Shown here: one piece after another, positions 1 through 64,000 of the stretch
How positions within the stretch are numbered: position 1 is the stretch's first letter
Layout: every line of letters begins with the position of its first letter
Origin: an uncultured Bacteroidota bacterium
GTDB lineage: Bacteria > Bacteroidota > Bacteroidia > Chitinophagales > Chitinophagaceae
DNA length: 64,000 nt
Assembly (NCBI GenBank): GCA_903905065.1
Contig: CAIVEW010000089.1
Location: forward strand, 62,001 to 126,000
Direction: 5' to 3'
The notes under the pieces: generated by a model
Seen by the model: only the letters and a program-made list of their open reading frames with translations
What the model was told of the DNA's origin: nothing
The model's database searches: none
Translations under genes and position numbers: made by a program

Positions 1-1
1 G

Positions 2-769
2 TTCAACGCAGGGCGGGGCTCTGTATTTACCAAGAAAGGGCTGAACGAAATGGATGCTGCACTTATGGACGGCAGCAACCTTGCTGCCGGTGCTGTGGCA
101 GGTGTGCGCAACATAAAGAATCCTATAGTGCTTGCAAAAGAAGTGATGCTGCACTCTGGGCATGTGTTTCTCAGTGGCAGCGGGGCCGGCGAATTTGCAC
201 TCAGCCAGGGAATAGAAATGGCGCCGGATGAATATTTCTTCAACGAATCCCGCTACGATCAGTGGCTGGAGATACGCCATACCAACTACACGCAACTGGA
301 TCATAAAGCCGACAATCTGAAAGGGCATAGCATACCAAATGCCGGTGAGAAATTCGGCACAGTGGGTGCGGTAGCCTGCGATCAACATGGCAATATAGCA
401 GCGGGCACATCTACCGGGGGGATGACCAACAAACGATTTGGCCGCATAGGTGATAGCCCGGTGATAGGCGCCGGCACTTATGCCAACAACGCGACCTGCG
501 CTATCTCCTGCACAGGACATGGAGAGCCGTTTCTACGGGCTGTAGTCGCACATGATATTTCGTGCCTTATGGAATACAAAGGGCTCTCCTTACAAGATGC
601 CTGCAACACGGTGATAAAAGACAAGCTCGTGAAGATAGGCGGCGAGGGCGGCCTGATTGCCGTAGACGCAAAGGGGAATTATACTTTCTGTATTAACTCT
701 GCGGGGATGTACAGGGGAATGAGGAATAGTGAGGGTAAGGAGTTGGTGGCGTTTTATGGTCATTACTAA
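2..769 (+). CDS. Isoaspartyl peptidase / L-asparaginase (Ntn-hydrolase), 5'-truncated by window start
   Basis: Reading frame is open upstream of the listed ATG (FNAGRGSVFTKKGLNEMDAALMDG...); GTVGAVACDQHGNIAAGTSTGG motif around the nucleophile Thr. Confidence 0.93.
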   Translation, partial: FNAGRGSVFTKKGLNEMDAALMDGSNLAAGAVAGVRNIKNPIVLAKEVMLHSGHVFLSGSGAGEFALSQGIEMAPDEYFFNESRYDQWLEIRHTNYTQLDHKADNLKGHSIPNAGEKFGTVGAVACDQHGNIAAGTSTGGMTNKRFGRIGDSPVIGAGTYANNATCAISCTGHGEPFLRAVVAHDISCLMEYKGLSLQDACNTVIKDKLVKIGGEGGLIAVDAKGNYTFCINSAGMYRGMRNSEGKELVAFYGHY

Positions 770-1060
770 GATTTTTAGGATGGGAAGATTTTAGGTTGCA
801 TGAGTATGTGTTAATAAACATCTGCTAATAAGAAAAAATAATTTTAAGCGCCCTACCAATAATACCAAGAGAAAATTTCTTGCGCTTAAACTTGCAGCAG
901 AGTCAAAATTGGTAACGAAGGAATCAATGAAAGTATTGAAGGAATTTGAGGATATTGATCTTGATGAAAAGAAGGTGTCTTTTTCTGCGCTTTCTATTGA
1001 TACCAAACGGTTTAAATTTAACCGGGATGAAGCAAATGAAAGGTAAGTTTTTACCCGAAA

Positions 1061-1567
1061 TTATTTCAATACAAGATAAAGAAAATAGGACAACGAATAC
1101 GCAACGAAATTTGCGGTGATACTGTATTTTAACGCGAGTTTATAGTTTCTTTCTCCCTTAGTCATCAACAAATAGAATAACGGAAATTCAATTACCAATG
1201 AAGTTATGAAAATAACTGAGAAATAGGCTAACAGGTAAAGGTTGAAGTCATCTGCAAAGAAAAGACGCTCACCGTACATATTGATATCCAATTTTAAAGC
1301 AATAAAAGTAGCTACGATGTACGAAACGGTAAAAGACAGATAATTGCAAGGAATAACAGCGACAAGGCTTAACGGTTTTTTGAATAATTTTTTGATCGTT
1401 AACCATTTTACCAAACCGAAAATTAGGCTTCCAATTGTCAAGTGCACATATAAAAAAACAGGCAAACCAGACATGTAGTGACCTTCAAAATAACCTTTCA
1501 TGTATGGGGCTGCATCAACTGAATAACAGCACAACACCGAAGCCATTGCAAGAAATACTTTTCTCAT
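1061..1567 (-). CDS. Hypothetical multi-pass membrane protein
   Basis: 168-aa ORF, N-terminal signal-like segment and several hydrophobic helices. Confidence 0.6.
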   Translation of the reverse strand: MRKVFLAMASVLCCYSVDAAPYMKGYFEGHYMSGLPVFLYVHLTIGSLIFGLVKWLTIKKLFKKPLSLVAVIPCNYLSFTVSYIVATFIALKLDINMYGERLFFADDFNLYLLAYFSVIFITSLVIEFPLFYLLMTKGERNYKLALKYSITANFVAYSLSYFLYLVLK

Positions 1568-1594
1568 TAAACGTTGTTCAAATTTTCTAAAACA

Positions 1595-2392
1595 CTATGG
1601 CCGCACAATCAAACTCTTTACACTCGAAGTATGTGCACTAAAATAGCCTAGCGCACCGCCGGTGAGATTGGTGAGGGGGTTTGCTGGTGTGGCCGAGTTT
1701 TGGTTATTGGTTTGCTGCAGTGTTGAGTAATATTGATATACGCTGGAGTCGATACATTCCAGATATACGGCTACGCTGTCCCCAGGACTTAACTGGTCGC
1801 CACCAATTGGCTGATTTACAACCCGTCCGTTAATAAGTGCATCATTGCGCACAATCACATTGTCCGATGCCGTATCGTTCTTATACTCCATGAAATGATA
1901 ATAGTGGTAGTGAACTCCTACCAGCGCCGGATCTGTATACACCGGCACCAGTTGTGGATGCGAGCCGCCAAACGGAGATGGTTTTGTATACAGACTATCC
2001 AATGTCACCAACGGAGGCATGGTTGAGGTTGCAGTGAATACATTATTAGCTGCGTTCACATAGAGCTTGTAGGTATGGCCGGGTGTACCCACAAGTACAT
2101 GAGTAGTATAGTTACCGGGCAACGTCTCTGCAAGCGTATCTGTAACGCCAGCCGTTGCGTCTGTGATCACCACCATAGCTCCACTAACGGCTGGGAATAT
2201 GTTATCCTGGTCGAAGTTGATGGTTTTGGTAATAGTAACGGTATATGTGCCCGCAACATCGGTAACATTTCCTTGCACCACATAGCGCGCTAATGATGAA
2301 TTGAGGTCTACTTTGATCACCTTTTTGCAGGCACTAAACGCGGCAAGCAGCACTATCAGCAAGAAGAAATTTGTTGTTTTATGTAAACTCAT
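1595..2392 (-). CDS. DUF4249-like lipoprotein
   Basis: Start chosen at MSLHKTTNFFLLIVLLAAFSACKK (lipobox), just downstream of a TonB-dependent receptor as is typical for this family. Confidence 0.75.
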   Translation of the reverse strand: MSLHKTTNFFLLIVLLAAFSACKKVIKVDLNSSLARYVVQGNVTDVAGTYTVTITKTINFDQDNIFPAVSGAMVVITDATAGVTDTLAETLPGNYTTHVLVGTPGHTYKLYVNAANNVFTATSTMPPLVTLDSLYTKPSPFGGSHPQLVPVYTDPALVGVHYHYYHFMEYKNDTASDNVIVRNDALINGRVVNQPIGGDQLSPGDSVAVYLECIDSSVYQYYSTLQQTNNQNSATPANPLTNLTGGALGYFSAHTSSVKSLIVRP

Positions 2393-2396
2393 TTTC

Positions 2397-4712
2397 TTAG
2401 AATTTAAAGTTGTAGGATATAGATGGAACCCAGCGAAACAGAGAATATTGCACGGCCTGCGTTTTGCTGGCATCATTGGGGTCCTGTCGAAAATTAATGA
2501 TGTAAGGATTTTCCCTGCCATATGCGTTGTACAGGCTATACACCAGTTCTGATGTATATTTTTTGTGCGGCTTCAGCTGCTTCGTGAAGCTCAGGTCAAG
2601 ACGGTTGTAGTTGGGCATGCGGTAGCCATCGCGGCTTGTATAATAAAATACGGTCTGGCCGTTGACTTCATACTTTCCACTTGGGAACGTGGCCGCACCG
2701 CCCGTATAAAAAACAAAGTCGGATGAGACAGTCCATTTTTTGTTCAGTTTATAAATACCAACCACGGAGAAATCATGCGTATGGTCCTGCCGGGACGCGT
2801 ACCAATTGTTGTTGTTCACACCGAGCATCTGTATTTCAGAACGCGACAATGTATAAGAAATCCAGCCGGTAAATTTTCCTACCTTCTTCTTAAAATAAAG
2901 CTCCAGTCCGTATGACCTGCCATCTCCATACAGCAGCTTGGAGTCAAGCGGAGTATTATCAAATACATTTGCGCCATCGCGGTAGTCGATCTGGTGCTGC
3001 ATATACTTGAAGTAAGTTTCTGCGCTCAGTTCGTAATCGTCATTTTTAAAGCTGTGGAAATAGCCCAATGTTCCCTGGTCAGCTATTTCCGGTTTTATGT
3101 TGTTATCGCTGCCTACCCATTTGTCGGTAGGATTGGTAGTAGTGGAGTTGGATATCAGGTGCATATACTGCGCGTTACGCGCATAGCCTAATTTCAGCGA
3201 CGATACATCATTTAAAGTATAGCTGGCAGAAACACGCGGCTCGGGTACAACATAGGTTTGCTCTATCTGGCCATTGCCGGCGTGTATCGTATCCCTGACT
3301 GTGCCATCCGGGTTTAGGTCATACAGGTTGGCACCCCCCATTACGGAAAATGCACTTACCCTGATTCCGTAATCAACGTTCAGCCGCGAGCTTGCTTTCC
3401 AGCTATCGGTAATATAGACAGCATTTTCAAGACTGTGGTTGTCGGGCTGGGTGGAATTGGTTATGCCGGTGCCCGTGATGTTGCCCGGCTCGATAGTATG
3501 ATAAACACTACTGAAACCGAAGCGGATAGAATTGCTGGGGTTCGCAAAATACTCCAACTCTTCTTTGAGGTTCCAGTCGCGGATTATCGACTGTATGTTT
3601 GCCGAGATACCGCCCGTGTTGATACCGATGTTATAATCATAGTCGCTATAGATCAGCGAAGTGTTGGAAAAAAGTTTGTCATTGAAGATGTGGTTCCAAC
3701 GCAGCGTACCTGTGGCGTTTCCGTAATTGAGCCCGAAGAGGCCACCAAGACCCAGATCATCCTGGCCGAAATAACCGGAGAGATATATCCTGTCTTTCTT
3801 TCCTAATTTATAATTCAGCTTGGCGTTGAGATCATAGAAATAGAGGGAGCTTTTCTTAAGAGTAGTATCGTGCGAAAGTTTCAGAAAAACGTCGGCATAA
3901 GTGCGCCGTGCGGTAACAAGGAAAGATCCCTCGTCCTTTTGTATTGGGCCTTCCACTTCCAGCTTAGAAGCGATGAGGCCTATGCCCCCGCTAACGTGGT
4001 AACTCTGATCGTTGCCATCATTCATTTTTACATCTAGTACCGACGAAAGGCGGCCACCAAACTGCGCCGGTGCCGTGCCTTTATACAACGTTACATCCTT
4101 TATAGCGTCCGAATTGAATGTAGAGAAGAAACCCAGCAGATGCGAAGGATTATACACAACAGCATCATCAAGCAATATCAGGTTTTGGTCGGCAGCGCCA
4201 CCACGCACATAAAATCCACTGTTGCCGTCGCTCACAGATTGCACGCCGGGGAGCAATTGTATCGTTTTTAGTACATCACGCTCTCCGAATATTACAGGAA
4301 CCGCATTGATCTCTTTAATATCCAGCTTCTCCATACCCATTTGTGCGGAGGTTACCATGTTCACCTTGCTGCTGATGGTCACCGCATTCAGTTGTGTTTC
4401 CTCGGGGACAAGAGCCACATCGAAACCTGATTTTTTGTCAGGAGAAACCTGCAGCTCCTGTTGTTTGTAACCAACGTACTCCACCAGCAATTTGTATGTG
4501 CCTGCCGGGAGGGTAAGTGAATAAAATCCGTATTCATTTGTAGCCGTTCCAATTGCGGGTTTATCTGCAACTTTTACGGTAGCGCCAATGAGTGCCTCAC
4601 CTGTTTTTTTGTCTTTTATGGTACCGCTGATGCTGAATTTAGTTTGTGCTTTAAGTGCACCTGGCAGCAGCAGCACCATAAGGGCAATTACGATCTTGAT
4701 CGGATTATTCAT
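2397..4712 (-). CDS. TonB-dependent receptor with carboxypeptidase-regulatory-like N-terminal domain
   Basis: SGTIKDKKTGEALIGATV..., plug domain (VPVIFGERDVLKTIQLLPGV...GFYVRGGAADQNLILLDDAVVYNPSH), long beta-barrel. Confidence 0.93.
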   Translation of the reverse strand: MNNPIKIVIALMVLLLPGALKAQTKFSISGTIKDKKTGEALIGATVKVADKPAIGTATNEYGFYSLTLPAGTYKLLVEYVGYKQQELQVSPDKKSGFDVALVPEETQLNAVTISSKVNMVTSAQMGMEKLDIKEINAVPVIFGERDVLKTIQLLPGVQSVSDGNSGFYVRGGAADQNLILLDDAVVYNPSHLLGFFSTFNSDAIKDVTLYKGTAPAQFGGRLSSVLDVKMNDGNDQSYHVSGGIGLIASKLEVEGPIQKDEGSFLVTARRTYADVFLKLSHDTTLKKSSLYFYDLNAKLNYKLGKKDRIYLSGYFGQDDLGLGGLFGLNYGNATGTLRWNHIFNDKLFSNTSLIYSDYDYNIGINTGGISANIQSIIRDWNLKEELEYFANPSNSIRFGFSSVYHTIEPGNITGTGITNSTQPDNHSLENAVYITDSWKASSRLNVDYGIRVSAFSVMGGANLYDLNPDGTVRDTIHAGNGQIEQTYVVPEPRVSASYTLNDVSSLKLGYARNAQYMHLISNSTTTNPTDKWVGSDNNIKPEIADQGTLGYFHSFKNDDYELSAETYFKYMQHQIDYRDGANVFDNTPLDSKLLYGDGRSYGLELYFKKKVGKFTGWISYTLSRSEIQMLGVNNNNWYASRQDHTHDFSVVGIYKLNKKWTVSSDFVFYTGGAATFPSGKYEVNGQTVFYYTSRDGYRMPNYNRLDLSFTKQLKPHKKYTSELVYSLYNAYGRENPYIINFRQDPNDASKTQAVQYSLFRWVPSISYNFKF

Positions 4713-4952
4713 GCTGAATATCTCTTTATCTCTTTAAAATGATTGTAATGAGTGCGTTAAAACTGTTTTTTATCTAACTATCTAAGTGGAAAGAGCCGCA
4801 AATCTATCGCAGATGTGTTAGAATAAACTGAAATCCGTAGTGCTGGCTAAAAGTTTGAGACGGAATTAACAAATAGTATTAAGATTCTCACCATAACCCT
4901 GATTATTAGAGCTACCTTACACGATTATCTTTTTCATCGAAAAAATAACATC

Positions 4953-5384
4953 ATGCTGCACTTTGTAGAAAACGTAGACCAGATCATTGAGAACATCAGG
5001 ACCATGGAACAATACCTGAACTCAGATAATAAAGCTGAAAAGGAGTTCGCTCGGGACCTGGTAAAAAAAGGACGGTCTATGCTCGTATATAAAGTAAACG
5101 GCGAGAATCACTTTGCACCGGGTCGTTTTCTGGGTTTCAAAAAGAACTCAATGGCAGCCTATCAGGAAGATGAAAAAAGGGAAAGCCGCGATACCAGCCC
5201 CACCATGCAATCTTTAATGGGCAAACCATTTTCTCATGCCGTTATAGAAAAAGAATTTGCCGAATATGCCAATAGCTTCAGGGGAAACACCTTGAAAAGC
5301 AAACGCAAATACTGGCGCGTGAGGAATGATGAGAATAAGTATTTTGAGCTGAACAGTCCAGCTTTGGTTGCCGCTACCGAATAG
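4953..5384 (+). CDS. Hypothetical protein
   Basis: 143-aa ORF in an otherwise empty interval, soluble composition. Confidence 0.6.
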   Translation: MLHFVENVDQIIENIRTMEQYLNSDNKAEKEFARDLVKKGRSMLVYKVNGENHFAPGRFLGFKKNSMAAYQEDEKRESRDTSPTMQSLMGKPFSHAVIEKEFAEYANSFRGNTLKSKRKYWRVRNDENKYFELNSPALVAATE

Positions 5385-5501
5385 TTAATGTTTTGAGCGA
5401 CTACGTTTTAAGCAAACAATCTTCCTTTTCTTCTGGCTTAATCATCCTAAATTTGCTGAGACCATCCATTGTTGAAGCAATGGTGGTTGGGAGAGCAATT
5501 T

Positions 5502-8405
5502 ATGGCAGAGAAGAAAGCAGCAGTTGTAAAAGACGCTAAGAAAAAAGAACCGGTTGTAAAAATCAAGGCAGCCAAGCACATAGAAGGAATATCCGCACCA
5601 GAAGTAGAACATCACACCAATGGCGATAGTCGCCTGGCGCACAGAAGTGATGTGATCTTCATTAAGGGTGCGCGCATGCACAATCTTAAGAATGTAGATG
5701 TAGCCATTCCAAGAAATAAATTTGTAGTAGTTACGGGCGTGAGCGGCAGTGGCAAATCGTCGCTGACTATGGATACGCTTTTTGCCGAAGGCCAGCGGCG
5801 CTATGCAGAGAGCCTCAGCGCATATGCCCGCCAGTTCCTGATGCGGATGGACAAGCCTGATGTGGACTATATTCATGGCATATGCCCCGCAATAGCCATA
5901 GAACAAAAGGTAACTACCCGCACCCCGCGAAGCACTGTAGGCAGTATGACGGAGATCTACGATTATCTGCGGCTGCTGTTTGCACGAATCGGCAAAACGT
6001 ACTCACCAGTTAGCGGAAGGGAAGTGAAGAAGGATACGGTGACAGATGTGGTGGAATTCGTAAAAACGTTACCGGTAGGAGCAAAGGTACAGTTCATAGT
6101 GCCGCTGGTGATGCGCTACAAACGCAGCCTGGAGGAAGAACTGAACATCCTGATGCAAAAAGGTTTCAGCCGTATCTACGTACCCAAAGTAGATGAAAAG
6201 CCAATACGTATAGAAGATGTGCTGAGTGGTGATGTGAAGCTGGGGAAAGTAAAAGCCAACCTGCTCATAGACCGCATTGTTGTTAAGGAACAATTTGACG
6301 AGGATGACCTGCACCGGCTTGCGGATAGCATACAGACGGCCTTTTACGAGAGCGAAGGTGAGTGCCTGGTAGAAGTGGACGGAAAGAAAATACACACATT
6401 CAATAACCGGTTTGAAGCAGACGGGATCCTGTTTGATGAGCCTACGCCTAACCTGTTTTCATTCAACAATCCTTTTGGCGCATGTCCTACCTGCGAGGGT
6501 TTCGGGCAGGTACTGGGAATAGATGAAGGACTGGTGATACCCGATGGCCGGCTGAGTGTGTATGAAGGCGCGGTGGTGTGCTGGAGGGGAGAAAAAATGA
6601 GCGAATGGCAGAAGGAATTTATTAAGGCGTCTGCGAAATACGATTTCCCGATACACAAAGCTGTGGCCGACCTTTCAGACGCGGAACATAAACTCCTTTG
6701 GGAAGGCAATGATAAAGTAAGCGGCATCCGGGATTTCTTTACCATGGTAGAGCAAAACCTCTACAAGGTGCAATACCGTGTGATGCAAGCGCGTTACCGG
6801 GGCCGCACCACTTGTCCCACCTGCAATGGAACGCGATTAAGGAAAGAGGCGATTTACGTGAAAGTCAATGGCGCGACGATCGCAGACCTCATGTTCCGAC
6901 CAGCAGATGAGCTATATGAATGGCTGCAGCAAATAAAACTAAATGAGAACGACACGGCCATCGCAAAACGTATAATGACCGAGGTGAACCAGCGCATGAA
7001 AACATTGCTGGATGTGGGCCTTGGGTATCTTTCATTGAGCCGGCTTGCAAATACACTTTCGGGTGGAGAGAGCCAGCGTATACAGCTTACTAAATTTCTG
7101 GGCAGCAACCTTACCGACTCACTCTATATACTAGACGAGCCGAGCATAGGTCTGCACAGCCGGGACACGGAGCGGCTGATAGGCGTACTGAAAACTTTGC
7201 GCGACCTGGGTAATACCGTAGTAGTTGTAGAGCATGATGAAATGATGATGCGCCATGCCGACTATATTATCGATATGGGGCCGCTGGCCAGCCACCTCGG
7301 TGGCGAAGTTGTGGCAACAGGAACATACAAAGAACTGATAGCCGACAAAAAAAGCCTTACCGGCAAATACCTGAGCGGCGAACTGAAGATAGAACCGCAT
7401 GCGGTAAGCCGAAAGCCCCGCGGACATATTAGAATTGAAGGCTGTAAGCAAAATAACTTAAAGAATATTGACGTTGATTTCCCGCTGAACGTGCTGTGCG
7501 TGGTAACTGGAGTAAGTGGGAGCGGCAAGACCACGTTGGTTAAACAAACGCTATACCCTGCCCTACTGAAGCATTACGGAGAAGGGGCAGACCGGCCCGG
7601 CATATTCAGGAACCTGACCGGCGACCTTAAAAGCATCACGCACATCGAGCATGTGGATCAAAACCCTATAGGTAAGTCATCGCGCAGTAACCCGGTTACC
7701 TACATAAAGGCGTATGACGAGATCAGGAAGCTATATGCGAAACAACCGATAGCGAAAGTGCGCGGCTTTGTGGAAAAGCATTTTTCGTTCAACACGGACG
7801 GTGGCCGCTGCGATACCTGCAAAGGCGAGGGAGAGGTAATCGTGGAGATGCAGTTCCTGGCAGATGTGCACTTACTATGTGAGGTGTGTAAAGGGAAACG
7901 TTTTAAAGAAGAAGTGCTGGAAGTGACTTATCGCGGCAAGAGCATTTATGATGTACTGGAGTTGAGTGTGGACGAAGCCATTGAGTTCTTTGCCGATGAA
8001 AAGAAATTGGCAGGGGCGTTGCAACCGCTCAGCGATGTGGGCCTCGGCTATATAAAACTTGGCCAGAGCAGCGATACCCTCAGCGGCGGCGAGGCGCAGC
8101 GTGTAAAGTTGGCATCCTTCCTGGGCAAGGGCAACCAGAAGGAAAAGGTACTGTTCATTTTTGATGAACCTACTACCGGGCTCCACATGCATGACATCAA
8201 GAAGCTACTGGGCTCTTTTGATGCACTGATAGAGCAAGGCCATTCCATTATAGTAATAGAGCATAATACAGACGTTATCAAATGTGCAGATTGGGTGATA
8301 GACCTGGGCTCGGAAGGCGGTGCAGGAGGGGGGCACCTGCTCTATGAAGGCGCACCAGAGGGACTAAAGAAAGTGAAGGAGAGCTATACGGGCAAGTACA
8401 TGTAA
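5502..8405 (+). CDS. uvrA: Excinuclease ABC subunit A
   Basis: Two Walker A motifs (GVSGSGKSSL, GVSGSGKTTL), LSGGESQRIQL and LSGGEAQRVKL signatures, CxxC zinc motifs; start chosen at MAEKKAAV. Confidence 0.97.
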   Translation: MAEKKAAVVKDAKKKEPVVKIKAAKHIEGISAPEVEHHTNGDSRLAHRSDVIFIKGARMHNLKNVDVAIPRNKFVVVTGVSGSGKSSLTMDTLFAEGQRRYAESLSAYARQFLMRMDKPDVDYIHGICPAIAIEQKVTTRTPRSTVGSMTEIYDYLRLLFARIGKTYSPVSGREVKKDTVTDVVEFVKTLPVGAKVQFIVPLVMRYKRSLEEELNILMQKGFSRIYVPKVDEKPIRIEDVLSGDVKLGKVKANLLIDRIVVKEQFDEDDLHRLADSIQTAFYESEGECLVEVDGKKIHTFNNRFEADGILFDEPTPNLFSFNNPFGACPTCEGFGQVLGIDEGLVIPDGRLSVYEGAVVCWRGEKMSEWQKEFIKASAKYDFPIHKAVADLSDAEHKLLWEGNDKVSGIRDFFTMVEQNLYKVQYRVMQARYRGRTTCPTCNGTRLRKEAIYVKVNGATIADLMFRPADELYEWLQQIKLNENDTAIAKRIMTEVNQRMKTLLDVGLGYLSLSRLANTLSGGESQRIQLTKFLGSNLTDSLYILDEPSIGLHSRDTERLIGVLKTLRDLGNTVVVVEHDEMMMRHADYIIDMGPLASHLGGEVVATGTYKELIADKKSLTGKYLSGELKIEPHAVSRKPRGHIRIEGCKQNNLKNIDVDFPLNVLCVVTGVSGSGKTTLVKQTLYPALLKHYGEGADRPGIFRNLTGDLKSITHIEHVDQNPIGKSSRSNPVTYIKAYDEIRKLYAKQPIAKVRGFVEKHFSFNTDGGRCDTCKGEGEVIVEMQFLADVHLLCEVCKGKRFKEEVLEVTYRGKSIYDVLELSVDEAIEFFADEKKLAGALQPLSDVGLGYIKLGQSSDTLSGGEAQRVKLASFLGKGNQKEKVLFIFDEPTTGLHMHDIKKLLGSFDALIEQGHSIIVIEHNTDVIKCADWVIDLGSEGGAGGGHLLYEGAPEGLKKVKESYTGKYM

Positions 8406-8492
8406 TTCAAATTCAAAAGTTAAATGTCTGAATTCAAAACACCGTTGGCAACTTCAAAATCGGGAAAGTATGTATCTTTCTAAAAAAGGATC

Positions 8493-8894
8493 ATGAAAAA
8501 AATACCGCTGTTGCTCGCATTTTTGTTTTCATTTGCTTTCGCGAATTCCTTTGGGCAGGTACCTACCGTTACGCTAGGTAATATTCCCGCAAATGCAAAA
8601 AAGGATGGAAAAATGGTGCCCGTTTACACAACAAGTGACCGGATAATACAGGCTGGTAAATTAAAACCCGGCAATCCCTCAGATAAAATAGAAAGCTATC
8701 TCTTTTCGGTAGCAACCGGCTCTGAGATGTGGGGGCCATTTGAAGGGAAAGGCGCTCAACTATCCGACAAAATGATTAGTCGCTTAAAGGAAACAAAAGG
8801 CCCTGGCGTATTGGTATTTTTTGATGACATAAAAGTGAAACAAGGAGGCGTGGTGAAGATGGCGCGTCCTTTGTCTTTTAAATACGACCAATAA
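8493..8894 (+). CDS. Small secreted protein resembling a GldM C-terminal domain
   Basis: Signal peptide; 'GPFEGKGAQLSDKMISRLKETKGPGVLVFFDDIKVKQGG...' pattern shared with the next ORF and with 17795-18478. Confidence 0.6.
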   Translation: MKKIPLLLAFLFSFAFANSFGQVPTVTLGNIPANAKKDGKMVPVYTTSDRIIQAGKLKPGNPSDKIESYLFSVATGSEMWGPFEGKGAQLSDKMISRLKETKGPGVLVFFDDIKVKQGGVVKMARPLSFKYDQ

Positions 8895-8938
8895 ATACCA
8901 AGCCGAAACTTTATACTTTTGTACTAAACAGATAATTC

Positions 8939-9340
8939 ATGAAAAAGAGCCTGTTACTCGCTTTACTTTTATTGCCTGCGGTGATATCCTTCGGACAGCA
9001 TAAGAAAAACAGCGAAACCGTGGAGGGCAAGTACCCGGTGGTATGGATGGGAAACGTAAGGACGTACTACACCTGCCGGGATTCTATATTAGTAAACCCA
9101 ATGCTGGTAACAGATTCAGTAGGTTGCAAGGTTTCCGGTTTCACCATATCATTGATGGCGCCGGGCCATGATTTTTACGGGCCTATACATGCCAATGGCA
9201 ATGAATTCACGCAGCAGCAGAAAGACCTTGTTAAAGCATGGGATTATAAAGATGTAACACTGTATCTCCAGGACATACACCTCAACTGCCACGAGACCGA
9301 TGCGGTAGCGCATCCTTTCCAGGTGAAATTTGATCATTGA
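8939..9340 (+). CDS. Small secreted protein, paralog of 8493-8894
   Basis: Same length and layout; 'GHDFYGPIHANGNEFTQQQKDLVKAWDYKDVTLYLQDIHLN'. Confidence 0.6.
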   Translation: MKKSLLLALLLLPAVISFGQHKKNSETVEGKYPVVWMGNVRTYYTCRDSILVNPMLVTDSVGCKVSGFTISLMAPGHDFYGPIHANGNEFTQQQKDLVKAWDYKDVTLYLQDIHLNCHETDAVAHPFQVKFDH

Positions 9341-9480
9341 TCGTGGTGAAAAAGGTCCCTCGCAAAGGCGCTATGGAGCAATTCCCATATATTGTTTTTA
9401 AGATCGCCAGGCGCAAGTAAAGTGTTTTTTGCAAAGACCAGCGGTACTTTTCGAAACTACTGTAACGGCATATAATACGT

Positions 9481-9505
9481 AGAGACGTTGCACGGCAACG
9501 TCTCT
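9481..9505. repeat. Palindromic intergenic hairpin AGAGACGTTGC-acg-GCAACGTCTCT
   Basis: 11-bp perfect inverted repeat; GTAGAGACG...CGTCTCTAC-type palindromes are common dispersed elements in such genomes. Confidence 0.6.
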
Positions 9506-9536
9506 GTATCATCAAGCGAAAATATTTTCTAGCAAA

Positions 9537-10610
9537 TTATATCCCTACACGCAAGTGAGCAATATCCGCCAGGCGTTTTTCGGCTATTCGCATAGCGGCA
9601 AGCTGTGTGTGTACTTTTTCAGTCTCTGCTAGATGGAAAATATCCAGTGTGCGGTTGTATATCTTACCCACGGTGCTTAACGCACGTTCGCGGTTGTAAC
9701 CGTCCAGTTCTATACTTATGTTGATGATGCCACCAGCATTGATCAGGAAGTCGGGCACATAATGTATACCTTTCTCAACAAGCATTGGACCATGTACATT
9801 TTCATCGGCAAGCTGGTTGTTGGCAGCACCTGCTATCACCGGGCATTTCATTTTGTTGATGCTTTCGGTGTTCACAGTAGCGCCAAGAGCGCATGGTGCA
9901 TAGATATCAATATCGTGGCTGAAGATGTCGGTGTTTGGTATTACCTCAATAGCGGGATGCTTTTCTTTCGCCTGCTTCAGTTTCGCTTCGCTGATATCAC
10001 ATACCAGCACTTTAGCGCCTTCTTCCACCAGGTGACCCATGAGATACTGGCCCACATTGCCGGCACCCTGTACCAATATTTTCTTACCCGAGAGGGAATC
10101 CTTGCCCCAATGCTTTTTTGCAGCCGCCTTCATGCCCATATATACGCCATATGCAGTAAGCGGTGAAGGGTCTCCGCTGCCGCCCATATAGTCAGGCATA
10201 CCGGTAACAAACTCTGTTTCCATGCCTATATATTCCATATCGGCAGATGAAGTGTTCACGTCCTCAGCGGTAATGTACTTGCCATTCAGGCTGTTTACAA
10301 ACTTCCCATATCGGCGCCAGTAAGCTTCGTTCTTGAGTTTGTGTGCGTCGCCTATCAGTACTGCCTTTCCGCCACCCAGGTTAAGACCGCTTATTGCCGA
10401 CTTATAGGTCATACCACGGCTCAGGCGCAGGGCATCTGTTAAGGCGTGTTCGTGATTATCATAGTTCCACAAACGTGTACCACCTAGTGATGGCCCAAGC
10501 GTGGTGTTATGTATAGCGATGATTGCGTTGAGGCCTGTATGCGGGTCCTGGCAGAATACTACCTGCTCGTGCCCCATACTATGCATTTGTTCTAATACGG
10601 ATTGCTGCAT
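9537..10610 (-). CDS. Leucine / Glu-Leu-Phe-Val dehydrogenase
   Basis: GPSLGGTRLWNY, GGGKAVLIGD, NAD-binding GAGNVGQYL. Confidence 0.92.
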   Translation of the reverse strand: MQQSVLEQMHSMGHEQVVFCQDPHTGLNAIIAIHNTTLGPSLGGTRLWNYDNHEHALTDALRLSRGMTYKSAISGLNLGGGKAVLIGDAHKLKNEAYWRRYGKFVNSLNGKYITAEDVNTSSADMEYIGMETEFVTGMPDYMGGSGDPSPLTAYGVYMGMKAAAKKHWGKDSLSGKKILVQGAGNVGQYLMGHLVEEGAKVLVCDISEAKLKQAKEKHPAIEVIPNTDIFSHDIDIYAPCALGATVNTESINKMKCPVIAGAANNQLADENVHGPMLVEKGIHYVPDFLINAGGIINISIELDGYNRERALSTVGKIYNRTLDIFHLAETEKVHTQLAAMRIAEKRLADIAHLRVGI

Positions 10611-10802
10611 AATGTCTGATTTAGGGCTGCAAACTAATTAATTTGCGCGTAACTTTTATGTAGCAAAAAATGCAATATGGCACTCGGGTTTTCCAACAAC
10701 GAGCGGAAGGTTTTCTCGCAGAGACGCAAGAGCGCGACTCACTCATTATATTTTAAACGCGCAAATGGGCACACAAGGAAAAGCGCAGCCGGCTGAACTG
10801 CC

Positions 10803-11612
10803 CTAATTCAATACAAACTTTATGGGCAGCGTAAACAGTACCTTTACGGGCATTCCGTTTTGCTTGCCGGGTTTCCATTTAGGCATACCGCTGACGATAT
10901 GCAGGGCTTCTTCATCGCATCCGCCACCAATGCTGCGCACTACTTTTGCATTTGTCACTGCACCATCTTCGTTGACTACAAACTCTATCAGCACCTGGCC
11001 CTGGATACCTGCCTCTCTTGCGGGATCGGGATAATGCAGATGTTTGCCCAGATAGTCACCCATGTTCCCAACAAATTCCGGCATTTGTTCCACCCAGCGC
11101 ACAGCCGCATTCTTATTACCGGATGATGAGGAAATGACCCCGCTTCCGGTCCCCGCCTCAGTTGTTGGTACCGAAGAGAGCCCTGTAGAATCGCCGGTTG
11201 TGTTCGAGAGGCCGGGTTGTACGTTGTGAAGGTCTGCCACAGGGGTCATCGTGTTTTCCGTCGGGAGGACATTGTCCACAATTTTTGGCGGTGTAAGGAT
11301 ACGCGAGTTTGCGGTCGGTGGCGGAGATGGCGGCAAGGTATTGGGAGGCGCAGGCGGTGCGGGTGGCAGAATGGTATGAACTTCAGAAAGAACAATAGGC
11401 TTGTCACTGATAAATCTCGCTACGGAATGCGCGCGGTTCAGATCAATAAACGAAAAACAGAACAGCGCGCTGACACCTGCGAGCACGAACGTACCGGCTC
11501 TTTTCATCCTGTTGTCATAGTTTCTACGGAGCTCATAGCCACCGTATGTCTTGTTCCGGTTGTCGAAAATAATGTCGAGGTAGTCGGCATTTAATAGTGT
11601 TGTAGGTTCCAT
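10803..11612 (-). CDS. Energy transducer TonB family protein
   Basis: Single TM, Pro-rich linker, C-terminal YPDPAREAGIQGQVLIEFVVNEDGAVTNAKVVRSIGGGCDEEAL. Confidence 0.93.
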   Translation of the reverse strand: MEPTTLLNADYLDIIFDNRNKTYGGYELRRNYDNRMKRAGTFVLAGVSALFCFSFIDLNRAHSVARFISDKPIVLSEVHTILPPAPPAPPNTLPPSPPPTANSRILTPPKIVDNVLPTENTMTPVADLHNVQPGLSNTTGDSTGLSSVPTTEAGTGSGVISSSSGNKNAAVRWVEQMPEFVGNMGDYLGKHLHYPDPAREAGIQGQVLIEFVVNEDGAVTNAKVVRSIGGGCDEEALHIVSGMPKWKPGKQNGMPVKVLFTLPIKFVLN

Positions 11613-11696
11613 GATAGTGCGTTTATTAAATAGAACCGCGAACAGTTATTTTCCATAAACTTGTACAAACTATTTTCAGCTATTTTTACAACCGAT

Positions 11697-12281
11697 ATGC
11701 CGAACCTCTACATAATAGCGGGCTGCAATGGCGCGGGGAAAACAACCGCCAGTTTCACGATCTTCCCAGACATACTCAATTGCAGGCAGTTTGTGAACGC
11801 GGACAATATTGCTTACGGCCTATCGCCTTTTGACGTGGAAAGCGTGGCGCTGGAAGCTGGCAAGATTATGCTGCAAAGAATTAATGAGCTATTAGTCCTT
11901 GGCGATGATTTCGCAATAGAGACTACCCTTACCACCCGAAGTTATGTTTCATTAATTCAAAAAGCAAAGGGGTTGGGCTATAAGGTGTCCCTGATTTATA
12001 TATGGCTCAATTCGCCGCAACTTGCGATAGAAAGGGTGGCGGAAAGAGTGAAAAATGGCGGGCATAACATACCTACGGACGTGATAGAAAGAAGGTATTT
12101 CCGTGGAGTAAAGAACCTATTTGAGTTGTTCATACCCATCTGCGATTTATGGACGGTGGCAGACAATACCTATGGAAATCTGATCCAGGTAGCAAGTAAA
12201 AATGAAATTGAAAATGTTATAGAAGATGTCGAACTTTGGAATGTAATTAACAAGCAGTTTTATGAATCTAAAACCAGATAA
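11697..12281 (+). CDS. Zeta-toxin-like P-loop kinase
   Basis: NLYIIAGCNGAGKTTASFTI Walker A, NADNIAYGLSP, FAIETTLTTRSY; start chosen at MPNLYII. Confidence 0.85.
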   Translation: MPNLYIIAGCNGAGKTTASFTIFPDILNCRQFVNADNIAYGLSPFDVESVALEAGKIMLQRINELLVLGDDFAIETTLTTRSYVSLIQKAKGLGYKVSLIYIWLNSPQLAIERVAERVKNGGHNIPTDVIERRYFRGVKNLFELFIPICDLWTVADNTYGNLIQVASKNEIENVIEDVELWNVINKQFYESKTR

Positions 12282-12444
12282 TCTTGAACTGTCCAAGAAA
12301 ATAACAGCCGGGTTAAAACTTGCGGTTCGTAGGTTTTTTGAAAAAAAAGCAGCCAATAACGAGTCTGTTGTTATCGGCGACGGTAAAGGCGGGATAATAC
12401 GCGTTCCCGCAAAAGACCTGTTACGAGATTCCGATAAGGAATAA
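12262..12444 (+). CDS. Small protein overlapping the 3' end of the zeta-like gene
   Basis: 60-aa ORF with ATG inside the preceding CDS (translational coupling layout), charged soluble protein. Confidence 0.6.
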   Translation: MNLKPDNLELSKKITAGLKLAVRRFFEKKAANNESVVIGDGKGGIIRVPAKDLLRDSDKE

Positions 12445-12453
12445 TTTTTCCAC

Positions 12454-12840
12454 CTACTTCACGTCAAACCACACCTTCTTCTTCTCATTCCACTCACCAT
12501 TATAGTTTATGGTCAGCTCTTCGCCCTTTTTTATATCGCGCACAGCTTGTACATACATGGTATTGTCATCGTAGTTCATAAAGTATTCGCAATTAGAGCG
12601 GTAGGAATGATTGTAAATAGGTATCAGGCCCAGCGCCATGCAGCACATTTCCGCGCCACCGGGTTGCCATTCAAATATATAATCATGCAGCAGCGTTTTG
12701 TCCAGCAACTTCCTGTCCTCGCCGCTCATCACGATCACCGGCGATGTCTCTATAACCGTTTGCGCCTTAATGGGTTTCCGGGCAAATATGCCCCGCCCCT
12801 TGCCTTCTGTTTCGCCTATTGCCACCAATTGTTCAGCCAT
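12454..12840 (-). CDS. SET domain-containing protein (putative lysine methyltransferase)
   Basis: GRGIFARKPIKAQTVIE, IPIYNHSYRSNCEY, DIKKGEELTINYNGEW. Confidence 0.85.
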   Translation of the reverse strand: MAEQLVAIGETEGKGRGIFARKPIKAQTVIETSPVIVMSGEDRKLLDKTLLHDYIFEWQPGGAEMCCMALGLIPIYNHSYRSNCEYFMNYDDNTMYVQAVRDIKKGEELTINYNGEWNEKKKVWFDVK

Positions 12841-12929
12841 ATATCAAGAGTAAATCAGCTAAAATCCTTCCTTATTTAATAAAATAGTATTTTTAGCTGT
12901 CTTTTTATATTTTTACAGCCTAAAGGTAC

Positions 12930-13796
12930 ATGAATATGAATTTCATTAAAAAACCATTGGTTTTTCTTGCGTTTGCTTTGCTGACAATGCCTTCGCACAG
13001 TTTTGCCCAATATCAATTTAACCTCGATCCGTTTGGCAGTTACTTCAAGGACCTCAAACGTTACGAGCTGGGCTTCACGCTTGACGTACCGAGCGGCAAC
13101 ATTAATGGCGTAACAAGAGTAACCGCGCCCTTCATTGGCGACACCACCAACCTTAAAAGAACGCTTACCGGCCAGGGATTCGGCATATCTATCGGTGTTA
13201 CTGCTCCGTTTAAACGAACAGGCCATATCAGCTGCTGGGCAATGGATGTACAGTTGCTGTTGCATTATTATACCTGGTCAAATCTGAACCAGGTTTATGG
13301 TATTGATGGTTCGTTCACAAGCGCAGCTGAGCCGCTTAGCGCTACCTCATACGAAGCAGCGCTGCCACTGGGTATACAATACATGGTCGGCAACGATGCG
13401 GCGGTGCTCACTAAGCGTTTGCCATTCTGCGCATCATTCGGCATTGGCGTTATTCCCCAGATGTATATGACCAACCTGAACGAAGTTTCCACTTATGATA
13501 ACCAGTTCGCGTTCGGCGTAACGCCTTATGCTAAGATCGAAGCCGGCGTTTTCCTGGGTTGGTGCATAAAGGTCAGGCTGATGTATACTTACGGACAGGT
13601 TAATTTATTCGATGCTAATAATGCTATTCCCAGCCAAACCGGCTCTACCGTTCCGATGACAGACGGGCCGTTTGGCTTCTCTACTACCTCTCACTTCATG
13701 GCGAGCCTGATACTGATGCCATTCTCTGGCAAATGGGCCGAAACAAGGTGGTACAACACATACGATACATACAACCAGCACGACAGGCTGAATTAA
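12930..13796 (+). CDS. Hypothetical outer-membrane beta-barrel-like protein
   Basis: Signal peptide, alternating beta-strand pattern, 288 aa. Confidence 0.65.
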   Translation: MNMNFIKKPLVFLAFALLTMPSHSFAQYQFNLDPFGSYFKDLKRYELGFTLDVPSGNINGVTRVTAPFIGDTTNLKRTLTGQGFGISIGVTAPFKRTGHISCWAMDVQLLLHYYTWSNLNQVYGIDGSFTSAAEPLSATSYEAALPLGIQYMVGNDAAVLTKRLPFCASFGIGVIPQMYMTNLNEVSTYDNQFAFGVTPYAKIEAGVFLGWCIKVRLMYTYGQVNLFDANNAIPSQTGSTVPMTDGPFGFSTTSHFMASLILMPFSGKWAETRWYNTYDTYNQHDRLN

Positions 13797-14054
13797 CCTG
13801 CCTGCCGGTTGGCAAGTTCGACAATTCCGAAATTCGACAATGCCCTGCAATACGCGGGGCATTGTCTTTTTATAGGCTGAATTAATTCGACAATTTGAAA
13901 GTGCCCAACAAGCCGAAAAGACATTGGGACCGGCGCCAATTCAAATGCTTGCAATACGCAGCGCATTGTCTTTTACAGAAAAGACAATGCCACCCAAAAT
14001 GAGTAGCATTGCCAAATTGTCGAATTGCCGAACTTGCCAACCGGCAGGCAGGTT
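13795..14054. repeat. Inverted repeat pair (25 bp, perfect) overlapping both converging stop codons
   Basis: AACCTGCCTGCCGGTTGGCAAGTTC at 13795-13819; its exact reverse complement at 14030-14054; further imperfect AATTGTCGAATT/GACAATGCC repeats between. Confidence 0.85.
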
Positions 14055-15789
14055 ATTTCCTCTTCCCTTTATAACCACCGCCGCTGCCGCCGCCATCTCT
14101 GCCGCCATACGCCCGTACGTCACCCGAGAACCTTGGGCCTTGTGGCCTTGGCCTGCCGCCGCGCGATTCACCACCGCCTCCAAAACTGCGTTGTTCTGCT
14201 TCATCAACGCGCACTTTGCGGCCTTTGAATTTCTTATTGGCAAGGTGCTCCATAATGTATTCCGCAGCATCGCCGGGCACATTGAAGAAGCTGCTCATAT
14301 CGCGCACCGTCATGCGGTCTATGGTGTTCGGCTCTATGTCCGTTGATTCCACAATGAACTGTTGCAGTTTCTGCTCATTCAGCCCGTCTTTTTCGCCCAG
14401 GTTAATGAACAGGCGCACATAACGGTTGCCAAAGCTTTTTTCTTTGCCTTCTTTGCGGTCATAACCGGCATTAAGGTCTTCCGTATCCTGGTAAGTTAAG
14501 ATTGTGTCTTTGAGCTGCAGGTATATCAGTTTCCTGATCAGCTCGTCCTTGTCCACGTCCGCAAATGTTTCGTGGATCGTATCACGGTATAGTTTTGCAA
14601 AGTCAGCCCTTGGCTCTGCGGTAGCTATCTGCTCCAGGTAAAAGAACATTTTCTTGCGCACTATTTCAGCCCCATCCGGTATATCGCTCTTATGAAACTT
14701 CTGTTTTACCAGGCGCTCTATCTGGCGGATATTGGATATCTGCTTTGGCGAAACGATAGACATGCATATACCCGACTTACCGGCGCGTGCAGTACGGCCG
14801 CTGCGGTGTGTATATACTTCCGGATCATCAGGCAGCTCGTAATTGATAACGTGGGTAATATCATTTACATCAATTCCGCGGGCGGCAACATCCGTAGCCA
14901 CTATACATTGTAATGCTTTGCTTTTAAAACGCTCCATTACCTTGCTGCGCATTTTCTGGTCCATATCGCCATGCAGCGGACTGGTAGGATAGCCCATTTT
15001 CATCAGCTTCTCAGACACTTCCTGTGCGTCCTGCTTGGTACGGGTAAATATGATACCATATATACCGGGCGTAAAATCAAGCAACCTGCGCAGCGTTTCA
15101 AACCGGTTGTGGTGGTTGGCTACGTAGTACTGGTGGTCAATGTTCTCATTAGTGGTGTTCGCCGCAGCAACTGAAAACTCTTTCCAGTCTTTCATAAAGC
15201 GCTTGGCAATGCCGCGCACTTCATTGCTCATAGTTGCCGAAAAAAGCCAGGTATGCTCACGCGCCGGCGTATTTTTCAATATCAGGTCTATATCCTCGCG
15301 GAAACCCATGTTCAGCATTTCATCTGCCTCATCCAGAACCACATATTGCAGGTGTTCCAAAGACAGCGCCTTGCGCTCCAGCAGATCTATAAGGCGGCCC
15401 GGGGTAGCCACGATCACCTGTGGGTTCGCCCTTACCTCACGCAGTTGCCCGCTGATCGGCACACCGCCATACACCGCGCATACACGCAGCCCGCGCATAT
15501 GGGCGCCATACTTGGTCATTTCCTCCTGTATCTGCATACAGAGCTCCCTCGTGGGGCTCAGTACCAGGCACTGAACATGTTTTACCGCCACATCCACATG
15601 ATGAAGTAATGGTAATCCGTAGGCAGCCGTTTTCCCGGTGCCGGTCTGCGCAAGCCCAATTATGTCTATAGGCTCAGCTAAAAGTTGAGGTATTACTTTT
15701 TGTTGAATAGGAGTAGGTGTCTCAAAGCCAAGGTCAGAAATAGCTCGCGTCAATTCTTCCCGCATGGGGAAGTCTGAAAAAAGATTCAT
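14053..15789 (-). CDS. DEAD-box RNA helicase with DbpA-like C-terminal domain and RG-rich tail
   Basis: AQTGTGKTAAYGLP, VLDEADEML, SATMS, HRSGRTARAGKSG; C-terminal GGGGESRGGRPRPQG. Confidence 0.95.
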   Translation of the reverse strand: MNLFSDFPMREELTRAISDLGFETPTPIQQKVIPQLLAEPIDIIGLAQTGTGKTAAYGLPLLHHVDVAVKHVQCLVLSPTRELCMQIQEEMTKYGAHMRGLRVCAVYGGVPISGQLREVRANPQVIVATPGRLIDLLERKALSLEHLQYVVLDEADEMLNMGFREDIDLILKNTPAREHTWLFSATMSNEVRGIAKRFMKDWKEFSVAAANTTNENIDHQYYVANHHNRFETLRRLLDFTPGIYGIIFTRTKQDAQEVSEKLMKMGYPTSPLHGDMDQKMRSKVMERFKSKALQCIVATDVAARGIDVNDITHVINYELPDDPEVYTHRSGRTARAGKSGICMSIVSPKQISNIRQIERLVKQKFHKSDIPDGAEIVRKKMFFYLEQIATAEPRADFAKLYRDTIHETFADVDKDELIRKLIYLQLKDTILTYQDTEDLNAGYDRKEGKEKSFGNRYVRLFINLGEKDGLNEQKLQQFIVESTDIEPNTIDRMTVRDMSSFFNVPGDAAEYIMEHLANKKFKGRKVRVDEAEQRSFGGGGESRGGRPRPQGPRFSGDVRAYGGRDGGGSGGGYKGKRK

Positions 15790-16130
15790 TTAATAAAGAA
15801 CTTTAAAAAAAATAATGCGCACCAATTCGGTGAAGCGGGTGCAAAGGTACGGGAATTAAATGAAAAAAAATCGGAATCAATGCTAAACTGGGATAGATGT
15901 CATTGTGAGCATACCCAAATAGGTTACTTCGCTATGTGCTGGTATCAAGCGTCCGTTGTGTCACTCCGTTGTATGTTCTGTTCATCATTGAGCCTTCTTT
16001 ACGCAATAGTGAAAACAGCACTTGGGTGAGTAACATTCTGCCGCGATAATTGCTCACTTTTTTAAAAAAAGCCTTATTGCCCACAATGTGATTGATAACC
16101 AGCGAAGTAGTAAAAGTAATCCACAAATTC

Positions 16131-16170
16131 TTGCTCAAAAATTGCTCAATTGTTGCTCATTTCTTGCTCA
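16131..16170. repeat. Four TTGCTCA heptamers spaced exactly 11 bp
   Basis: TTGCTCA at 16131, 16142, 16153, 16164. Confidence 0.85.
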
Positions 16171-16582
16171 AAAGTTGCCCGCTTTTGCCCTTTGTCTCGT
16201 CCTGAATAGGTCTACACCGGGTTATAAAATCCTGATTTTTGATTACAGTGGAAGCCATGAAACTATGGACGGAAATCTTCCAAATCCACCACAAAGCTAG
16301 TGACGAAAATGATCGCATGCAAAAAAAGAAATCCACATTTTTACGCTTCTTCGCCGTCAGGATTAGAAAATCCTGAAAATGCTGATTCATACAAATTACC
16401 CATTCAATACCTCATGTGGCGTGCAAACGGGATGGCTTAATACATAAACACCTAACAATAGACTACTTGAAATTCTCAAATGCCCCATATTTCCTCATTT
16501 TTTATTTATCGGCAAAGGGGCGTCACTCATTAAATGCAATATAAATATTGCAAAAGCACACTTTGTCCATATCATTCGTATT

Positions 16583-17458
16583 TTGCAACAAACCAAACCT
16601 TTGAAACGAATATTATTTTCGTTGGCCTTATTGTTTTCTACCCATTTGTATGCTCAGGAACATCATGAATTGGGTGTTATGGGGGGTGTCGCTAATTACT
16701 ATGGTGACCTTCAGCCCAGCCTGTTACCATCTTACGGATATAAGCCTGTTGCAGGAATTGTTTACAAATATTTTATGAACCCGTTCATTGCCTTGCGGTG
16801 TGGAGCTACGTATAATTCCCTTACCGCATCAGACAGCAGGAGTAGTATAACTGAAGACCGCGCACGCAACCTGAGTTTTTCAACCAATGTGTACGAATTG
16901 CATGCGGCGCTTGAAATTAATTTTTTGCCTGTTGAAGTAAAGAAAAAGAAATTCTCCCCTTATATCTTCGGTGGCATAGCGGGGTTTTACTTCAATCCTT
17001 ATGCCTATGATAATAGTGGCAACAAAGTTTTTTTAAAACCACTCGGTACAGAAGGTGAGGGTCTCGCAATGTACCCGGACCGTAAGCAATACAGCCTTGT
17101 AAACATGGCTTTTCCGTTTGGGGGCGGCCTCAAGTTCTTTATGGGTAAACGCATGATGCTCTGCTTAGAAATGGGTTATCGATATACGAATACAGACTAC
17201 CTTGACGACGTAAGCAAATCGTATGTGAACCTGAATGTACTACAGGCAGAAAAAGGGACCTTGGCAGCACAGATGTCTTATCGCGGCAATACAGTAAGTG
17301 GATGGAACGGCAACTATCCTAACTATGGCGTCGCCCGTGGTGATAACCAGGCGAATGACTGGTATTGGTATGGTACTATTTCTCTGAGTGTATTTTTTCA
17401 TTCCTCCGCTTATGATGCCGACTATATAAATACGAAATGCCCGAAGGTGTTCCGGTAA
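16583..17458 (+). CDS. DUF6089-like outer-membrane beta-barrel protein
   Basis: Signal peptide; HHELGVMGGVANYYGDLQPSLLPSYGYKPVAGIVYKYFMNPFIALRCGATY. Confidence 0.75.
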   Translation: MQQTKPLKRILFSLALLFSTHLYAQEHHELGVMGGVANYYGDLQPSLLPSYGYKPVAGIVYKYFMNPFIALRCGATYNSLTASDSRSSITEDRARNLSFSTNVYELHAALEINFLPVEVKKKKFSPYIFGGIAGFYFNPYAYDNSGNKVFLKPLGTEGEGLAMYPDRKQYSLVNMAFPFGGGLKFFMGKRMMLCLEMGYRYTNTDYLDDVSKSYVNLNVLQAEKGTLAAQMSYRGNTVSGWNGNYPNYGVARGDNQANDWYWYGTISLSVFFHSSAYDADYINTKCPKVFR

Positions 17459-17474
17459 GCAGCAGAAAGAAGGG

Positions 17475-17726
17475 TCATTCCTTGATCTCGATCTCCAGTT
17501 TTTTGCCAAATGGTGTGAGCTGAATATATTTTTCCTCCATTGAGTACTTTATCAGCCCGAAGTCCTGCAGTAATCCGAGGTACTGGTCTACTTGCTTGAG
17601 CGGGACGTGCGCTCCCTTTGCCACCAATTTAAAACAATCGGCATGCGCAAATTCTGTTTTGTCGCCACAATGGTGTTTAATGATCGAGAAAACTTTTTTG
17701 AAATTGTTTGCGTTGTCAGTAAGCAT
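17475..17726 (-). CDS. Small hypothetical protein, possibly winged-helix
   Basis: 83-aa ORF with helical pattern LKQVDQYLGLLQDFGLIKYSMEEKYIQLTPFGKKL. Confidence 0.5.
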   Translation of the reverse strand: MLTDNANNFKKVFSIIKHHCGDKTEFAHADCFKLVAKGAHVPLKQVDQYLGLLQDFGLIKYSMEEKYIQLTPFGKKLEIEIKE

Positions 17727-17794
17727 ATCGTTTTTACCTGATAATAAAAATCATTCCACCGTGCCATTTTGAAAATCAACGCCAAGAGCGTATT

Positions 17795-18478
17795 TTGGAA
17801 ATACAAATGAAACAGGCAATTCCGGTACTCCTATTTGTCCTTTTAGCGACAGGCGCCTATGGTCAGGCCGATAGCGTTCGCGTGTGGAACAAATGGTGCA
17901 GCAGTAAGGATACCCTACTGTTATTTGCCGGGGCGAATAACACTATACAGGTATGCAGCCATACCCTGAAGCCCTCCGAAATGGTTCTTAAACCGGTGGA
18001 TAAAACATTACGCATCGGCAAGCCAGAAGTGAAGGGAGATACGATTTCGGTGCTGGCTATGCCCTACCCTTCGCACAACAAGCCTATGCGGCTAGCTGTG
18101 CTGAATGCCAAAACAAAAAAAGTAATTAAAACGGTCGACTTTTACAGCGATGAGGTACCCGCCCCTGTCGCACGTGTTGGGAACATACAAACCAGTGAGG
18201 CCGTGAGAAAAGACATCCTCGCACAAAACAGCCTGAAGGTTGCATTCCCGAAATCGCTCTACAGCTACCCCTACACTATCAAGCAATATATTTTCAAGAT
18301 ACACACCCCTAAGGGCGGAGCCACTATACCTGTGAATGGCTTCTACTTAACCAGGGACATACTCGCACAGATAAAAGACGCACCCGCAGGAACAATAATG
18401 GAGTTTACGGACATCAAAGCCACCTGCCCGGAATGTGCAACAAGGGATCTCCCGGATATAAAATTGAAGGTGAAATGA
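17795..18478 (+). CDS. Secreted protein with GldM-like C-terminal domain
   Basis: VDFYSDEVPAPVARVGNIQTSEAVRKDILAQNSLKVAF...YTIKQYIFKIHTPKGG...GFYLTRDILAQIKDAPAGTIMEFTDIKAT resembles the GldM C-terminal pattern. Confidence 0.65.
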   Translation: MEIQMKQAIPVLLFVLLATGAYGQADSVRVWNKWCSSKDTLLLFAGANNTIQVCSHTLKPSEMVLKPVDKTLRIGKPEVKGDTISVLAMPYPSHNKPMRLAVLNAKTKKVIKTVDFYSDEVPAPVARVGNIQTSEAVRKDILAQNSLKVAFPKSLYSYPYTIKQYIFKIHTPKGGATIPVNGFYLTRDILAQIKDAPAGTIMEFTDIKATCPECATRDLPDIKLKVK

Positions 18479-18643
18479 AACCCCAAATCCCAAAAAAGGG
18501 CTTCGCGGAAGAATATGCTTTAGGCTTATGGCTCACTCTTCAACATTGAGGTTTACCTAAAATCGCCATCACCGGTATAAGCTGAATATTGCAACGATGC
18601 TGATGGGGTATTCCCAAGTGAAGCCCCTTCAGGGGCTTGGGGT

Positions 18644-19606
18644 TTAATACTTCCGGTCAATCACATAATTAACCAGCTCTTCCATTGCCTGGCGTGCGGG
18701 GGTGTCGGGGTATTTGCGAAGGATCATCAACGCTTCTTCTTTGTACTCCTGCATTTTCTTTGCTGCGTAGGTAATCCCTCCCGACTGTTGTACATAACTT
18801 ATTACCTCATTTACCTTCTTCTTATCCGTGCTGTTGTTCTTCACCGTATAGATGACACTGCGCCTCGTTGCCGTATCAGCATGTTGCAACGCATATATCA
18901 GCGGCAGGGTCATTTTCTTCTCTTTTATGTCTATGCCCGTGGGCTTGCCTATGTTGTCCTGGCCATAGTCGAAAAGGTCGTCCTTGATCTGGAATGCAAT
19001 GCCCACTTTTTCGCCGAAGAGCCGGAACGTTTCGGATACAGTTTCATCGGCAGTAGCCGAAAAAGCGCCCGCGGCACAAGCTGATGCCAGCAGCGATGCT
19101 GTCTTTGCGCGGATAATGTCGAAATAGATGCTTTCATCAATATCCAGTTTACGGGCCTTTTCCATCTGCAGCAATTCGCCCTCGCTCATTTCCTTTACCG
19201 CTCTCGACGTGATGTGCAATATCTTGTAGTCACCATTATCAATTGACAACAGCAAGCCTTTTGACAAGAGATAATCACCAACCAATACGGCAATTTTGTT
19301 TTTCCAAAGGGCATTTATGGAGAAGAAGCCCCTGCGCTTCATAGCATCGTCCACTACGTCGTCATGTACCAATGTAGCAGTATGCAGCAGTTCTATGAGC
19401 GCGGCGGCCCGGTAGGTGGCATCGTTTACTCCGCCGGCTATTGTCGCTGAAAGGAATACAAACATAGGGCGCATTTGTTTGCCCTTCCGCTTGATGATGA
19501 ACCGCATGATACGGTCCAGCAATGGATTGGTGCTCTTGACACTTTCCGTAAACTTCTTTTCAAACAATGATAATTCAGTGCCTATTACTTTATTTACGAG
19601 CTCCAT
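18644..19606 (-). CDS. Polyprenyl synthetase family protein
   Basis: ELLHTATLVHDDVVDDAMKRRG (FARM) and FQIKDDLFDYGQD (SARM) motifs. Confidence 0.95.
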   Translation of the reverse strand: MELVNKVIGTELSLFEKKFTESVKSTNPLLDRIMRFIIKRKGKQMRPMFVFLSATIAGGVNDATYRAAALIELLHTATLVHDDVVDDAMKRRGFFSINALWKNKIAVLVGDYLLSKGLLLSIDNGDYKILHITSRAVKEMSEGELLQMEKARKLDIDESIYFDIIRAKTASLLASACAAGAFSATADETVSETFRLFGEKVGIAFQIKDDLFDYGQDNIGKPTGIDIKEKKMTLPLIYALQHADTATRRSVIYTVKNNSTDKKKVNEVISYVQQSGGITYAAKKMQEYKEEALMILRKYPDTPARQAMEELVNYVIDRKY

Positions 19607-19846
19607 TTAGTTAAAAAGTTAAAAACCGGTCTGCCGGCATGCAGGGTCGGGACCAAACCGTTTTTTTTTGTAAAAGTCGAAATAAGAATCTGATTAACAG
19701 CAATTTTTTTAGAGGCATATTGTTCCTGCACAATAAAACGCCAAAATAGCGGTTTATTTCATATTACGGCTTGTTTTTTGCTCCCTACAATCATACCTTT
19801 GCTGGTATTTTTATAGTGATAAAAATGCAATATTAACACACCCATT

Positions 19847-21580
19847 ATGCCTGATAAAAAGCATTTATTACTTACCTTTTTCTTCCTGATGCTTGCGTCC
19901 GGTGTCTTCGCGCAAGAAAGCCAGCAGACAGCGCCAGCTGCCGCAGGCACAGGTACAGCCAGTGCTACCCCCGGCAGTATGCAGTGGTCTAACCGCGACA
20001 TGACCTACCGCGGTAAAAATTATGATGTTTTAGACTCCGCATACTATCCTAAATTTCGCCGCAAACAGTTCAAAAAATACATAGACCACCAGGAGATATT
20101 CCCGCCAAAGCCGCGCAACCAATGGGAGATAGGCGGCGGACTGGGCCTCTATAATGTAATAGGCAATGTGCCCACACTGATGCTCTGGCAAAAAGGCGGG
20201 GGCGGTCTGAACGTAAATGTCCGCAAATCGCTGGGGTACATTTTCTCACTACGTATGCAATACATATACGGTGTGGCCAAAAACCTGGACCGACAGCCCA
20301 CGCAGAGTTATGACGCACCGTATACCCAGTTTGGTTATACTCCCCGCGACTATGCTACTTCTGCCCAACCGGCAAACGATGTATACCGTGCTTCGCGCAT
20401 GGAGTCGTCCCAGCTTTCGCTGGATCTTATGTTCAATGCCTACAACATCAACTTCCACCATGCGCGCAACAGTTTGTCGTTCTTTGGCTACATGGGCTTC
20501 GGGGCGCTGGGCTATAAGACACGCATGAACGCACTGGATGGAAATTATATGCCCTATGATTTTGACTCTATAGTAGGTAAGGCCACGAGCAATAACGCAG
20601 TTCGTAAGGCCCTTCAGAAAAAAATGGACAAATCGTATGAGGACGCGGCTGACAATGGCGGCGGCGCCCATATCCTGGACCATAAAACGCTCGACTTTGC
20701 TCCCAGCATAGGCGCTGGTGTTCAGTACCGGATAAATAAGCAATTCAACGTTCAGCTCGAAGAGCGTTATACGTTCCCGTCCGACGCCTACCTTGATGGC
20801 TCCAGGTATGGCAAGCCGTTGGGCAACACGGTAGCGCCGGGGATCCGGTCGGATGCGATCAACTATCTTTCTGTCAGCATTAACTACAATCTGAAAACCA
20901 AGAAGAAATCCGTAGAGCCACTTTACTGGATCAATCCGCTAGACCATTGCTATAGCGAGCTTTCTTATCCCCGGCATATGATACTGCCAAACCCGGTACT
21001 ACCTGATGAAGATGGGGATGGCGTAACTGACCAGTTCGACAAATGCCCGCATACGCCGGCAGGTATAGCAGTGGACTCTCACGGCTGCCCGCTGGATACC
21101 GATGGTGATGGCGTCCCGGACTATAAAGACAAACAACTCATAACCCCTACCGAGTGCCAGCCTGTGGACGCAGATGGCGTAGGTAAATGCCCTTGCCCGG
21201 ATGGCTGCAAAGACATACACGACCCCAACAAATGCGGCAGCATAGGCGCAGGTACGCTGCTCTTCACAGAAAAAACGGATCATATTACGGTCCCGATGGA
21301 AGTGCAACTTTCTACACTGGCCGCACAAATGCAAGGCAACCCTAATTGCAAAGTAGTGATACTGGGCGGCGGTAGCGGTAGCAAAATAAAGGAGCAACAT
21401 TCATGGGAGCATGTAAATGCCGTAATTGAATTCATGAGCGAAAAGAAGAGCATCAGCCGTGATCGTTTTATCTTCAAGTATGGCCAGGAAGGTGATGAAA
21501 ACATTGTTACATTCCGCGCTGCCAACGGAGACGAATCAGGCAGCTCGAATGTGCCTCCTCCACATCCAGACATTAAATAG
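19847..21580 (+). CDS. Outer-membrane protein with thrombospondin type-3 repeats and OmpA-like C-terminus
   Basis: DEDGDGVTDQFDKCPHTPAGIAVDSHGCPLDTDGDGVPDYKDK; signal peptide; C-terminal OmpA-like fold pattern. Confidence 0.8.
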   Translation: MPDKKHLLLTFFFLMLASGVFAQESQQTAPAAAGTGTASATPGSMQWSNRDMTYRGKNYDVLDSAYYPKFRRKQFKKYIDHQEIFPPKPRNQWEIGGGLGLYNVIGNVPTLMLWQKGGGGLNVNVRKSLGYIFSLRMQYIYGVAKNLDRQPTQSYDAPYTQFGYTPRDYATSAQPANDVYRASRMESSQLSLDLMFNAYNINFHHARNSLSFFGYMGFGALGYKTRMNALDGNYMPYDFDSIVGKATSNNAVRKALQKKMDKSYEDAADNGGGAHILDHKTLDFAPSIGAGVQYRINKQFNVQLEERYTFPSDAYLDGSRYGKPLGNTVAPGIRSDAINYLSVSINYNLKTKKKSVEPLYWINPLDHCYSELSYPRHMILPNPVLPDEDGDGVTDQFDKCPHTPAGIAVDSHGCPLDTDGDGVPDYKDKQLITPTECQPVDADGVGKCPCPDGCKDIHDPNKCGSIGAGTLLFTEKTDHITVPMEVQLSTLAAQMQGNPNCKVVILGGGSGSKIKEQHSWEHVNAVIEFMSEKKSISRDRFIFKYGQEGDENIVTFRAANGDESGSSNVPPPHPDIK

Positions 21581-21598
21581 AAAGATATTCCCCGTAAA

Positions 21599-21636
21599 AA
21601 GCAAAGCCGCGAAATTTCGCGGCTTTGCTTTTTTAT
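21599..21636 (+). terminator. Intrinsic terminator
   Basis: AAGCAAAGCCGCGAAATTTCGCGGCTTTGCTTTTTTA just after the 21580 stop. Confidence 0.9.
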
Positions 21637-21708
21637 TAGTAATGAATCCGGGCAAAACACCTCTCCGGCTCTTTGCGGTTATGAAAACAAATCGATCAGC
21701 GCTTTCCT

Positions 21709-22191
21709 TTACGGCAGCGCCACGTTAAAAACCCCACTGGTTATTGTATCGGTACCCGCAATAAAGGAGAAATTACCTTTTAAGGCATATGCACTATCAC
21801 TACTTATAGTGATATGACCCGAGTTACCAAAATGACGAAGATTCCCCACATAATACGCTGCAGTGTTGACCGGCGGATCTATCTGGTAGGTACTAGGACC
21901 GGTATAATTGTAGATATTGAACGTTATAGTCGTCGCAGGATTGGTATTGTTCTGTGTGGCCGTTATCAGCAAGTTTTTGGTGCCCGTATCGTTGCCGGAA
22001 TTGAGCACATAATAGCCAAAAGCGGAATATGCCCGCCAGCTCTGTCCATTAATAGTGGCCGTCATTAATACGGTCGAATCAAGATTATTGTTAGGCTGCA
22101 CACTTTTTAGGTTGGCGGGGCCGGCAGCCTTCTTGCAGGCCGGCAACGCCAGGCAAAACGAAATGGGTATAATGAGAAAAAGCCTTTTCAT
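21709..22191 (-). CDS. Hypothetical lipoprotein
   Basis: Start chosen at MKRLFLIIPISFCLALPACKK (lipobox). Confidence 0.65.
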   Translation of the reverse strand: MKRLFLIIPISFCLALPACKKAAGPANLKSVQPNNNLDSTVLMTATINGQSWRAYSAFGYYVLNSGNDTGTKNLLITATQNNTNPATTITFNIYNYTGPSTYQIDPPVNTAAYYVGNLRHFGNSGHITISSDSAYALKGNFSFIAGTDTITSGVFNVALP

Positions 22192-22252
22192 AAACTCTAA
22201 TCCTAACGCTGAAAGGCAGATTTTAGTATAGAAACCGGAATGGGACCATACA

Positions 22253-22720
22253 TTATGGCAGACCAACGGTGAAAAGGCCGTTAGTGATCGCCAGGTTATC
22301 CTGTGTATTGAACGAGAAATAACCAGTGATCGTTGTGGTAGTCACTTTTTGTATAGACACTATACCGCCCAATGCGTAACCCACCGAACTGCCATGGTAA
22401 TAAGTAGCTGACGCCTGCCCCTCCACAATAGAATAAGTGTTGCTAACACCTGTGTAGTTGGTAACAGTAAGCACTATCCTGTCCCGGGGAGATACCGGGT
22501 CTGAAGTGTAGCCGGTAATAATAAGCGTTTTTCCCGTGTCAAGATTTGCATGCTGGGAGTACAAAATAGAAGGAACTGTCCTGGAGGAAATAAAATCATA
22601 AGTTCCGATAGTGGCAGTCAACGAAGGATTAATAGTAAATACCGTTGGTGACGTTTTGACGCAGCCGGAAAAGACCACGCAACTCAATATAGCAACAAAT
22701 AAAAAAAAGCCTTTCTTCAT
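22253..22720 (-). CDS. Hypothetical lipoprotein, similar to 21709-22191
   Basis: Lipobox VVFSGCVK; similar C-terminal '...GYFSFNTQDNLAITNGLFTVGLP' vs 'GNFSFIAGTDTITSGVFNVALP'. Confidence 0.65.
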   Translation of the reverse strand: MKKGFFLFVAILSCVVFSGCVKTSPTVFTINPSLTATIGTYDFISSRTVPSILYSQHANLDTGKTLIITGYTSDPVSPRDRIVLTVTNYTGVSNTYSIVEGQASATYYHGSSVGYALGGIVSIQKVTTTTITGYFSFNTQDNLAITNGLFTVGLP

Positions 22721-22848
22721 ACAAGGATATTTCCGCTAAGATATACAATTTCAAATTCAAAATTCAACATTCAACAAATCGGAGGTCTCTTATAAAAAAC
22801 CCTCCGTTATGCGTCTCAAATCTTTTTAATACATTTCAAAGCCGGAGA

Positions 22849-23718
22849 CTATTGAACGATGGCCTTAGCGGTCCCGTACGCAACGCCGTTGCCCACTTTT
22901 ACCAAGTACATACCGCCCGCCAGGTTTAGTCCCTCAACAGTATGTGTATTTGTACCGGCATGTGTTGCTATGTCTTCAGAACGCACTTTGCGGCCCATCA
23001 TATCATAGATGGTAACACTGTATGTCCCGGCCGTCGCCGCGCTGTAAGACAGAGTTATCTGCCCCGGGGTGCAAGGCCCAATTACCGAAAGTGGCAATAC
23101 CTTGTCATTCTCCGTCTGTACCCCAAGCTTGATTTGCGTGGTGAGTACGTTATCGATCATCCATTGGCCTGAGCCAACGACATCTGCCGAATAGCGGAAC
23201 GCTACAAAAAGCGGCGCATTGGCATAAGGGGTGAGATCGACCTGGTGTGTTTCCCAATCGTTGCCACCTTCATTATCCAAAACAGGTGAGAAGGCGCTGG
23301 TAATATCATTCCAATCCTGGCCGGTATTGGGCAGTGTGCCTGCCTGATATATGCTCGACACCAATACAGAAAGACGGGCGGCATCTAAGGTATACTTTGT
23401 ATCAAACTGAAGATAAATGCTTCCGGTATAGTAGCTGAGGTTTAGCTGTGGGGTAAAAAGCCAGGCGGTATCCACATAGTAAGTAGTTCCATCATAATTA
23501 TTGCACCCTATTCCGGGTGTGCCATTACGGCCACCAACCGGCGCGCAAGACCAGGCTATCTGCGGATCAGAATAAATATCGTATTCGGTCCAATAGGTAG
23601 GGTAATTTTCTCCCAGCACTGCGCAAAATGTATTGAAACGTTCATCTAAAGAGGTAACCTGCGCGTGGGAGCATGATACGGACAGTGCGAATAAGGTGAA
23701 GAGTATAAATTTCTTCAT
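22849..23718 (-). CDS. T9SS type A sorting-domain protein (choice-of-anchor J-like)
   Basis: Signal peptide; C-terminal YSVTIYDMMGRKVRSEDIATHAGTNTHTVEGLNLAGGMYLVKVGNG. Confidence 0.8.
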   Translation of the reverse strand: MKKFILFTLFALSVSCSHAQVTSLDERFNTFCAVLGENYPTYWTEYDIYSDPQIAWSCAPVGGRNGTPGIGCNNYDGTTYYVDTAWLFTPQLNLSYYTGSIYLQFDTKYTLDAARLSVLVSSIYQAGTLPNTGQDWNDITSAFSPVLDNEGGNDWETHQVDLTPYANAPLFVAFRYSADVVGSGQWMIDNVLTTQIKLGVQTENDKVLPLSVIGPCTPGQITLSYSAATAGTYSVTIYDMMGRKVRSEDIATHAGTNTHTVEGLNLAGGMYLVKVGNGVAYGTAKAIVQ

Positions 23719-23897
23719 AGGGGAATATTTAGGGGCGAATACGTTATAGTAAGCTAATAGCATCGCAATTTAATTAAATTATCATACTAAAGAATGCCCT
23801 TTTTAATATTTATTTTTAAAGCACTACCTTTTCCACTGAGTACGACATTTTGTCCCAAAAAAGCGTTTGGCAAAATAATTGCGTATTTATATCGGAT

Positions 23898-24524
23898 ATG
23901 TTTTTCAAAAAAAATAAGGCTATGAACGACCATACAAAAAACAATAAAAAATCTATGAATGAAAATGCCGACAACATGGCACAAAACGAAGATCTGGATG
24001 AAGCTTTGGCAAATGTGCTGAATTCAGATGATAGTGGTGGTAGGGCCGGAGAAACGCTGAGTGAAGGTGCTGATGAAGAAATAGAAAAACTGGAGGCAGC
24101 TGTGCAGGAGCAAAAAGACAAATACCTGCGCCTGATGGCCGAATTTGACAATTACAAGAGGCGCAACGCAAAGGAAAAAGAAGAACTAAGACTAACAGGT
24201 GGTAAAGACATTGTTTCTTCCCTGCTGGTAGTGCTGGATGATATGGACCGTGCGAGCAAACAACTGGAAACTACAACAGACGTTACGGTGCTGAAAGAAG
24301 GTGTTTCGTTGATATTCAATAAATTGCGAGCCATTTTGCAGCAAAAAGGCCTAAAGGCTATGGAAGCGGTAAATGAAGAATTCAACCCCGACCTGCACGA
24401 AGCGATAACGGAAATACCTGCGCCAAATGAAAAAATGGTAGGTAAAGTAATAGACATGGTGGAACCGGGCTATTATCTTAACGACAAGCTGATAAGGCAC
24501 GCGAAAGTAGTGGTGGGGAAGTAA
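23898..24524 (+). CDS. grpE: Nucleotide exchange factor GrpE
   Basis: DKYLRLMAEFDNYKRRNAKEKEEL, MVGKVIDMVEPGYYLNDKLIRHAKVVVGK. Confidence 0.93.
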   Translation: MFFKKNKAMNDHTKNNKKSMNENADNMAQNEDLDEALANVLNSDDSGGRAGETLSEGADEEIEKLEAAVQEQKDKYLRLMAEFDNYKRRNAKEKEELRLTGGKDIVSSLLVVLDDMDRASKQLETTTDVTVLKEGVSLIFNKLRAILQQKGLKAMEAVNEEFNPDLHEAITEIPAPNEKMVGKVIDMVEPGYYLNDKLIRHAKVVVGK

Positions 24525-24695
24525 CCCCCCGACCCCCTAAAGGGGGAGCGCTTAGCGCTATGTAAGCGTGAGATTCCCGAATTGTAGTTTTTGGGCGTTA
24601 GCGCAAGTATAAAAAATGGTTCCCTGCTGGGGCAGGTTTGAGGAATTTGTTCACAAAAATAAGAGAAAGCCCCTTCAGGGGTTTGGGGTTTAAAA

Positions 24696-25859
24696 ATGGC
24701 AAAACGAGATTATTACGAGATATTAGGTGTGTCAAAGAGTTCGGCTGCTGATGAGATAAAGAAATCTTATCGTAAAATAGCCCTTGAATTTCACCCGGAC
24801 AGGAACCCAGGCAATAAGGAAGCCGAAGAGAAATTTAAGGAGGCTGCCGAAGCATACGATGTGCTCAGCAACCCCGATAAGCGGGCACAATATGATCGCT
24901 TTGGCCATGCAGGTGTAGGCGGCGGTGGTTACGGCCAGGGTGGTCCCGGCGGCATGCGCATGGAAGACATTTTCCAGAATTTCGGTGACGTATTTGGCAA
25001 TGATATGTTTGGCAGTATGTTTGGCGGCGGCGGTGGCGGCCGCAGGCAGGGCACCCGTGGCGCCAACTTGCGTATCAAGCTGAAGATGGACTTCGCAGAG
25101 ATAGCCAACGGAGCCAATAAAAAGATAAAAGTAAAGAAGCACATTACCTGCCAGCAATGCACAGGCAGCGGTGCAAAAGATAAGGGCTCCATACAAACCT
25201 GCAGCACATGCGGCGGATCGGGCCAGGTACGGAGGGTAACAAACACATTCCTTGGCCAGATGCAGACGGTAACTACCTGCCCTACATGCAGTGGCGAGGG
25301 CAGTACCATCACCCAGAAGTGTGCCAATTGCAAAGGCGAAGGCCGTGTATACGGTGAAGAAACGCTGAGCCTGGATATTCCGGCTGGCGTTCAAGACGGT
25401 ATGCAATTAAGTATGCATGGCCGTGGCAATGCCGGCGAGCGTGGCGGCCCTCCGGGCGACCTGCTCCTGCTGGTGGAAGAAGAGAAACATGAATTCCTTT
25501 CCCGTCATGATCTGGACGTAGTGTACCAGCTACATATATCTTTTCCGGAAGCTGTACTGGGTATGCAAGCTGAAGTGCCAACCATAGACGGCAAGGCCAA
25601 AATAAAAGTGCCGCCCGGCACTCAAAGCGGTAAGATCTTCCGCCTGAAAGGCAAGGGGTTCCCTGCTTTCCAGAGCTATGAAAAAGGAGACGAACTGGTG
25701 GAAGTGAATGTTTGGTCGCCACAACACCTTAGCCATGAGGAAAAGGAGATGATGGAGAAGCTCAAAAATTCGCCAAACTTTAAGCCCGGTCCCGGTGCTA
25801 AAGCTGAAAGGGAAGAACGAGGTTTTTTCGATAAGATCAAGGATGCATTTGGAAGCTGA
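24696..25859 (+). CDS. dnaJ: Molecular chaperone DnaJ
   Basis: J domain with HPD ([10 protein letters not shown]), G-rich linker, four CxxCxGxG repeats. Confidence 0.97.
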
Positions 25860-25946
25860 TATCGTCAAGCATGCTATCTCGTATTTGGTTTGTGCTTCGG
25901 TAAAATTCGGGGCAGCACAGTTCGCCGTTTTTTAATAAATTGCAGC

Positions 25947-26966
25947 ATGAAATGCGCGTGGATAAAGTATTTCCCTGTTATCGGAATCCTGCTTTTTTTT
26001 AGCTGTAACAACAAGAATGGCAATGCGCCTGCATCTAGCAATGACCCCATTTTTTCAAGTGACCCCCGCCTCAAGAACATCACCGACCAGATCAATAAGT
26101 CGCCGAAGGATGCTGCGCTGTATTTTGAGCGTGGGCATATGCTCCATAAAATAAAGCTGGATACCCTGGCGCTAAAAGACTACAAAACGGCCGCCGCGCT
26201 CGATACTACACAGGCGCAATACTTTAGTGCCATTGGCGACCTACTGTTTGAGAACAAAGATGTAACGGGTTCTATAGAATGGATAAAAAAAGCGATAGCA
26301 AAAAACCCGGAGGACCCAAAGGCTCACCTGAAGATAGCAAAGCTGTTCCTCTGCCTCAAAGACTATCCGCATTCGTTCGCGGAGATCAATATCGCGTTGC
26401 GCCATAATCCGCACAATGCGGAAGGGTACTTTCTAAAGGGAATGGTGTACAAAGACATGAAGGACACAGCCCAGGCGATGTCCAGTTTTGAAACCTCAAG
26501 GCAGGAAGATCCGGATTACCGTGACGCTATCATACAGCTCGGCCTGCTGTATAGCGTGAAGAACAATCCCATTGCACTTAAATATTTTGACGACGCTTAC
26601 AATAAGGATAGCTCTGACGTAATGCCCATTTTCGCAAAAGGGGTCTTTTACCAGAATAATAAAGAAGATGCCAAAGCCAAAGAAGAATACAAAAAATGCA
26701 TCCTGAGGAATAACCACTACATCGAGGCATTCTTCAACATAGGGTATATGCTGATGCAGGAAGACTCTATTGAGAAATCTTACCGACAGTATGACCTAGT
26801 TACAAAAATCAGCCCGCTTAATGCTGCAGCTTATTTTAACAGGGGATTATGCAACGAGATGATGAACAAACCTAAAGAAGCCGTAGCTGACTATCGCCAG
26901 GCGCGTGGCCTGGACACCGCTTACGACCGCCCGAAGGAAGCGCTGAAAAGGCTGGGGGTGAAATAA
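25947..26966 (+). CDS. TPR-repeat lipoprotein
   Basis: Lipobox LLFFSCNN, successive TPR motifs. Confidence 0.8.
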   Translation: MKCAWIKYFPVIGILLFFSCNNKNGNAPASSNDPIFSSDPRLKNITDQINKSPKDAALYFERGHMLHKIKLDTLALKDYKTAAALDTTQAQYFSAIGDLLFENKDVTGSIEWIKKAIAKNPEDPKAHLKIAKLFLCLKDYPHSFAEINIALRHNPHNAEGYFLKGMVYKDMKDTAQAMSSFETSRQEDPDYRDAIIQLGLLYSVKNNPIALKYFDDAYNKDSSDVMPIFAKGVFYQNNKEDAKAKEEYKKCILRNNHYIEAFFNIGYMLMQEDSIEKSYRQYDLVTKISPLNAAAYFNRGLCNEMMNKPKEAVADYRQARGLDTAYDRPKEALKRLGVK

Positions 26967-27150
26967 TTCGGCAATGAGACTATTCGGCAATTTGACAATG
27001 CGAATTGGAACATGGAAATAATTTAAAAATTGTTCCCCATGGCTGTCGGGAAGAAAATTTGAAAATGATGCAGAACTTGTCCTGATAGTTAATGGGATGA
27101 AAATGATTGAAATTTTTAGCTTTTGAATTTTAACTTTTGAATTTTAAAAC

Positions 27151-27804
27151 ATGCCGATAATAGCGCCATCAATGCTTTCCGCGGACTTCCTGAACCTGGG
27201 AGCGGAAATAGATATGATAAACGATAGTGAGGCCGACTGGTTTCACCTGGATGTGATGGATGGCCAATTCGTGCCAAATATCAGTTATGGCATGAGCATC
27301 ATCGCGCAGATGAAAAAACGCGCAAAAAAAACCTTTGACGTCCACCTGATGATAGAGCAGCCGGAGCGCTACCTGGCCGAATTTAAAAAGGCAGGTGCAG
27401 ATTATCTCACGGTACACCATGAGACCGGCTATCACATCCACCGCACCCTTACCTCCATAAGAGCACTGGGCATGAAGGCCGGGCTAGCTATAAATCCGCA
27501 TACACCGGTCGAAATGGTGCAGGATATTATTCACGACATCGACCTTCTGCTGGTAATGAGCATTAGCCCTGGTTTTGGTGGCCAACAATTTCTACCGCTC
27601 ACTTTCAGGAAGATCCGGGAAGCTAAAGAACTCATAACTAAAGCCGGAAGCAATACGCTTATTGAGATTGACGGCGGTGTGACCCTGGAAAACGCAACGG
27701 AGATCATTGCTGCCGGCGCCGACGTGCTGGTGGCAGGGAATACGGTGTTTTCTTCCGCTGACCCGAAAGCCACAATAAAAAGTTTAAAGCAGGCGGGGAA
27801 ATAA
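27151..27804 (+). CDS. rpe: Ribulose-phosphate 3-epimerase
   Basis: IIAPSMLSADFLNLG, DWFHLDVMDGQFVPN, MSISPGFGGQQFLP, EIDGGV. Confidence 0.96.
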   Translation: MPIIAPSMLSADFLNLGAEIDMINDSEADWFHLDVMDGQFVPNISYGMSIIAQMKKRAKKTFDVHLMIEQPERYLAEFKKAGADYLTVHHETGYHIHRTLTSIRALGMKAGLAINPHTPVEMVQDIIHDIDLLLVMSISPGFGGQQFLPLTFRKIREAKELITKAGSNTLIEIDGGVTLENATEIIAAGADVLVAGNTVFSSADPKATIKSLKQAGK

Positions 27805-27832
27805 AGTTATATTGATCACGTTTAATTGGGGT

Positions 27833-30256
27833 ATGCTTCGGAAACCGGCCTTCTTGTTTGTCTTCTTTCTTTGTTCATGTGTTTGCTCCCTGGCGCAACA
27901 TGCCACGCTGAGTGGCTTTGTGCGGGATGAGAAGGGCAAACCACTTGAATTTGCGATAGTAGCAAATGCTGCCACCGGTATTGGGACCAATACGAACGCC
28001 AAGGGTTTTTACCTTCTTGAAATACCTGCAGAAAAGAACCTGACGATCATTTATTCTTACCAGGGCGAAACCGTGCGCAAAACAATGCAACTGGTTTCGG
28101 GCGAGACGCGTACTCTCGACGTTGCGATCACTGTAAAATCGAATGAGCTGGCAGAGTTTGTACTGAAAGACCCGCGCGCTCGATTTGAAGCCGGCAGTGT
28201 GCTTATAGACCCCACGTTGGCACTCATAAATCCGAGCCCTGACAACAGTATAGAAGGCCTGATAAAACTCGCAGTAGGCTCTCATGATGAACTTACCTCT
28301 CAATATAGTGTACGTGGCGGCAGCTATGACGAGAACCTGGTATATGTGAATGACTTTGAAATATACCGGCCGTTCCTTGTGCGCAGCGGGCAGCAGGAAG
28401 GGCTTAGCTTTATTAACCCCGACCTTGTTGCCAATGTAAACTTCTCTGTAGGCGGCTTCCAGGCCAAGTATGGCGATAAAATGAGTAGTGTGCTTGACGT
28501 AACGTACAAGCGCCCCACTCAATTTGCTGCATCTGTGATGATAAGCCTGCTGGGGGCCAGCCTGCACCTGGAAGGTACCTCCAGGAACCATAAGCTCACC
28601 TATCTTATTGGCGCAAGACAGAAAAGCAATCAGTACCTGTTGCAGTCCCAACCGACGAAGGGTGTGTACAATCCGTCTTTTACGGACCTGCAGGCGCTGG
28701 TGAACTACAAGATCAACAGTAAGTGGGAAGTGGAAGCCATAGCTAACTATGCCCGCAACAGGTTCACTTTCTTCCCTGAAACACAAACGGCCAGCTTTGG
28801 CGTGCTGAACCGGGCATACCAGCTTGACGTATTTTACAACGGTAGCGAGTTCGATCAGTTCGACTCACGATTTGGCGGCATCTCTGCCACTTACCATCCT
28901 ACTGATAGTAAGCTAAAATTAAAGTTCCTTGCATCAGGCTTTCAAACTAATGAATTTGAGACCTACGACATCAACGGCCAGTACTTGTTTGGCGAGTTAC
29001 AAACCGATATGAGTAAGGCTAACTACGGCCAAATAAAAACTTACCTCGGCACGGGCGGCATCCAGGATTTCGCCCGGAACTACCTCACGGTGAATGTGGG
29101 TGATGTGGGGATACGTGGCTCTTACGATGCAAAGAAAAACTTTATACAGTTTGGTGCCAACGGCACGGTCACCAGCATCAGCGATGACCTGCATGAATGG
29201 GAACGTCGCGATTCTGCCGCTTTTACGCAGCCTTATGACCCAGGCTTGTTGCAAATGGCTTATTTCTATCATTCATCTGCCAATTTTAACTACACCCGCC
29301 TTAGTGCATTCGTGCAGGATAATATCCATTTTGACAATGTTGACAGGCTCACGGCTACGGTGGGTGTGCGTTTCAATTACAGTTTTCTCAATAGTGAGTT
29401 CATCACCAGCCCGCGGGTACAACTTGCCTATAAACCGGTATGGGAAAAGGATTGGGTATTTAAATTTTCAACGGGGCTATATGCTCAGCCACCTTTCTAC
29501 CGCGAAATGCGTGACCTGACCGGCGGCATAAACCTGGACCTCAAAGCACAACGATCCTACCAGGCTGTATTGGGCGCAGACCATAATTTCAAGATGTATG
29601 GCAGGCCTTTCAAAATAACCGTAGAGTCTTATTACAAGTATCTTTGGAACCTTGACCCGTATTACTACGACAATGTGCGTATACGCTACACCGGTAAGAA
29701 TGATGCAATAGGCTACGTATATGGCGGCGAGGTGCGCCTGTACGGCGACCTGGTAAAGGATGCAACTTCATGGATCAGCATAGGCATGATGAAAGCCGAG
29801 CAGAAGATAACCGACAGTGCAACTATTCCCGGTTACGCAAATTACTTCCCCCTACCCTCCGATCAGCGGTTCTCGCTCGGGATGTATTTTGAAGACCACC
29901 TGCCACGGAACAAGAACTTTAAGGTGCACATCAGCGCCATCTACGCCACCGGCCTGCCGGTAGGCCCACCTACAGGCCACCTTTACCAGGATGTGTTGCG
30001 CCTGCCCGACTACAAGCGTGTGGACATCGGCTTCTCTGCATTACTGCTGGACTCAAAACGCAAAAACCATCCGGCACACAGTTTCTTCAACAATGTGAAA
30101 AGCATATGGGCCAGCCTGGAGGTTTTTAATCTGCTCGGCATACAGAATACCCTTTCATATACCTGGATACAGGACCAGACGAGTCAGAAGGTATATGCGG
30201 TGCCCAACCGCCTCACATCCCGGCTGCTCAACCTGAAACTGATATTTAATTTTTAA
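27833..30256 (+). CDS. TonB-dependent receptor with carboxypeptidase-regulatory-like domain
   Basis: ATLSGFVRDEKGKPLEFA, SQYSVRGGSYDENLVYVNDFEIYRPF, barrel to C-terminal LKLIFNF. Confidence 0.92.
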   Translation: MLRKPAFLFVFFLCSCVCSLAQHATLSGFVRDEKGKPLEFAIVANAATGIGTNTNAKGFYLLEIPAEKNLTIIYSYQGETVRKTMQLVSGETRTLDVAITVKSNELAEFVLKDPRARFEAGSVLIDPTLALINPSPDNSIEGLIKLAVGSHDELTSQYSVRGGSYDENLVYVNDFEIYRPFLVRSGQQEGLSFINPDLVANVNFSVGGFQAKYGDKMSSVLDVTYKRPTQFAASVMISLLGASLHLEGTSRNHKLTYLIGARQKSNQYLLQSQPTKGVYNPSFTDLQALVNYKINSKWEVEAIANYARNRFTFFPETQTASFGVLNRAYQLDVFYNGSEFDQFDSRFGGISATYHPTDSKLKLKFLASGFQTNEFETYDINGQYLFGELQTDMSKANYGQIKTYLGTGGIQDFARNYLTVNVGDVGIRGSYDAKKNFIQFGANGTVTSISDDLHEWERRDSAAFTQPYDPGLLQMAYFYHSSANFNYTRLSAFVQDNIHFDNVDRLTATVGVRFNYSFLNSEFITSPRVQLAYKPVWEKDWVFKFSTGLYAQPPFYREMRDLTGGINLDLKAQRSYQAVLGADHNFKMYGRPFKITVESYYKYLWNLDPYYYDNVRIRYTGKNDAIGYVYGGEVRLYGDLVKDATSWISIGMMKAEQKITDSATIPGYANYFPLPSDQRFSLGMYFEDHLPRNKNFKVHISAIYATGLPVGPPTGHLYQDVLRLPDYKRVDIGFSALLLDSKRKNHPAHSFFNNVKSIWASLEVFNLLGIQNTLSYTWIQDQTSQKVYAVPNRLTSRLLNLKLIFNF

Positions 30257-30386
30257 CCCCCGGCCCCCCTAACTTGCCTGTCGGCAGACAGGAGGGGGAG
30301 TTTCCCATGCGATGCAATACATGGAATTCCTAAAACGCTTGCCTGTAAGGCATTTTAGCCATGTTGATAATTTTATCGGAAAAACA

Positions 30387-30417
30387 TTTTGCCGGAAACA
30401 GTATATTCTTATCTTTG
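30387..30417 (+). promoter_or_regulatory. Bacteroidetes-type promoter for tRNA-Lys
   Basis: TTTTG ... TATCTTTG (TAnnTTTG) upstream of the tRNA. Confidence 0.65.
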
Positions 30418-30465
30418 CGCTCCCAATAACTGGTTTACCAGTCATTGTTTCAGTTCTTATTTTAT

Positions 30466-30538
30466 GATTTCGTAGCTCAGTTGGTAGAGCAATACACTTT
30501 TAATGTATGGGTCTTGGGTTCGAGTCCCAACGGAATCA
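30466..30538 (+). tRNA. tRNA-Lys (anticodon TTT), probable attachment site
   Basis: Cloverleaf: GATTTCG/CGGAATC acceptor, ATACA-CTTTTAA-TGTAT anticodon arm, GGTTCGAGTCC T arm; integrase follows. Confidence 0.95.
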
Positions 30539-30697
30539 CTTGTAAGGGGTTACAGCAATGTAGCCCCTTACTCATTTTTACCTAGCGTTACTTGAAAGGG
30601 TTGATTTTAAAGCATTTATAACAAGGCCCTCTGTTCGAGAGTTTCTACCTTTAGACAGGTTTACACATTGTTAATCGACTAAAAAATCGACCAAATT

Positions 30698-32029
30698 ATG
30701 TGGATACCATTAAAAGCCATAATCGGCAAGAAACCCCGCAAAGACGGCAATTCCCCCATCTACTTCCAGTACTGCTACAGTTCAACAAACAGGACATTGT
30801 TGAATACAGAGATCGCAATACCTAAGCAATATTGGAACAGCAAACGGCAATGTATTTCAAAGCTGTTACCCGGCGAGATCGCGGATTTTGAAATACTGAA
30901 TAGTGAAGTTAGCCGCATCAAAAAAATCATTGAAAAGATCATTGAGTATGGAACGAGCATCAACACGCCCAATATTGGCGTATATGTGAAGAATACCTTC
31001 GATCCACACTTTGATGTAGATACTCTGAAAACTACCCAAGAACCAATTCAGATATACAAGAAAGAGCCAGACTTTTTTGCCGAGATAGATTCGTTTATGA
31101 ACGCCAAGAAAACCACCATCACGGAATATACTCTTGCGACGTTCAGAATAATGAAGCAGCGTTTAGTGGCCTTTGAAGCCTATCGAAATAAAAAAATCAC
31201 CTTTGGTTGTCTCGACTACAATTTCTATTCAGAGCTGATGGACTTTCTTACTTACTACTATGTACAGTCCCGTAAACGGGAGGTCATCTATGGACTAAAG
31301 GCCTCTACTATCGGGAGGACGGTCAAGCAACTTCGCATTTTCATAAGGGATAGAGTTAGACGAAAGGTAATATCTCCCATTGACATGGAAGATTTCAAGG
31401 TGATTGATGAGGAAGCAGACGCAATCTACCTGTCGTATGAAGAAATAGGGAAGATATATTCGCTGGACTTGGCTGACGACCAAACGTTAGAACTATACAG
31501 GGATATGTTTGTATTTGGGAGTCTTACCGGATTGCGTTTCTCCGATTATTCAAGCCTCCAATGGGAGGATTTGCGTAATGGGTTGCTCTATAAAAAAGCG
31601 AAAAAAGTGGACGCATGGGTCATCATTCCGCTGAGAAAGGAGGCAATTGAAATTTTCACTAAGCACTATTCAAAAGGTACACCCAAGATATCAAACCCAG
31701 TATTTAACAAGTACATTAAAGTGATCGCCGAAAAAGCAGGTATTACTAAACTCATTACATTCAGCTATAAGAAAGGAACCAAAAATATCATTGAAACTAA
31801 GCCGAAGTCGAAATGGGTTACCTCCCACACCTGCCGCCGATCTTTCTGCACAAACGAATACCTAGCAGGAACTGAGATCAGCTTGATAATGAAAATCTCC
31901 GGTCATAAAACCCACAAAGATTTTTTTAAGTATATCCGGGTTACTCAAGAAGAAGCCGCCCGTCAAATTCAAGAGATTTGGGTTGCGAGGAATAACATGA
32001 GCGCATTTTCCTTGACCAAAACCGGGTAG
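30698..32029 (+). CDS. Tyrosine-type site-specific integrase
   Basis: Arm-binding N-terminus, GSLTGLRFSDYSSLQWEDL, TSHTCRRSFCTNEYLAGTEISLIMKISGHKTHKDFFKYIR (HxxR...H...Y). Confidence 0.95.
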   Translation: MWIPLKAIIGKKPRKDGNSPIYFQYCYSSTNRTLLNTEIAIPKQYWNSKRQCISKLLPGEIADFEILNSEVSRIKKIIEKIIEYGTSINTPNIGVYVKNTFDPHFDVDTLKTTQEPIQIYKKEPDFFAEIDSFMNAKKTTITEYTLATFRIMKQRLVAFEAYRNKKITFGCLDYNFYSELMDFLTYYYVQSRKREVIYGLKASTIGRTVKQLRIFIRDRVRRKVISPIDMEDFKVIDEEADAIYLSYEEIGKIYSLDLADDQTLELYRDMFVFGSLTGLRFSDYSSLQWEDLRNGLLYKKAKKVDAWVIIPLRKEAIEIFTKHYSKGTPKISNPVFNKYIKVIAEKAGITKLITFSYKKGTKNIIETKPKSKWVTSHTCRRSFCTNEYLAGTEISLIMKISGHKTHKDFFKYIRVTQEEAARQIQEIWVARNNMSAFSLTKTG

Positions 32030-32031
32030 TC

Positions 32032-32340
32032 TTATTTATCTTTCTGGATCAGTTTTTCAATGTCATTCCACAGGAAGAATACCCTTGATTTGATCTTATA
32101 CTGCTTTAGTAAACCCTCCTTTACCCACACATGCAACGTCTGCCGGGAGATAGTGAGTATCTTGCAAACCTCGCTTGCTTTGTACAAGGGCTTTTGAGCA
32201 AGCCCTTGTACTTCATAGCTTACGGGCTGTTCCTTGCCTGTTTGGGCTTTTTGCAGTTCGCTTCTGAACAGTTCGCGTACCTTCTCCCAAAGTTCATCAG
32301 GGTCATACGGGAATAACATTGGTGCATACTGGTCTTTCAT
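32032..32340 (-). CDS. Helix-turn-helix (MerR/excisionase-like) protein
   Basis: KPLYKASEVCKILTISRQTLHVWVKEGLLKQYKIKSRVFFLWNDIEKLI. Confidence 0.85.
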   Translation of the reverse strand: MKDQYAPMLFPYDPDELWEKVRELFRSELQKAQTGKEQPVSYEVQGLAQKPLYKASEVCKILTISRQTLHVWVKEGLLKQYKIKSRVFFLWNDIEKLIQKDK

Positions 32341-32383
32341 ACTGACTATTTTAAAAGTTAAAACATTGCATTCTTATTCGCTT

Positions 32384-33781
32384 CTACCTATCTATTTCAT
32401 CATCGTCTCTGTCCAGGTCGATATCTGGCTTCGTGTCATTTTCATCGTCTAAATCATTCTCCCTGCCTTCCTCAATATCGCTATCTTCTTTAGTATCTCT
32501 GTTGTCATGTGCATCAAGATCCTTATCAGGTGATTGCGAAAGCCCGGTATCAGATTTAAAAGTGCTGCCGTTGCCTTTTGAGGAATCGTTCGCAAGAGAA
32601 GTAGAGAGGGTCGTATCTATGCCCTTTCCCTTTTCAAACTCACTGCTTCGGTTCAACATTTTTTGCTGATAATTCCTTTTCTCGTTGTCGTCCATCCCCT
32701 TTGTAACGTCCTCGTATGTACTCTGTTTTGACGCCTGTTCCTGTTTGTTCAGTTCTGCCAACCGGTTGCTCCGGCCACCGCGCAACTGCTGTATTTCCTT
32801 CAACTCCTTACCTTCCCTTTCTTTTAGCATTTCAAGATCATTTATCCTTTCTTTGAAACCTAAATTGCTAAATCTAAATTTGTGTTCCCCGTCAAACTTT
32901 ACACCCTGCAGTCTGCCATTTCTAAAATATGGCTCATGCCCATGAGTTTGCAACTGACTAAGAAAATGCTCTGTAGAGGTAGACTTTGAGTAAATCGTTT
33001 CGAGCAACCCAAGCAAAATATCCTTATCTACAGAGCGTTCGTGCGTTTTTATATTTTTTTCAACAGCCCTATTTATTTGCATATCCTTTGACCTACCATG
33101 TTCAGGTAAACTATGTACCAATTGGGGGTATTTTTCCTTCTGATACGCCTGCATGGCGAGTTTCTGTTCCTGAAATTGCTGCTTCGACACTCTATTTGCC
33201 AGACCGGTGCAGTATTGGGTGCCGCTTTGAACAAGATGGATATGAATATGCTCCTTATCCTGATGCACCGCCCCGAGGAACAGGCTGTTATCCCCTCTTA
33301 AGGACATATACTTCTGGGCAATGTCCTTTAGTATTCCTTCATTGATTTGCTTAGTATCAAGGTTGGAAAATGAGATAATGTGATGATAGGCTTTCACATT
33401 GTTGTTTCTGACATGCTGCCGCATCTTTTCATTTTCAGTAAATGCTTTTACATATCCCGCTATGCTCCGGGCTCGAATATTCTGCTTAATCAAAATCCCC
33501 GGTAATTTCTGTACAACCTCCTTTTTGTCTTGTTTTAAAATATGCTCTTGAATAAACTTAACCATGTTGCCATCTTTGGCGTGTTCCTTAAATTCTTTCA
33601 TCAGTGCGCTATCATTACGTTCAACCTCCAAATAGTACCGATCTTTTTCTGACAACTTAATCCCCGGAATATATGGTTGCTTATACGGCTTCTCCCTAAC
33701 CGGCTCTATCTTATGGTCGGCAAGCACATATTTTATAAGCTGGTCAACATTACCTTTCCGTGAGAGGCATTTAATTATCAC
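32384..33781 (-). CDS. Relaxase/mobilization nuclease
   Basis: MIIKCLSRKGNVDQLIKYVL..., YHHIISFSN, GAVHQDKEHIHIHLVQSG (HxH motif). Confidence 0.9.
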   Translation of the reverse strand: MIIKCLSRKGNVDQLIKYVLADHKIEPVREKPYKQPYIPGIKLSEKDRYYLEVERNDSALMKEFKEHAKDGNMVKFIQEHILKQDKKEVVQKLPGILIKQNIRARSIAGYVKAFTENEKMRQHVRNNNVKAYHHIISFSNLDTKQINEGILKDIAQKYMSLRGDNSLFLGAVHQDKEHIHIHLVQSGTQYCTGLANRVSKQQFQEQKLAMQAYQKEKYPQLVHSLPEHGRSKDMQINRAVEKNIKTHERSVDKDILLGLLETIYSKSTSTEHFLSQLQTHGHEPYFRNGRLQGVKFDGEHKFRFSNLGFKERINDLEMLKEREGKELKEIQQLRGGRSNRLAELNKQEQASKQSTYEDVTKGMDDNEKRNYQQKMLNRSSEFEKGKGIDTTLSTSLANDSSKGNGSTFKSDTGLSQSPDKDLDAHDNRDTKEDSDIEEGRENDLDDENDTKPDIDLDRDDDEIDR

Positions 33782-34260
33782 ACGACAGTTCCTTTAATTT
33801 CCTTCGGGTTGTACAGTTCTTCAATCACCTTCTGTTCCAATGCTGCCATCTGCGATAGTAGCGCCCGCCCTGCTTCAAAAGGCACTCTGTTTTCATCAAA
33901 CAACTTCTGAAGAGCGTTATAGTTCATCGCCAAAAGCTGCCGGATTGTTGCCAAAGCCAACGGATCGGGTGCGAGGTACTGCTTCCTGATATTGGCCAGG
34001 CAACTTTCCTTAATGAAGCGCGTCAGGCTGCGCTTATGCTTTTTTGTTGCTTGGGTCATCTCGGTAGCTTCTGATGCTGTAAGCGATATAGTTATCTGCT
34101 TTTGGGCTTTCCTGTGCCTTTGCCGCCATCTTGCCTTGTATTCGTTCCAATATGCTTTCCGGGCAACAGCAATATCCTGATCGCTCCCCGTTTCTAGCAC
34201 CTTTGTGCTGTGCAGGTAAGCGTAAACACCACTTTTCTTTTTGATAGCCCTTTGCGTCAT
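33778..34260 (-). CDS. MobC-like mobilization protein
   Basis: Ribbon-helix-helix-like ISLTASEATEMTQATKKHKRSLTRFIKESCLANI; ATGA overlaps with both neighbours. Confidence 0.75.
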   Translation of the reverse strand: MTQRAIKKKSGVYAYLHSTKVLETGSDQDIAVARKAYWNEYKARWRQRHRKAQKQITISLTASEATEMTQATKKHKRSLTRFIKESCLANIRKQYLAPDPLALATIRQLLAMNYNALQKLFDENRVPFEAGRALLSQMAALEQKVIEELYNPKEIKGTVV

Positions 34261-35660
34261 TTAAATGGAATTAAAGGCGGTTCAATTATGTTCTTTACTT
34301 GCAATGGATGCGGCGGCAATGAAGACAGCTTCCGTAGCCAAAAGTTTTTGTAATAAGGAAGGGTCTTGCTACGCAGTGGGGCTGAGTTATTTATCAGAAT
34401 AATCGCCTCATTTGCCATCCGCAGCTCATCCACTGACATCAACTCCCGCACTCCTTTTTCTTTACCAGTTTCCTCGTCAATTACTGTGTATTTCCCAAGG
34501 ATATGCGACAGTTCGCGACATGTATGCAACGGCTGTCCAGGCAAATAAATCTGACATCCACAGTTTGTTTTTATTTGGTGTGCCTCGCTTTGCCCATACT
34601 TTGAAATGAGGGCTATTTCGTCTTGCATACACAACGTTAAAGATGAATTAAATTTTCTTATATTTGATATTGTGGTAGACATCGCTGGAAACTTCATTGT
34701 AGCGAATTCGTCTAACAATATGAAAATGCTGCGCTCATCTTTATCAGGTATTCTAGAAAGAATGAAATTGAAAAGACTTTGAAAAAACAAAGCTGACAAA
34801 GGCCGGAAATAAATCAAGTGCTGCAAAGGATTGCAAACGAAAATAGCTACCGGAAAATCAGGATTACGGAGCATGCCGAAATCGATAGTATGAGTTGCCG
34901 TTGTTTTGCATACTTCTTTATCGTTCCACAAATTCAAAGCCACTCTGGTCGAAATTATTATTGACTGCAAAGTTTTGTCACCAACAACAAGCATTGCCTT
35001 ATATGAACTAATTAGCTCAGGGTCAGTTTTTATAAACATTTGGTCAATTTCATGCTCTGTATCGGTTGCGAATTTCTCCAACAGTCTGAGCACGTTCTGC
35101 AGCGTCCGGTATTGTACGTCTGCATAGAATACGAGATACCGTATGAACAATGACAGCAGCATGATGCTACTTTGTTCCCAAAATATTTCCGTTTTCGATT
35201 CACCCATTGCGTTATGAATGATAAGCAGGGCGACCTTTTGAATGTCAGATATAGTTTTGCATTCAAGCAGAGGATTGAACGACTCTGAATGAGTAGCATC
35301 GGAAAAATCAATTCGTAAAATCAAGTAACCTTTTTGGGCTAGATAGCCGCTGGTTCGCTGATAAATCTCTCCTGAAACATCGTTGAAAACAACAGATGAT
35401 TTTCCCCGGGCGATAGACACCGCCGATGAAATAATGACGGTGCTGGACTTACCGCTTCCGGTTGGTCCGAAAAGGGCAATATTGGTCATGGATTGGCTCC
35501 TTGTGATGGCTTTATGTCCCGTTACCGCCACTCCGAGGTTTAACCTGGACAGATGTTCATAATCACTCCCGAAATGCGCGTTGTAGGTATGTACCGACTT
35601 TTTCCGGCCTCCAAGTATAATGATAACCGCAAGGCCTATGCTAATGACACCGTAAATCAT
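34257..35660 (-). CDS. VirD4/TraG-type coupling ATPase
   Basis: ALFGPTGSGKSSTVIIS Walker A, FILLDEFATMKFP Walker B; start chosen at MIYGVISIGL (TM). Confidence 0.9.
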   Translation of the reverse strand: MIYGVISIGLAVIIILGGRKKSVHTYNAHFGSDYEHLSRLNLGVAVTGHKAITRSQSMTNIALFGPTGSGKSSTVIISSAVSIARGKSSVVFNDVSGEIYQRTSGYLAQKGYLILRIDFSDATHSESFNPLLECKTISDIQKVALLIIHNAMGESKTEIFWEQSSIMLLSLFIRYLVFYADVQYRTLQNVLRLLEKFATDTEHEIDQMFIKTDPELISSYKAMLVVGDKTLQSIIISTRVALNLWNDKEVCKTTATHTIDFGMLRNPDFPVAIFVCNPLQHLIYFRPLSALFFQSLFNFILSRIPDKDERSIFILLDEFATMKFPAMSTTISNIRKFNSSLTLCMQDEIALISKYGQSEAHQIKTNCGCQIYLPGQPLHTCRELSHILGKYTVIDEETGKEKGVRELMSVDELRMANEAIILINNSAPLRSKTLPYYKNFWLRKLSSLPPHPLQVKNIIEPPLIPFK

Positions 35661-35702
35661 TTTTTCACAAATTTTAAGATGAACTCGCTGAAGAAAACAC
35701 AT

Positions 35703-35735
35703 AGTTGACCAGTGCCTTTTAGGCACCAGCCAACT
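35703..35735. repeat. Nested hairpin upstream of the coupling-protein gene
   Basis: AGTTG-acca-GTGCCT-ttt-AGGCAC-cagc-CAACT. Confidence 0.7.
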
Positions 35736-35824
35736 ACTAGTAAAGTCAATTTCAGAACGGACAAAAAAAGCTGCGATAATAATTGCAGGACAACATTCCC
35801 ACCTTTTTCATGGCTCATAACAGT

Positions 35825-36571
35825 CTAAGATTTAGTGTTATCAAAAACTATATTTGCCCCAACATGTACCTCCGCACCGGCTTCCTCAAACAGCTTTTTG
35901 TAGAACACGGACATCAACGTGAAGTATTCATTATCCCTATCTGTTTTCGGCTTAAACGAAATCCATATGGTAAGCCCATGCAAATTGCCGGGCTTGCCAT
36001 ACTGAGACAATAATTCTTTTACTTTTTCAGGATGCTTTTTGATCAGGTTGCGATCACTGTCCCTATATATTGAAAAGACACTCGTGTTGTCGCAGCAGTC
36101 CGTGTAGGCAGTAACAGCTTTTACATCTGCTTTTATGGCGGAAATCCTATTTACTTCCTCAATGAAAGGAGCATAGATATTCGATTTCGGATAACCCTTA
36201 TTTTGACCGTTTACTGCATTAATCACAGTATCTACGTTCTGCTCAAACTTGTGTATTTCATTGTCCCTTTCGTCTGGGTTTGACAACAAAAAGAAACGAC
36301 CGGGCAATGCTAAAGTGCGGCTCTCGGTATACTTGAACTCTGAAAACGTGCGAACATTCAGTTGTACGCTCTGCCATTTGTGTTCGGCCAGATTAAGCGG
36401 CTGTAATACATCCATCCGGGTTGGACGTACTATGAACTGTTCCGTCTCATCTACAAGTACCGATTCCGCTACGCTACGGGAATATACCGGGAGGTATGAT
36501 GCATACGAATAGTATGCCCATCCCAATCCTATCAAAAGGATCGCTATTGAACTGTATCTTATTATTTTCAT
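35825..36571 (-). CDS. Hypothetical membrane-anchored protein of the element
   Basis: N-terminal TM, 248 aa, downstream of and co-oriented with the next ORF. Confidence 0.7.
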   Translation of the reverse strand: MKIIRYSSIAILLIGLGWAYYSYASYLPVYSRSVAESVLVDETEQFIVRPTRMDVLQPLNLAEHKWQSVQLNVRTFSEFKYTESRTLALPGRFFLLSNPDERDNEIHKFEQNVDTVINAVNGQNKGYPKSNIYAPFIEEVNRISAIKADVKAVTAYTDCCDNTSVFSIYRDSDRNLIKKHPEKVKELLSQYGKPGNLHGLTIWISFKPKTDRDNEYFTLMSVFYKKLFEEAGAEVHVGANIVFDNTKS

Positions 36572-36583
36572 AAAAGCAGTTTT

Positions 36584-37687
36584 TTAGTTTTTTAATTTAT
36601 TTTCCAATACGTGAACATCCTCTATAGTTTCATTTGCCAGCGGCAAATGAGGGTTCTTGAATGACTGCGGAAACAGTTTATCCGGGCGCTTGGCTACGTT
36701 TTCACTCTTGAACCACCCGACAGCTTCATCGAACATCATATTTACGGTCTCATGCAACTTCTCCTCAGCATGAATAAGACGAGTGCGAAGTTCCACGAAG
36801 AATTCGCGCTCCTTTATTAATATGTCCAGTTCCTGACGCAACCCTTTGCATTTTGCTTCGCTGGTCTTTATTTCCTTCTCTAGCCCCTCGGCTTTGCGCA
36901 TGTCATTGATTTGCGCCTTGGAAGGAAAGTTGAACAGAACGATGAGGCCAGTAGCGACAATAAACAGCATATTGATAGCTACGAATGTGAAAGGGTTCAT
37001 TACAATAAACGGAACATCCGTACCGGCTCCTTTGTGAATGAACCAATACCGGAGCAGCGCCAGGCAGCAGCTTAAAGCAAGAAAACCTGCTATTGCAATG
37101 ATGGTATACACCTTCCGCTTCTTCCTGTCATCAATCTCCTTAATGATCTGCACGGTCGTCTTAACGGCGGATATCTGCGCCAGCCCTATGACCAGACCAA
37201 GACAGAGAGCAATGAGCAGGATATCGCCCAGCTTAAGGAACGCGCTCACCGTCCACAGGCATTCACCGATGGCAAAGACGATGAGCAAGCTGCGCTGCTT
37301 CTTATATGACGCATGGTCGCCGTCAATGAAAATGCGCCCCCGGTCAACTGCAAGCCGATCTTTCCTGTCCGTCTCTGCCTGTATTTCCTTTTCTTTGTTC
37401 TCGATGTTCTGCCCGGCAGTCACAAGGTTCGCCGCTCCCAGTATTCTTTGCACACCACCCTGCAGCTTGATTGATACCTCTTTTTTGAGTTTGTTGTAAA
37501 AACCACGAATTGTGGTTAAGGTGGATTCAAATGACCCGTCCTGTTCGGCAGGAAAATTTTTGGAGGCATAGTTCCCTGCTTCAAAAAGAACTGTTTGCTT
37601 AAACTGTTCGTGCGCTTTTTTCAGGTAGTTTTCTACTGCTACTACCTCGCGCAGGAGAAAGCTCCAGTCTGTAAATTTGAATTTCAT
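36584..37687 (-). CDS. Hypothetical polytopic membrane protein with flanking coiled coils
   Basis: Four hydrophobic helices between heptad-rich N- and C-terminal regions. Confidence 0.7.
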   Translation of the reverse strand: MKFKFTDWSFLLREVVAVENYLKKAHEQFKQTVLFEAGNYASKNFPAEQDGSFESTLTTIRGFYNKLKKEVSIKLQGGVQRILGAANLVTAGQNIENKEKEIQAETDRKDRLAVDRGRIFIDGDHASYKKQRSLLIVFAIGECLWTVSAFLKLGDILLIALCLGLVIGLAQISAVKTTVQIIKEIDDRKKRKVYTIIAIAGFLALSCCLALLRYWFIHKGAGTDVPFIVMNPFTFVAINMLFIVATGLIVLFNFPSKAQINDMRKAEGLEKEIKTSEAKCKGLRQELDILIKEREFFVELRTRLIHAEEKLHETVNMMFDEAVGWFKSENVAKRPDKLFPQSFKNPHLPLANETIEDVHVLENKLKN

Positions 37688-37791
37688 AAAAATTGATTTT
37701 TGGTTAAAAAAAATAATTAAGTGTTAGAATAATTGCATGATGACCGGTAAAAACTAAGGACAAGTCTTATCTGACTTGCCCTTGGCGAACT

Positions 37792-38025
37792 CTAATCGGA
37801 GTTATTATCCGGAAGCAGTACGGCATATCCCATTATTCCATCAGGGGTCGTTATCCGGTAAACAATCTCATCTGTTACCCGGCAAGGCATGGGCTTCACA
37901 CTCGAATCTTTAATTACATACCCTTTGCCATGATTTAGTTCGCAATACAGCATTCCATCTGCAAACACAAAGAGGCGAATAAACCCTTCCCTGATGGCCT
38001 TGATCTTTTCAGTTAAATGCTCCAT
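37792..38025 (-). CDS. Small hypothetical protein
   Basis: 77-aa ORF, isolated. Confidence 0.5.
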   Translation of the reverse strand: MEHLTEKIKAIREGFIRLFVFADGMLYCELNHGKGYVIKDSSVKPMPCRVTDEIVYRITTPDGIMGYAVLLPDNNSD

Positions 38026-38177
38026 TTTATTGATTTTTAAGGTGAAGAAATTGTTTGAAACACGTTGGCGTAAAAGGAAAAAGGGCTACGATACATTACG
38101 TATCGAGCCCCTGTAACCATTGAAATATTTTCAATGGCTTGACTATTCCGGTAAGGAACTGTTACTATCTTTGCGTG

Positions 38178-38255
38178 TCTTCTGTTGGCTCGAATCTCCA
38201 GAATGGCACAATAATAAAAGCCCTAAGCTAGGATTAGCTTGGGGCTTCTTTGTAT
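38178..38255 (+). ncRNA. Candidate small RNA (promoter to terminator, no ORF)
   Basis: TTG (38139) / TATCTTTG (38166-38173) promoter-like, same -7 box as the tRNA-Lys; AAGCCCTAAGCTA-ggat-TAGCTTGGGGCTT at 38218-38247 then CTTTGT. Confidence 0.5.
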
Positions 38256-38591
38256 CTATATAATATCTTCGCTCTCATGTTGTCAATGCTTAAACATTAT
38301 TTTCACAAAGGTAGATTTTCGTTACACTAACTATCAAAAATGACAGTCGCATACGTTGTTCTTTTATCTCAAAAAATTGAAAGTTGTGGATCGCTAATGG
38401 AAATAGCGAAGTAATATTGTGCAACTAACTTTCGAAAAAATATTCAAGATACTTGTCACTTTGTTAAAACTATAAACATCGAACTGAGCAGTATTAAAAA
38501 CCAAGTGACGTAGATTATACGGGATATCCCTGTTTAATCTACGCGAGTAATAGGTTCCAGAGAGGCAACTAATAATTATTATTGTACACAA

Positions 38592-39620
38592 CTACAATGT
38601 GTGACTTATACTAGCGGTAGCTTCTTCTTTAGAAAGGAATTGAATAAGACTGTCTTCCTTTAATTTATTAAACTGGTACCGGTCAGCCAGTATTTTACCT
38701 AAATCCGTTCTAGGCTTAGTATATATACCAGTGAGGTGTTTGTGGTTATAAAGAAGATAAAAACATTCTTTAAATAGATCATCGAATAAGATCGCACGAC
38801 TTTTGAAATGCTCTTTGGAAGACCAGACAGTTGATACATACAAAGCGTGTGCTGAATTAATATTGTTGACAATGTCATTATTTTCAAAACATTCTGCACT
38901 TTGCATCTTTCCACTCTCAAGTAAAGCAACGAGATTCTTTGCAATTGGGTATAGGATATAAAATCCTACCAATTTATTCGTTATTGTGTCTCGGAGGCCT
39001 CTAAAGATATTTTTGTTATTTTCAAATCTCACCTTTACTTTTTCTAAATCAAACTCAATATATGCATCAAGCTCGGGGTACTGTAGTTTAAGATGCTCAA
39101 TTTCCTCCCAAGTGCACTGCGTAATTTTAAGGCGATTTTTAGTGTCCTCAATTGTTGATTGCAAATGACGAAGTTTTCTATTTTTAGATTCAAAATAACT
39201 CTGTAATTGTTTAAAATTGGCTAGGTCATCAGGCGATTCCGGGATGAAGCCATTTACAACACACTCTATATAGGGATGGCTAAATAAGTAGTAGCAAAAA
39301 AGATTGACCAGTTCTTTCGTGAGTTTTCTCACCGGATCTGATTTTCCAAATAGAACATATAAGTTGTCTTTCCCGCAGCCATGGTTTTCCCCCTTCTTTT
39401 GAAAATAGTCATACAGATCCGGATTTAAATCTTCCAGTCCGTTATGTATGAACCAAACAATTGATTCGCTTAGGTTTTTTATACTAAATCTACTTGTGGT
39501 TACTACACTATATTCTACCTTTGTTTTTATGCGCTCACGGCGTAATTCCATTTCCTCATACTTTGGAATAAGAGCTGATTCAATTTCGTCGCGGGAAATA
39601 CTGAATTTAGTTGTTGTCAT
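38592..39620 (-). CDS. Hypothetical protein
   Basis: Start chosen at MTTTKFSISRDEIESAL; soluble 342-aa protein without a motif I recognise. Confidence 0.65.
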   Translation of the reverse strand: MTTTKFSISRDEIESALIPKYEEMELRRERIKTKVEYSVVTTSRFSIKNLSESIVWFIHNGLEDLNPDLYDYFQKKGENHGCGKDNLYVLFGKSDPVRKLTKELVNLFCYYLFSHPYIECVVNGFIPESPDDLANFKQLQSYFESKNRKLRHLQSTIEDTKNRLKITQCTWEEIEHLKLQYPELDAYIEFDLEKVKVRFENNKNIFRGLRDTITNKLVGFYILYPIAKNLVALLESGKMQSAECFENNDIVNNINSAHALYVSTVWSSKEHFKSRAILFDDLFKECFYLLYNHKHLTGIYTKPRTDLGKILADRYQFNKLKEDSLIQFLSKEEATASISHTL

Positions 39621-39936
39621 AATAAAAAGTTTAGACCTAAAATTAGGTTTAAAATTCACTATGACAAAATATTATATATTTTGCGACAAGTATTGTTTTC
39701 TTTGCGACAAACTTTCTAAAACTTTTGATCTGATAAAGGGCTTTTGTTTCTTGTTCAACAACACCCATATAACCCCGCCTTGTATGCACTTCTTGTTCGT
39801 TGGCTCAAACGTTTGCCGCCATCTTCTTTCAGATTCCCCCTCATGAAGCCCCCCCTTGCTCTTGGCTAATACTCCCTACTGTAAAGCGTATTCAGAACTT
39901 TCACCCTATAGCTTATATCCATGCCGGACACACATA

Positions 39937-39966
39937 AAAAGCCAGCTTAATTTCAAGCTGGCTTTT
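39937..39966. terminator. Bidirectional terminator-like hairpin
   Basis: AAAAGCCAGCTT-aatttc-AAGCTGGCTTTT. Confidence 0.75.
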
Positions 39967-40236
39967 ATACTTCGATTATAGCGAACATGGTTTAACCCCA
40001 ACCGCCATCTTTATTTCTAGACATATTCACCTCCCTTTTTGTTAACTATATACAGGTACAAGTCTATTGTCAAAGCGAATATATTTTATAATTTTAAATA
40101 AATTTTGAAGATTGATACAGAGAAAACCCTCCATGTCGGACACAATATGTCCAATTTACAGTTCTATTCTATCTTCCGAATTAGGCTGTTATACTAGCCC
40201 CAACTTCCGTCTGCAATTTTGCGCATATTACCGATT

Positions 40237-41202
40237 TTATACTATTTTAACATTAATATAATAACCTTGTTCTGGGTATATAATGCCTTTACAATAAAAT
40301 CTAGTCGAGTGCTTTGTCGGTTGTTCTGTAATAAAGTTATCTAAAGTTCCGGACTTATTCAACTTTATTTTTAATAAGTCCTTAGGATAGTGAACATCGA
40401 CTCTAAGTCCATTATACATTCGTCCAGCCTTAAAATATATTATATTATCGAACCTAACATTATATTTTTTTATTTCCTATCTTTCAACCAAATATTTGTC
40501 GCTCCCACTCAATGGCGTTTTAAATCTGTGAATAATCGCTTTTTCACCAATATCTATTGACTTATCCTCTACAATTTTAGTGCCATCAATAAGAACGTTG
40601 TTCACTTTAACGTATGCAGATGAGTAATGAACGTCGCTTTGATCATCATTCACGTAAGGCATATAGTTTCCAAATTCAAAGAAAAAGGTCTCGTTTTTAT
40701 CATAGGGAATAGCCGTTAGTTTTATCGTCTGGGTGACTTTAATAAAGCCTAATGCGGCATCCTCTACTTCAATATCTATAAGGTGCTCTACGTCGTCGTA
40801 ATACATAACATGATTAGTAGGCAAATATTTCTCTGAAATATCTCTTAGCAGCTTGTCATTAATATTGGGAAATTTATTTTTACAGAGCTCTTGCGATACC
40901 TTACCCCAGTACATTGGCAGATCACTTCGATTGCTTAAATACTTAGGCTCGAAAATAATATTTGTGAGCTCTTCTCTGAATATACGAGTGAATTGATATG
41001 ACTTCACTAAAAAAGTAAAGACCGCTGAGCTGATTAGAATTTTACCCAAACCGTTGCATAATTCTTTTGAGGTCGGAGATTGAAATTCTCCAAATACCGA
41101 ATAGACAAAAAGAGCCATTCCTGTAATTAAAATTAGGAACGGAAGTGCTTTGATCAAACCAGTACCAGTATTAATTAAATTTCTTTCGATGAAAGAATCC
41201 AT
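40237..41202 (-). pseudogene. Two-TM membrane protein gene interrupted by one in-frame TAG (at 40477-40479)
   Basis: ORF 40477-41253 and ORF 40237-40419 are in the same frame; translation runs ...DKYLVER*EIKKYNVRFDNIIYFKAGRMYNGLRVDVHYPKDL... with no other stop. Confidence 0.7.
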
Positions 41203-41341
41203 TTTATATTTTATGTTTCCGGTCAAAGATATACATCTATAGTTAACCCGCAACCGGGAAAAACACCCTTTTTTCGTAAAAGCCGCCTAATTCGTTTTTT
41301 AACGGTTAGTACTGTTGCTTCACATTCCCCCAACTTGCTTA

Positions 41342-41383
41342 AAGATAGGAAAAAACAATTAGCCTGCTTCGCAGCAGGCTAAT
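41342..41383 (-). terminator. Intrinsic terminator for minus-strand transcript
   Basis: 11-bp stem ATTAGCCTGCT/AGCAGGCTAAT (41358-41383) followed on the minus strand by TGTTTTTTCC. Confidence 0.8.
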
Positions 41384-42050
41384 GACTGCAAACTCCGCTG
41401 CGCTCTACATGCAGCCCGCCCGCAGGGTAAATGGTATTCGGCATTCTTGCTCGGCAAACAGTGCGCCATGCCTACAACGGCCACATGCCCTGAATCGCTT
41501 TCCTTGAAAGGAAGCAGGGCAAGAGATCGTTGTTCCTGTACGGCCTCGATACCCGATTGCATCTGGGAATCGAGCCTGCAGGACCGGCAGGATCACACTC
41601 TTTGCGGCTCGCTGCGAAAACCTCATAGCGGCTCCCAGGTCTGTAGCTCATGCTCCTCGTTCATTTCAAGCACACCATCCGGCACGCTTTCATTCACTCG
41701 GGCTGGCTCCATCCCTTTCGCCGCTTTCGTATGTGCTCGCCATGCGAGCCACAGGCTCCGTTCCGATTTTCACTTCACAAACCTACGCGTATTTGCATGC
41801 CAACGCAAAAATCTGCACTGTGCGACCTGGCGCTGTCGCGCTTCTCAGGATCGCCCGAGCCTGTGGCACTCGCACACTCTATTCGCTGCGCTCATTCCGT
41901 TTACAGGCGAGCCGCTTCTTGATTGCCCGCAATGGAATATTGCATTCAATCGGGGCTGACGCACGGGCCGCAGGCGCTTTTACCATGCCTGACACACTCA
42001 AGCGCAATGGTATCCTCTCAAGGATATTTAAAGTATTTTCATTGCAATGA
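41345..42050 (-). ncRNA. Candidate large structured RNA (~700 nt)
   Basis: No consistent CDS (short ORFs in conflicting frames on both strands), many strong local hairpins, minus-strand 3' end ATTAGCCTGCTGCGAAGCAGGCTAATTGTTTTTTCC is a terminator. Confidence 0.55.
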
Positions 42051-42063
42051 CTAAATTTATAGC

Positions 42064-42393
42064 ATGGAAGCAACTGCGAAGAAAGCCCAAATGGATTATG
42101 TCACAATTAAGGATGCGGCTAAGATATTGAAAGTGGTTAACCACAAATTGCGGATAAAAATACTGGCGTTGCTTGATGAGGGAAAGCAGCTGATGGTTAC
42201 TGACATCCAAGTAAAGCTGCGCCTGACGCAGTCCGTTACTTCACTGCATCTTTCGATTCTGCGCGAAGCTAATATTGTTACCGCTGAACGGAAAAGCAAG
42301 GCGATGTACTACTCTCTGAACTATGGTCGCATTTCAGATATCCAAACGATTGTAGCCAAATTTGCTATAGTTATTCAACCATCAGCGAATTAG
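42064..42393 (+). CDS. ArsR-like winged-helix regulator
   Basis: AAKILKVVNHKLRIKILALLDEGKQLMVTDIQVKLRLTQSVTSLHLSILREANIVTAERKSKAMYYSLN. Confidence 0.88.
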   Translation: MEATAKKAQMDYVTIKDAAKILKVVNHKLRIKILALLDEGKQLMVTDIQVKLRLTQSVTSLHLSILREANIVTAERKSKAMYYSLNYGRISDIQTIVAKFAIVIQPSAN

Positions 42394-42419
42394 AGGCTGA
42401 TAACATTTAATGCAGTTTA

Positions 42420-42692
42420 CTATAAAGGTTTGGCCGGCTGAAAATCCTTAGGGCTGCATTCCAGGATTTTTGCGATCTCGTTCAAATGCTGAACGTTATA
42501 TTTCTTATCGTATTTCCCACTTTCGATCATTGCAATAAAACTGGTAGCCATATCAAGCTCAAAGGCAAGCTGTGACTGCGACAAGCCCTTCTGATGGCGT
42601 TTCTCGCGTACTTTCTCTATGACATACTTATCAACTTTGGAAATCATTTCCTGTTCAAAGTATGGCGAGAACAAAAAATAAACAGTCACCAA
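42420..42692 (-). CDS. XRE-family HTH regulator
   Basis: VREKRHQKGLSQSQLAFELDMATSFIAMIESGKYDKKYNVQHLNEIAKIL. Confidence 0.9.
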   Translation of the reverse strand: MVTVYFLFSPYFEQEMISKVDKYVIEKVREKRHQKGLSQSQLAFELDMATSFIAMIESGKYDKKYNVQHLNEIAKILECSPKDFQPAKPL

Positions 42693-42695
42693 TAG

Positions 42696-42716
42696 GTAAC
42701 TATTTGAAATAATTAC
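42696..42716. promoter_or_regulatory. Inverted repeat upstream of the XRE gene
   Basis: GTAACTATT-tga-AATAATTAC, one mismatch, 4 bp from the start codon. Confidence 0.5.
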
Positions 42717-42774
42717 TTACGTTTGTGCCGACAAAAAGTCAAACAATTTTTTCTAACCTTTTAAAAACACGCAA

Positions 42775-43149
42775 ATGAAGAAAGCAACATTGTTTAGTCT
42801 CGCCATTCTCCTGTTCCTCTCAGTTCCCTCGTATGCAGGATTCGTTACGCACCCTCCGGCCCGCCATGTCTCATTCGCGACACTTACGGGCAACGACAAG
42901 CCTGACAACAAAGATGCCGCGCATACAAAGAAAACAGGCCTATATGGAATATTGTCGCTATCCATGGCAGTTATCGGATGCATATGCCCGGTCTCATTGG
43001 CGTTCTTGGCACTCTGCCTGGGCGCTGGAGCAATTGTCCTTGGTTGTATGGGCTTGAACAAAAAGAAGCGTAAGTTGAGAGGTCTCGCTATTGTGGGAAT
43101 CATACTCGGAGCGATTGCCATAATTGGTGGGATAATACTCCTTGCATAA
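42775..43149 (+). CDS. DUF4190-like small membrane protein with signal peptide
   Basis: Signal peptide plus two Gly/Ala/Ile-rich TM helices around KKKRKLRG. Confidence 0.7.
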   Translation: MKKATLFSLAILLFLSVPSYAGFVTHPPARHVSFATLTGNDKPDNKDAAHTKKTGLYGILSLSMAVIGCICPVSLAFLALCLGAGAIVLGCMGLNKKKRKLRGLAIVGIILGAIAIIGGIILLA

Positions 43150-43209
43150 AGGGTAAGTTGGAAAAATAGTCACGGCGCAAGGATAATTCTTGCGCCGTTT
43201 CTATTTAGG

Positions 43210-43476
43210 CTATTTGCCCTGCAAACTCTTCTTCCATTTATGCTTTGAAAAGTCGTAGTTAAAAGTTCCTACAAAAAGGTCTGGGCATATCTCCGGCAGT
43301 GTCTTGTGATGAATATTCTCTTCTCCGTGCAGTTCTCGCAATGCTTTCCAGGGATCGGTATAGCTCACCTTTGCGCTGTATCGGAAGTAGCATTTGCGGC
43401 CATCTTCAAATAATCCGAACAGCATGTTGCTTTTCAGCTTGCCGAGTATGATCTCATGCCGCTCCTGTTTTTCCAT
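43210..43476 (-). CDS. Hypothetical protein
   Basis: Start chosen at MEKQERHEIILGKLKSN. Confidence 0.55.
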   Translation of the reverse strand: MEKQERHEIILGKLKSNMLFGLFEDGRKCYFRYSAKVSYTDPWKALRELHGEENIHHKTLPEICPDLFVGTFNYDFSKHKWKKSLQGK

Positions 43477-43625
43477 ACCCGATACAAAATAAATGGAAAG
43501 GCACAAATAATTCAAATCTGCTCCCCGATAGCAAAGGTATAGGCCTGCTCCACAAAGGACAAGGTCGGCACTTCGCTTTGCTGCGTTTGTGAATTTGCAC
43601 AACAAAATTTCCAGACTACAACGAC

Positions 43626-43695
43626 TATGGACTGCGGTATCTCATAGCTCGAATTTTCTTGTGTAAAACCTTGCTCCTTTCCTCCGCAGTCCATA
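43626..43695. repeat. 12-bp perfect inverted repeat with 46-nt loop
   Basis: TATGGACTGCGG (43626-43637) / CCGCAGTCCATA (43684-43695). Confidence 0.7.
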
Positions 43696-43766
43696 TGGCT
43701 TGTCGCTATTGGTAGCATCATTGAGGCGCAGCCGATATGATTTTCACCCTTAAAAGCAAGAACCAT

Positions 43767-43994
43767 ATGGCACAGAACACACTTCATTTATCCCGCCTGA
43801 TGACCATCTCATGGCAAATCCAGAAGGCGAAAGACAAAACCCGCTCAAAGGCGCTCACGGCTGCATGGGCCATATTCTCAAACGAGGATATTACCGTGCA
43901 GTACCTGACCCGCAAGCTGAACCACCACAAGCCGGTCCCGCAGAAAGCAGCCGGGCAGTTCGGCTTATTCACCAACCCGGAACCAATTGCTTAA
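43767..43994 (+). CDS. Small hypothetical protein
   Basis: MAQNTLHLSRLMTISWQIQKAKDKTRSKALTAAWAIFSNEDITVQYL; basic helical. Confidence 0.6.
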   Translation: MAQNTLHLSRLMTISWQIQKAKDKTRSKALTAAWAIFSNEDITVQYLTRKLNHHKPVPQKAAGQFGLFTNPEPIA

Positions 43995-44034
43995 CCATAT
44001 AAAATCGACAGTCATGGGACTAACAGGAAGATTG

Positions 44035-44149
44035 ACCGCATTATGTAAAGCTTTACATAATGCGGTTTATGCAAAGTGAATTGTTATGTAAAGCAAGTGT
44101 AGTTGAAACGTTCCTGCTCGTATCAATCCAGAGAAATTACTTTACATAA
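44035..44149. repeat. TTATGTAAAG repeat array with a 32-bp perfect palindrome
   Basis: ACCGCATTATGTAAAG|CTTTACATAATGCGGT at 44035-44066; TTATGCAAAG 44067-44076; TTATGTAAAG 44084-44093; CTTTACATAA 44140-44149. Confidence 0.9.
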
Positions 44150-44213
44150 TATTTCCACGTCCTCTCATCACCTCTGGTTAATAAGCATTTTATTTTGTGG
44201 AATTATTCACTTT

Positions 44214-44612
44214 TTAAAATGATTGTATCATGAACAAACACACCAAGAATATTGATGAATTAGTATCTACATATGATATACAGTCTCCCCCTGATGAGCC
44301 GATCAGTTTTGCCCACCGCATTTGCCCCAAACAGTTATAGCTCGTCATCAAAATATTATTAACCGCTCCATAAGGTGTGGCATGAAATGTGTCCGCAGTT
44401 ACAGGATCATCGCCCAGCTGGCTTAACGCATACACATTGCTGTTTGGATCTGTGCACATTCGCTTCACCTGCTCGTTTTGAGCGGACGGCAGAGAACTAA
44501 AATCATAAATCGTGCCGCCGCCACTAGCCCACTTAAATTGTTGCGCATGAGATGGCAACACCAGAGAAAATGTGATAAGGCATATTAAAAAAGTTGTCAA
44601 AATTCCTTTCAT
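44214..44612 (-). pseudogene. Truncated copy of the tandem secreted propeller/PKD family
   Basis: N-terminal ~110 aa parallel the two downstream full-length paralogs, then diverges after GGDC and stops. Confidence 0.75.
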
Positions 44613-44631
44613 AGAAATTAGACTGGCAATT

Positions 44632-46803
44632 TTATCCTTTCACTACTTTTACGATATTCCGCGATCCGTCTGTGCCGGTTAATTCAAGTATATACACCCC
44701 TTTCGAACACACCGTTGTTGAGATCGAGCTGCTACCAGCGTTCAAGTTGCCTCGCATCACGCATTCGCCGGTGACGTTAAGCAGACGATAAGTAGTGTTT
44801 TGAGGGATACCCGCAATGTGGAGTTCATTCGTTACCGGGTTGGGGTACACTTCGATGGTGGCGAGAGAAAAACCAGCAACACCCGTTGTACTCACGACAA
44901 CAGTATGGCAAGCCGAATCATTGCCACAGCTAGTATAGGCAGTGACGCACACTGTATAGGTACCGGTAGCCGTATAAGTATGTAAAGCCGTAGAACCGCT
45001 GCCGCTTGTTCCATCTCCATAATTCCACAACACGCTATCCAACCCCAATGTAGTGCCAGTGTACGTAAATCCTATCGTGTGAGTGCCAGTGTCACTAAAA
45101 GATGCAATAGGAGTTGTGCAGATCACGACAACCACATCGCTGCAATGTATATCACTGCCGCAATCTGTATAGACTGTGGCGCAGGCATTGTAGGTGCCAG
45201 AGGAGGCATAGGTGTGCAACGGCGTTGTGCCAGTGGTAGTAGCAGAGCCATCCCCGAAATTCCACACAACGCTGTCTATGCCGGATGTAGTGCCGGTGTA
45301 CGTAAAACCTATAGTATGGGTACCTGTATCCGTATATGCTGCCTCAGGTGAAGATGTGCAACTGCAATCAACGCCGTATTTCATCACAAAGAAATCAGTA
45401 TTGCCGCCGACCGATATATAAGGAGCGGTTATTAGCGGCCCGGCCCAAATACTGTCGGTTACATAACCTCCTATATATATGTTTCCGACCTTATCAGACG
45501 CTGTAGCTGTACCTTGATTATAAAAACCGTCACCATATAAGGATTGTATTGTTTGCAGATCACCTGCGGAATCGACGATAACAAAATATGGAAGCCAATC
45601 CATACCCGGAGGGGTAACGATATTAGCACCACTTTCATCAAGTACCTCTCCTACATAAGTACCAATTGCAGCTACTTTATTATTTGGCAACAGGGTTATG
45701 GAACTGAAAAGGTTTACAGACAGAGTGCCTTCAAAATTTCTAAACCATTCCACATGTCCGTTCGTATCAGCAGTCATAACGACAGACATATCTCCGCCCA
45801 AATGGCTCCTCGAAACGGAATCTCCGTTAAAAGAAAATGTAGCCGATTGTGTACTTCCGCTAAAATGCAAGTGCTTAGCATTATCTAACACTATCCCCGA
45901 AAAAGCGTTATCATCACCGTGCCCGCAAAAATATTGCCAGAGCTTATTTCTGCTTATGTCGAATGCCGCCGCAAAAAATGTATCAACCCCGGCTCCGAAA
46001 GATTGGTTTACTTCGCCATATACATACATTTTGTTGGTGGCGGGATCAATGACCGCACCTCGCACATACCATTCCGAATCTAAATCTAACCTCGTTGCGC
46101 TCAATAACGTTCCCGACGGGGCGTAGGCCATATCATATACACCATAAACGCTGGTAACAGTTGGCGTAAGAGGAGTTCCCGTCGCCTGAACATAGCACAA
46201 ATAATGCATGTTATTAGCACCATCTATTGCAATCGCGTCCGCAAGGCTAGCAACAGCGGTTTCACCGGCAAAGCTATTAGGCCCTACATACCGTATCCAT
46301 TTAAAATGTCCGCTTGTGTCAAACTTTATAAGACCCACTGATAAATAATTAGAAGCAGGAGGCCCAATAGTAGTGTCATTTCCGATATACATTATAGTTC
46401 CTCCTGCACTAAACGAACCCGCCACATAAATATTACCTAGACTGTCTGCCTGCAAACCAAATGGAGTTACGCCGTACCCTGTGTTCTGTAGCAGTTTAGC
46501 CCACCGCATTTGCCCGTTGCAGTTATAGCTTGTTAGCACAACGTTGGGATTCACGCCTATGCTGGTTTCGTTGAATGTATCGGCGAAAACCGGATCATTA
46601 CCGACCTGGCTTAATACATAGATATTCCCATTGGGGTCTGTGCACATGTACTTTACTTGTTCATAATGACCGCTTCCTGATGAAGTTAAATCATAAGCCG
46701 TCCCACCCCCATGCACCCATTGAAATTGCTGCGCATTTAAACTGATAAGAGTTGAAAGACAAGCGATAAGGCACAGTAAAAAAGCTCTCAAAAATTCTTT
46801 CAT
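44632..46803 (-). CDS. Secreted PKD-domain protein with T9SS type A sorting domain
   Basis: Signal peptide, two PKD repeats (YTGTTSGIDSVVWNFGDGSATTTGTTPLHTY...), C-terminal VYPNPVTNELHIAGIPQNTTYRLLNVTGECVMRG. Confidence 0.9.
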   Translation of the reverse strand: MKEFLRAFLLCLIACLSTLISLNAQQFQWVHGGGTAYDLTSSGSGHYEQVKYMCTDPNGNIYVLSQVGNDPVFADTFNETSIGVNPNVVLTSYNCNGQMRWAKLLQNTGYGVTPFGLQADSLGNIYVAGSFSAGGTIMYIGNDTTIGPPASNYLSVGLIKFDTSGHFKWIRYVGPNSFAGETAVASLADAIAIDGANNMHYLCYVQATGTPLTPTVTSVYGVYDMAYAPSGTLLSATRLDLDSEWYVRGAVIDPATNKMYVYGEVNQSFGAGVDTFFAAAFDISRNKLWQYFCGHGDDNAFSGIVLDNAKHLHFSGSTQSATFSFNGDSVSRSHLGGDMSVVMTADTNGHVEWFRNFEGTLSVNLFSSITLLPNNKVAAIGTYVGEVLDESGANIVTPPGMDWLPYFVIVDSAGDLQTIQSLYGDGFYNQGTATASDKVGNIYIGGYVTDSIWAGPLITAPYISVGGNTDFFVMKYGVDCSCTSSPEAAYTDTGTHTIGFTYTGTTSGIDSVVWNFGDGSATTTGTTPLHTYASSGTYNACATVYTDCGSDIHCSDVVVVICTTPIASFSDTGTHTIGFTYTGTTLGLDSVLWNYGDGTSGSGSTALHTYTATGTYTVCVTAYTSCGNDSACHTVVVSTTGVAGFSLATIEVYPNPVTNELHIAGIPQNTTYRLLNVTGECVMRGNLNAGSSSISTTVCSKGVYILELTGTDGSRNIVKVVKG

Positions 46804-46821
46804 AGAAATAAGATTGGTAAT

Positions 46822-48987
46822 TTATCCCTTCACTACCCGTACTATATTCCGCAATCCATCTGCGCCGGTCATTTCAAGAATATACACACCTGCCGAAAGC
46901 GAATTGGTTGAGATAGTGTTCATGCCGACTTTCAGATCGCCCATCATCACACATTCGCCCGTGACGTTCAGCAAGCGGTAACTGGTGTTTTGTGGCACGC
47001 CGGTTACGTATAGTTCATCCTTTGCCGGATTGGGGTATACCTGGACACCACCGAGACAAAGACCGGTCACACCCGTTGTGCTCACGACAACAGTATGGCA
47101 AGCCGAATCGCTCCGACAATTCGTGTATGCAGTCACGCAGACCGTATAAGTGCCTGTAGCGGTGTAAGTATGCAACGGCCCAGTACCAGTGCCGGTTATG
47201 CCGTCCCCGAAATTCCAAACTACGCTGTCTATGCCTGTGGTAGTACCGGTATAGGTGAATCCGATGGTATGAGTGCCGGTATCAGAAAAAGATGCCGTGG
47301 GAGTTACCGTGCAGATCGAAACGGTGACATCTGTGCAGTGCATGTCATTGCCGCAACTTGAATAGACCGTGACGCAAGCGGTATAGTTCCCTGATGCCGT
47401 GTAGGTATGGATCGGGTTTGTGGTGGCTGCGGTCGCAGAGCCATCCCCGAAATTCCAAACCGTGCTATCTATGCCCGAGGTTGTGCCGGTATAGGTGAAG
47501 CCAATTGTTGCCGAGCCGGTGTCTGAATACGCCGCAGTGGGCATGCTCGCACAACTGCAATCCACGCCGTACTTCATTACGAAGAAATCCGTATTGCCGC
47601 CAACGGTGTGATAGGCTGGAATCGTACCGCCCCATGCACTATCGCCCATCTCACCACCGAAATAGATGTTGCCTATGCGATCCGCCGTAACTGCTGTAGC
47701 TACGCCACCGCCATCGGCATACACCTGCTGCATTGTTTCTAAATAGCCCGCCGAATCAAGAACGACAAAATACGGATTATCTGCTGCTGTCGGGGAAGTG
47801 GAAAATGATAATGAAGTTGTTGGATCGAGTACCGTACCAATGAAACCTCCTACAGCCGCTACCTTATTATTCGGCAGTAAGGTTATTGAAGTAAAAGAAT
47901 TCTCAGAAGATGTACTTTCAAATTTTCTAAACCATTCTACATGTCCATTTGTATCAGTAGTCATAACGACGGCCATATTTCCTGCAAAATGGCTTGCGGA
48001 AACTGAATCACCATTAAAGGAGAATGTGGAAGATTGTGTGCCCCCACTAAGATGCAAACGTTTTGCATTATCTAATACTATACCAGAAAATCCATCGTCA
48101 TCGCCATGCCCACATACGTATTGCCAAAGTTTATTCCGGCTCACGTCAAATGCGGCAGCATAAAAAGTATCAACTCCTGCTCCGAAAGACTGGTTTACTT
48201 CGCCATATACATACAGTTTGTTGGTAGCAGGGTCTATGACAGCACCATGCAAATACCATTCCGAATCTAAATCCAACCGCACTGCACTTAACAATGCCCC
48301 GATTGCATTGTAGGTCATATCATAGACGCCGTAAGTGCTGGTAACACCCGGCATAAGTAAAGTACCGGATGTAATGTAACAGAAATAATGCGCATTGTTT
48401 GAGCCATCAAGAGTAATAGGCCCACCATAGACCGAAGTTGCAGCAGCAAATGTGCTTGGGCCAACATAGCGTATCCAGTCAAAGTGGCCGGTTGTATCCA
48501 GTTGAATTAAACCTATTGCTAAAAATTCAGACCCTGTTGCTGCGATTGCAGTATCATATCCGATATGCAATATGCCCCCGCTTGAAACGCCGAGGAAATC
48601 TCCCGCTACATAAATATGCCCAAGACTATCAGCCATAATGCCAAAAGCAGTACAATCGCCAGCAGTCGTGGAGATCAGCTTTGACCATCTCATTTGTCCG
48701 TTGCAGTTATAGCTTGTGATAAGCAGATTTACATCTGCACCATGCGCAAGCCCGTGAAAGGTATCTGCAACAATAGGATCGTTACCGACCTGGCTTAACG
48801 CATAGACATTGCCATTGGGGTCGGTACACATATATTCTGTTTGCTCAGATTCATGTGATGGTAGCGAACTAAAATCCTCAATAGTTCCCCCGCCATGCAC
48901 CCATTTAAATTGCTGCGCCTGTGAAAATGTTATATTCAACAAGAATAAGAAATTGCAAAGCACTATTCTCATTATCCTCTTTTTCAT
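46822..48987 (-). CDS. Secreted PKD-domain protein with T9SS type A sorting domain, tandem paralog
   Basis: Closely similar to 44632-46803 along its whole length; start chosen at MKKRIMRIVLCNFL. Confidence 0.9.
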   Translation of the reverse strand: MKKRIMRIVLCNFLFLLNITFSQAQQFKWVHGGGTIEDFSSLPSHESEQTEYMCTDPNGNVYALSQVGNDPIVADTFHGLAHGADVNLLITSYNCNGQMRWSKLISTTAGDCTAFGIMADSLGHIYVAGDFLGVSSGGILHIGYDTAIAATGSEFLAIGLIQLDTTGHFDWIRYVGPSTFAAATSVYGGPITLDGSNNAHYFCYITSGTLLMPGVTSTYGVYDMTYNAIGALLSAVRLDLDSEWYLHGAVIDPATNKLYVYGEVNQSFGAGVDTFYAAAFDVSRNKLWQYVCGHGDDDGFSGIVLDNAKRLHLSGGTQSSTFSFNGDSVSASHFAGNMAVVMTTDTNGHVEWFRKFESTSSENSFTSITLLPNNKVAAVGGFIGTVLDPTTSLSFSTSPTAADNPYFVVLDSAGYLETMQQVYADGGGVATAVTADRIGNIYFGGEMGDSAWGGTIPAYHTVGGNTDFFVMKYGVDCSCASMPTAAYSDTGSATIGFTYTGTTSGIDSTVWNFGDGSATAATTNPIHTYTASGNYTACVTVYSSCGNDMHCTDVTVSICTVTPTASFSDTGTHTIGFTYTGTTTGIDSVVWNFGDGITGTGTGPLHTYTATGTYTVCVTAYTNCRSDSACHTVVVSTTGVTGLCLGGVQVYPNPAKDELYVTGVPQNTSYRLLNVTGECVMMGDLKVGMNTISTNSLSAGVYILEMTGADGLRNIVRVVKG

Positions 48988-49064
48988 AGTTGTGTTTTTG
49001 TATAAAGTTAATACTCTAACGTTAAAACCCCCATCCCTATTGCAGGAATGGAGGGTAATCATGG

Positions 49065-52000
49065 TTAATGTGCCACTACCAACCTTTGTACTTGTAGCGC
49101 CTTGCCGTCTCCCTCCATGCGGATGATGTAAACTCCAGGCATCCAGTTCGCCGTATTTACCATCCAGCTTCCGCTCACTGTATTTGGCATGGTATAGTCT
49201 ATCTTCCTGCCCATAGCATCATAAATAGAGATGCTCTGGTCACTGTTTCCATCAGCGCCATAGTTATAAGAGATCGTCACCATGCTTGACGTTGGATTCG
49301 GGAAGACAAGCATCGCCGTGCTGACGTTTGCTTGCATGCCTGTGCTATTATTCGTCTTCCCTGTATCAGCGGGTGAATGTCCATTCCGTTCTGATACCGA
49401 CCATGGGCAGTTCGGTAAAGGTACCCTCCGTTTGTAGTAACATCTTCTGCCATTGCTGGTGTCGGTAAATATTACCTGTATAGTAACACTGTCCGGCGGC
49501 GGCACTGCAAGTGTTGTAAAAGTCAGCGTCATGGGCGGCTGGACTCCATATGAAGCAAGAATACCAGAGAACGGATCAATAGGACCAATGTCAGTACCTA
49601 GCGTATATATATATCCTCCGCCTGGGCTATACATTGTAATCGTCATGCTGTAGGTTGCAGGGTTAGTTGTGTCGCAGACAATCGCCACATGGAGCGAATC
49701 GCCCTGACACGTATCGCAATGCGCAACCGTAACGTCCATAGTATCGGATATTTTCGCGCACAATCCGTTGTTTAAATTCCACTGATATTCACCACCGCTA
49801 TCTACTACATACGACCCCATGAGACTTGATGTGCCGGACTCCGCTACTATATCATTGCGCAGCCAGGCCCAATAGCTAAACGTAACATCCGGCGGGCCAT
49901 ATAAGGTGATCGGCAACTGTTCCTCACAAAGCGAATAGCAGCCAGTTGGCAGATATGGAAAATACGTATCCGGTGCAAGCGGCACATAAGTATCCGAGGA
50001 ACTAATACAGCCGTACAGATCGGTAAACCATACACGATATGGCCCGCCAGAATAGATATCATCCACAGAATCGGTTGCACCATTGCTCCAATTGTAAAGA
50101 CCGACCCAGGGCGCTATTTCGGATGCCTTCAGTTCCAAATGGTAGGTGTTGCAATCTACCACGGTAACTGGCGATGCTATTACTGGGTTCGGCGGTAGCG
50201 GGTAAATGTTTATGCTGTCTATAGCTGATGTGTCATAGCAGGAAGTGCCTGAAGGTGTATCTGTGATTCCCAAAACCAGCATATACTGGTAGATCGAATC
50301 CGCAGAAAGGCCTGCGTCCACAATGTAGGGCAAAGAGCTTTCAGAATCGATACCACGCCACCATGCATAGGAAACGCCAGCACCTGCATAGCCAGACAGG
50401 TTCACTGTTTGTCCGTAGCAATAGTTTTGCAGGCCATAGATTTGTGCGTTCGGCGGTTGAATGATTTTTACGTATTGTGTGGGATAGAACGTTTGCTGAC
50501 ATTTATAAGAATCAATTACAGTCACCCAATACGAGCCTGACTGATAAACACTGTCAGCGCTCCCAACGGTTCCATTGCTCCATAGATAGATAAATGGCGC
50601 TGTTCCACTTGTTGTTGGAAATATAGCAAAATTTGTGACAAACGGCGCTGCATTAGAACAAACTACACCCCCTCCACCGTAAACACCCGTTAAAGTATTG
50701 TGATAAATTTGTACTGCTTCCGTTGTATCTGCCGTGCAGCCTATGGTATCAGTAACGGTTAGCAACACTGAAAAAGTATGCGGGTTGGTAGTGAATGTTG
50801 GCGACCAACTATATGTTCGCTGGGGATCCTGCAATAGATTAGAAGAGCTATCACCAAAGCTCCAATCGTAAGCAACAATGCCCGCTGTACTAGTGGCAGT
50901 GAATCTTATCGGCACATCCTCGCAGATCGGAGAAAGCGTATCAACAAACGCAGCATGAGGTCTGGCCGGTACAACAATGGGCAATGTAAACGTGCAACTG
51001 AATGTGCCGCCCGGCCGTGTGCCGGAGACTGTTTCGGTAATGTTGTAAGAGCCAATCGGTAGAGCTACGGTGAGGTTTGTCCCGCCGCCTAGTATTGTTC
51101 CGCTGTTATCCCAAACTATGGTGTCTATATGCCACCACGGCACATAGGCAGAATAATCAGTGAGCAGCAGGCTGTCATCTACACCTCCGGCGCATTTCAG
51201 CCGGTATCTGAAATTGGCAATAATACCTACCGTGTCCTGCTTGGTCGTATCTGCAATGCAGACACCGAAAGTCTTGGTAAATTCAAATGTATAAATGCCT
51301 GGTAAACCATAGGTGACTACGGCTATTGCACCGCCACCGGAAGTAGTAAAGCTCGTCGGAACTGTCGCCGGTCCCCATTCGGGACCGGTACCGCCTGTTG
51401 TGCCAGAACCATCCAGAGTTATTGAGTTGCAAATATCCGATGAAGTAACGATGAACGGAGTATCGCAATGAGGGTGAATGTGGAAGCCTCCCGTGTCGCA
51501 CATGGCATGGTTGATATTTACCACCTCGGAAACCCCCGAACAGCCATTGCTTGCGGTGACGGTAAAATAATAATTCTGAGGGCCGCCGGATGCAACATAT
51601 GTGGTATCCGTGGCGCCTGATATCGCCCCCGAACCGTTGTACCATTGGTAATCCAACCCAGTTACGTTATTCGTCACCGTGCCCACTAAGAGTGTGGTCA
51701 AACTGTCGCAACCCAGTATCTCGCCAGAAACACTGGTGTATGCTACCGGTCCTGGCAGAATTGGAATAGCTACCGAGCCACTGCCCGAGAGTGGGCAAGG
51801 CGCAGAGGAATCAGGTATTACTGTTACCCTAACGGTATAGATAATATTGCCGGTTGTCGTATTTAGCGGATACCTGTGCCCTGGCGATACGTTTGTAGTG
51901 GTCGTAGTTGTTGGTGTGCCGTCTCCAAAATCCCAAGTATAACTAATGCCTCCCGTATTCGAGGTAAACACCACCGGAGAATCAGGACATGCTGGCGATG

Positions 52001-55000
52001 GAACGGCAACAATGGTAACTCCCGGCGACGGCTGAACTACCACCGTGAGCGTATCCGATTTTACACTGTCGCATTTATGCACGGTCACGATGATCTTTGC
52101 AGTTGTGGCTGCTGTGACATTGTTCCACAAGATGGTATCAGCGGGCGCATGAGCACCGCGCACCACACTGCCTAAGGTATTCGGAGAGATAATCCAGTCA
52201 TATACTTCGCCGCGAGTGTAGTTGCAAGTATATCCTCTTTTTGAGTTGGCGCACGGCGTCGTATCTCCGGTGATATTTAGCTTGATGCTGTCAGTAGTAA
52301 TATTCACAGTATAGGCAGCGCCCAAACAATATGGCGGGAAAGTGTTCACATGGCTCACCAGCAGCTTCTTTGTGCCGGTGCTCGTCCACGTCACCGTCAC
52401 CGTATTGCCGACCGTTGTTGGGGAGATAATTCCACCAATGGCCTGCCAGGAATATACTGTGCCCGGTATATCGTTCCATGCCTTATAGTTATACAAACGC
52501 CCGAGGCATACGGTGTCAGGGCCGATAACGCTGTCAATCGCGCCCGGTGAACCGAGCACGTCAATGGTCAGTGGATTGGCGCAGAAGCCGCCAGTGGCCG
52601 AAAGCAGGTACGCACCCGGTGTTCCGAAAGTATGGGTGAATGAGCCAGAGCTGCTACCTGTCCCAATAACGCTGCCGGTAAGCACGCTTGATAAAACCCA
52701 GTTGCCGGATGCCCCGCCTGTGAGGTTGTATGTTTCGGTATAACCCTGGCATACCGTGGTTTGCCCGGTTATGGTATCTGGCGGAACTACAGACACTTTG
52801 AACAGCGCATTTCCGCCACACAGTTTTATCCTGTTTTGATACCATCCGTGTATCTCGTATGTGCCGAGGGAATCAAATTGCAGTATAACGGTATGGTCAT
52901 CACGGTAGCCAACGACTGCGCCGGGGTATCCGATGACTCCCCACATATATTGCGTTGCCGCCCAAAGCGGCAGGCTGTATTCATACTGTTCGCCTGCACA
53001 GACCACCGCAGGACCGGTAATGACGGGACTTTGCAATATCACGGGTATCTTTATTGTCGTGGTGTCGGAGCATACGCCGCTGCATCCGGGAGTGGCAAGG
53101 CTCACATAGCCAAAACCATCGGAACCGACATCGTTCCACTTCACAGTGATAGACGCAGTGCCTGAACCGGTTACGATAGTTCCGCCGATCACCGACCAGT
53201 TGTACGTTCCACAAGTAGCTGCCGTACTGTAAGTAGCGGTTTCGCTATCGCACACAATAGCTGCACATTGTATTTTCGGGGCCGGGTCGCTTGATACATT
53301 CAACACTTCGCGCATAGTGTCCGAACAGTTGCAGGCGTTCTTTACGACAAGTGTTACCGTATACGTGCCCGCTGCTGTATACGTATGCGATGGATCAGTT
53401 ATGGCTGTTCCTGTGCCGTCGCCGAAGTTCCATATCCATGACACTATTGGGGATGAAGAATCTGCCGTAGAAAAATCAGTAAATAAAATGTTGTCCGCAA
53501 GGCAATAGCTGGTACTGCCTGTGAAGAAATGCGCATGAGGCTTAGCTATTACTTTTATGCAAGCGATTGTTTCGGCAATGCAATGACTGGCAGTATCATA
53601 GAGTGTGATGGAGGCCGTAGTTCCAAGTGTGGGCCACATCACATCTATACTGTCGCCATAATTTGCGACGATGATACCCCCAACAACGCTCCATGTGAAC
53701 ATGCTGCCGCCGACGCCATTGCCATAATAACGCACAATGGAGCTGTCACATACAAGGATGCATCCCGTATCGGGTAGGATAGTTCCCGGTCCCACAAGAT
53801 CCCCGCCTGTTGCCAGTGTCTGGCAGGCGACGATAAAGTTGGTGGTGATGTACGGGATTTCATTAACGACGATAGCTGTGGTCGCAGTGCCTGTACCACA
53901 TAACGTAGTAGCGGTGTATGTAATCGTTACCGAGCCGGAGGCGATGCCCGTAACTATACCCGTCAAAAAACCTACCGTTGCAATGGCCGCATCACTACTG
54001 GTCCATGTGCCGCCGGTCATTCCATCGCTGAGTGTTATTGTGGAACCGGAGCATACGCCCAATGGGCCGGTAATAGGAAGCAGCGTATTATCATACACTT
54101 TCACTACTCTCGTTACGACTGATGTACCGCAACTATTGACTACGGAATAACTCAAAGTTGCGGTGCCCACAGCAACTCCTGTGGCTACTCCAGATGCAGA
54201 ACCAATGGTAACAATGCCGGTATTCCCGCTACTCCATACCCCACCACTAACAGAATCACTGAATGGAGCGGTAGACCCGACACATAGGGTATCAGTTCCT
54301 GAGATCGGTGGGACAACCGGCAAAGAATCAACAGAAATCGTGTAGGTGACAAAACAGCCTGTGCCTATCGTATAGGTGACTATGGCCGTACCTGTATGCA
54401 GCCCGGTGATCGTGCCGCTGGAACCGTCCACATTAATGGTGGTGCTACCGCTACTCCATGTGCCGCCAGCCGTAGAATCGCTGAGGATTATTCTTGCCAG
54501 CATGCAGACTGAATCTATGCCGTGTATAGGCAATGGCAACGGATTGACAGTAATTACTGCGCCTATATAACAACCCGTCGGAAGTATATATACGATGGTG
54601 TCACCGCCAGGGCTTACTCCCGTTACTGTACCCGAAACGGAGTCTATGGTCGCAATACCTGTGTTGAGGCTTATCCATGTACCGCCCGGGGAGTCATCCG
54701 ATAGCGCTGTTGTGTAGCTAACACAAACGGACAGCGCTCCGGAAATCGCAGATGGTAACGGGTTTACCGTAACAACAGTGGCAACACCGCATCCTGTCGG
54801 AAGTGTGTAACTAATAGTTGTGGTGCCGGAGGTTATACTTGTTACATGCCCCGTAGAGGAGCCGATCGTGGCAACCGAAATGTTATGGCTAGACCACGTA
54901 CCACCAGAGGTGGCATCAGTCAAATTTATCGTGTCGCCAGCGCACAACGGTGCATTTCCCGTAATTATTGCGGGGACGGGGTTTACGGTAACAGGGATCG

Positions 55001-58000
55001 GCAGCATATCAATGCATCCCGGTCCAACTGAAACGGTATAAACCAACGTGGCAGTACCGGCTCCAACGAAAACGATGTCGCCATCAGTAAGTCCGATTGT
55101 TACCACGCTCGTATCGGTACTGGAAAAGCCGCCTCCAGTCGGCGTAACCGTAACTACCACGGTCCCACCCACACAAATATCGAAAGGATAAGGCGGGTCG
55201 GTGGTAATAAAGAACGATGGCATCGGTATAACAGTTACTATCATCGATGCAGTCGCTGATCCGCAAGCATTGAAAGCCGTGTAAGTTACAGTAAGCGTAC
55301 CTGTTGTTACGCTCGTTAGCGTTGTTGCAGAAGTTGTATCCGATGACAGCGTACCGCTTCCCGTACCGGAGACGTCTGTCCATAAAACGGATGTCACGCC
55401 ACCCGGGCCGCTACTAAGACCTGGAGACCCGGTCAAGTTAATGCTGCATCCCAGATGTACAGAATCTAGCCCCAGTATTGTTGCCACCGAGGGTGTTGTT
55501 ATGACGGTAACAACCGTAGTCGTAACACTTGTACAAAAGGTCGGAGCAATACCTGTTGTTGTATAGCTAATAACAGACGTGCCAGCGTGCATTCCGGTTA
55601 CAAGGCCGGTAGATAGTCCAACGGATGCATTTGTGTCACTGCTTGTCCAGGTACCCCCTGATACGGTTTCAGTCAAAGTGGTAGTAGCACCAACGCATAA
55701 AATTGTCGTTCCCGCAATAACACCTGCATTCGGGTGTGGATTTACGGTCACAACATACGTTCTGTCACAGTCAGAGGGAGCAGCCGCAACGTAATGTATA
55801 GTTGCAGTTCCCGCGACAACTCCAGCTACTACGCCGGTCGTGAGTCCAACACTTGCTGTCCCAGGAGAACCGCTGTACCAAGTGCCACCAGTGATGGCAT
55901 CGGCTAGAGTAGTGGTTGATCCAACGCAAACAGCGGATGTACCTGTAATAGCCGCAGACGGATATACGGTAACCGTTGTCGTGATTGAGCAGGCACCTGG
56001 CGAAGTAATATAGCTGATGACTGCGGTTCCTGCACTTATCCCAGTCACAACCCCAGATGTCGAAATAGTTGCAACGCCTGGAAGGGCAGTACTCCATGTG
56101 CCTCCCGTTACATCATCAGTTAATGTAGTTGTTGACCCCTGACATACTGTTTTTGTCCCGTTAATTTCCCCGGGAGATCGAGTGACTGATACGGTATCTG
56201 TCGTTGTCGACGATCCACAAGAGTTTGTAGCGACGCATGAAAATATTTCTATTCCCGAACTAAAACCATAAGTGGCTGCAACAGCAGTACTGCCTGAGTC
56301 AGACAATATAAAACCTACAATACCGGAAGAGAACCAACCAAATGACGTGGCCCCAGTGCCGGTAATTCCTAAATCAAATCCAACACCCGAACAAACCACG
56401 GAGGGGCCTGAAATCAAGCCGACTGTTGGTGTTGAGTTAACAGTTACACATTTCGATGTTGTTACCGGATAGTAGCAAGGGCCATCTAAAGTGGGCGTAG
56501 TTATGCTGGTAATATTAAGACACAGCGTGCCTACTGTAGTTATCAAGCTCCCAGACACCGTAACTCCTATATGTCCTGACGAAGGTATGGTATCCGATCC
56601 TGTTGTCGGCGATCCGGATGGATAGGTTATGGTATAATGGACCACATCTAAATATGTACCGTTTACGACAAAGGTAAAATCAGCGCCTACGCAAGGGTTC
56701 GCGGTAGTCGTAGTAAGGGCTGCCGGCGTAGGTTTAGGGCATACGGCTACGTCTCCGGTGGCTGTTGTGCCACTAGTGCGATATAGTGTAATATTATCAA
56801 TGGAAATACTCTTGTCCATCACAAGTTCTGCATCCTCTATACATATAAAGGTTGTGCCAGAGTATCCGCTTGTAAAATCGAATGCTACTTGATACCAATT
56901 AGGATCACATCCGGGATAAATTCCCGCTCCATAGGTTACATTGATTGTGGTACCGCCACCAAGGCCATTCTCCAATGTTGATCCGCTATGCCCGGCAGCG
57001 CCAATTAATGTGGCAAATTCCGGATATCCAATATGACCAAGAACATCTGCGTCCAAAGGTCGCCAGTATCGATACCAAAAAGAAAAATGGTAGGTTGCTC
57101 CGGGACATAAATCAACAGTCTGACCCCAAAAATAATGCGCATAGTCTCCGGCGGTCCCATGAGCCGACCAAAAATTAAGGCACACATCCCCCGGAGGACT
57201 GCCATCTTCAGATATATATAATGGACATTCCCTACCCGGGTCCATTCCATACGAATTGTTCATGACAATATGGTCAGGACCTTCATCCCCCGCCGAGTGC
57301 GTCGAGCTACAAATGTTTCCATATAGAGTTTCCATACACGGAAATCTATTGCAGATGTCACCTGGCGAGAAGTCCTGATAAAATTCACCGTTGTTTATAA
57401 GATTAGGCCCTTGACAAGTTGCAGTAAGGGTATATGTCTCGCAAATGGAAGCGACCCCAACAGAAAACATAACTCCCGTAGGGTCACCAGTCCCGCTGGA
57501 CGGTGTTGGAAGTGGCAAGCCGGTTGGCGCGGCCCAGCTATATGCGATAGGTACAAACCCGGCAGGATAGGTAACGTGTACTGTGTATGTGTAGGTACTA
57601 CCTGGGCACAGGTTGTCGCCGGAGGGAACTGTAAAGGTCGTATTCGTGCACGGATCATAAATTGGTGGGCACAGAGTTCCAGTAATTGTAGAGGAAGTTG
57701 TTCGTTCACTGCTGTGTGTTCCAAATGTTGCAAAGCAACCGTCAGACAATGTATAGGTGATTGTTACCGCGCCATCGCTAACACCTGTTACATTTCCTGC
57801 CAGGCTAGGCGTAGATGTGTCTGCCGTTGCAGTGGCAACGGTTGTATCGCTACTACTCCAAATGCCTCCGCCAATTAAATTGATGAAGTAATACGGAATG
57901 CCTATAAAAACCGGATCGCCTCCTTCAATTGGATTTGGGGACAAGTTAACTGTTACAGTCGCTGTGGCCGGTGAGCAACCTCCTTCGAGTACATAAGTTA

Positions 58001-60278
58001 TAACACTTGTGCCTGCAGACAAACCCGTAATAGTCCCTGATCCAGAACCAATTGTCGCAATGCTACCATCACTGCTGCTCCATGTGCCGCCTGTGGAACC
58101 ATCACTTAATGTGATCGTTAAGCCTGAGCAAACCGTAAGATAACCACTTATCGATGCCGGAAGCGCATTTACTATGAAAGAAATCATTGCAATGCATCCT
58201 GCTACGGATGTGTAGGTAATTGTCGCACTCCCGTTTTCAATTCCGGCGACTACGCCTGAGCCAGAACCAATGGTGGCAACACTACCGTCGCTACTGCTCC
58301 ATACCCCTCCTGTTGTTGCGTCACTTAACGTCATTGTTGATCCTGCGCATAAAGAGGTTGATCCGGCTATCCCAGCAGGTAGAGCATTGACCGTAAGCGA
58401 TATCGTTGTGATACATCCGGTCCCGGCCATATAAGTAATCGTCGCAGTACCGCCTGCAACTCCAGTTATAATGCCCGATGCAGAGCCGATGGTTGCGATA
58501 GTCCCATCACTGCTGCTCCATGTGCCTCCGGTAGTAGCGTCATTGAGAGTTGTTGCTAACCCTGCACACACAGAAGCTGATCCCGTGATTGCAGCGGGCA
58601 GCGGATTAACAGTTACAATTGCATATACGGGAGTACATGCATCTGCGGGCGCAAACGTAATTGTTGCAGTTCCGGAAGCTACGCCGGTAGCGACTCCTGA
58701 ACCTGAACCTATAGTGGCAATACCAGGGCTACTACTGCTCCAGATTCCGGATATGCTATCGCTCAATGAGGTAGTTAAACCCAGGCATACAGATAAAGTA
58801 CCTGAAATTGCTGTAGGCAACGCAAAGACTGTTACGGTTGCAGTTGCATAGCAGCCAGTGGTGGTATACACATATGATACCGTTGAAGTTCCTCCAACCA
58901 CTCCGGTTACTATGCCAGATGCTGAACCAACAGTTGCAATAGTTACATTACTGCTGCTCCATGTACCACCTCCTGATGCGTCACTCAATGTAGTTGTTTG
59001 GCCCACGCACATGGACATAGTACCCGTAGTAGTAACAGGCACAGGATTGACAGTTACAATTGCAGTCACATAAGGACACCCGCTTGTAGGTGTATAAGTA
59101 ATGGTTGACGTACCCGGAGCTACGCCAATTACGGTTCCGGTAGCTGAGCCAATTGTTGCGTGAGTGGAACTACTGTTTGACCATGTGCCTGCGTTCAGCG
59201 CATCGGTTAATGTCGTCACTGAGCCGACGCAAACGGTTTTTGTTCCCGAGATCGCCGAAGCCAGTGCATTGACCGTCAGTACTGTCGTTATGTAACAGCC
59301 TGTATTAATGGTATAAGTGATCGTCGTTGTGCCAGCGCTCCCTCCAAGCACTGCGCCGCTGAAACTGATCGTTGCAACGGATGTGTTGCTGCTTAGCCAT
59401 GAAGTGGTCGTCGGTGTTGAGTCAGATAAAAATGTGGTATAGCCTACGCAGACGGAGGCCGTGCCATTGATTGGACTAGGGTTGCGGTTGACTGTAATAT
59501 TATAGACAGCAGCGCAGCCAGTAGAAAATGCATAGGTCATGGTCGCATTGCCTGACGCCACGCCTGTTACGATGCCAGTGCCCGAACCAATAGTCGCAGT
59601 AGAGGTATTGCTACTTGTCCATGCTCCACCAGAGGCAAAATCACTGAGCGATATTGTATAACCAACGCAGACTTTTGTTGCCCCTCCAATGCCAGAAGGA
59701 TTTGGATTTAACGTCACAACCGTGGTTGCCTGGCATCCAGTGGTAAGTTTATAGGTAATAGTGACTGTTCCAGTTGAACTACCCTGTCCGGTTACAATGC
59801 CGGTTGAGCCAACTTTAGCGCGTACTGTATTGCTGCTGCTCCAGACTCCGCCAGATGTAGCATCTGTTAGACTTGTAATCCCAGATGTCCCGCATATTTG
59901 AGTGTTGCCGGTTATCCCCGCCGGGACATCATTTACCGTTGCCGTTTTGGTGACATAGCAGCCGCCGGAAACGGTGTAGCTGACAGTGCATGTGCCGGCT
60001 GCTACACCGGTCACTATGCCTGTTGAGCCAATAGCGCCAATAGTTGCATCGCTGCTACTCCATGTGCCGCCGGTTGTGGCATCAGTCAAATTGGTTGTTA
60101 GCCCAACGCATACCGATCCAGTGCCGGTGATAGCAGCCGGAGTTGAGCAGCCATACGAAACACTTCGGATCGACAAGAGAAATAAAAATAAAACAATCGC
60201 TTTGAATTCAAAACTTAGGTAGCTATTTCTTGTGGCGAAGCTACGGACAGAGCGGTTTTCTTTGATATTGGGTTTCAT
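49065..60278 (-). CDS. Giant (3737 aa) Ig-like/PKD repeat surface protein with T9SS sorting domain
   Basis: Roughly twenty ~70-75-aa repeats 'ITGTxSVCxGxTTxLsDATxGGtWSSSxxxIATIGsxsGxVTGVxxGTxtITYxxxxGC...VTVNPxP', PKD modules, C-terminal LVFPNPTSSMVTISYNYGADGNSDQSISIYDAMGRKIDY...GVYIIRMEGDGK. Confidence 0.93.
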   Translation of the reverse strand: MKPNIKENRSVRSFATRNSYLSFEFKAIVLFLFLLSIRSVSYGCSTPAAITGTGSVCVGLTTNLTDATTGGTWSSSDATIGAIGSTGIVTGVAAGTCTVSYTVSGGCYVTKTATVNDVPAGITGNTQICGTSGITSLTDATSGGVWSSSNTVRAKVGSTGIVTGQGSSTGTVTITYKLTTGCQATTVVTLNPNPSGIGGATKVCVGYTISLSDFASGGAWTSSNTSTATIGSGTGIVTGVASGNATMTYAFSTGCAAVYNITVNRNPSPINGTASVCVGYTTFLSDSTPTTTSWLSSNTSVATISFSGAVLGGSAGTTTITYTINTGCYITTVLTVNALASAISGTKTVCVGSVTTLTDALNAGTWSNSSSTHATIGSATGTVIGVAPGTSTITYTPTSGCPYVTAIVTVNPVPVTTTGTMSMCVGQTTTLSDASGGGTWSSSNVTIATVGSASGIVTGVVGGTSTVSYVYTTTGCYATATVTVFALPTAISGTLSVCLGLTTSLSDSISGIWSSSSPGIATIGSGSGVATGVASGTATITFAPADACTPVYAIVTVNPLPAAITGSASVCAGLATTLNDATTGGTWSSSDGTIATIGSASGIITGVAGGTATITYMAGTGCITTISLTVNALPAGIAGSTSLCAGSTMTLSDATTGGVWSSSDGSVATIGSGSGVVAGIENGSATITYTSVAGCIAMISFIVNALPASISGYLTVCSGLTITLSDGSTGGTWSSSDGSIATIGSGSGTITGLSAGTSVITYVLEGGCSPATATVTVNLSPNPIEGGDPVFIGIPYYFINLIGGGIWSSSDTTVATATADTSTPSLAGNVTGVSDGAVTITYTLSDGCFATFGTHSSERTTSSTITGTLCPPIYDPCTNTTFTVPSGDNLCPGSTYTYTVHVTYPAGFVPIAYSWAAPTGLPLPTPSSGTGDPTGVMFSVGVASICETYTLTATCQGPNLINNGEFYQDFSPGDICNRFPCMETLYGNICSSTHSAGDEGPDHIVMNNSYGMDPGRECPLYISEDGSPPGDVCLNFWSAHGTAGDYAHYFWGQTVDLCPGATYHFSFWYRYWRPLDADVLGHIGYPEFATLIGAAGHSGSTLENGLGGGTTINVTYGAGIYPGCDPNWYQVAFDFTSGYSGTTFICIEDAELVMDKSISIDNITLYRTSGTTATGDVAVCPKPTPAALTTTTANPCVGADFTFVVNGTYLDVVHYTITYPSGSPTTGSDTIPSSGHIGVTVSGSLITTVGTLCLNITSITTPTLDGPCYYPVTTSKCVTVNSTPTVGLISGPSVVCSGVGFDLGITGTGATSFGWFSSGIVGFILSDSGSTAVAATYGFSSGIEIFSCVATNSCGSSTTTDTVSVTRSPGEINGTKTVCQGSTTTLTDDVTGGTWSTALPGVATISTSGVVTGISAGTAVISYITSPGACSITTTVTVYPSAAITGTSAVCVGSTTTLADAITGGTWYSGSPGTASVGLTTGVVAGVVAGTATIHYVAAAPSDCDRTYVVTVNPHPNAGVIAGTTILCVGATTTLTETVSGGTWTSSDTNASVGLSTGLVTGMHAGTSVISYTTTGIAPTFCTSVTTTVVTVITTPSVATILGLDSVHLGCSINLTGSPGLSSGPGGVTSVLWTDVSGTGSGTLSSDTTSATTLTSVTTGTLTVTYTAFNACGSATASMIVTVIPMPSFFITTDPPYPFDICVGGTVVVTVTPTGGGFSSTDTSVVTIGLTDGDIVFVGAGTATLVYTVSVGPGCIDMLPIPVTVNPVPAIITGNAPLCAGDTINLTDATSGGTWSSHNISVATIGSSTGHVTSITSGTTTISYTLPTGCGVATVVTVNPLPSAISGALSVCVSYTTALSDDSPGGTWISLNTGIATIDSVSGTVTGVSPGGDTIVYILPTGCYIGAVITVNPLPLPIHGIDSVCMLARIILSDSTAGGTWSSGSTTINVDGSSGTITGLHTGTAIVTYTIGTGCFVTYTISVDSLPVVPPISGTDTLCVGSTAPFSDSVSGGVWSSGNTGIVTIGSASGVATGVAVGTATLSYSVVNSCGTSVVTRVVKVYDNTLLPITGPLGVCSGSTITLSDGMTGGTWTSSDAAIATVGFLTGIVTGIASGSVTITYTATTLCGTGTATTAIVVNEIPYITTNFIVACQTLATGGDLVGPGTILPDTGCILVCDSSIVRYYGNGVGGSMFTWSVVGGIIVANYGDSIDVMWPTLGTTASITLYDTASHCIAETIACIKVIAKPHAHFFTGSTSYCLADNILFTDFSTADSSSPIVSWIWNFGDGTGTAITDPSHTYTAAGTYTVTLVVKNACNCSDTMREVLNVSSDPAPKIQCAAIVCDSETATYSTAATCGTYNWSVIGGTIVTGSGTASITVKWNDVGSDGFGYVSLATPGCSGVCSDTTTIKIPVILQSPVITGPAVVCAGEQYEYSLPLWAATQYMWGVIGYPGAVVGYRDDHTVILQFDSLGTYEIHGWYQNRIKLCGGNALFKVSVVPPDTITGQTTVCQGYTETYNLTGGASGNWVLSSVLTGSVIGTGSSSGSFTHTFGTPGAYLLSATGGFCANPLTIDVLGSPGAIDSVIGPDTVCLGRLYNYKAWNDIPGTVYSWQAIGGIISPTTVGNTVTVTWTSTGTKKLLVSHVNTFPPYCLGAAYTVNITTDSIKLNITGDTTPCANSKRGYTCNYTRGEVYDWIISPNTLGSVVRGAHAPADTILWNNVTAATTAKIIVTVHKCDSVKSDTLTVVVQPSPGVTIVAVPSPACPDSPVVFTSNTGGISYTWDFGDGTPTTTTTTNVSPGHRYPLNTTTGNIIYTVRVTVIPDSSAPCPLSGSGSVAIPILPGPVAYTSVSGEILGCDSLTTLLVGTVTNNVTGLDYQWYNGSGAISGATDTTYVASGGPQNYYFTVTASNGCSGVSEVVNINHAMCDTGGFHIHPHCDTPFIVTSSDICNSITLDGSGTTGGTGPEWGPATVPTSFTTSGGGAIAVVTYGLPGIYTFEFTKTFGVCIADTTKQDTVGIIANFRYRLKCAGGVDDSLLLTDYSAYVPWWHIDTIVWDNSGTILGGGTNLTVALPIGSYNITETVSGTRPGGTFSCTFTLPIVVPARPHAAFVDTLSPICEDVPIRFTATSTAGIVAYDWSFGDSSSNLLQDPQRTYSWSPTFTTNPHTFSVLLTVTDTIGCTADTTEAVQIYHNTLTGVYGGGGVVCSNAAPFVTNFAIFPTTSGTAPFIYLWSNGTVGSADSVYQSGSYWVTVIDSYKCQQTFYPTQYVKIIQPPNAQIYGLQNYCYGQTVNLSGYAGAGVSYAWWRGIDSESSLPYIVDAGLSADSIYQYMLVLGITDTPSGTSCYDTSAIDSINIYPLPPNPVIASPVTVVDCNTYHLELKASEIAPWVGLYNWSNGATDSVDDIYSGGPYRVWFTDLYGCISSSDTYVPLAPDTYFPYLPTGCYSLCEEQLPITLYGPPDVTFSYWAWLRNDIVAESGTSSLMGSYVVDSGGEYQWNLNNGLCAKISDTMDVTVAHCDTCQGDSLHVAIVCDTTNPATYSMTITMYSPGGGYIYTLGTDIGPIDPFSGILASYGVQPPMTLTFTTLAVPPPDSVTIQVIFTDTSNGRRCYYKRRVPLPNCPWSVSERNGHSPADTGKTNNSTGMQANVSTAMLVFPNPTSSMVTISYNYGADGNSDQSISIYDAMGRKIDYTMPNTVSGSWMVNTANWMPGVYIIRMEGDGKALQVQRLVVAH

Positions 60279-60413
60279 AAATAATATTTTATTTTTAAAA
60301 GAAATTTTTTTGTGAAAAAACTGCTGATATACAGGTGTTTGTAAACGTATAGAAGCTTATTTAAGAATCCAACTGTTTTTGGTTCTCGTACCTTTGGTAA
60401 TAATTAAATAACT

Positions 60414-60466
60414 AAAAAAGGGTGTTTTCCCCGTATCAAATACGGGAAAAACCCCGGTTGCGCAGG
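60414..60466. promoter_or_regulatory. Palindromic upstream element of the giant gene
   Basis: AAAAAAGGGTGTTTTCCCCGTATCAAATACGGGAAAAACCCCGGTTGCGCAGG; hairpin TTTTCCCCGTAT-caa-ATACGGGAAAA at 60425-60450. Confidence 0.55.
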
Positions 60467-60528
60467 TCGCAGAATAGTTGTAATTAGACCTCAACGTTTG
60501 GGATAAAATCGTAAGATACTGGCATGAG

Positions 60529-60562
60529 AAAAGCCCGGTAAATTTTCTTTACCGAGCCTTTT
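60529..60562. terminator. Terminator-like hairpin after the ArdC-like gene
   Basis: AAAAGCCCGGTAAA-ttttc-TTTACCGAGCCTTTT. Confidence 0.75.
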
Positions 60563-60593
60563 GTTTCGCATGGTGATCATTCACACCTAAATG

Positions 60594-61505
60594 TTATTCT
60601 TCTGTCTCTTCTGTTTCCTCCTGTTCAGTCTTTACATTGAGAATAAAGTCAGCGGCTTTCTGCGCAGCGCTGGCAGCGAAGAAGACGAACCGTTTATCAT
60701 TCTTCAATTTCCGCAACCATCCATATATATACGCCGCGCTCTGCTGAAACTGGCTCGTGATACCGGCATGGGATTGCAGGTAGCATGTGCCAATCTCCGC
60801 GATCAACTCTTCCTGCGAATAAGCCTCACCGCCGAACTCTGCCATTTCCGCGATAGTCTTCCTGTTGAGCCTGCTTTCATGCCCTGTGCTATGCACTAGC
60901 TCATGGAACAGCGTGGAGTAATAGGCATCATCGGTCTTGAAGCTCCGTTTCTTCGGCATGTTCACAAAGTCCTCCTTGACGTTGTAGAAGGCGCTTTGCT
61001 CCTTGTGCCGGATCGGCGGGCAATGTGGCATAGCCCTTATGATGCTTTCGCATGACGGCTGCTCAGCTGTCTCGCGTGCCGCAGGCAAATACTTCTCCGG
61101 GATGTTCTCGCACTGTGTGACGTTGAAGACATAGTAATACCGGAGTACCGTTTTCGGCTTCTGTGCGCCTGGTTCCGTTTCCGCTTCCAGTGCTTCCTCC
61201 TTCGGCTTTCGGTTCCAATACACAACCATATGGCCCTTCTCGCCTTTCTTAACTTTGGCCTTGATCTCTCCCAACTGTTGGAAAGTGATGAACAGATTAT
61301 GCTCATAGTCCTCCATCGCAAGGAGCATGAGATTGATGCCCCGGTACTGTCTGCCAGTTATCATGTTCCTCGGGATGCGGCCAGTGTTCCATGGCCGCTG
61401 CCAGGGAATGGTGCCTTTGTTCAGCTGCTCAATGATCCTTTCATTGATGATTCCGTACACATCTTTCTGCGTACCGGCTTTCGCGTTTGGTGTTTGCGTG
61501 TCCAT
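60594..61505 (-). CDS. ArdC-like antirestriction protein (ssDNA-binding domain plus metallopeptidase-like domain)
   Basis: VYGIINERIIEQLNKGTIPWQRPWNTGRIPRNMITGRQYRGINLMLL; HELVHSTGHESRL. Confidence 0.9.
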   Translation of the reverse strand: MDTQTPNAKAGTQKDVYGIINERIIEQLNKGTIPWQRPWNTGRIPRNMITGRQYRGINLMLLAMEDYEHNLFITFQQLGEIKAKVKKGEKGHMVVYWNRKPKEEALEAETEPGAQKPKTVLRYYYVFNVTQCENIPEKYLPAARETAEQPSCESIIRAMPHCPPIRHKEQSAFYNVKEDFVNMPKKRSFKTDDAYYSTLFHELVHSTGHESRLNRKTIAEMAEFGGEAYSQEELIAEIGTCYLQSHAGITSQFQQSAAYIYGWLRKLKNDKRFVFFAASAAQKAADFILNVKTEQEETEETEE

Positions 61506-61588
61506 GTCATTTTGTTTTTGTTGTTAAAGAGAAAATTTACTTCAGTACCAGTGTAGGAGAAGAAGCAAAGGATATATAGAGAGGAGAA

Positions 61589-61606
61589 ATTCTCATTTAT
61601 GAGAAC
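61589..61606. promoter_or_regulatory. 18-bp operator-like palindrome (copy 1)
   Basis: ATTCTCATTTATGAGAAC. Confidence 0.75.
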
Positions 61607-61620
61607 ATTCGCAGAATATG

Positions 61621-61643
61621 AAAAAAGCACCCGAAGGTGCTTT
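61621..61643 (-). terminator. Intrinsic terminator of the methylase-like gene
   Basis: Minus strand AAGCACC-ttcg-GGTGCTTTTTT. Confidence 0.8.
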
Positions 61644-62419
61644 CAAAATAGCTTCAATTGCGATGCTGGCCCTGTCTGCTTTATATCTTCTGATATGAAA
61701 GCGACAGCTGGCTTCGCTACTTCACTTTTTCGCTCGAATGAATTCTTGTGCAGATGCCACAGCTTTGATTCCTCCTTGTTCTCAATCCTGAATATGCCAA
61801 GCGGAAGAAATGAGATGGCATAACTGATTCGGAAATCGCCGGGACTGAGCGCGTCTCCCCACATGACCTCCGAATGAAACCTGCCGTTCAAGAACAAATT
61901 GAGGGCCGTCATCTTTACGCACGTATGGTCTATATCTATCCCATAGTATTCATGCGCTGGGCCTGCTACCTTCGATCCTGCCAAAAGCATCCGACCGCTA
62001 CCGCAGCAAGGGTCTAGTATCCGCATTGTCTCTTCACTTTCTTTCACGTCACCGCAGACGATTTGTGCCATGAACCGGCAGATGGGCCAGGGCGTAAAAA
62101 ATTGCCCTGAATTCTTCCGGCAGAAATTCTGCTCATAGAAATCGCCGAGCACGTCGTTACCAGACCCGACGTCTAACCGTTCCTCCATTTCGACCGTGAG
62201 CCTGGCAAAGACCTTGGGAAAATGAAACCGCAGATCGTCAGTATTGTACTTGGCGACTGTTTGCAGGTACAGGTCTTCGTAGTGGGATTTACCTGCGCCG
62301 GGTATTTGCGTGACGGCGCACATGGACATGGTAAGGAGATCGTCAAAGGTGGCGCGGAGATCGTAGCGGTAGGCAAAGGATTCCATCATTGTTGCGAACG
62401 TTTCTGTTTTGCTTTTCAT
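61643..62419 (-). CDS. N-6 DNA methylase-like (HsdM-like) protein, possibly lacking catalytic motif IV
   Basis: CRKNSGQFFTPWPICRFMAQIV, ILDPCCGSGRMLLAG, YGIDIDHTCVKMTALNLFLNG. Confidence 0.85.
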   Translation of the reverse strand: MKSKTETFATMMESFAYRYDLRATFDDLLTMSMCAVTQIPGAGKSHYEDLYLQTVAKYNTDDLRFHFPKVFARLTVEMEERLDVGSGNDVLGDFYEQNFCRKNSGQFFTPWPICRFMAQIVCGDVKESEETMRILDPCCGSGRMLLAGSKVAGPAHEYYGIDIDHTCVKMTALNLFLNGRFHSEVMWGDALSPGDFRISYAISFLPLGIFRIENKEESKLWHLHKNSFERKSEVAKPAVAFISEDIKQTGPASQLKLF

Positions 62420-62464
62420 AGAACTTGTTTTTATGAAAAGCCTAGCAACACACTACTTAATAAA

Positions 62465-62497
62465 ATACCCCGGAAAAGTTCTCATTTATGAGAACCC
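62465..62497 (-). terminator. Terminator hairpin with nested operator palindrome (copy 2)
   Basis: Minus strand ATACCCCGG-[GGTTCTCATAAATGAGAACTTTT]-CCGGGGTAT-TTTATT; operator GTTCTCATTTATGAGAAC at 62478-62495. Confidence 0.75.
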
Positions 62498-62506
62498 CGG
62501 GGTATG

Positions 62507-62977
62507 TTATTTTACCCGTCCGATGTTGTGTGCCGCAAGCACCGCTTCAAAGACCTTGTCGTAATACGGCTTCTTCGCCTCTAGTTCTTTGCGATACAGC
62601 GGCAGCAGTTGAGGGTACTGGTGAGCGATATATGCGAACAGCGCAGCCCTATTGATCTTCTTTTTAGAATCGTGCCGCTTCCGTAAGTCAGATAGCGTAT
62701 AGTACCTGACGGTCATCCCCTCGCTTTCGAAAAGCGCATTCAGCGCACCGATGAGCTGGGCATAGCCGAGAGATCGCGGCATGATGTCCGGAACCTTCAC
62801 CGCTACTTCCCGTATCTTGTGCCGGTGGATGAGCTGCGATAGGCTGTAGAGGATTTCAATGAGCTTTCCGTCCGACCATTTGGCCTTGTACGACTTCACT
62901 CCCCACTTCCGTATTTCCCTGTCCTCTACCAACACAAATCCGCACGAGCGCGTACCTGGGCTTAGGCCAAGTATCAT
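62507..62977 (-). CDS. RuvC-like (RNase H fold) nuclease
   Basis: MILGLSPGTRSCGFVLVEDREIRKWGVKSYK...VAVKVPDIMPRSLGYAQLIGALNALFESEG...YYDKVFEAVLAAHN. Confidence 0.75.
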   Translation of the reverse strand: MILGLSPGTRSCGFVLVEDREIRKWGVKSYKAKWSDGKLIEILYSLSQLIHRHKIREVAVKVPDIMPRSLGYAQLIGALNALFESEGMTVRYYTLSDLRKRHDSKKKINRAALFAYIAHQYPQLLPLYRKELEAKKPYYDKVFEAVLAAHNIGRVK

Positions 62978-63192
62978 AGGCTGGAACCGCGATTCTTAAC
63001 TAGGTGCATGTAGTATGCCGCCCGGCTGCGCTTGATGTTCTCCTTCGGCGTGTGCATCACGATCTCCAGTATCTCACGGAGGAATTCTTCGGAGTACTTG
63101 GCGACGATATATTCATGCACACTGAGCGATTTTGTGTCCTGTAATGTGCTTGCGATCTCATAGGCAAAGGTTTTCTTTTCTGCTTCATTCAT
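62974..63192 (-). CDS. Small protein overlapping the RuvC-like gene by ATGA
   Basis: 72-aa ORF, stop/start overlap with 62507-62977. Confidence 0.65.
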   Translation of the reverse strand: MNEAEKKTFAYEIASTLQDTKSLSVHEYIVAKYSEEFLREILEIVMHTPKENIKRSRAAYYMHLVKNRGSSL

Positions 63193-63195
63193 AGA

Positions 63196-63213
63196 GTTCT
63201 CAGATATGGGAAC
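63196..63213. promoter_or_regulatory. Operator-like palindrome (copy 3, variant)
   Basis: GTTCTCAGATATGGGAAC. Confidence 0.6.
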
Positions 63214-63307
63214 TTGTTACGTTCCCGATCGTTATTATTTACTAATAATCGAACGTTATGATACCGTAGGTACGAACGATGGTTTTATGCTAAGTTTTTT
63301 GCACGGT

Positions 63308-63325
63308 GTTCTCATAAATGAGAAC
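63308..63325. promoter_or_regulatory. Operator-like palindrome (copy 4, perfect)
   Basis: GTTCTCATAAATGAGAAC. Confidence 0.75.
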
Positions 63326-63341
63326 TTTTAACATAAGTCAC

Positions 63342-63632
63342 TTACGGAGGTTTTTTTCTCTTTTTCTTCCGTTCGACCTTCTTAAACCAGTCTTCTATTT
63401 CCTTGACCGCTTCCTGTCTGAGATCATAAAAGAGTTGGGCTTCGGATGTTTTGTACAATGCAGACAGCTTGTAAAGATTTTTGAGGCCAGGGTAGCGCAA
63501 CCCGTTTTCCCACTCCGAGATGCGGCCTTTGCTTTTCAGGCCCAGTGCGTCCTTTACTTCGTCAAGTGTCAGCCCTGCTTCTAGCCGGGCGATGCGCAGT
63601 TCGTATGGACTGTATCTCGGTCCTTTCTCCAT
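63342..63632 (-). CDS. XRE-family HTH regulator
   Basis: ELRIARLEAGLTLDEVKDALGLKSKGRISEWENGLRYPGLKNLYKLSALY. Confidence 0.88.
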   Translation of the reverse strand: MEKGPRYSPYELRIARLEAGLTLDEVKDALGLKSKGRISEWENGLRYPGLKNLYKLSALYKTSEAQLFYDLRQEAVKEIEDWFKKVERKKKRKKPP

Positions 63633-63678
63633 CTATTAAAAAATAACAATTGGGGATCCTTCCGGGCAGACCGGAGAA

Positions 63679-63696
63679 ATTCCTACAAATGAGAAC
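63679..63696. promoter_or_regulatory. Operator-like site (copy 5, degenerate left half)
   Basis: ATTCCTACAAATGAGAAC, intact ATGAGAAC half-site. Confidence 0.45.
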
Positions 63697-63834
63697 TGGC
63701 TGTAAAAGAAGATACTGCGGGCAAAAGAAATCCCCGTGATGATGCGAGGAGAACCAGACCGGCAGCTTTGTATGAATTTGTACTTTTATTTTACACGAAA
63801 AATCGCGCGGGTGCGCGGGTGTTGAAGCTGTTTT

Positions 63835-63852
63835 GTTCCCATATATGAGAAC
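63835..63852. promoter_or_regulatory. Operator-like palindrome (copy 6)
   Basis: GTTCCCATATATGAGAAC, one arm mismatch. Confidence 0.65.
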
Positions 63853-63900
63853 CGTTGACAGACTGTTTACAATCGTACATCTGTATGGTATAGTTCAAGT

Positions 63901-64000
63901 ATGAAACCGGTCAATAATTCCATAGCGATCATCCGTCCCAAGCGGCATTTTATGAAATGGGCGAACGTCAATACGCTTGACGAGTGCGAATTTTCCTTTG
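63901..64000 (+). CDS. Hypothetical protein, 3'-truncated by window end
   Basis: Open frame MKPVNNSIAIIRPKRHFMKWANVNTLDECEFSF... Confidence 0.6.
   Translation, partial: MKPVNNSIAIIRPKRHFMKWANVNTLDECEFSF

Follow-up and report, generated by a model that had tools for sequence, protein, structure and literature searches.

The locus studied here raises the question of whether a GC-rich stretch of bacterial DNA with no protein-like gene encodes a large structured RNA and, if so, to what kind it belongs and what it may do. The stretch lies in a 64,000-nucleotide segment of a contig from an uncultured Bacteroidota bacterium; this whole segment is called the window. The original prediction, made from the sequence alone, placed at positions 41345-42050 a noncoding RNA of ~700 nt, read from the minus strand, located inside a mobile element and divergent from an ArsR-type gene. 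Our analysis makes it probable that a large structured noncoding RNA of a new class is carried here by Chitinophagaceae-like integrative mobilizable/conjugative islands, its transcription and function being inferred.

The interval is GC-richer than its surroundings, as had been noticed: the GC content rises from ~34% outside to 53-57% inside. It holds short conflicting ORFs only, none of them conserved between homologs. Comparison with homologs confirmed most of the interval as a conserved body but not positions 41985-42050, so that the RNA is large, as predicted, with a size of about 600 nt in the window rather than ~700 nt (584-705 nt among relatives). On the minus strand the conserved ends defined by the homolog alignment are GGTAAAAGCGCC at the 5' side (~41984) and GGAGTTTGCAGTCAT at the 3' side (~41382); in the alignment the 3' border of the body lies near GCAGTCAT, and the flanks vary between homologs. 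The features of the locus and of the surrounding element are listed in Table 1.

Table 1. Features of the window, with positions counted from its first nucleotide.
Feature	Position	Strand	Remarks
Tyrosine integrase	30698..32029	+	beside tRNA-Lys (30466-30539)
MobA/VirD2-type relaxase	32384..33781	-	
VirD4/TraG-type coupling protein	34257..35726	-	same mobile element
Terminator-like stem-loop followed by T-run	41358..41383	-	just past the RNA; window copy
Large structured RNA, conserved body	41382..41984	-	from homologs and alignment A2; 154-pair consensus
3' domain (model R2)	41382..41542	-	long covarying hairpin, TTTGCCGA..CGAATACC motif, terminal hairpin
Long-range closing stem	5' arm 41968..41976; 3' arm about 41415-41428	-	consensus columns 9-23 x 726-737
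5' domain (model R1)	41727..41951	-	hairpin and branched domain closed by GCTCGCC/GGCGAGC
ArsR-type HTH protein (PF01022)	42064..42393	+	cargo; association not conserved
XRE-type HTH protein (PF01381)	42420..42692	-	cargo
DUF4190-like membrane protein	42775..43149	+	cargo; below Pfam cut-off
Small protein, 88 aa	43210..43476	-	between e2 and the RNA; likewise in L023 and L024
e2, second structured repeated element (~200 nt)	about 43500-43730	-	upstream of the RNA, same strand
75-aa 'LSRLM' protein	43767..43994	+	elsewhere beside SSB, same strand

The 11-bp stem plus T-run said to end the RNA was found at the expected place. When homologs were compared, this terminator-like stem was seen in the window copy only and was not kept in all of them, and no consistent Bacteroidota-type promoter motif conserved among homologs was found upstream of the RNA.

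The minus strand folded with -290.4 kcal/mol (z = -6.25 against shuffled sequences; z = -2.7 for the plus strand). RNAalifold, applied to nine full-length copies, gave -259 kcal/mol, compared with -100 to -122 kcal/mol for column-shuffled alignments. The consensus obtained from alignment A2 (nine homologs) contains 154 pairs, with 89.7% standard cells. Changes on both sides were found in 70 of the 154 pairs, versus 32 ± 4 in shuffled alignments, none of 500 shuffles reaching 70, and the covariation signal collapsed once the pairing partners were slid by 1-3 columns. For the closing stem, 76-88% of the cells were paired and the changes were mostly one-sided.

The hairpins singled out in the original prediction fared differently in the consensus. 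The GCCCTGAATC...AGGGC hairpin proved to be part of the strongly covarying helix 22, and ATTG-cggg-CAAT does mark a hairpin, better read as the longer covarying structure GATTGAATGCAA...TTGCGGGCAATC (helix 4). CTCGAT...ATCGAG forms a peripheral hairpin present in some members only. The GTGGCTCGC-atg-GCGAGCAC hairpin is a coincidence of the window sequence, its arms being paired elsewhere in the consensus (helices 5 and 9).

The shuffling and sliding controls leave relatedness in, and the consensus structure came from the same alignment. For these reasons two independent checks were performed, one on 12 new sequences and one with a model of the 3' domain, R2. The 12 previously unused sequences (11 from other genera), aligned and folded alone, yielded the same 5' helices, with double changes in 23 of the 41 pairs of this independent 5' fold. 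R2, built from close relatives only, gave 15 matches in 292 kb of distant loci: 14 were located just 3' of a 5'-domain match on the same strand, so that 14 of the 18 distant 5' domains were accompanied by a recovered 3' domain, and there was one other match. No R2 match was found in L085, L086, L094 and L096.

The proposed structured RNA is thereby borne out by covariation, with compensatory pairs above every shuffle and both domains independently recovered. In its length of several hundred nucleotides and its complex, covariation-supported fold, it conforms to the general kind of large structured bacterial noncoding RNA. As far as sequence comparison can establish, this RNA is strongly conserved, has two domains and a long-range closing stem, measures ~600-700 nt and is folded on the minus strand.

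The choice of strand was supported by the non-Watson-Crick cells of the consensus: 111 G-U versus 21 A-C for the minus strand, and 39 G-U versus 45 A-C for the opposite strand in its own best fold. RNase P of the same genus, used as comparison, gave 156 G-U versus 12 A-C (G-U share 12.4%, and 9.1% for the large RNA). Since G-U exceeds A-C on it (111:21), the minus strand was identified as the strand selected to fold; this strand-specific excess and the difference in folding z-scores agree with the orientation originally proposed.

Long stop-free runs occur on the antisense strand, above the 95% shuffle level in six of nine homologs. However, these frames are out of phase between homologs, with a same-phase fraction of 0.27-0.30 (33% expected by chance), and no reading frame, of those compared across homologs, showed amino-acid-like substitution scores. 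Protein coding on either strand was rejected on this evidence. No sequence-level condition that would have refuted the predicted structured noncoding RNA was fulfilled; codon-level conservation was not found in any frame among the homologs, and the large RNA is noncoding, judged by the absence of a conserved frame.

Over the RNA, neither the window nor eight homologous loci yielded a match to Rfam 15 at the gathering cut-off, in agreement with the earlier statement that it does not belong to a named class. At E values up to 5 there was only noise over the RNA, with no intron or ribozyme families. A known Rfam class, intron or ribozyme, including ROOL, GOLLD, OLE and HEARO, was rejected for lack of a match. 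No description of the RNA was found in the open-access literature, most subscription papers being outside the coverage.

The closest known RNAs in general appearance are ROOL and GOLLD, which form RNA-only cages of unknown function; ROOL was not essential for the host in one strain tested (PMC12286853). The new RNA is similar to ROOL in length (659 nt for one ROOL example), elaborate fold, carriage by mobile elements and patchy occurrence (PMC12286853), but ROOL is found on phages and prophages near tRNA islands, whereas the new RNA is located on conjugation-type islands beside SSB and ArdC, and no sequence or covariance match links the two. GOLLD is also large, ornate and borne by mobile genetic elements, with a conserved 3' region and a more variable 5' or middle part (PMC12286853). 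It is often >800 nt long and resides in phage tRNA arrays, whereas the new RNA has no tRNA array and no Rfam match: a single tRNA lies in the window, ~11 kb away, and none was found in the five 40-kb regions scanned. OLE and HEARO are likewise large bacterial structured RNAs, and HEARO moves with its element; they differ from the new RNA in that no Rfam match was found and neither an OLE-associated nor an HNH/IscB-type gene consistently accompanies it. Because it lacks the ROOL and GOLLD features that were tested (Rfam match, phage or tRNA-array setting), the RNA was assigned to a class of its own within the same general kind, the best reading being that it resembles both in size and style but is unrelated to them.

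BLASTN against 200 related genomes detected the RNA in eight further genomes of the genus and in one genus besides, a genome often having two or more copies. For the distribution counts we used R1, a covariance model of the 5' domain, which matched 8 of the 35 genomes surveyed in the genus and 24 of the 299 surveyed in the family (18 of 104 genera), including Taibaiella and Flavipsychrobacter MAGs. The family-level counts take a single genome for each species, and many of these genomes are MAGs. Beyond the family, matches were limited to trace level in one further family, and no other genome matched among 399 from the phylum. In the good genomes of the genus, the RNA was present in 5 of 25 and RNase P in 25 of 25. 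These genome surveys show the RNA to be accessory, with a patchy distribution within one Bacteroidota family.

No match was obtained in viral contigs with a conserved pattern of the RNA, in PLSDB plasmids with the window copy, or in phage records with one homolog. A phage origin was rejected from the results with viral contigs (conserved pattern) and phage records (one homolog).

The location inside a mobile element was supported by the integrase, relaxase and coupling protein genes of the window and by conjugation or recombinase genes on the other islands. Region 30466-35726 of the window, which includes also an HTH/MerR-type small protein, is the left part of an integrative mobilizable element; the integrase, relaxase and coupling protein are in the same order in G335 (by eye). 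Other islands contain serine recombinases, identified by Pfam in L088 and L091 and by eye in G285 and G335. No repeat of the tRNA-Lys 3' end, indicative of an att site, was found within the window, which leaves the right end of its island unplaced.

A separate observation in the window was an Rfam match to group-II-D1D4-3 (57.5 bits) at 39692-39850 on the minus strand. Neither a reverse transcriptase ORF nor a domain V match was found near it, and it is probably a degenerate group II intron fragment.

The islands share a recurring series of elements: SSB and a 75-aa protein on the strand opposite to the RNA, e2 on the same strand, often ArdC on the same strand, variable cargo and the RNA. In 16 of 16 loci with SSB, the 75-aa protein or e2, these elements lay 5' of the RNA in fixed orientation and never 3'; DUF932 likewise lay 5' of it in three loci, and L084 is among the loci with a different gene order. 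Nothing is constant 3' of the large RNA, and SSB is kilobases off in many loci. The 75-aa protein, which had no Pfam or NCBIfam match and marks these islands, occurred in 8 of 8 RNA-positive genomes of the genus versus 1 of 27 others (Fisher 4e-7 for co-occurrence, relatedness not corrected). In the window no SSB lies beside the 75-aa protein, for which reason this copy may be partly eroded.

The ArsR-type gene is positioned as originally described, but its adjacency to the RNA is not conserved: among about 30 loci, only 2 have a homolog near the RNA, in opposite orientations, and the hypothesis of an ArsR-controlled locus was rejected. Other cargo near the RNA, of a defence-like kind, includes an Mrr nuclease, an N6-methylase, DUF4365 proteins, a PDC-M30A (three-Cys-motif; TcmP-like) pair and a PDC-S60-like metallophosphoesterase. 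Since the neighbours vary between loci, no defence system could be assigned as the partner of the RNA, and a single dedicated one was discarded.

A conserved three-gene set, a candidate defence system, was observed 3' of the RNA in L027 (5765-11199) and L093 (2166-7464). It is composed of a PDC-S60-related metallophosphoesterase, a ~180-aa protein and a ~930-aa protein without Pfam match.

The element e2 was found in 12 copies in 12 loci, always upstream of the RNA and on the same strand. Double changes occurred in 24 of its 51 consensus pairs, and the G-U:A-C ratio was 59:11 on the strand of the RNA. It lies directly upstream of the unit formed by the 75-aa protein and SSB and is folded on the template strand of that unit. 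Frpo single-strand promoters are located upstream of SSB on conjugative plasmids; the search that described them covered 50-350 bp regulatory regions, and in that paper they were described outside the Bacteroidota only (PMC11541004). Element e2 is similar to Frpo/ssi in being structured, a few hundred nucleotides long or less, directly upstream of SSB and on the template strand. It differs in that the -35/-10 logic has not been shown for it, and no similarity comparison stands behind the likeness. Because of this match in position (PMC11541004), e2 may be a single-strand promoter; by inference from the analogy, it may work on incoming single-stranded DNA or, alternatively, be a second RNA.

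In our preferred reading, the large structure would be a stand-alone RNA transcribed from the minus strand, an inference made without RNA data; in the window, the transcript would probably end at the stem-loop plus T-run. It would act as RNA, as an oligomer alone or as an RNP, for the island and not for the host. The most likely role, also inferred, would be to help establish, maintain or transfer the island, since the only partners that stay constant have functions in single-stranded DNA and anti-restriction, whereas the cargo differs between loci. For the molecular act, the closest precedent would be an ornate scaffold or cage made of RNA, as in ROOL and GOLLD.

The main rival, which cannot be excluded without expression data, is a folded transferred DNA strand: the structure would then work as single-stranded DNA and not as an RNA, serving as a single-strand promoter, an initiation site or an origin site like Frpo, ssi or sso. 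This would account for the constant orientation relative to SSB and the mobility genes. Transferred leading regions typically carry SSB, ArdC and DUF932, and e2 is placed and folded like the Frpo promoters upstream of SSB (PMC11541004). Folded DNA could also yield covariation and, less so, a G-T preference. We nevertheless consider it unlikely for the large RNA, which with its ~600-700 nt and 154 pairs greatly exceeds the 50-350 bp Frpo regions searched and is too long for the class, has an RNA-like G-U share (9.1%, G-U:A-C 5:1) and is not directly upstream of SSB, from which it is separated by kilobases in many loci, with nothing constant on its 3' side. In addition, no oriT was located, hence the transferred strand is unidentified. 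For e2, a function as transferred single-stranded DNA is a more appealing reading than it is for the large RNA.

Many copies, a patchy distribution, the position of some copies at contig ends and a 5' cargo that varies while the RNA stays could suggest a mobile DNA unit or recombination site, such as an RNA-bearing transposon end, a degenerate intron or a cargo-exchange boundary. Little room is left for it: even at E = 5 no intron or ribozyme family matched, the copies lie within larger islands, in the company of constant neighbours, and are not random insertions, no transposase is regularly present (the RNA is followed by an IS110 gene in one locus only), and selection acts on the whole internal fold, not on the ends alone. 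An untranslated region, a coding sequence in decay or hairpins formed by chance, a view that could draw only on the long antisense stop-free runs, is hardly credible, being refuted by compensatory pairs that exceed every shuffle and by the frame tests.

A new class of noncoding RNA, the preferred reading, would be an unrelated addition, with clear covariation, to the large ornate bacterial RNAs, which are few and whose functions are open. Its setting is also new: integrative mobilizable/conjugative islands of Bacteroidota, not phages. The constant neighbours suggest a process, single-stranded DNA entry and anti-restriction, and e2 is a second, so far unnamed, structured element accompanying the RNA.

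A two-part system in the transferred strand can be proposed only tentatively and with low confidence: e2 would be a promoter specific for single strands, serving the SSB/75-aa unit, and the giant noncoding RNA would have a dedicated part in establishing the island on its entry, for instance as a shield against host defence or a decoy for it. If this were true, e2 would be, as far as we could find, the first single-strand promoter described for Bacteroidota, and the RNA a novel, RNA-based type of establishment factor in conjugation.

Very long repetitive proteins of secreted type were also observed adjoining the islands, at 5008-11259 of L029 and at 44214-60278 of the window (minus strand, 3737 aa).

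Follow-up and report, generated by a model that had tools for sequence, protein, structure and literature searches.

Palindromic operators distributed over the promoters of a Bacteroidota mobile element make up, in the reading that we hold with slightly better than even confidence, a self-contained regulon of an integrative element, which would be read by the small XRE protein of that element (XRE1) acting as a dual regulator, with an operator code that has diversified from one element to another. The sites themselves, their fixed geometry, their conservation across a family of related elements and their co-variation with the regulator were established by computation. The window analysed is a stretch of 64,000 nucleotides, corresponding to positions 62001-126000 of contig C89 of genome G000; the contig ends at 137284, and features beyond the window are given in the numbering of locus L016, to which 59000 is added to obtain the window coordinate.

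Palindrome copies in the window and in the genome

The first-pass annotation, made from the letters of the sequence, had listed six copies of an 18-base palindrome (8+2+8) in the distal part of the window, and all six were recovered at their positions. A scan of the window for GTTCTCATNNATGAGAAC with up to three mismatches returned exactly five matches, each with zero to two mismatches and all of them within 61589-63852 (Table 1), while the expectation from dinucleotide shuffling is 0.23 and no more than two were found in any of 100 shuffles. The sixth copy, ATTCCTACAAATGAGAAC at 63679, is half-degenerate; it is judged to be a real site because it lies 46 bp before the XRE start codon, which is the place occupied by the operator in relatives with a clear motif. 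Beyond the window, a degenerate copy, ATTCCTAGAAATGAGAAC, is found at L016 8085 before the second XRE gene, and a tandem pair of palindromes (L016 10377 and 10395) precedes the ATPase gene.

The same annotation had proposed a motif scan of the host genome, and its outcome favours a local system. In the 4.68 Mb of G000, the four copies with no more than a single mismatch all fall in this 2.3-kb block, and outside it only scattered matches with two or three mismatches occur, near the level of a reversed-pattern control (18 in total versus 12). The assignment of sites to genes held insofar as the copies do lie before the units named; it had to be corrected for those at 63196 and 63308, which both serve the operon of the 72-aa and RuvC-like proteins (the latter copy sits just past the XRE1 stop codon), the site of the XRE gene itself being the one at 63679.

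Intergenic inverted repeats that are perfect or nearly so might also represent RNA hairpins, terminators or chance repeats. This explanation is very improbable, given that the sites are located upstream of promoters at fixed distances with no T runs after them, that the equivalent positions in relatives hold other sequences of the same symmetry, and that the number expected by chance in the window is as low as stated above.

Table 1. Genes, operators and promoter elements of the block and of the adjoining element core (window coordinates unless L016 is indicated)
Feature	Position	Strand	Evidence and remarks
ArdC antirestriction protein (ArdcN + zincin-like peptidase)	60594..61505	-	Pfam 5.6e-30 and 1.3e-37
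-7 box of ArdC promoter, TACACTGG	61548-61555		43 bp from operator centre
ArdC operator, 1 mismatch	61589..61606	-	edge 83 bp and centre 92 bp before start codon; orthologous site in L042 at 8929
N6-adenine DNA methylase domain protein	61643..62419	-	Pfam N6_Mtase 1.3e-16
-7 box of methylase promoter, TAGGCTTT	62437-62444		
N6-methylase operator, perfect (0 mismatches)	62478..62495	-	edge 58 bp before start codon; orthologous L042 sites 5813 and 8036
RuvC-fold protein	62507..62977	-	Pfam RuvC 1.2e-4; Foldseek to RuvC 8.8e-8, probability 1.00
72-aa conserved protein, no known family	62974..63192	-	predicted four-helix fold, model pLDDT 94
Proximal operator of 72-aa/RuvC-like operon, 2 mismatches	63196..63213	-	edge 3 bp before start codon; L042 5093
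Conserved non-coding CGAACG/CGTTCG repeats around an AT-rich palindrome	63214..63307	.	family comparison
Distal operator of 72-aa/RuvC-like operon, perfect (0 mismatches)	63308..63325	-	edge 115 bp before start codon; L042 4979
XRE1, 96-aa HTH_3 regulator	63342..63632	-	Pfam HTH_3 PF01381 4.2e-12, above cut-off
-7 box of XRE1 promoter, TATTTTTT	63638-63645		
XRE1 autoregulatory operator (putative), 4 mismatches	63679..63696	-	centre 55 bp before ATG; L042 4579
Operator before 106-aa ORF, 1 mismatch	63835..63852	+	edge 48 bp before the ORF
106-aa ORF, start	63901..64000	+	continues to L016 5221, beyond the window end; homologue at L042 1557-1889, 33% identity
Serine recombinase	L016 8314-10083		phrog_95 integrase 2.1e-52; present in most relatives too
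VirD4/TraG-like ATPase	L016 10458-11642		

Genes of the block and of the element core

Read outward on the minus strand, the block encodes ArdC, an N6-methylase, a RuvC-like protein, a 72-aa protein and XRE1, past which are found the plus-strand 106-aa ORF, further XRE genes (the start codon of XRE3 in L016 was set by hand to 8039), a serine recombinase and a VirD4/TraG-like ATPase. The best PDB relative of XRE1 is the Xre-family regulator of ICEBs1 (7t8i, E 3.4e-12), and its profile also matches phage repressors and chains of C.BclI, C.AhdI and C.Csp231I. The 72-aa protein, which occurs throughout the element family, gave no clear match in Pfam (best E 0.025, one member each), no confident structural match in Foldseek (two chains were rechecked, with a Z of only ~4) and no relatives in a scan of IMG/VR with its alignment.

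In the RuvC-like protein the first catalytic Asp is replaced by Ser, a change that is invariant in the aligned members (Cys in one relative motif). The protein has probably lost resolvase activity and probably binds junctions or hairpins rather than acting as a nuclease. The link that had been drawn between the palindromes, antirestriction and DNA processing is right as to the types of gene, with this reservation about the RuvC-like protein. A phage or plasmid origin gained no support from tblastn searches of phage and plasmid collections, in which the RuvC-like protein has no match.

The interval that separates the paired operators of the 72-aa gene (63214-63307), like the same place in relatives, holds repeats that are often followed by a DnaA-box-like TTATCCACA; they are a candidate origin, or a candidate binding site for the 72-aa or the RuvC-like protein. 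The element ATPase is 52-58% identical to genes in many Patescibacteria genomes, which suggests exchange between Bacteroidota and Patescibacteria. No relaxase was recognised in the block in a non-exhaustive look; Pfam DUF3991, a possibly relaxase-linked domain whose search does not test the absence of a relaxase, had no match in the genome. A separate block at 30698-37687, with genes for a tyrosine recombinase, a relaxase-like protein (32384-33781) and a VirD4-like coupling protein, is apparently a different mobile element. The ORF adjoining the palindrome-bearing block (49065-60278; 3737 aa) is rich in repeated segments, Ig/PKD-like by eye, and two paralogous proteins of 720-750 aa are encoded downstream of it.

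A family of elements which keeps the places and changes the letters of its operators

Homologues of XRE1 and of the 72-aa, RuvC-like, ArdC, methylase, recombinase and ATPase proteins co-occur, in similar order, in many Bacteroidota genomes, the named carriers being Flavipsychrobacter stenotrophus, Limnovirga soli, and Ferruginibacter and Emticicia species. The block is taken to be the core of a family of Bacteroidota integrative elements; this copy and most of its relatives encode a recombinase of their own. Defence cargo recurs across the family. In this copy, components B and C of PD-Lambda-2 adjoin the core (L016 12276-14643, window-equivalent 71276-73643), the ImmA-like protein at L016 13366-14643 being the match to PD-Lambda-2_B; relatives carry Gabija (L045, L059) or a HamB-like helicase with a caspase-like domain (L119). 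A limited search of the open-access literature found no paper on this element family. That these loci represent an undescribed and widespread family of defence-carrying Bacteroidota elements, with a small activator-type XRE, private immunity-like operator groups and the same fixed promoter architecture at all standard promoters, is a proposal to which we give just under an even chance.

The operators were compared across about 40 related loci with start codons assigned by homology. Wrongly called XRE or ATPase starts produced apparent misses in some elements, and an automatic search over wide promoter regions missed or misread others, narrow positional windows performing better. In the closest relative, L042 of genome G015, whose XRE1 is 81% identical, the same palindrome is kept before the XRE gene, the 72-aa gene (twice), each of two methylase genes and the ArdC gene. 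Only G000 and G015, among 197 related genomes, contain two or more copies with a single mismatch or none, and genomes without a close XRE1 hold one such palindrome at most.

A de novo search for palindromes beat 40 of 40 shuffles at more than 20 element loci. Each clear locus has one palindrome that is common to the promoters of its own element and differs between most elements: ATTTACCATNNATGGTAAAT in L050 and L102 (that of L050 being of the ATTTACCAT type), ATTAGCCTNNNNAGGCTAAT in L056, TTTGCCTANNTAGGCAAA in L105, ATATACACNNGTGTATAT in L101, AGGAGTGCNNNNGCACTCCT in L122 and TTTCCCTANNNNTAGGGAAA in L125. In these clear-motif elements the operator centre lies ~54 bp before the XRE and ATPase starts; a motif learned from non-XRE promoters only was centred, in 19 of 25 elements, 51-57 bp upstream of the neighbouring XRE start. 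The compact regulon suggested by the first-pass annotation gains support from these relatives, which keep sites at the same places. No clear shared motif was obtained in several elements, e.g. L109, L112, L113, L116, L119 and L120, and in L108 the recovered motif does not sit at the XRE gene. Paired operators at the 72-aa gene can be made out clearly in only part of the elements (L016, L042, L056 and L105 among them), and palindromicity at these positions is not raised across the whole family.

Co-variation of the operators with the recognition helix of XRE1

The protein encoded at 63342-63632 had been named as the possible regulator, and the sequence of the sites does co-vary with its recognition helix. 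In 32 elements, and with operators taken from ArdC, methylase or ATPase promoters only, half-site similarity correlated with the identity of the XRE1 recognition helix (Mantel r=0.289, 0/2000 permutations). Neither the remainder of the HTH domain (r=0.128, 169/2000) nor the RuvC-like protein (r=0.052, 414/2000) gave a significant correlation; with the RuvC-like protein partialled out, the correlation with the helix is 0.254 (6/2000). The co-variation is moderate (r ~0.25-0.29), with phylogenetic signal only partly controlled. It persists without L042 (9/5000) and weakens when the 19 significant motifs alone are used (138/5000, p ~0.03), and a nearest-neighbour test over all 31 elements was not significant (923/5000). 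The held-out L138 has an ATPase 88% identical to the one described here, yet carries an RLSQWER-type XRE together with the TATCCAY-type operators of that class, and L150 combines an LSRWEHG-type XRE with the ATTTG...CAAAT palindrome typical of that XRE class. This selective link to the recognition helix points to XRE1 as the reader of the operators, a role that is well supported, if not proved.

Elements often carry several XRE genes, all encoding HTH proteins and likewise with operators ~54 bp upstream, and XRE1 may share its sites with these other XREs. It is conceivable that the palindromes are read by a different regulator of the element (the second XRE, by the recombinase, or the 72-aa protein) or by a host factor, XRE1 being a mere target, but we regard this as distinctly unlikely. 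From one element to another the second XREs mostly keep much the same DR[IL]S/C-x-WE recognition helix, while the operators change. In a set of 11 elements the operator is tracked by XRE1 (135/5000) and not by these second XREs (r=0.20, 980/5000); a host factor is at odds with the differences in operators between closely related genomes. The further XRE gene at 42420-42692 is outside the block, with no palindrome copy nearby and no link to the sites. A close homologue of it (L042 10222-10452) is located right next to the ArdC end of the relative element, and it is possibly a flanking host gene.

Promoter geometry and sign of control

When promoters were aligned by operator centre, a conserved, pyrimidine-rich TTCTCCC..CCTTAT segment was found, followed by a -7 box (TACACTG, TAnnTTT). 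The distance from the operator centre to the start of this box is 43 bp in 33 of 59 promoters and 42-45 bp in 37 of them, every other 4-bp offset accounting for 0-4 promoters. At the ArdC promoters it lies 42-44 bp from the centre in 16 of 17 cases, though the distance from operator to ATG spans 82-93 bp. As the flavobacterial sigma-A box TAnnTTTG extends from -12 to -5 (PMC9723704), the operator centre is placed near -54 (~-54.5 from the predicted transcription start), upstream of the -33 region and different from the classic class II position (-41.5). A TTTG at -33 is present in only three of the 59 promoters. The operators of the XRE, ArdC, methylase and ATPase genes extend ~10 bp past their centres and are located wholly upstream of the -33 region.

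These distances bear on the sign of control. XRE1 might read every operator as a plain repressor of the CI, Stl or ImmR type, with the element silent until induced and the upstream position ancestral. Such a repressor would agree with operators that are spread over the element and include that of the XRE1 gene itself, with the operator that covers the start of the 72-aa/RuvC-like operon, and with the resemblance of XRE1 to phage and ICE repressors. However, it would need no phase that is constant to 1-2 bp, and the operators at the XRE, ArdC, methylase and ATPase genes end upstream of a -33 region in which the TTTG box is absent from 56 of 59 promoters; we consider plain repression rather unlikely, while still giving it appreciable weight. 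A rigid upstream operator with no -33 box is a better fit to an activator or a dual regulator, and the proximal operator at the start of the 72-aa gene fits repression. The dimeric repressor of the first-pass annotation would suit that proximal operator, where the position is repressor-like, and is called into question at the XRE, ArdC, methylase and ATPase genes, where it is activator-like. The fixed spacing could also have been inherited from one duplicated promoter.

The -7 box of XRE1 ends ~5 bp before the ATG, and the XRE and ATPase transcripts are predicted to be leaderless, as in C-protein operons. C proteins are known for leaderless C transcripts and for activation through sigma region 4 (PMC4824078).

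Discussion

In the dual regulation proposed for XRE1, binding, sign of control, signal and leaderless transcription are inferred from the DNA. A dimer of XRE1 would bind the 8+2+8 palindrome and would control its own gene, the 72-aa/RuvC-like operon, the methylase, ArdC and the 106-aa ORF; past the window, the regulon would extend to the second XRE gene, the VirD4/TraG-like ATPase and, probably, the divergent serine-recombinase operon. At standard promoters the dimer, positioned just upstream of the -33 region and in fixed phase with the -7 box, would most likely recruit RNA polymerase, while at the 72-aa gene the proximal operator, lying over the start region, would most likely mediate repression. 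As a whole, XRE1 would combine activation and repression in the manner of lambda CI, ICEBs1 ImmR or the C proteins, and its recognition helix and operators would have diversified together across the family, providing each element with a private code.

To our knowledge, little is known about the regulation of defence-carrying mobile elements in Bacteroidota. Their operator architecture offers a means to recognise such a family, and naturally diversified pairs of regulator and operator, with fixed geometry, bring the recognition code of XRE proteins within reach of a direct test, as well as the choice between activation and repression. A private operator code predicts that different elements coexist in one cell without cross-regulation, and that a resident copy controls an incoming element of the same code.

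Comparison with known systems

The C proteins C.Csp231I, C.AhdI and C.BclI are likewise small XRE proteins, and act through promoter-upstream palindromes on their own genes and on DNA-modification genes nearby; XRE1 shares with them a family-conserved operator upstream of its own promoter. In contrast to C-protein systems, no restriction enzyme gene was recognised among the operator-bearing units, the boxes are mostly single (one palindrome at the XRE1 promoter rather than tandem OL/OR C-boxes), and the regulon spans most of a mobile element, including the ATPase and ArdC. ICEBs1 ImmR and its kin, among which is the closest sequence relative of known structure, also place an integrative element under one regulator; XRE1 differs in its length of only 96 aa, much of it taken up by the HTH domain, the conserved core encodes no ImmA-type protease dedicated to it, and here the host is a Bacteroidota and the recombinase a serine recombinase. 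The RuvC-like protein has the fold of the RuvC Holliday-junction resolvases, from which it departs at the first catalytic Asp.

By analogy, XRE1 would work like C proteins and CI/ImmR repressors but would belong to neither class, because it comes without the endonuclease gene and paired boxes of the former and without the cleavage domain or ImmA partner of the latter. In lambdoid CI immunity groups, the regulator changes in step with its operators: every element acquires a specificity of its own, and the target positions remain fixed. Compared with these phages, the elements have single operators dispersed over ~8 units, no gene seen marks them as phages, and XRE1, with an HTH match only, is without an oligomerisation or self-cleavage domain; what the family has in common with them is the joint diversification of regulator and operators at constant target positions.
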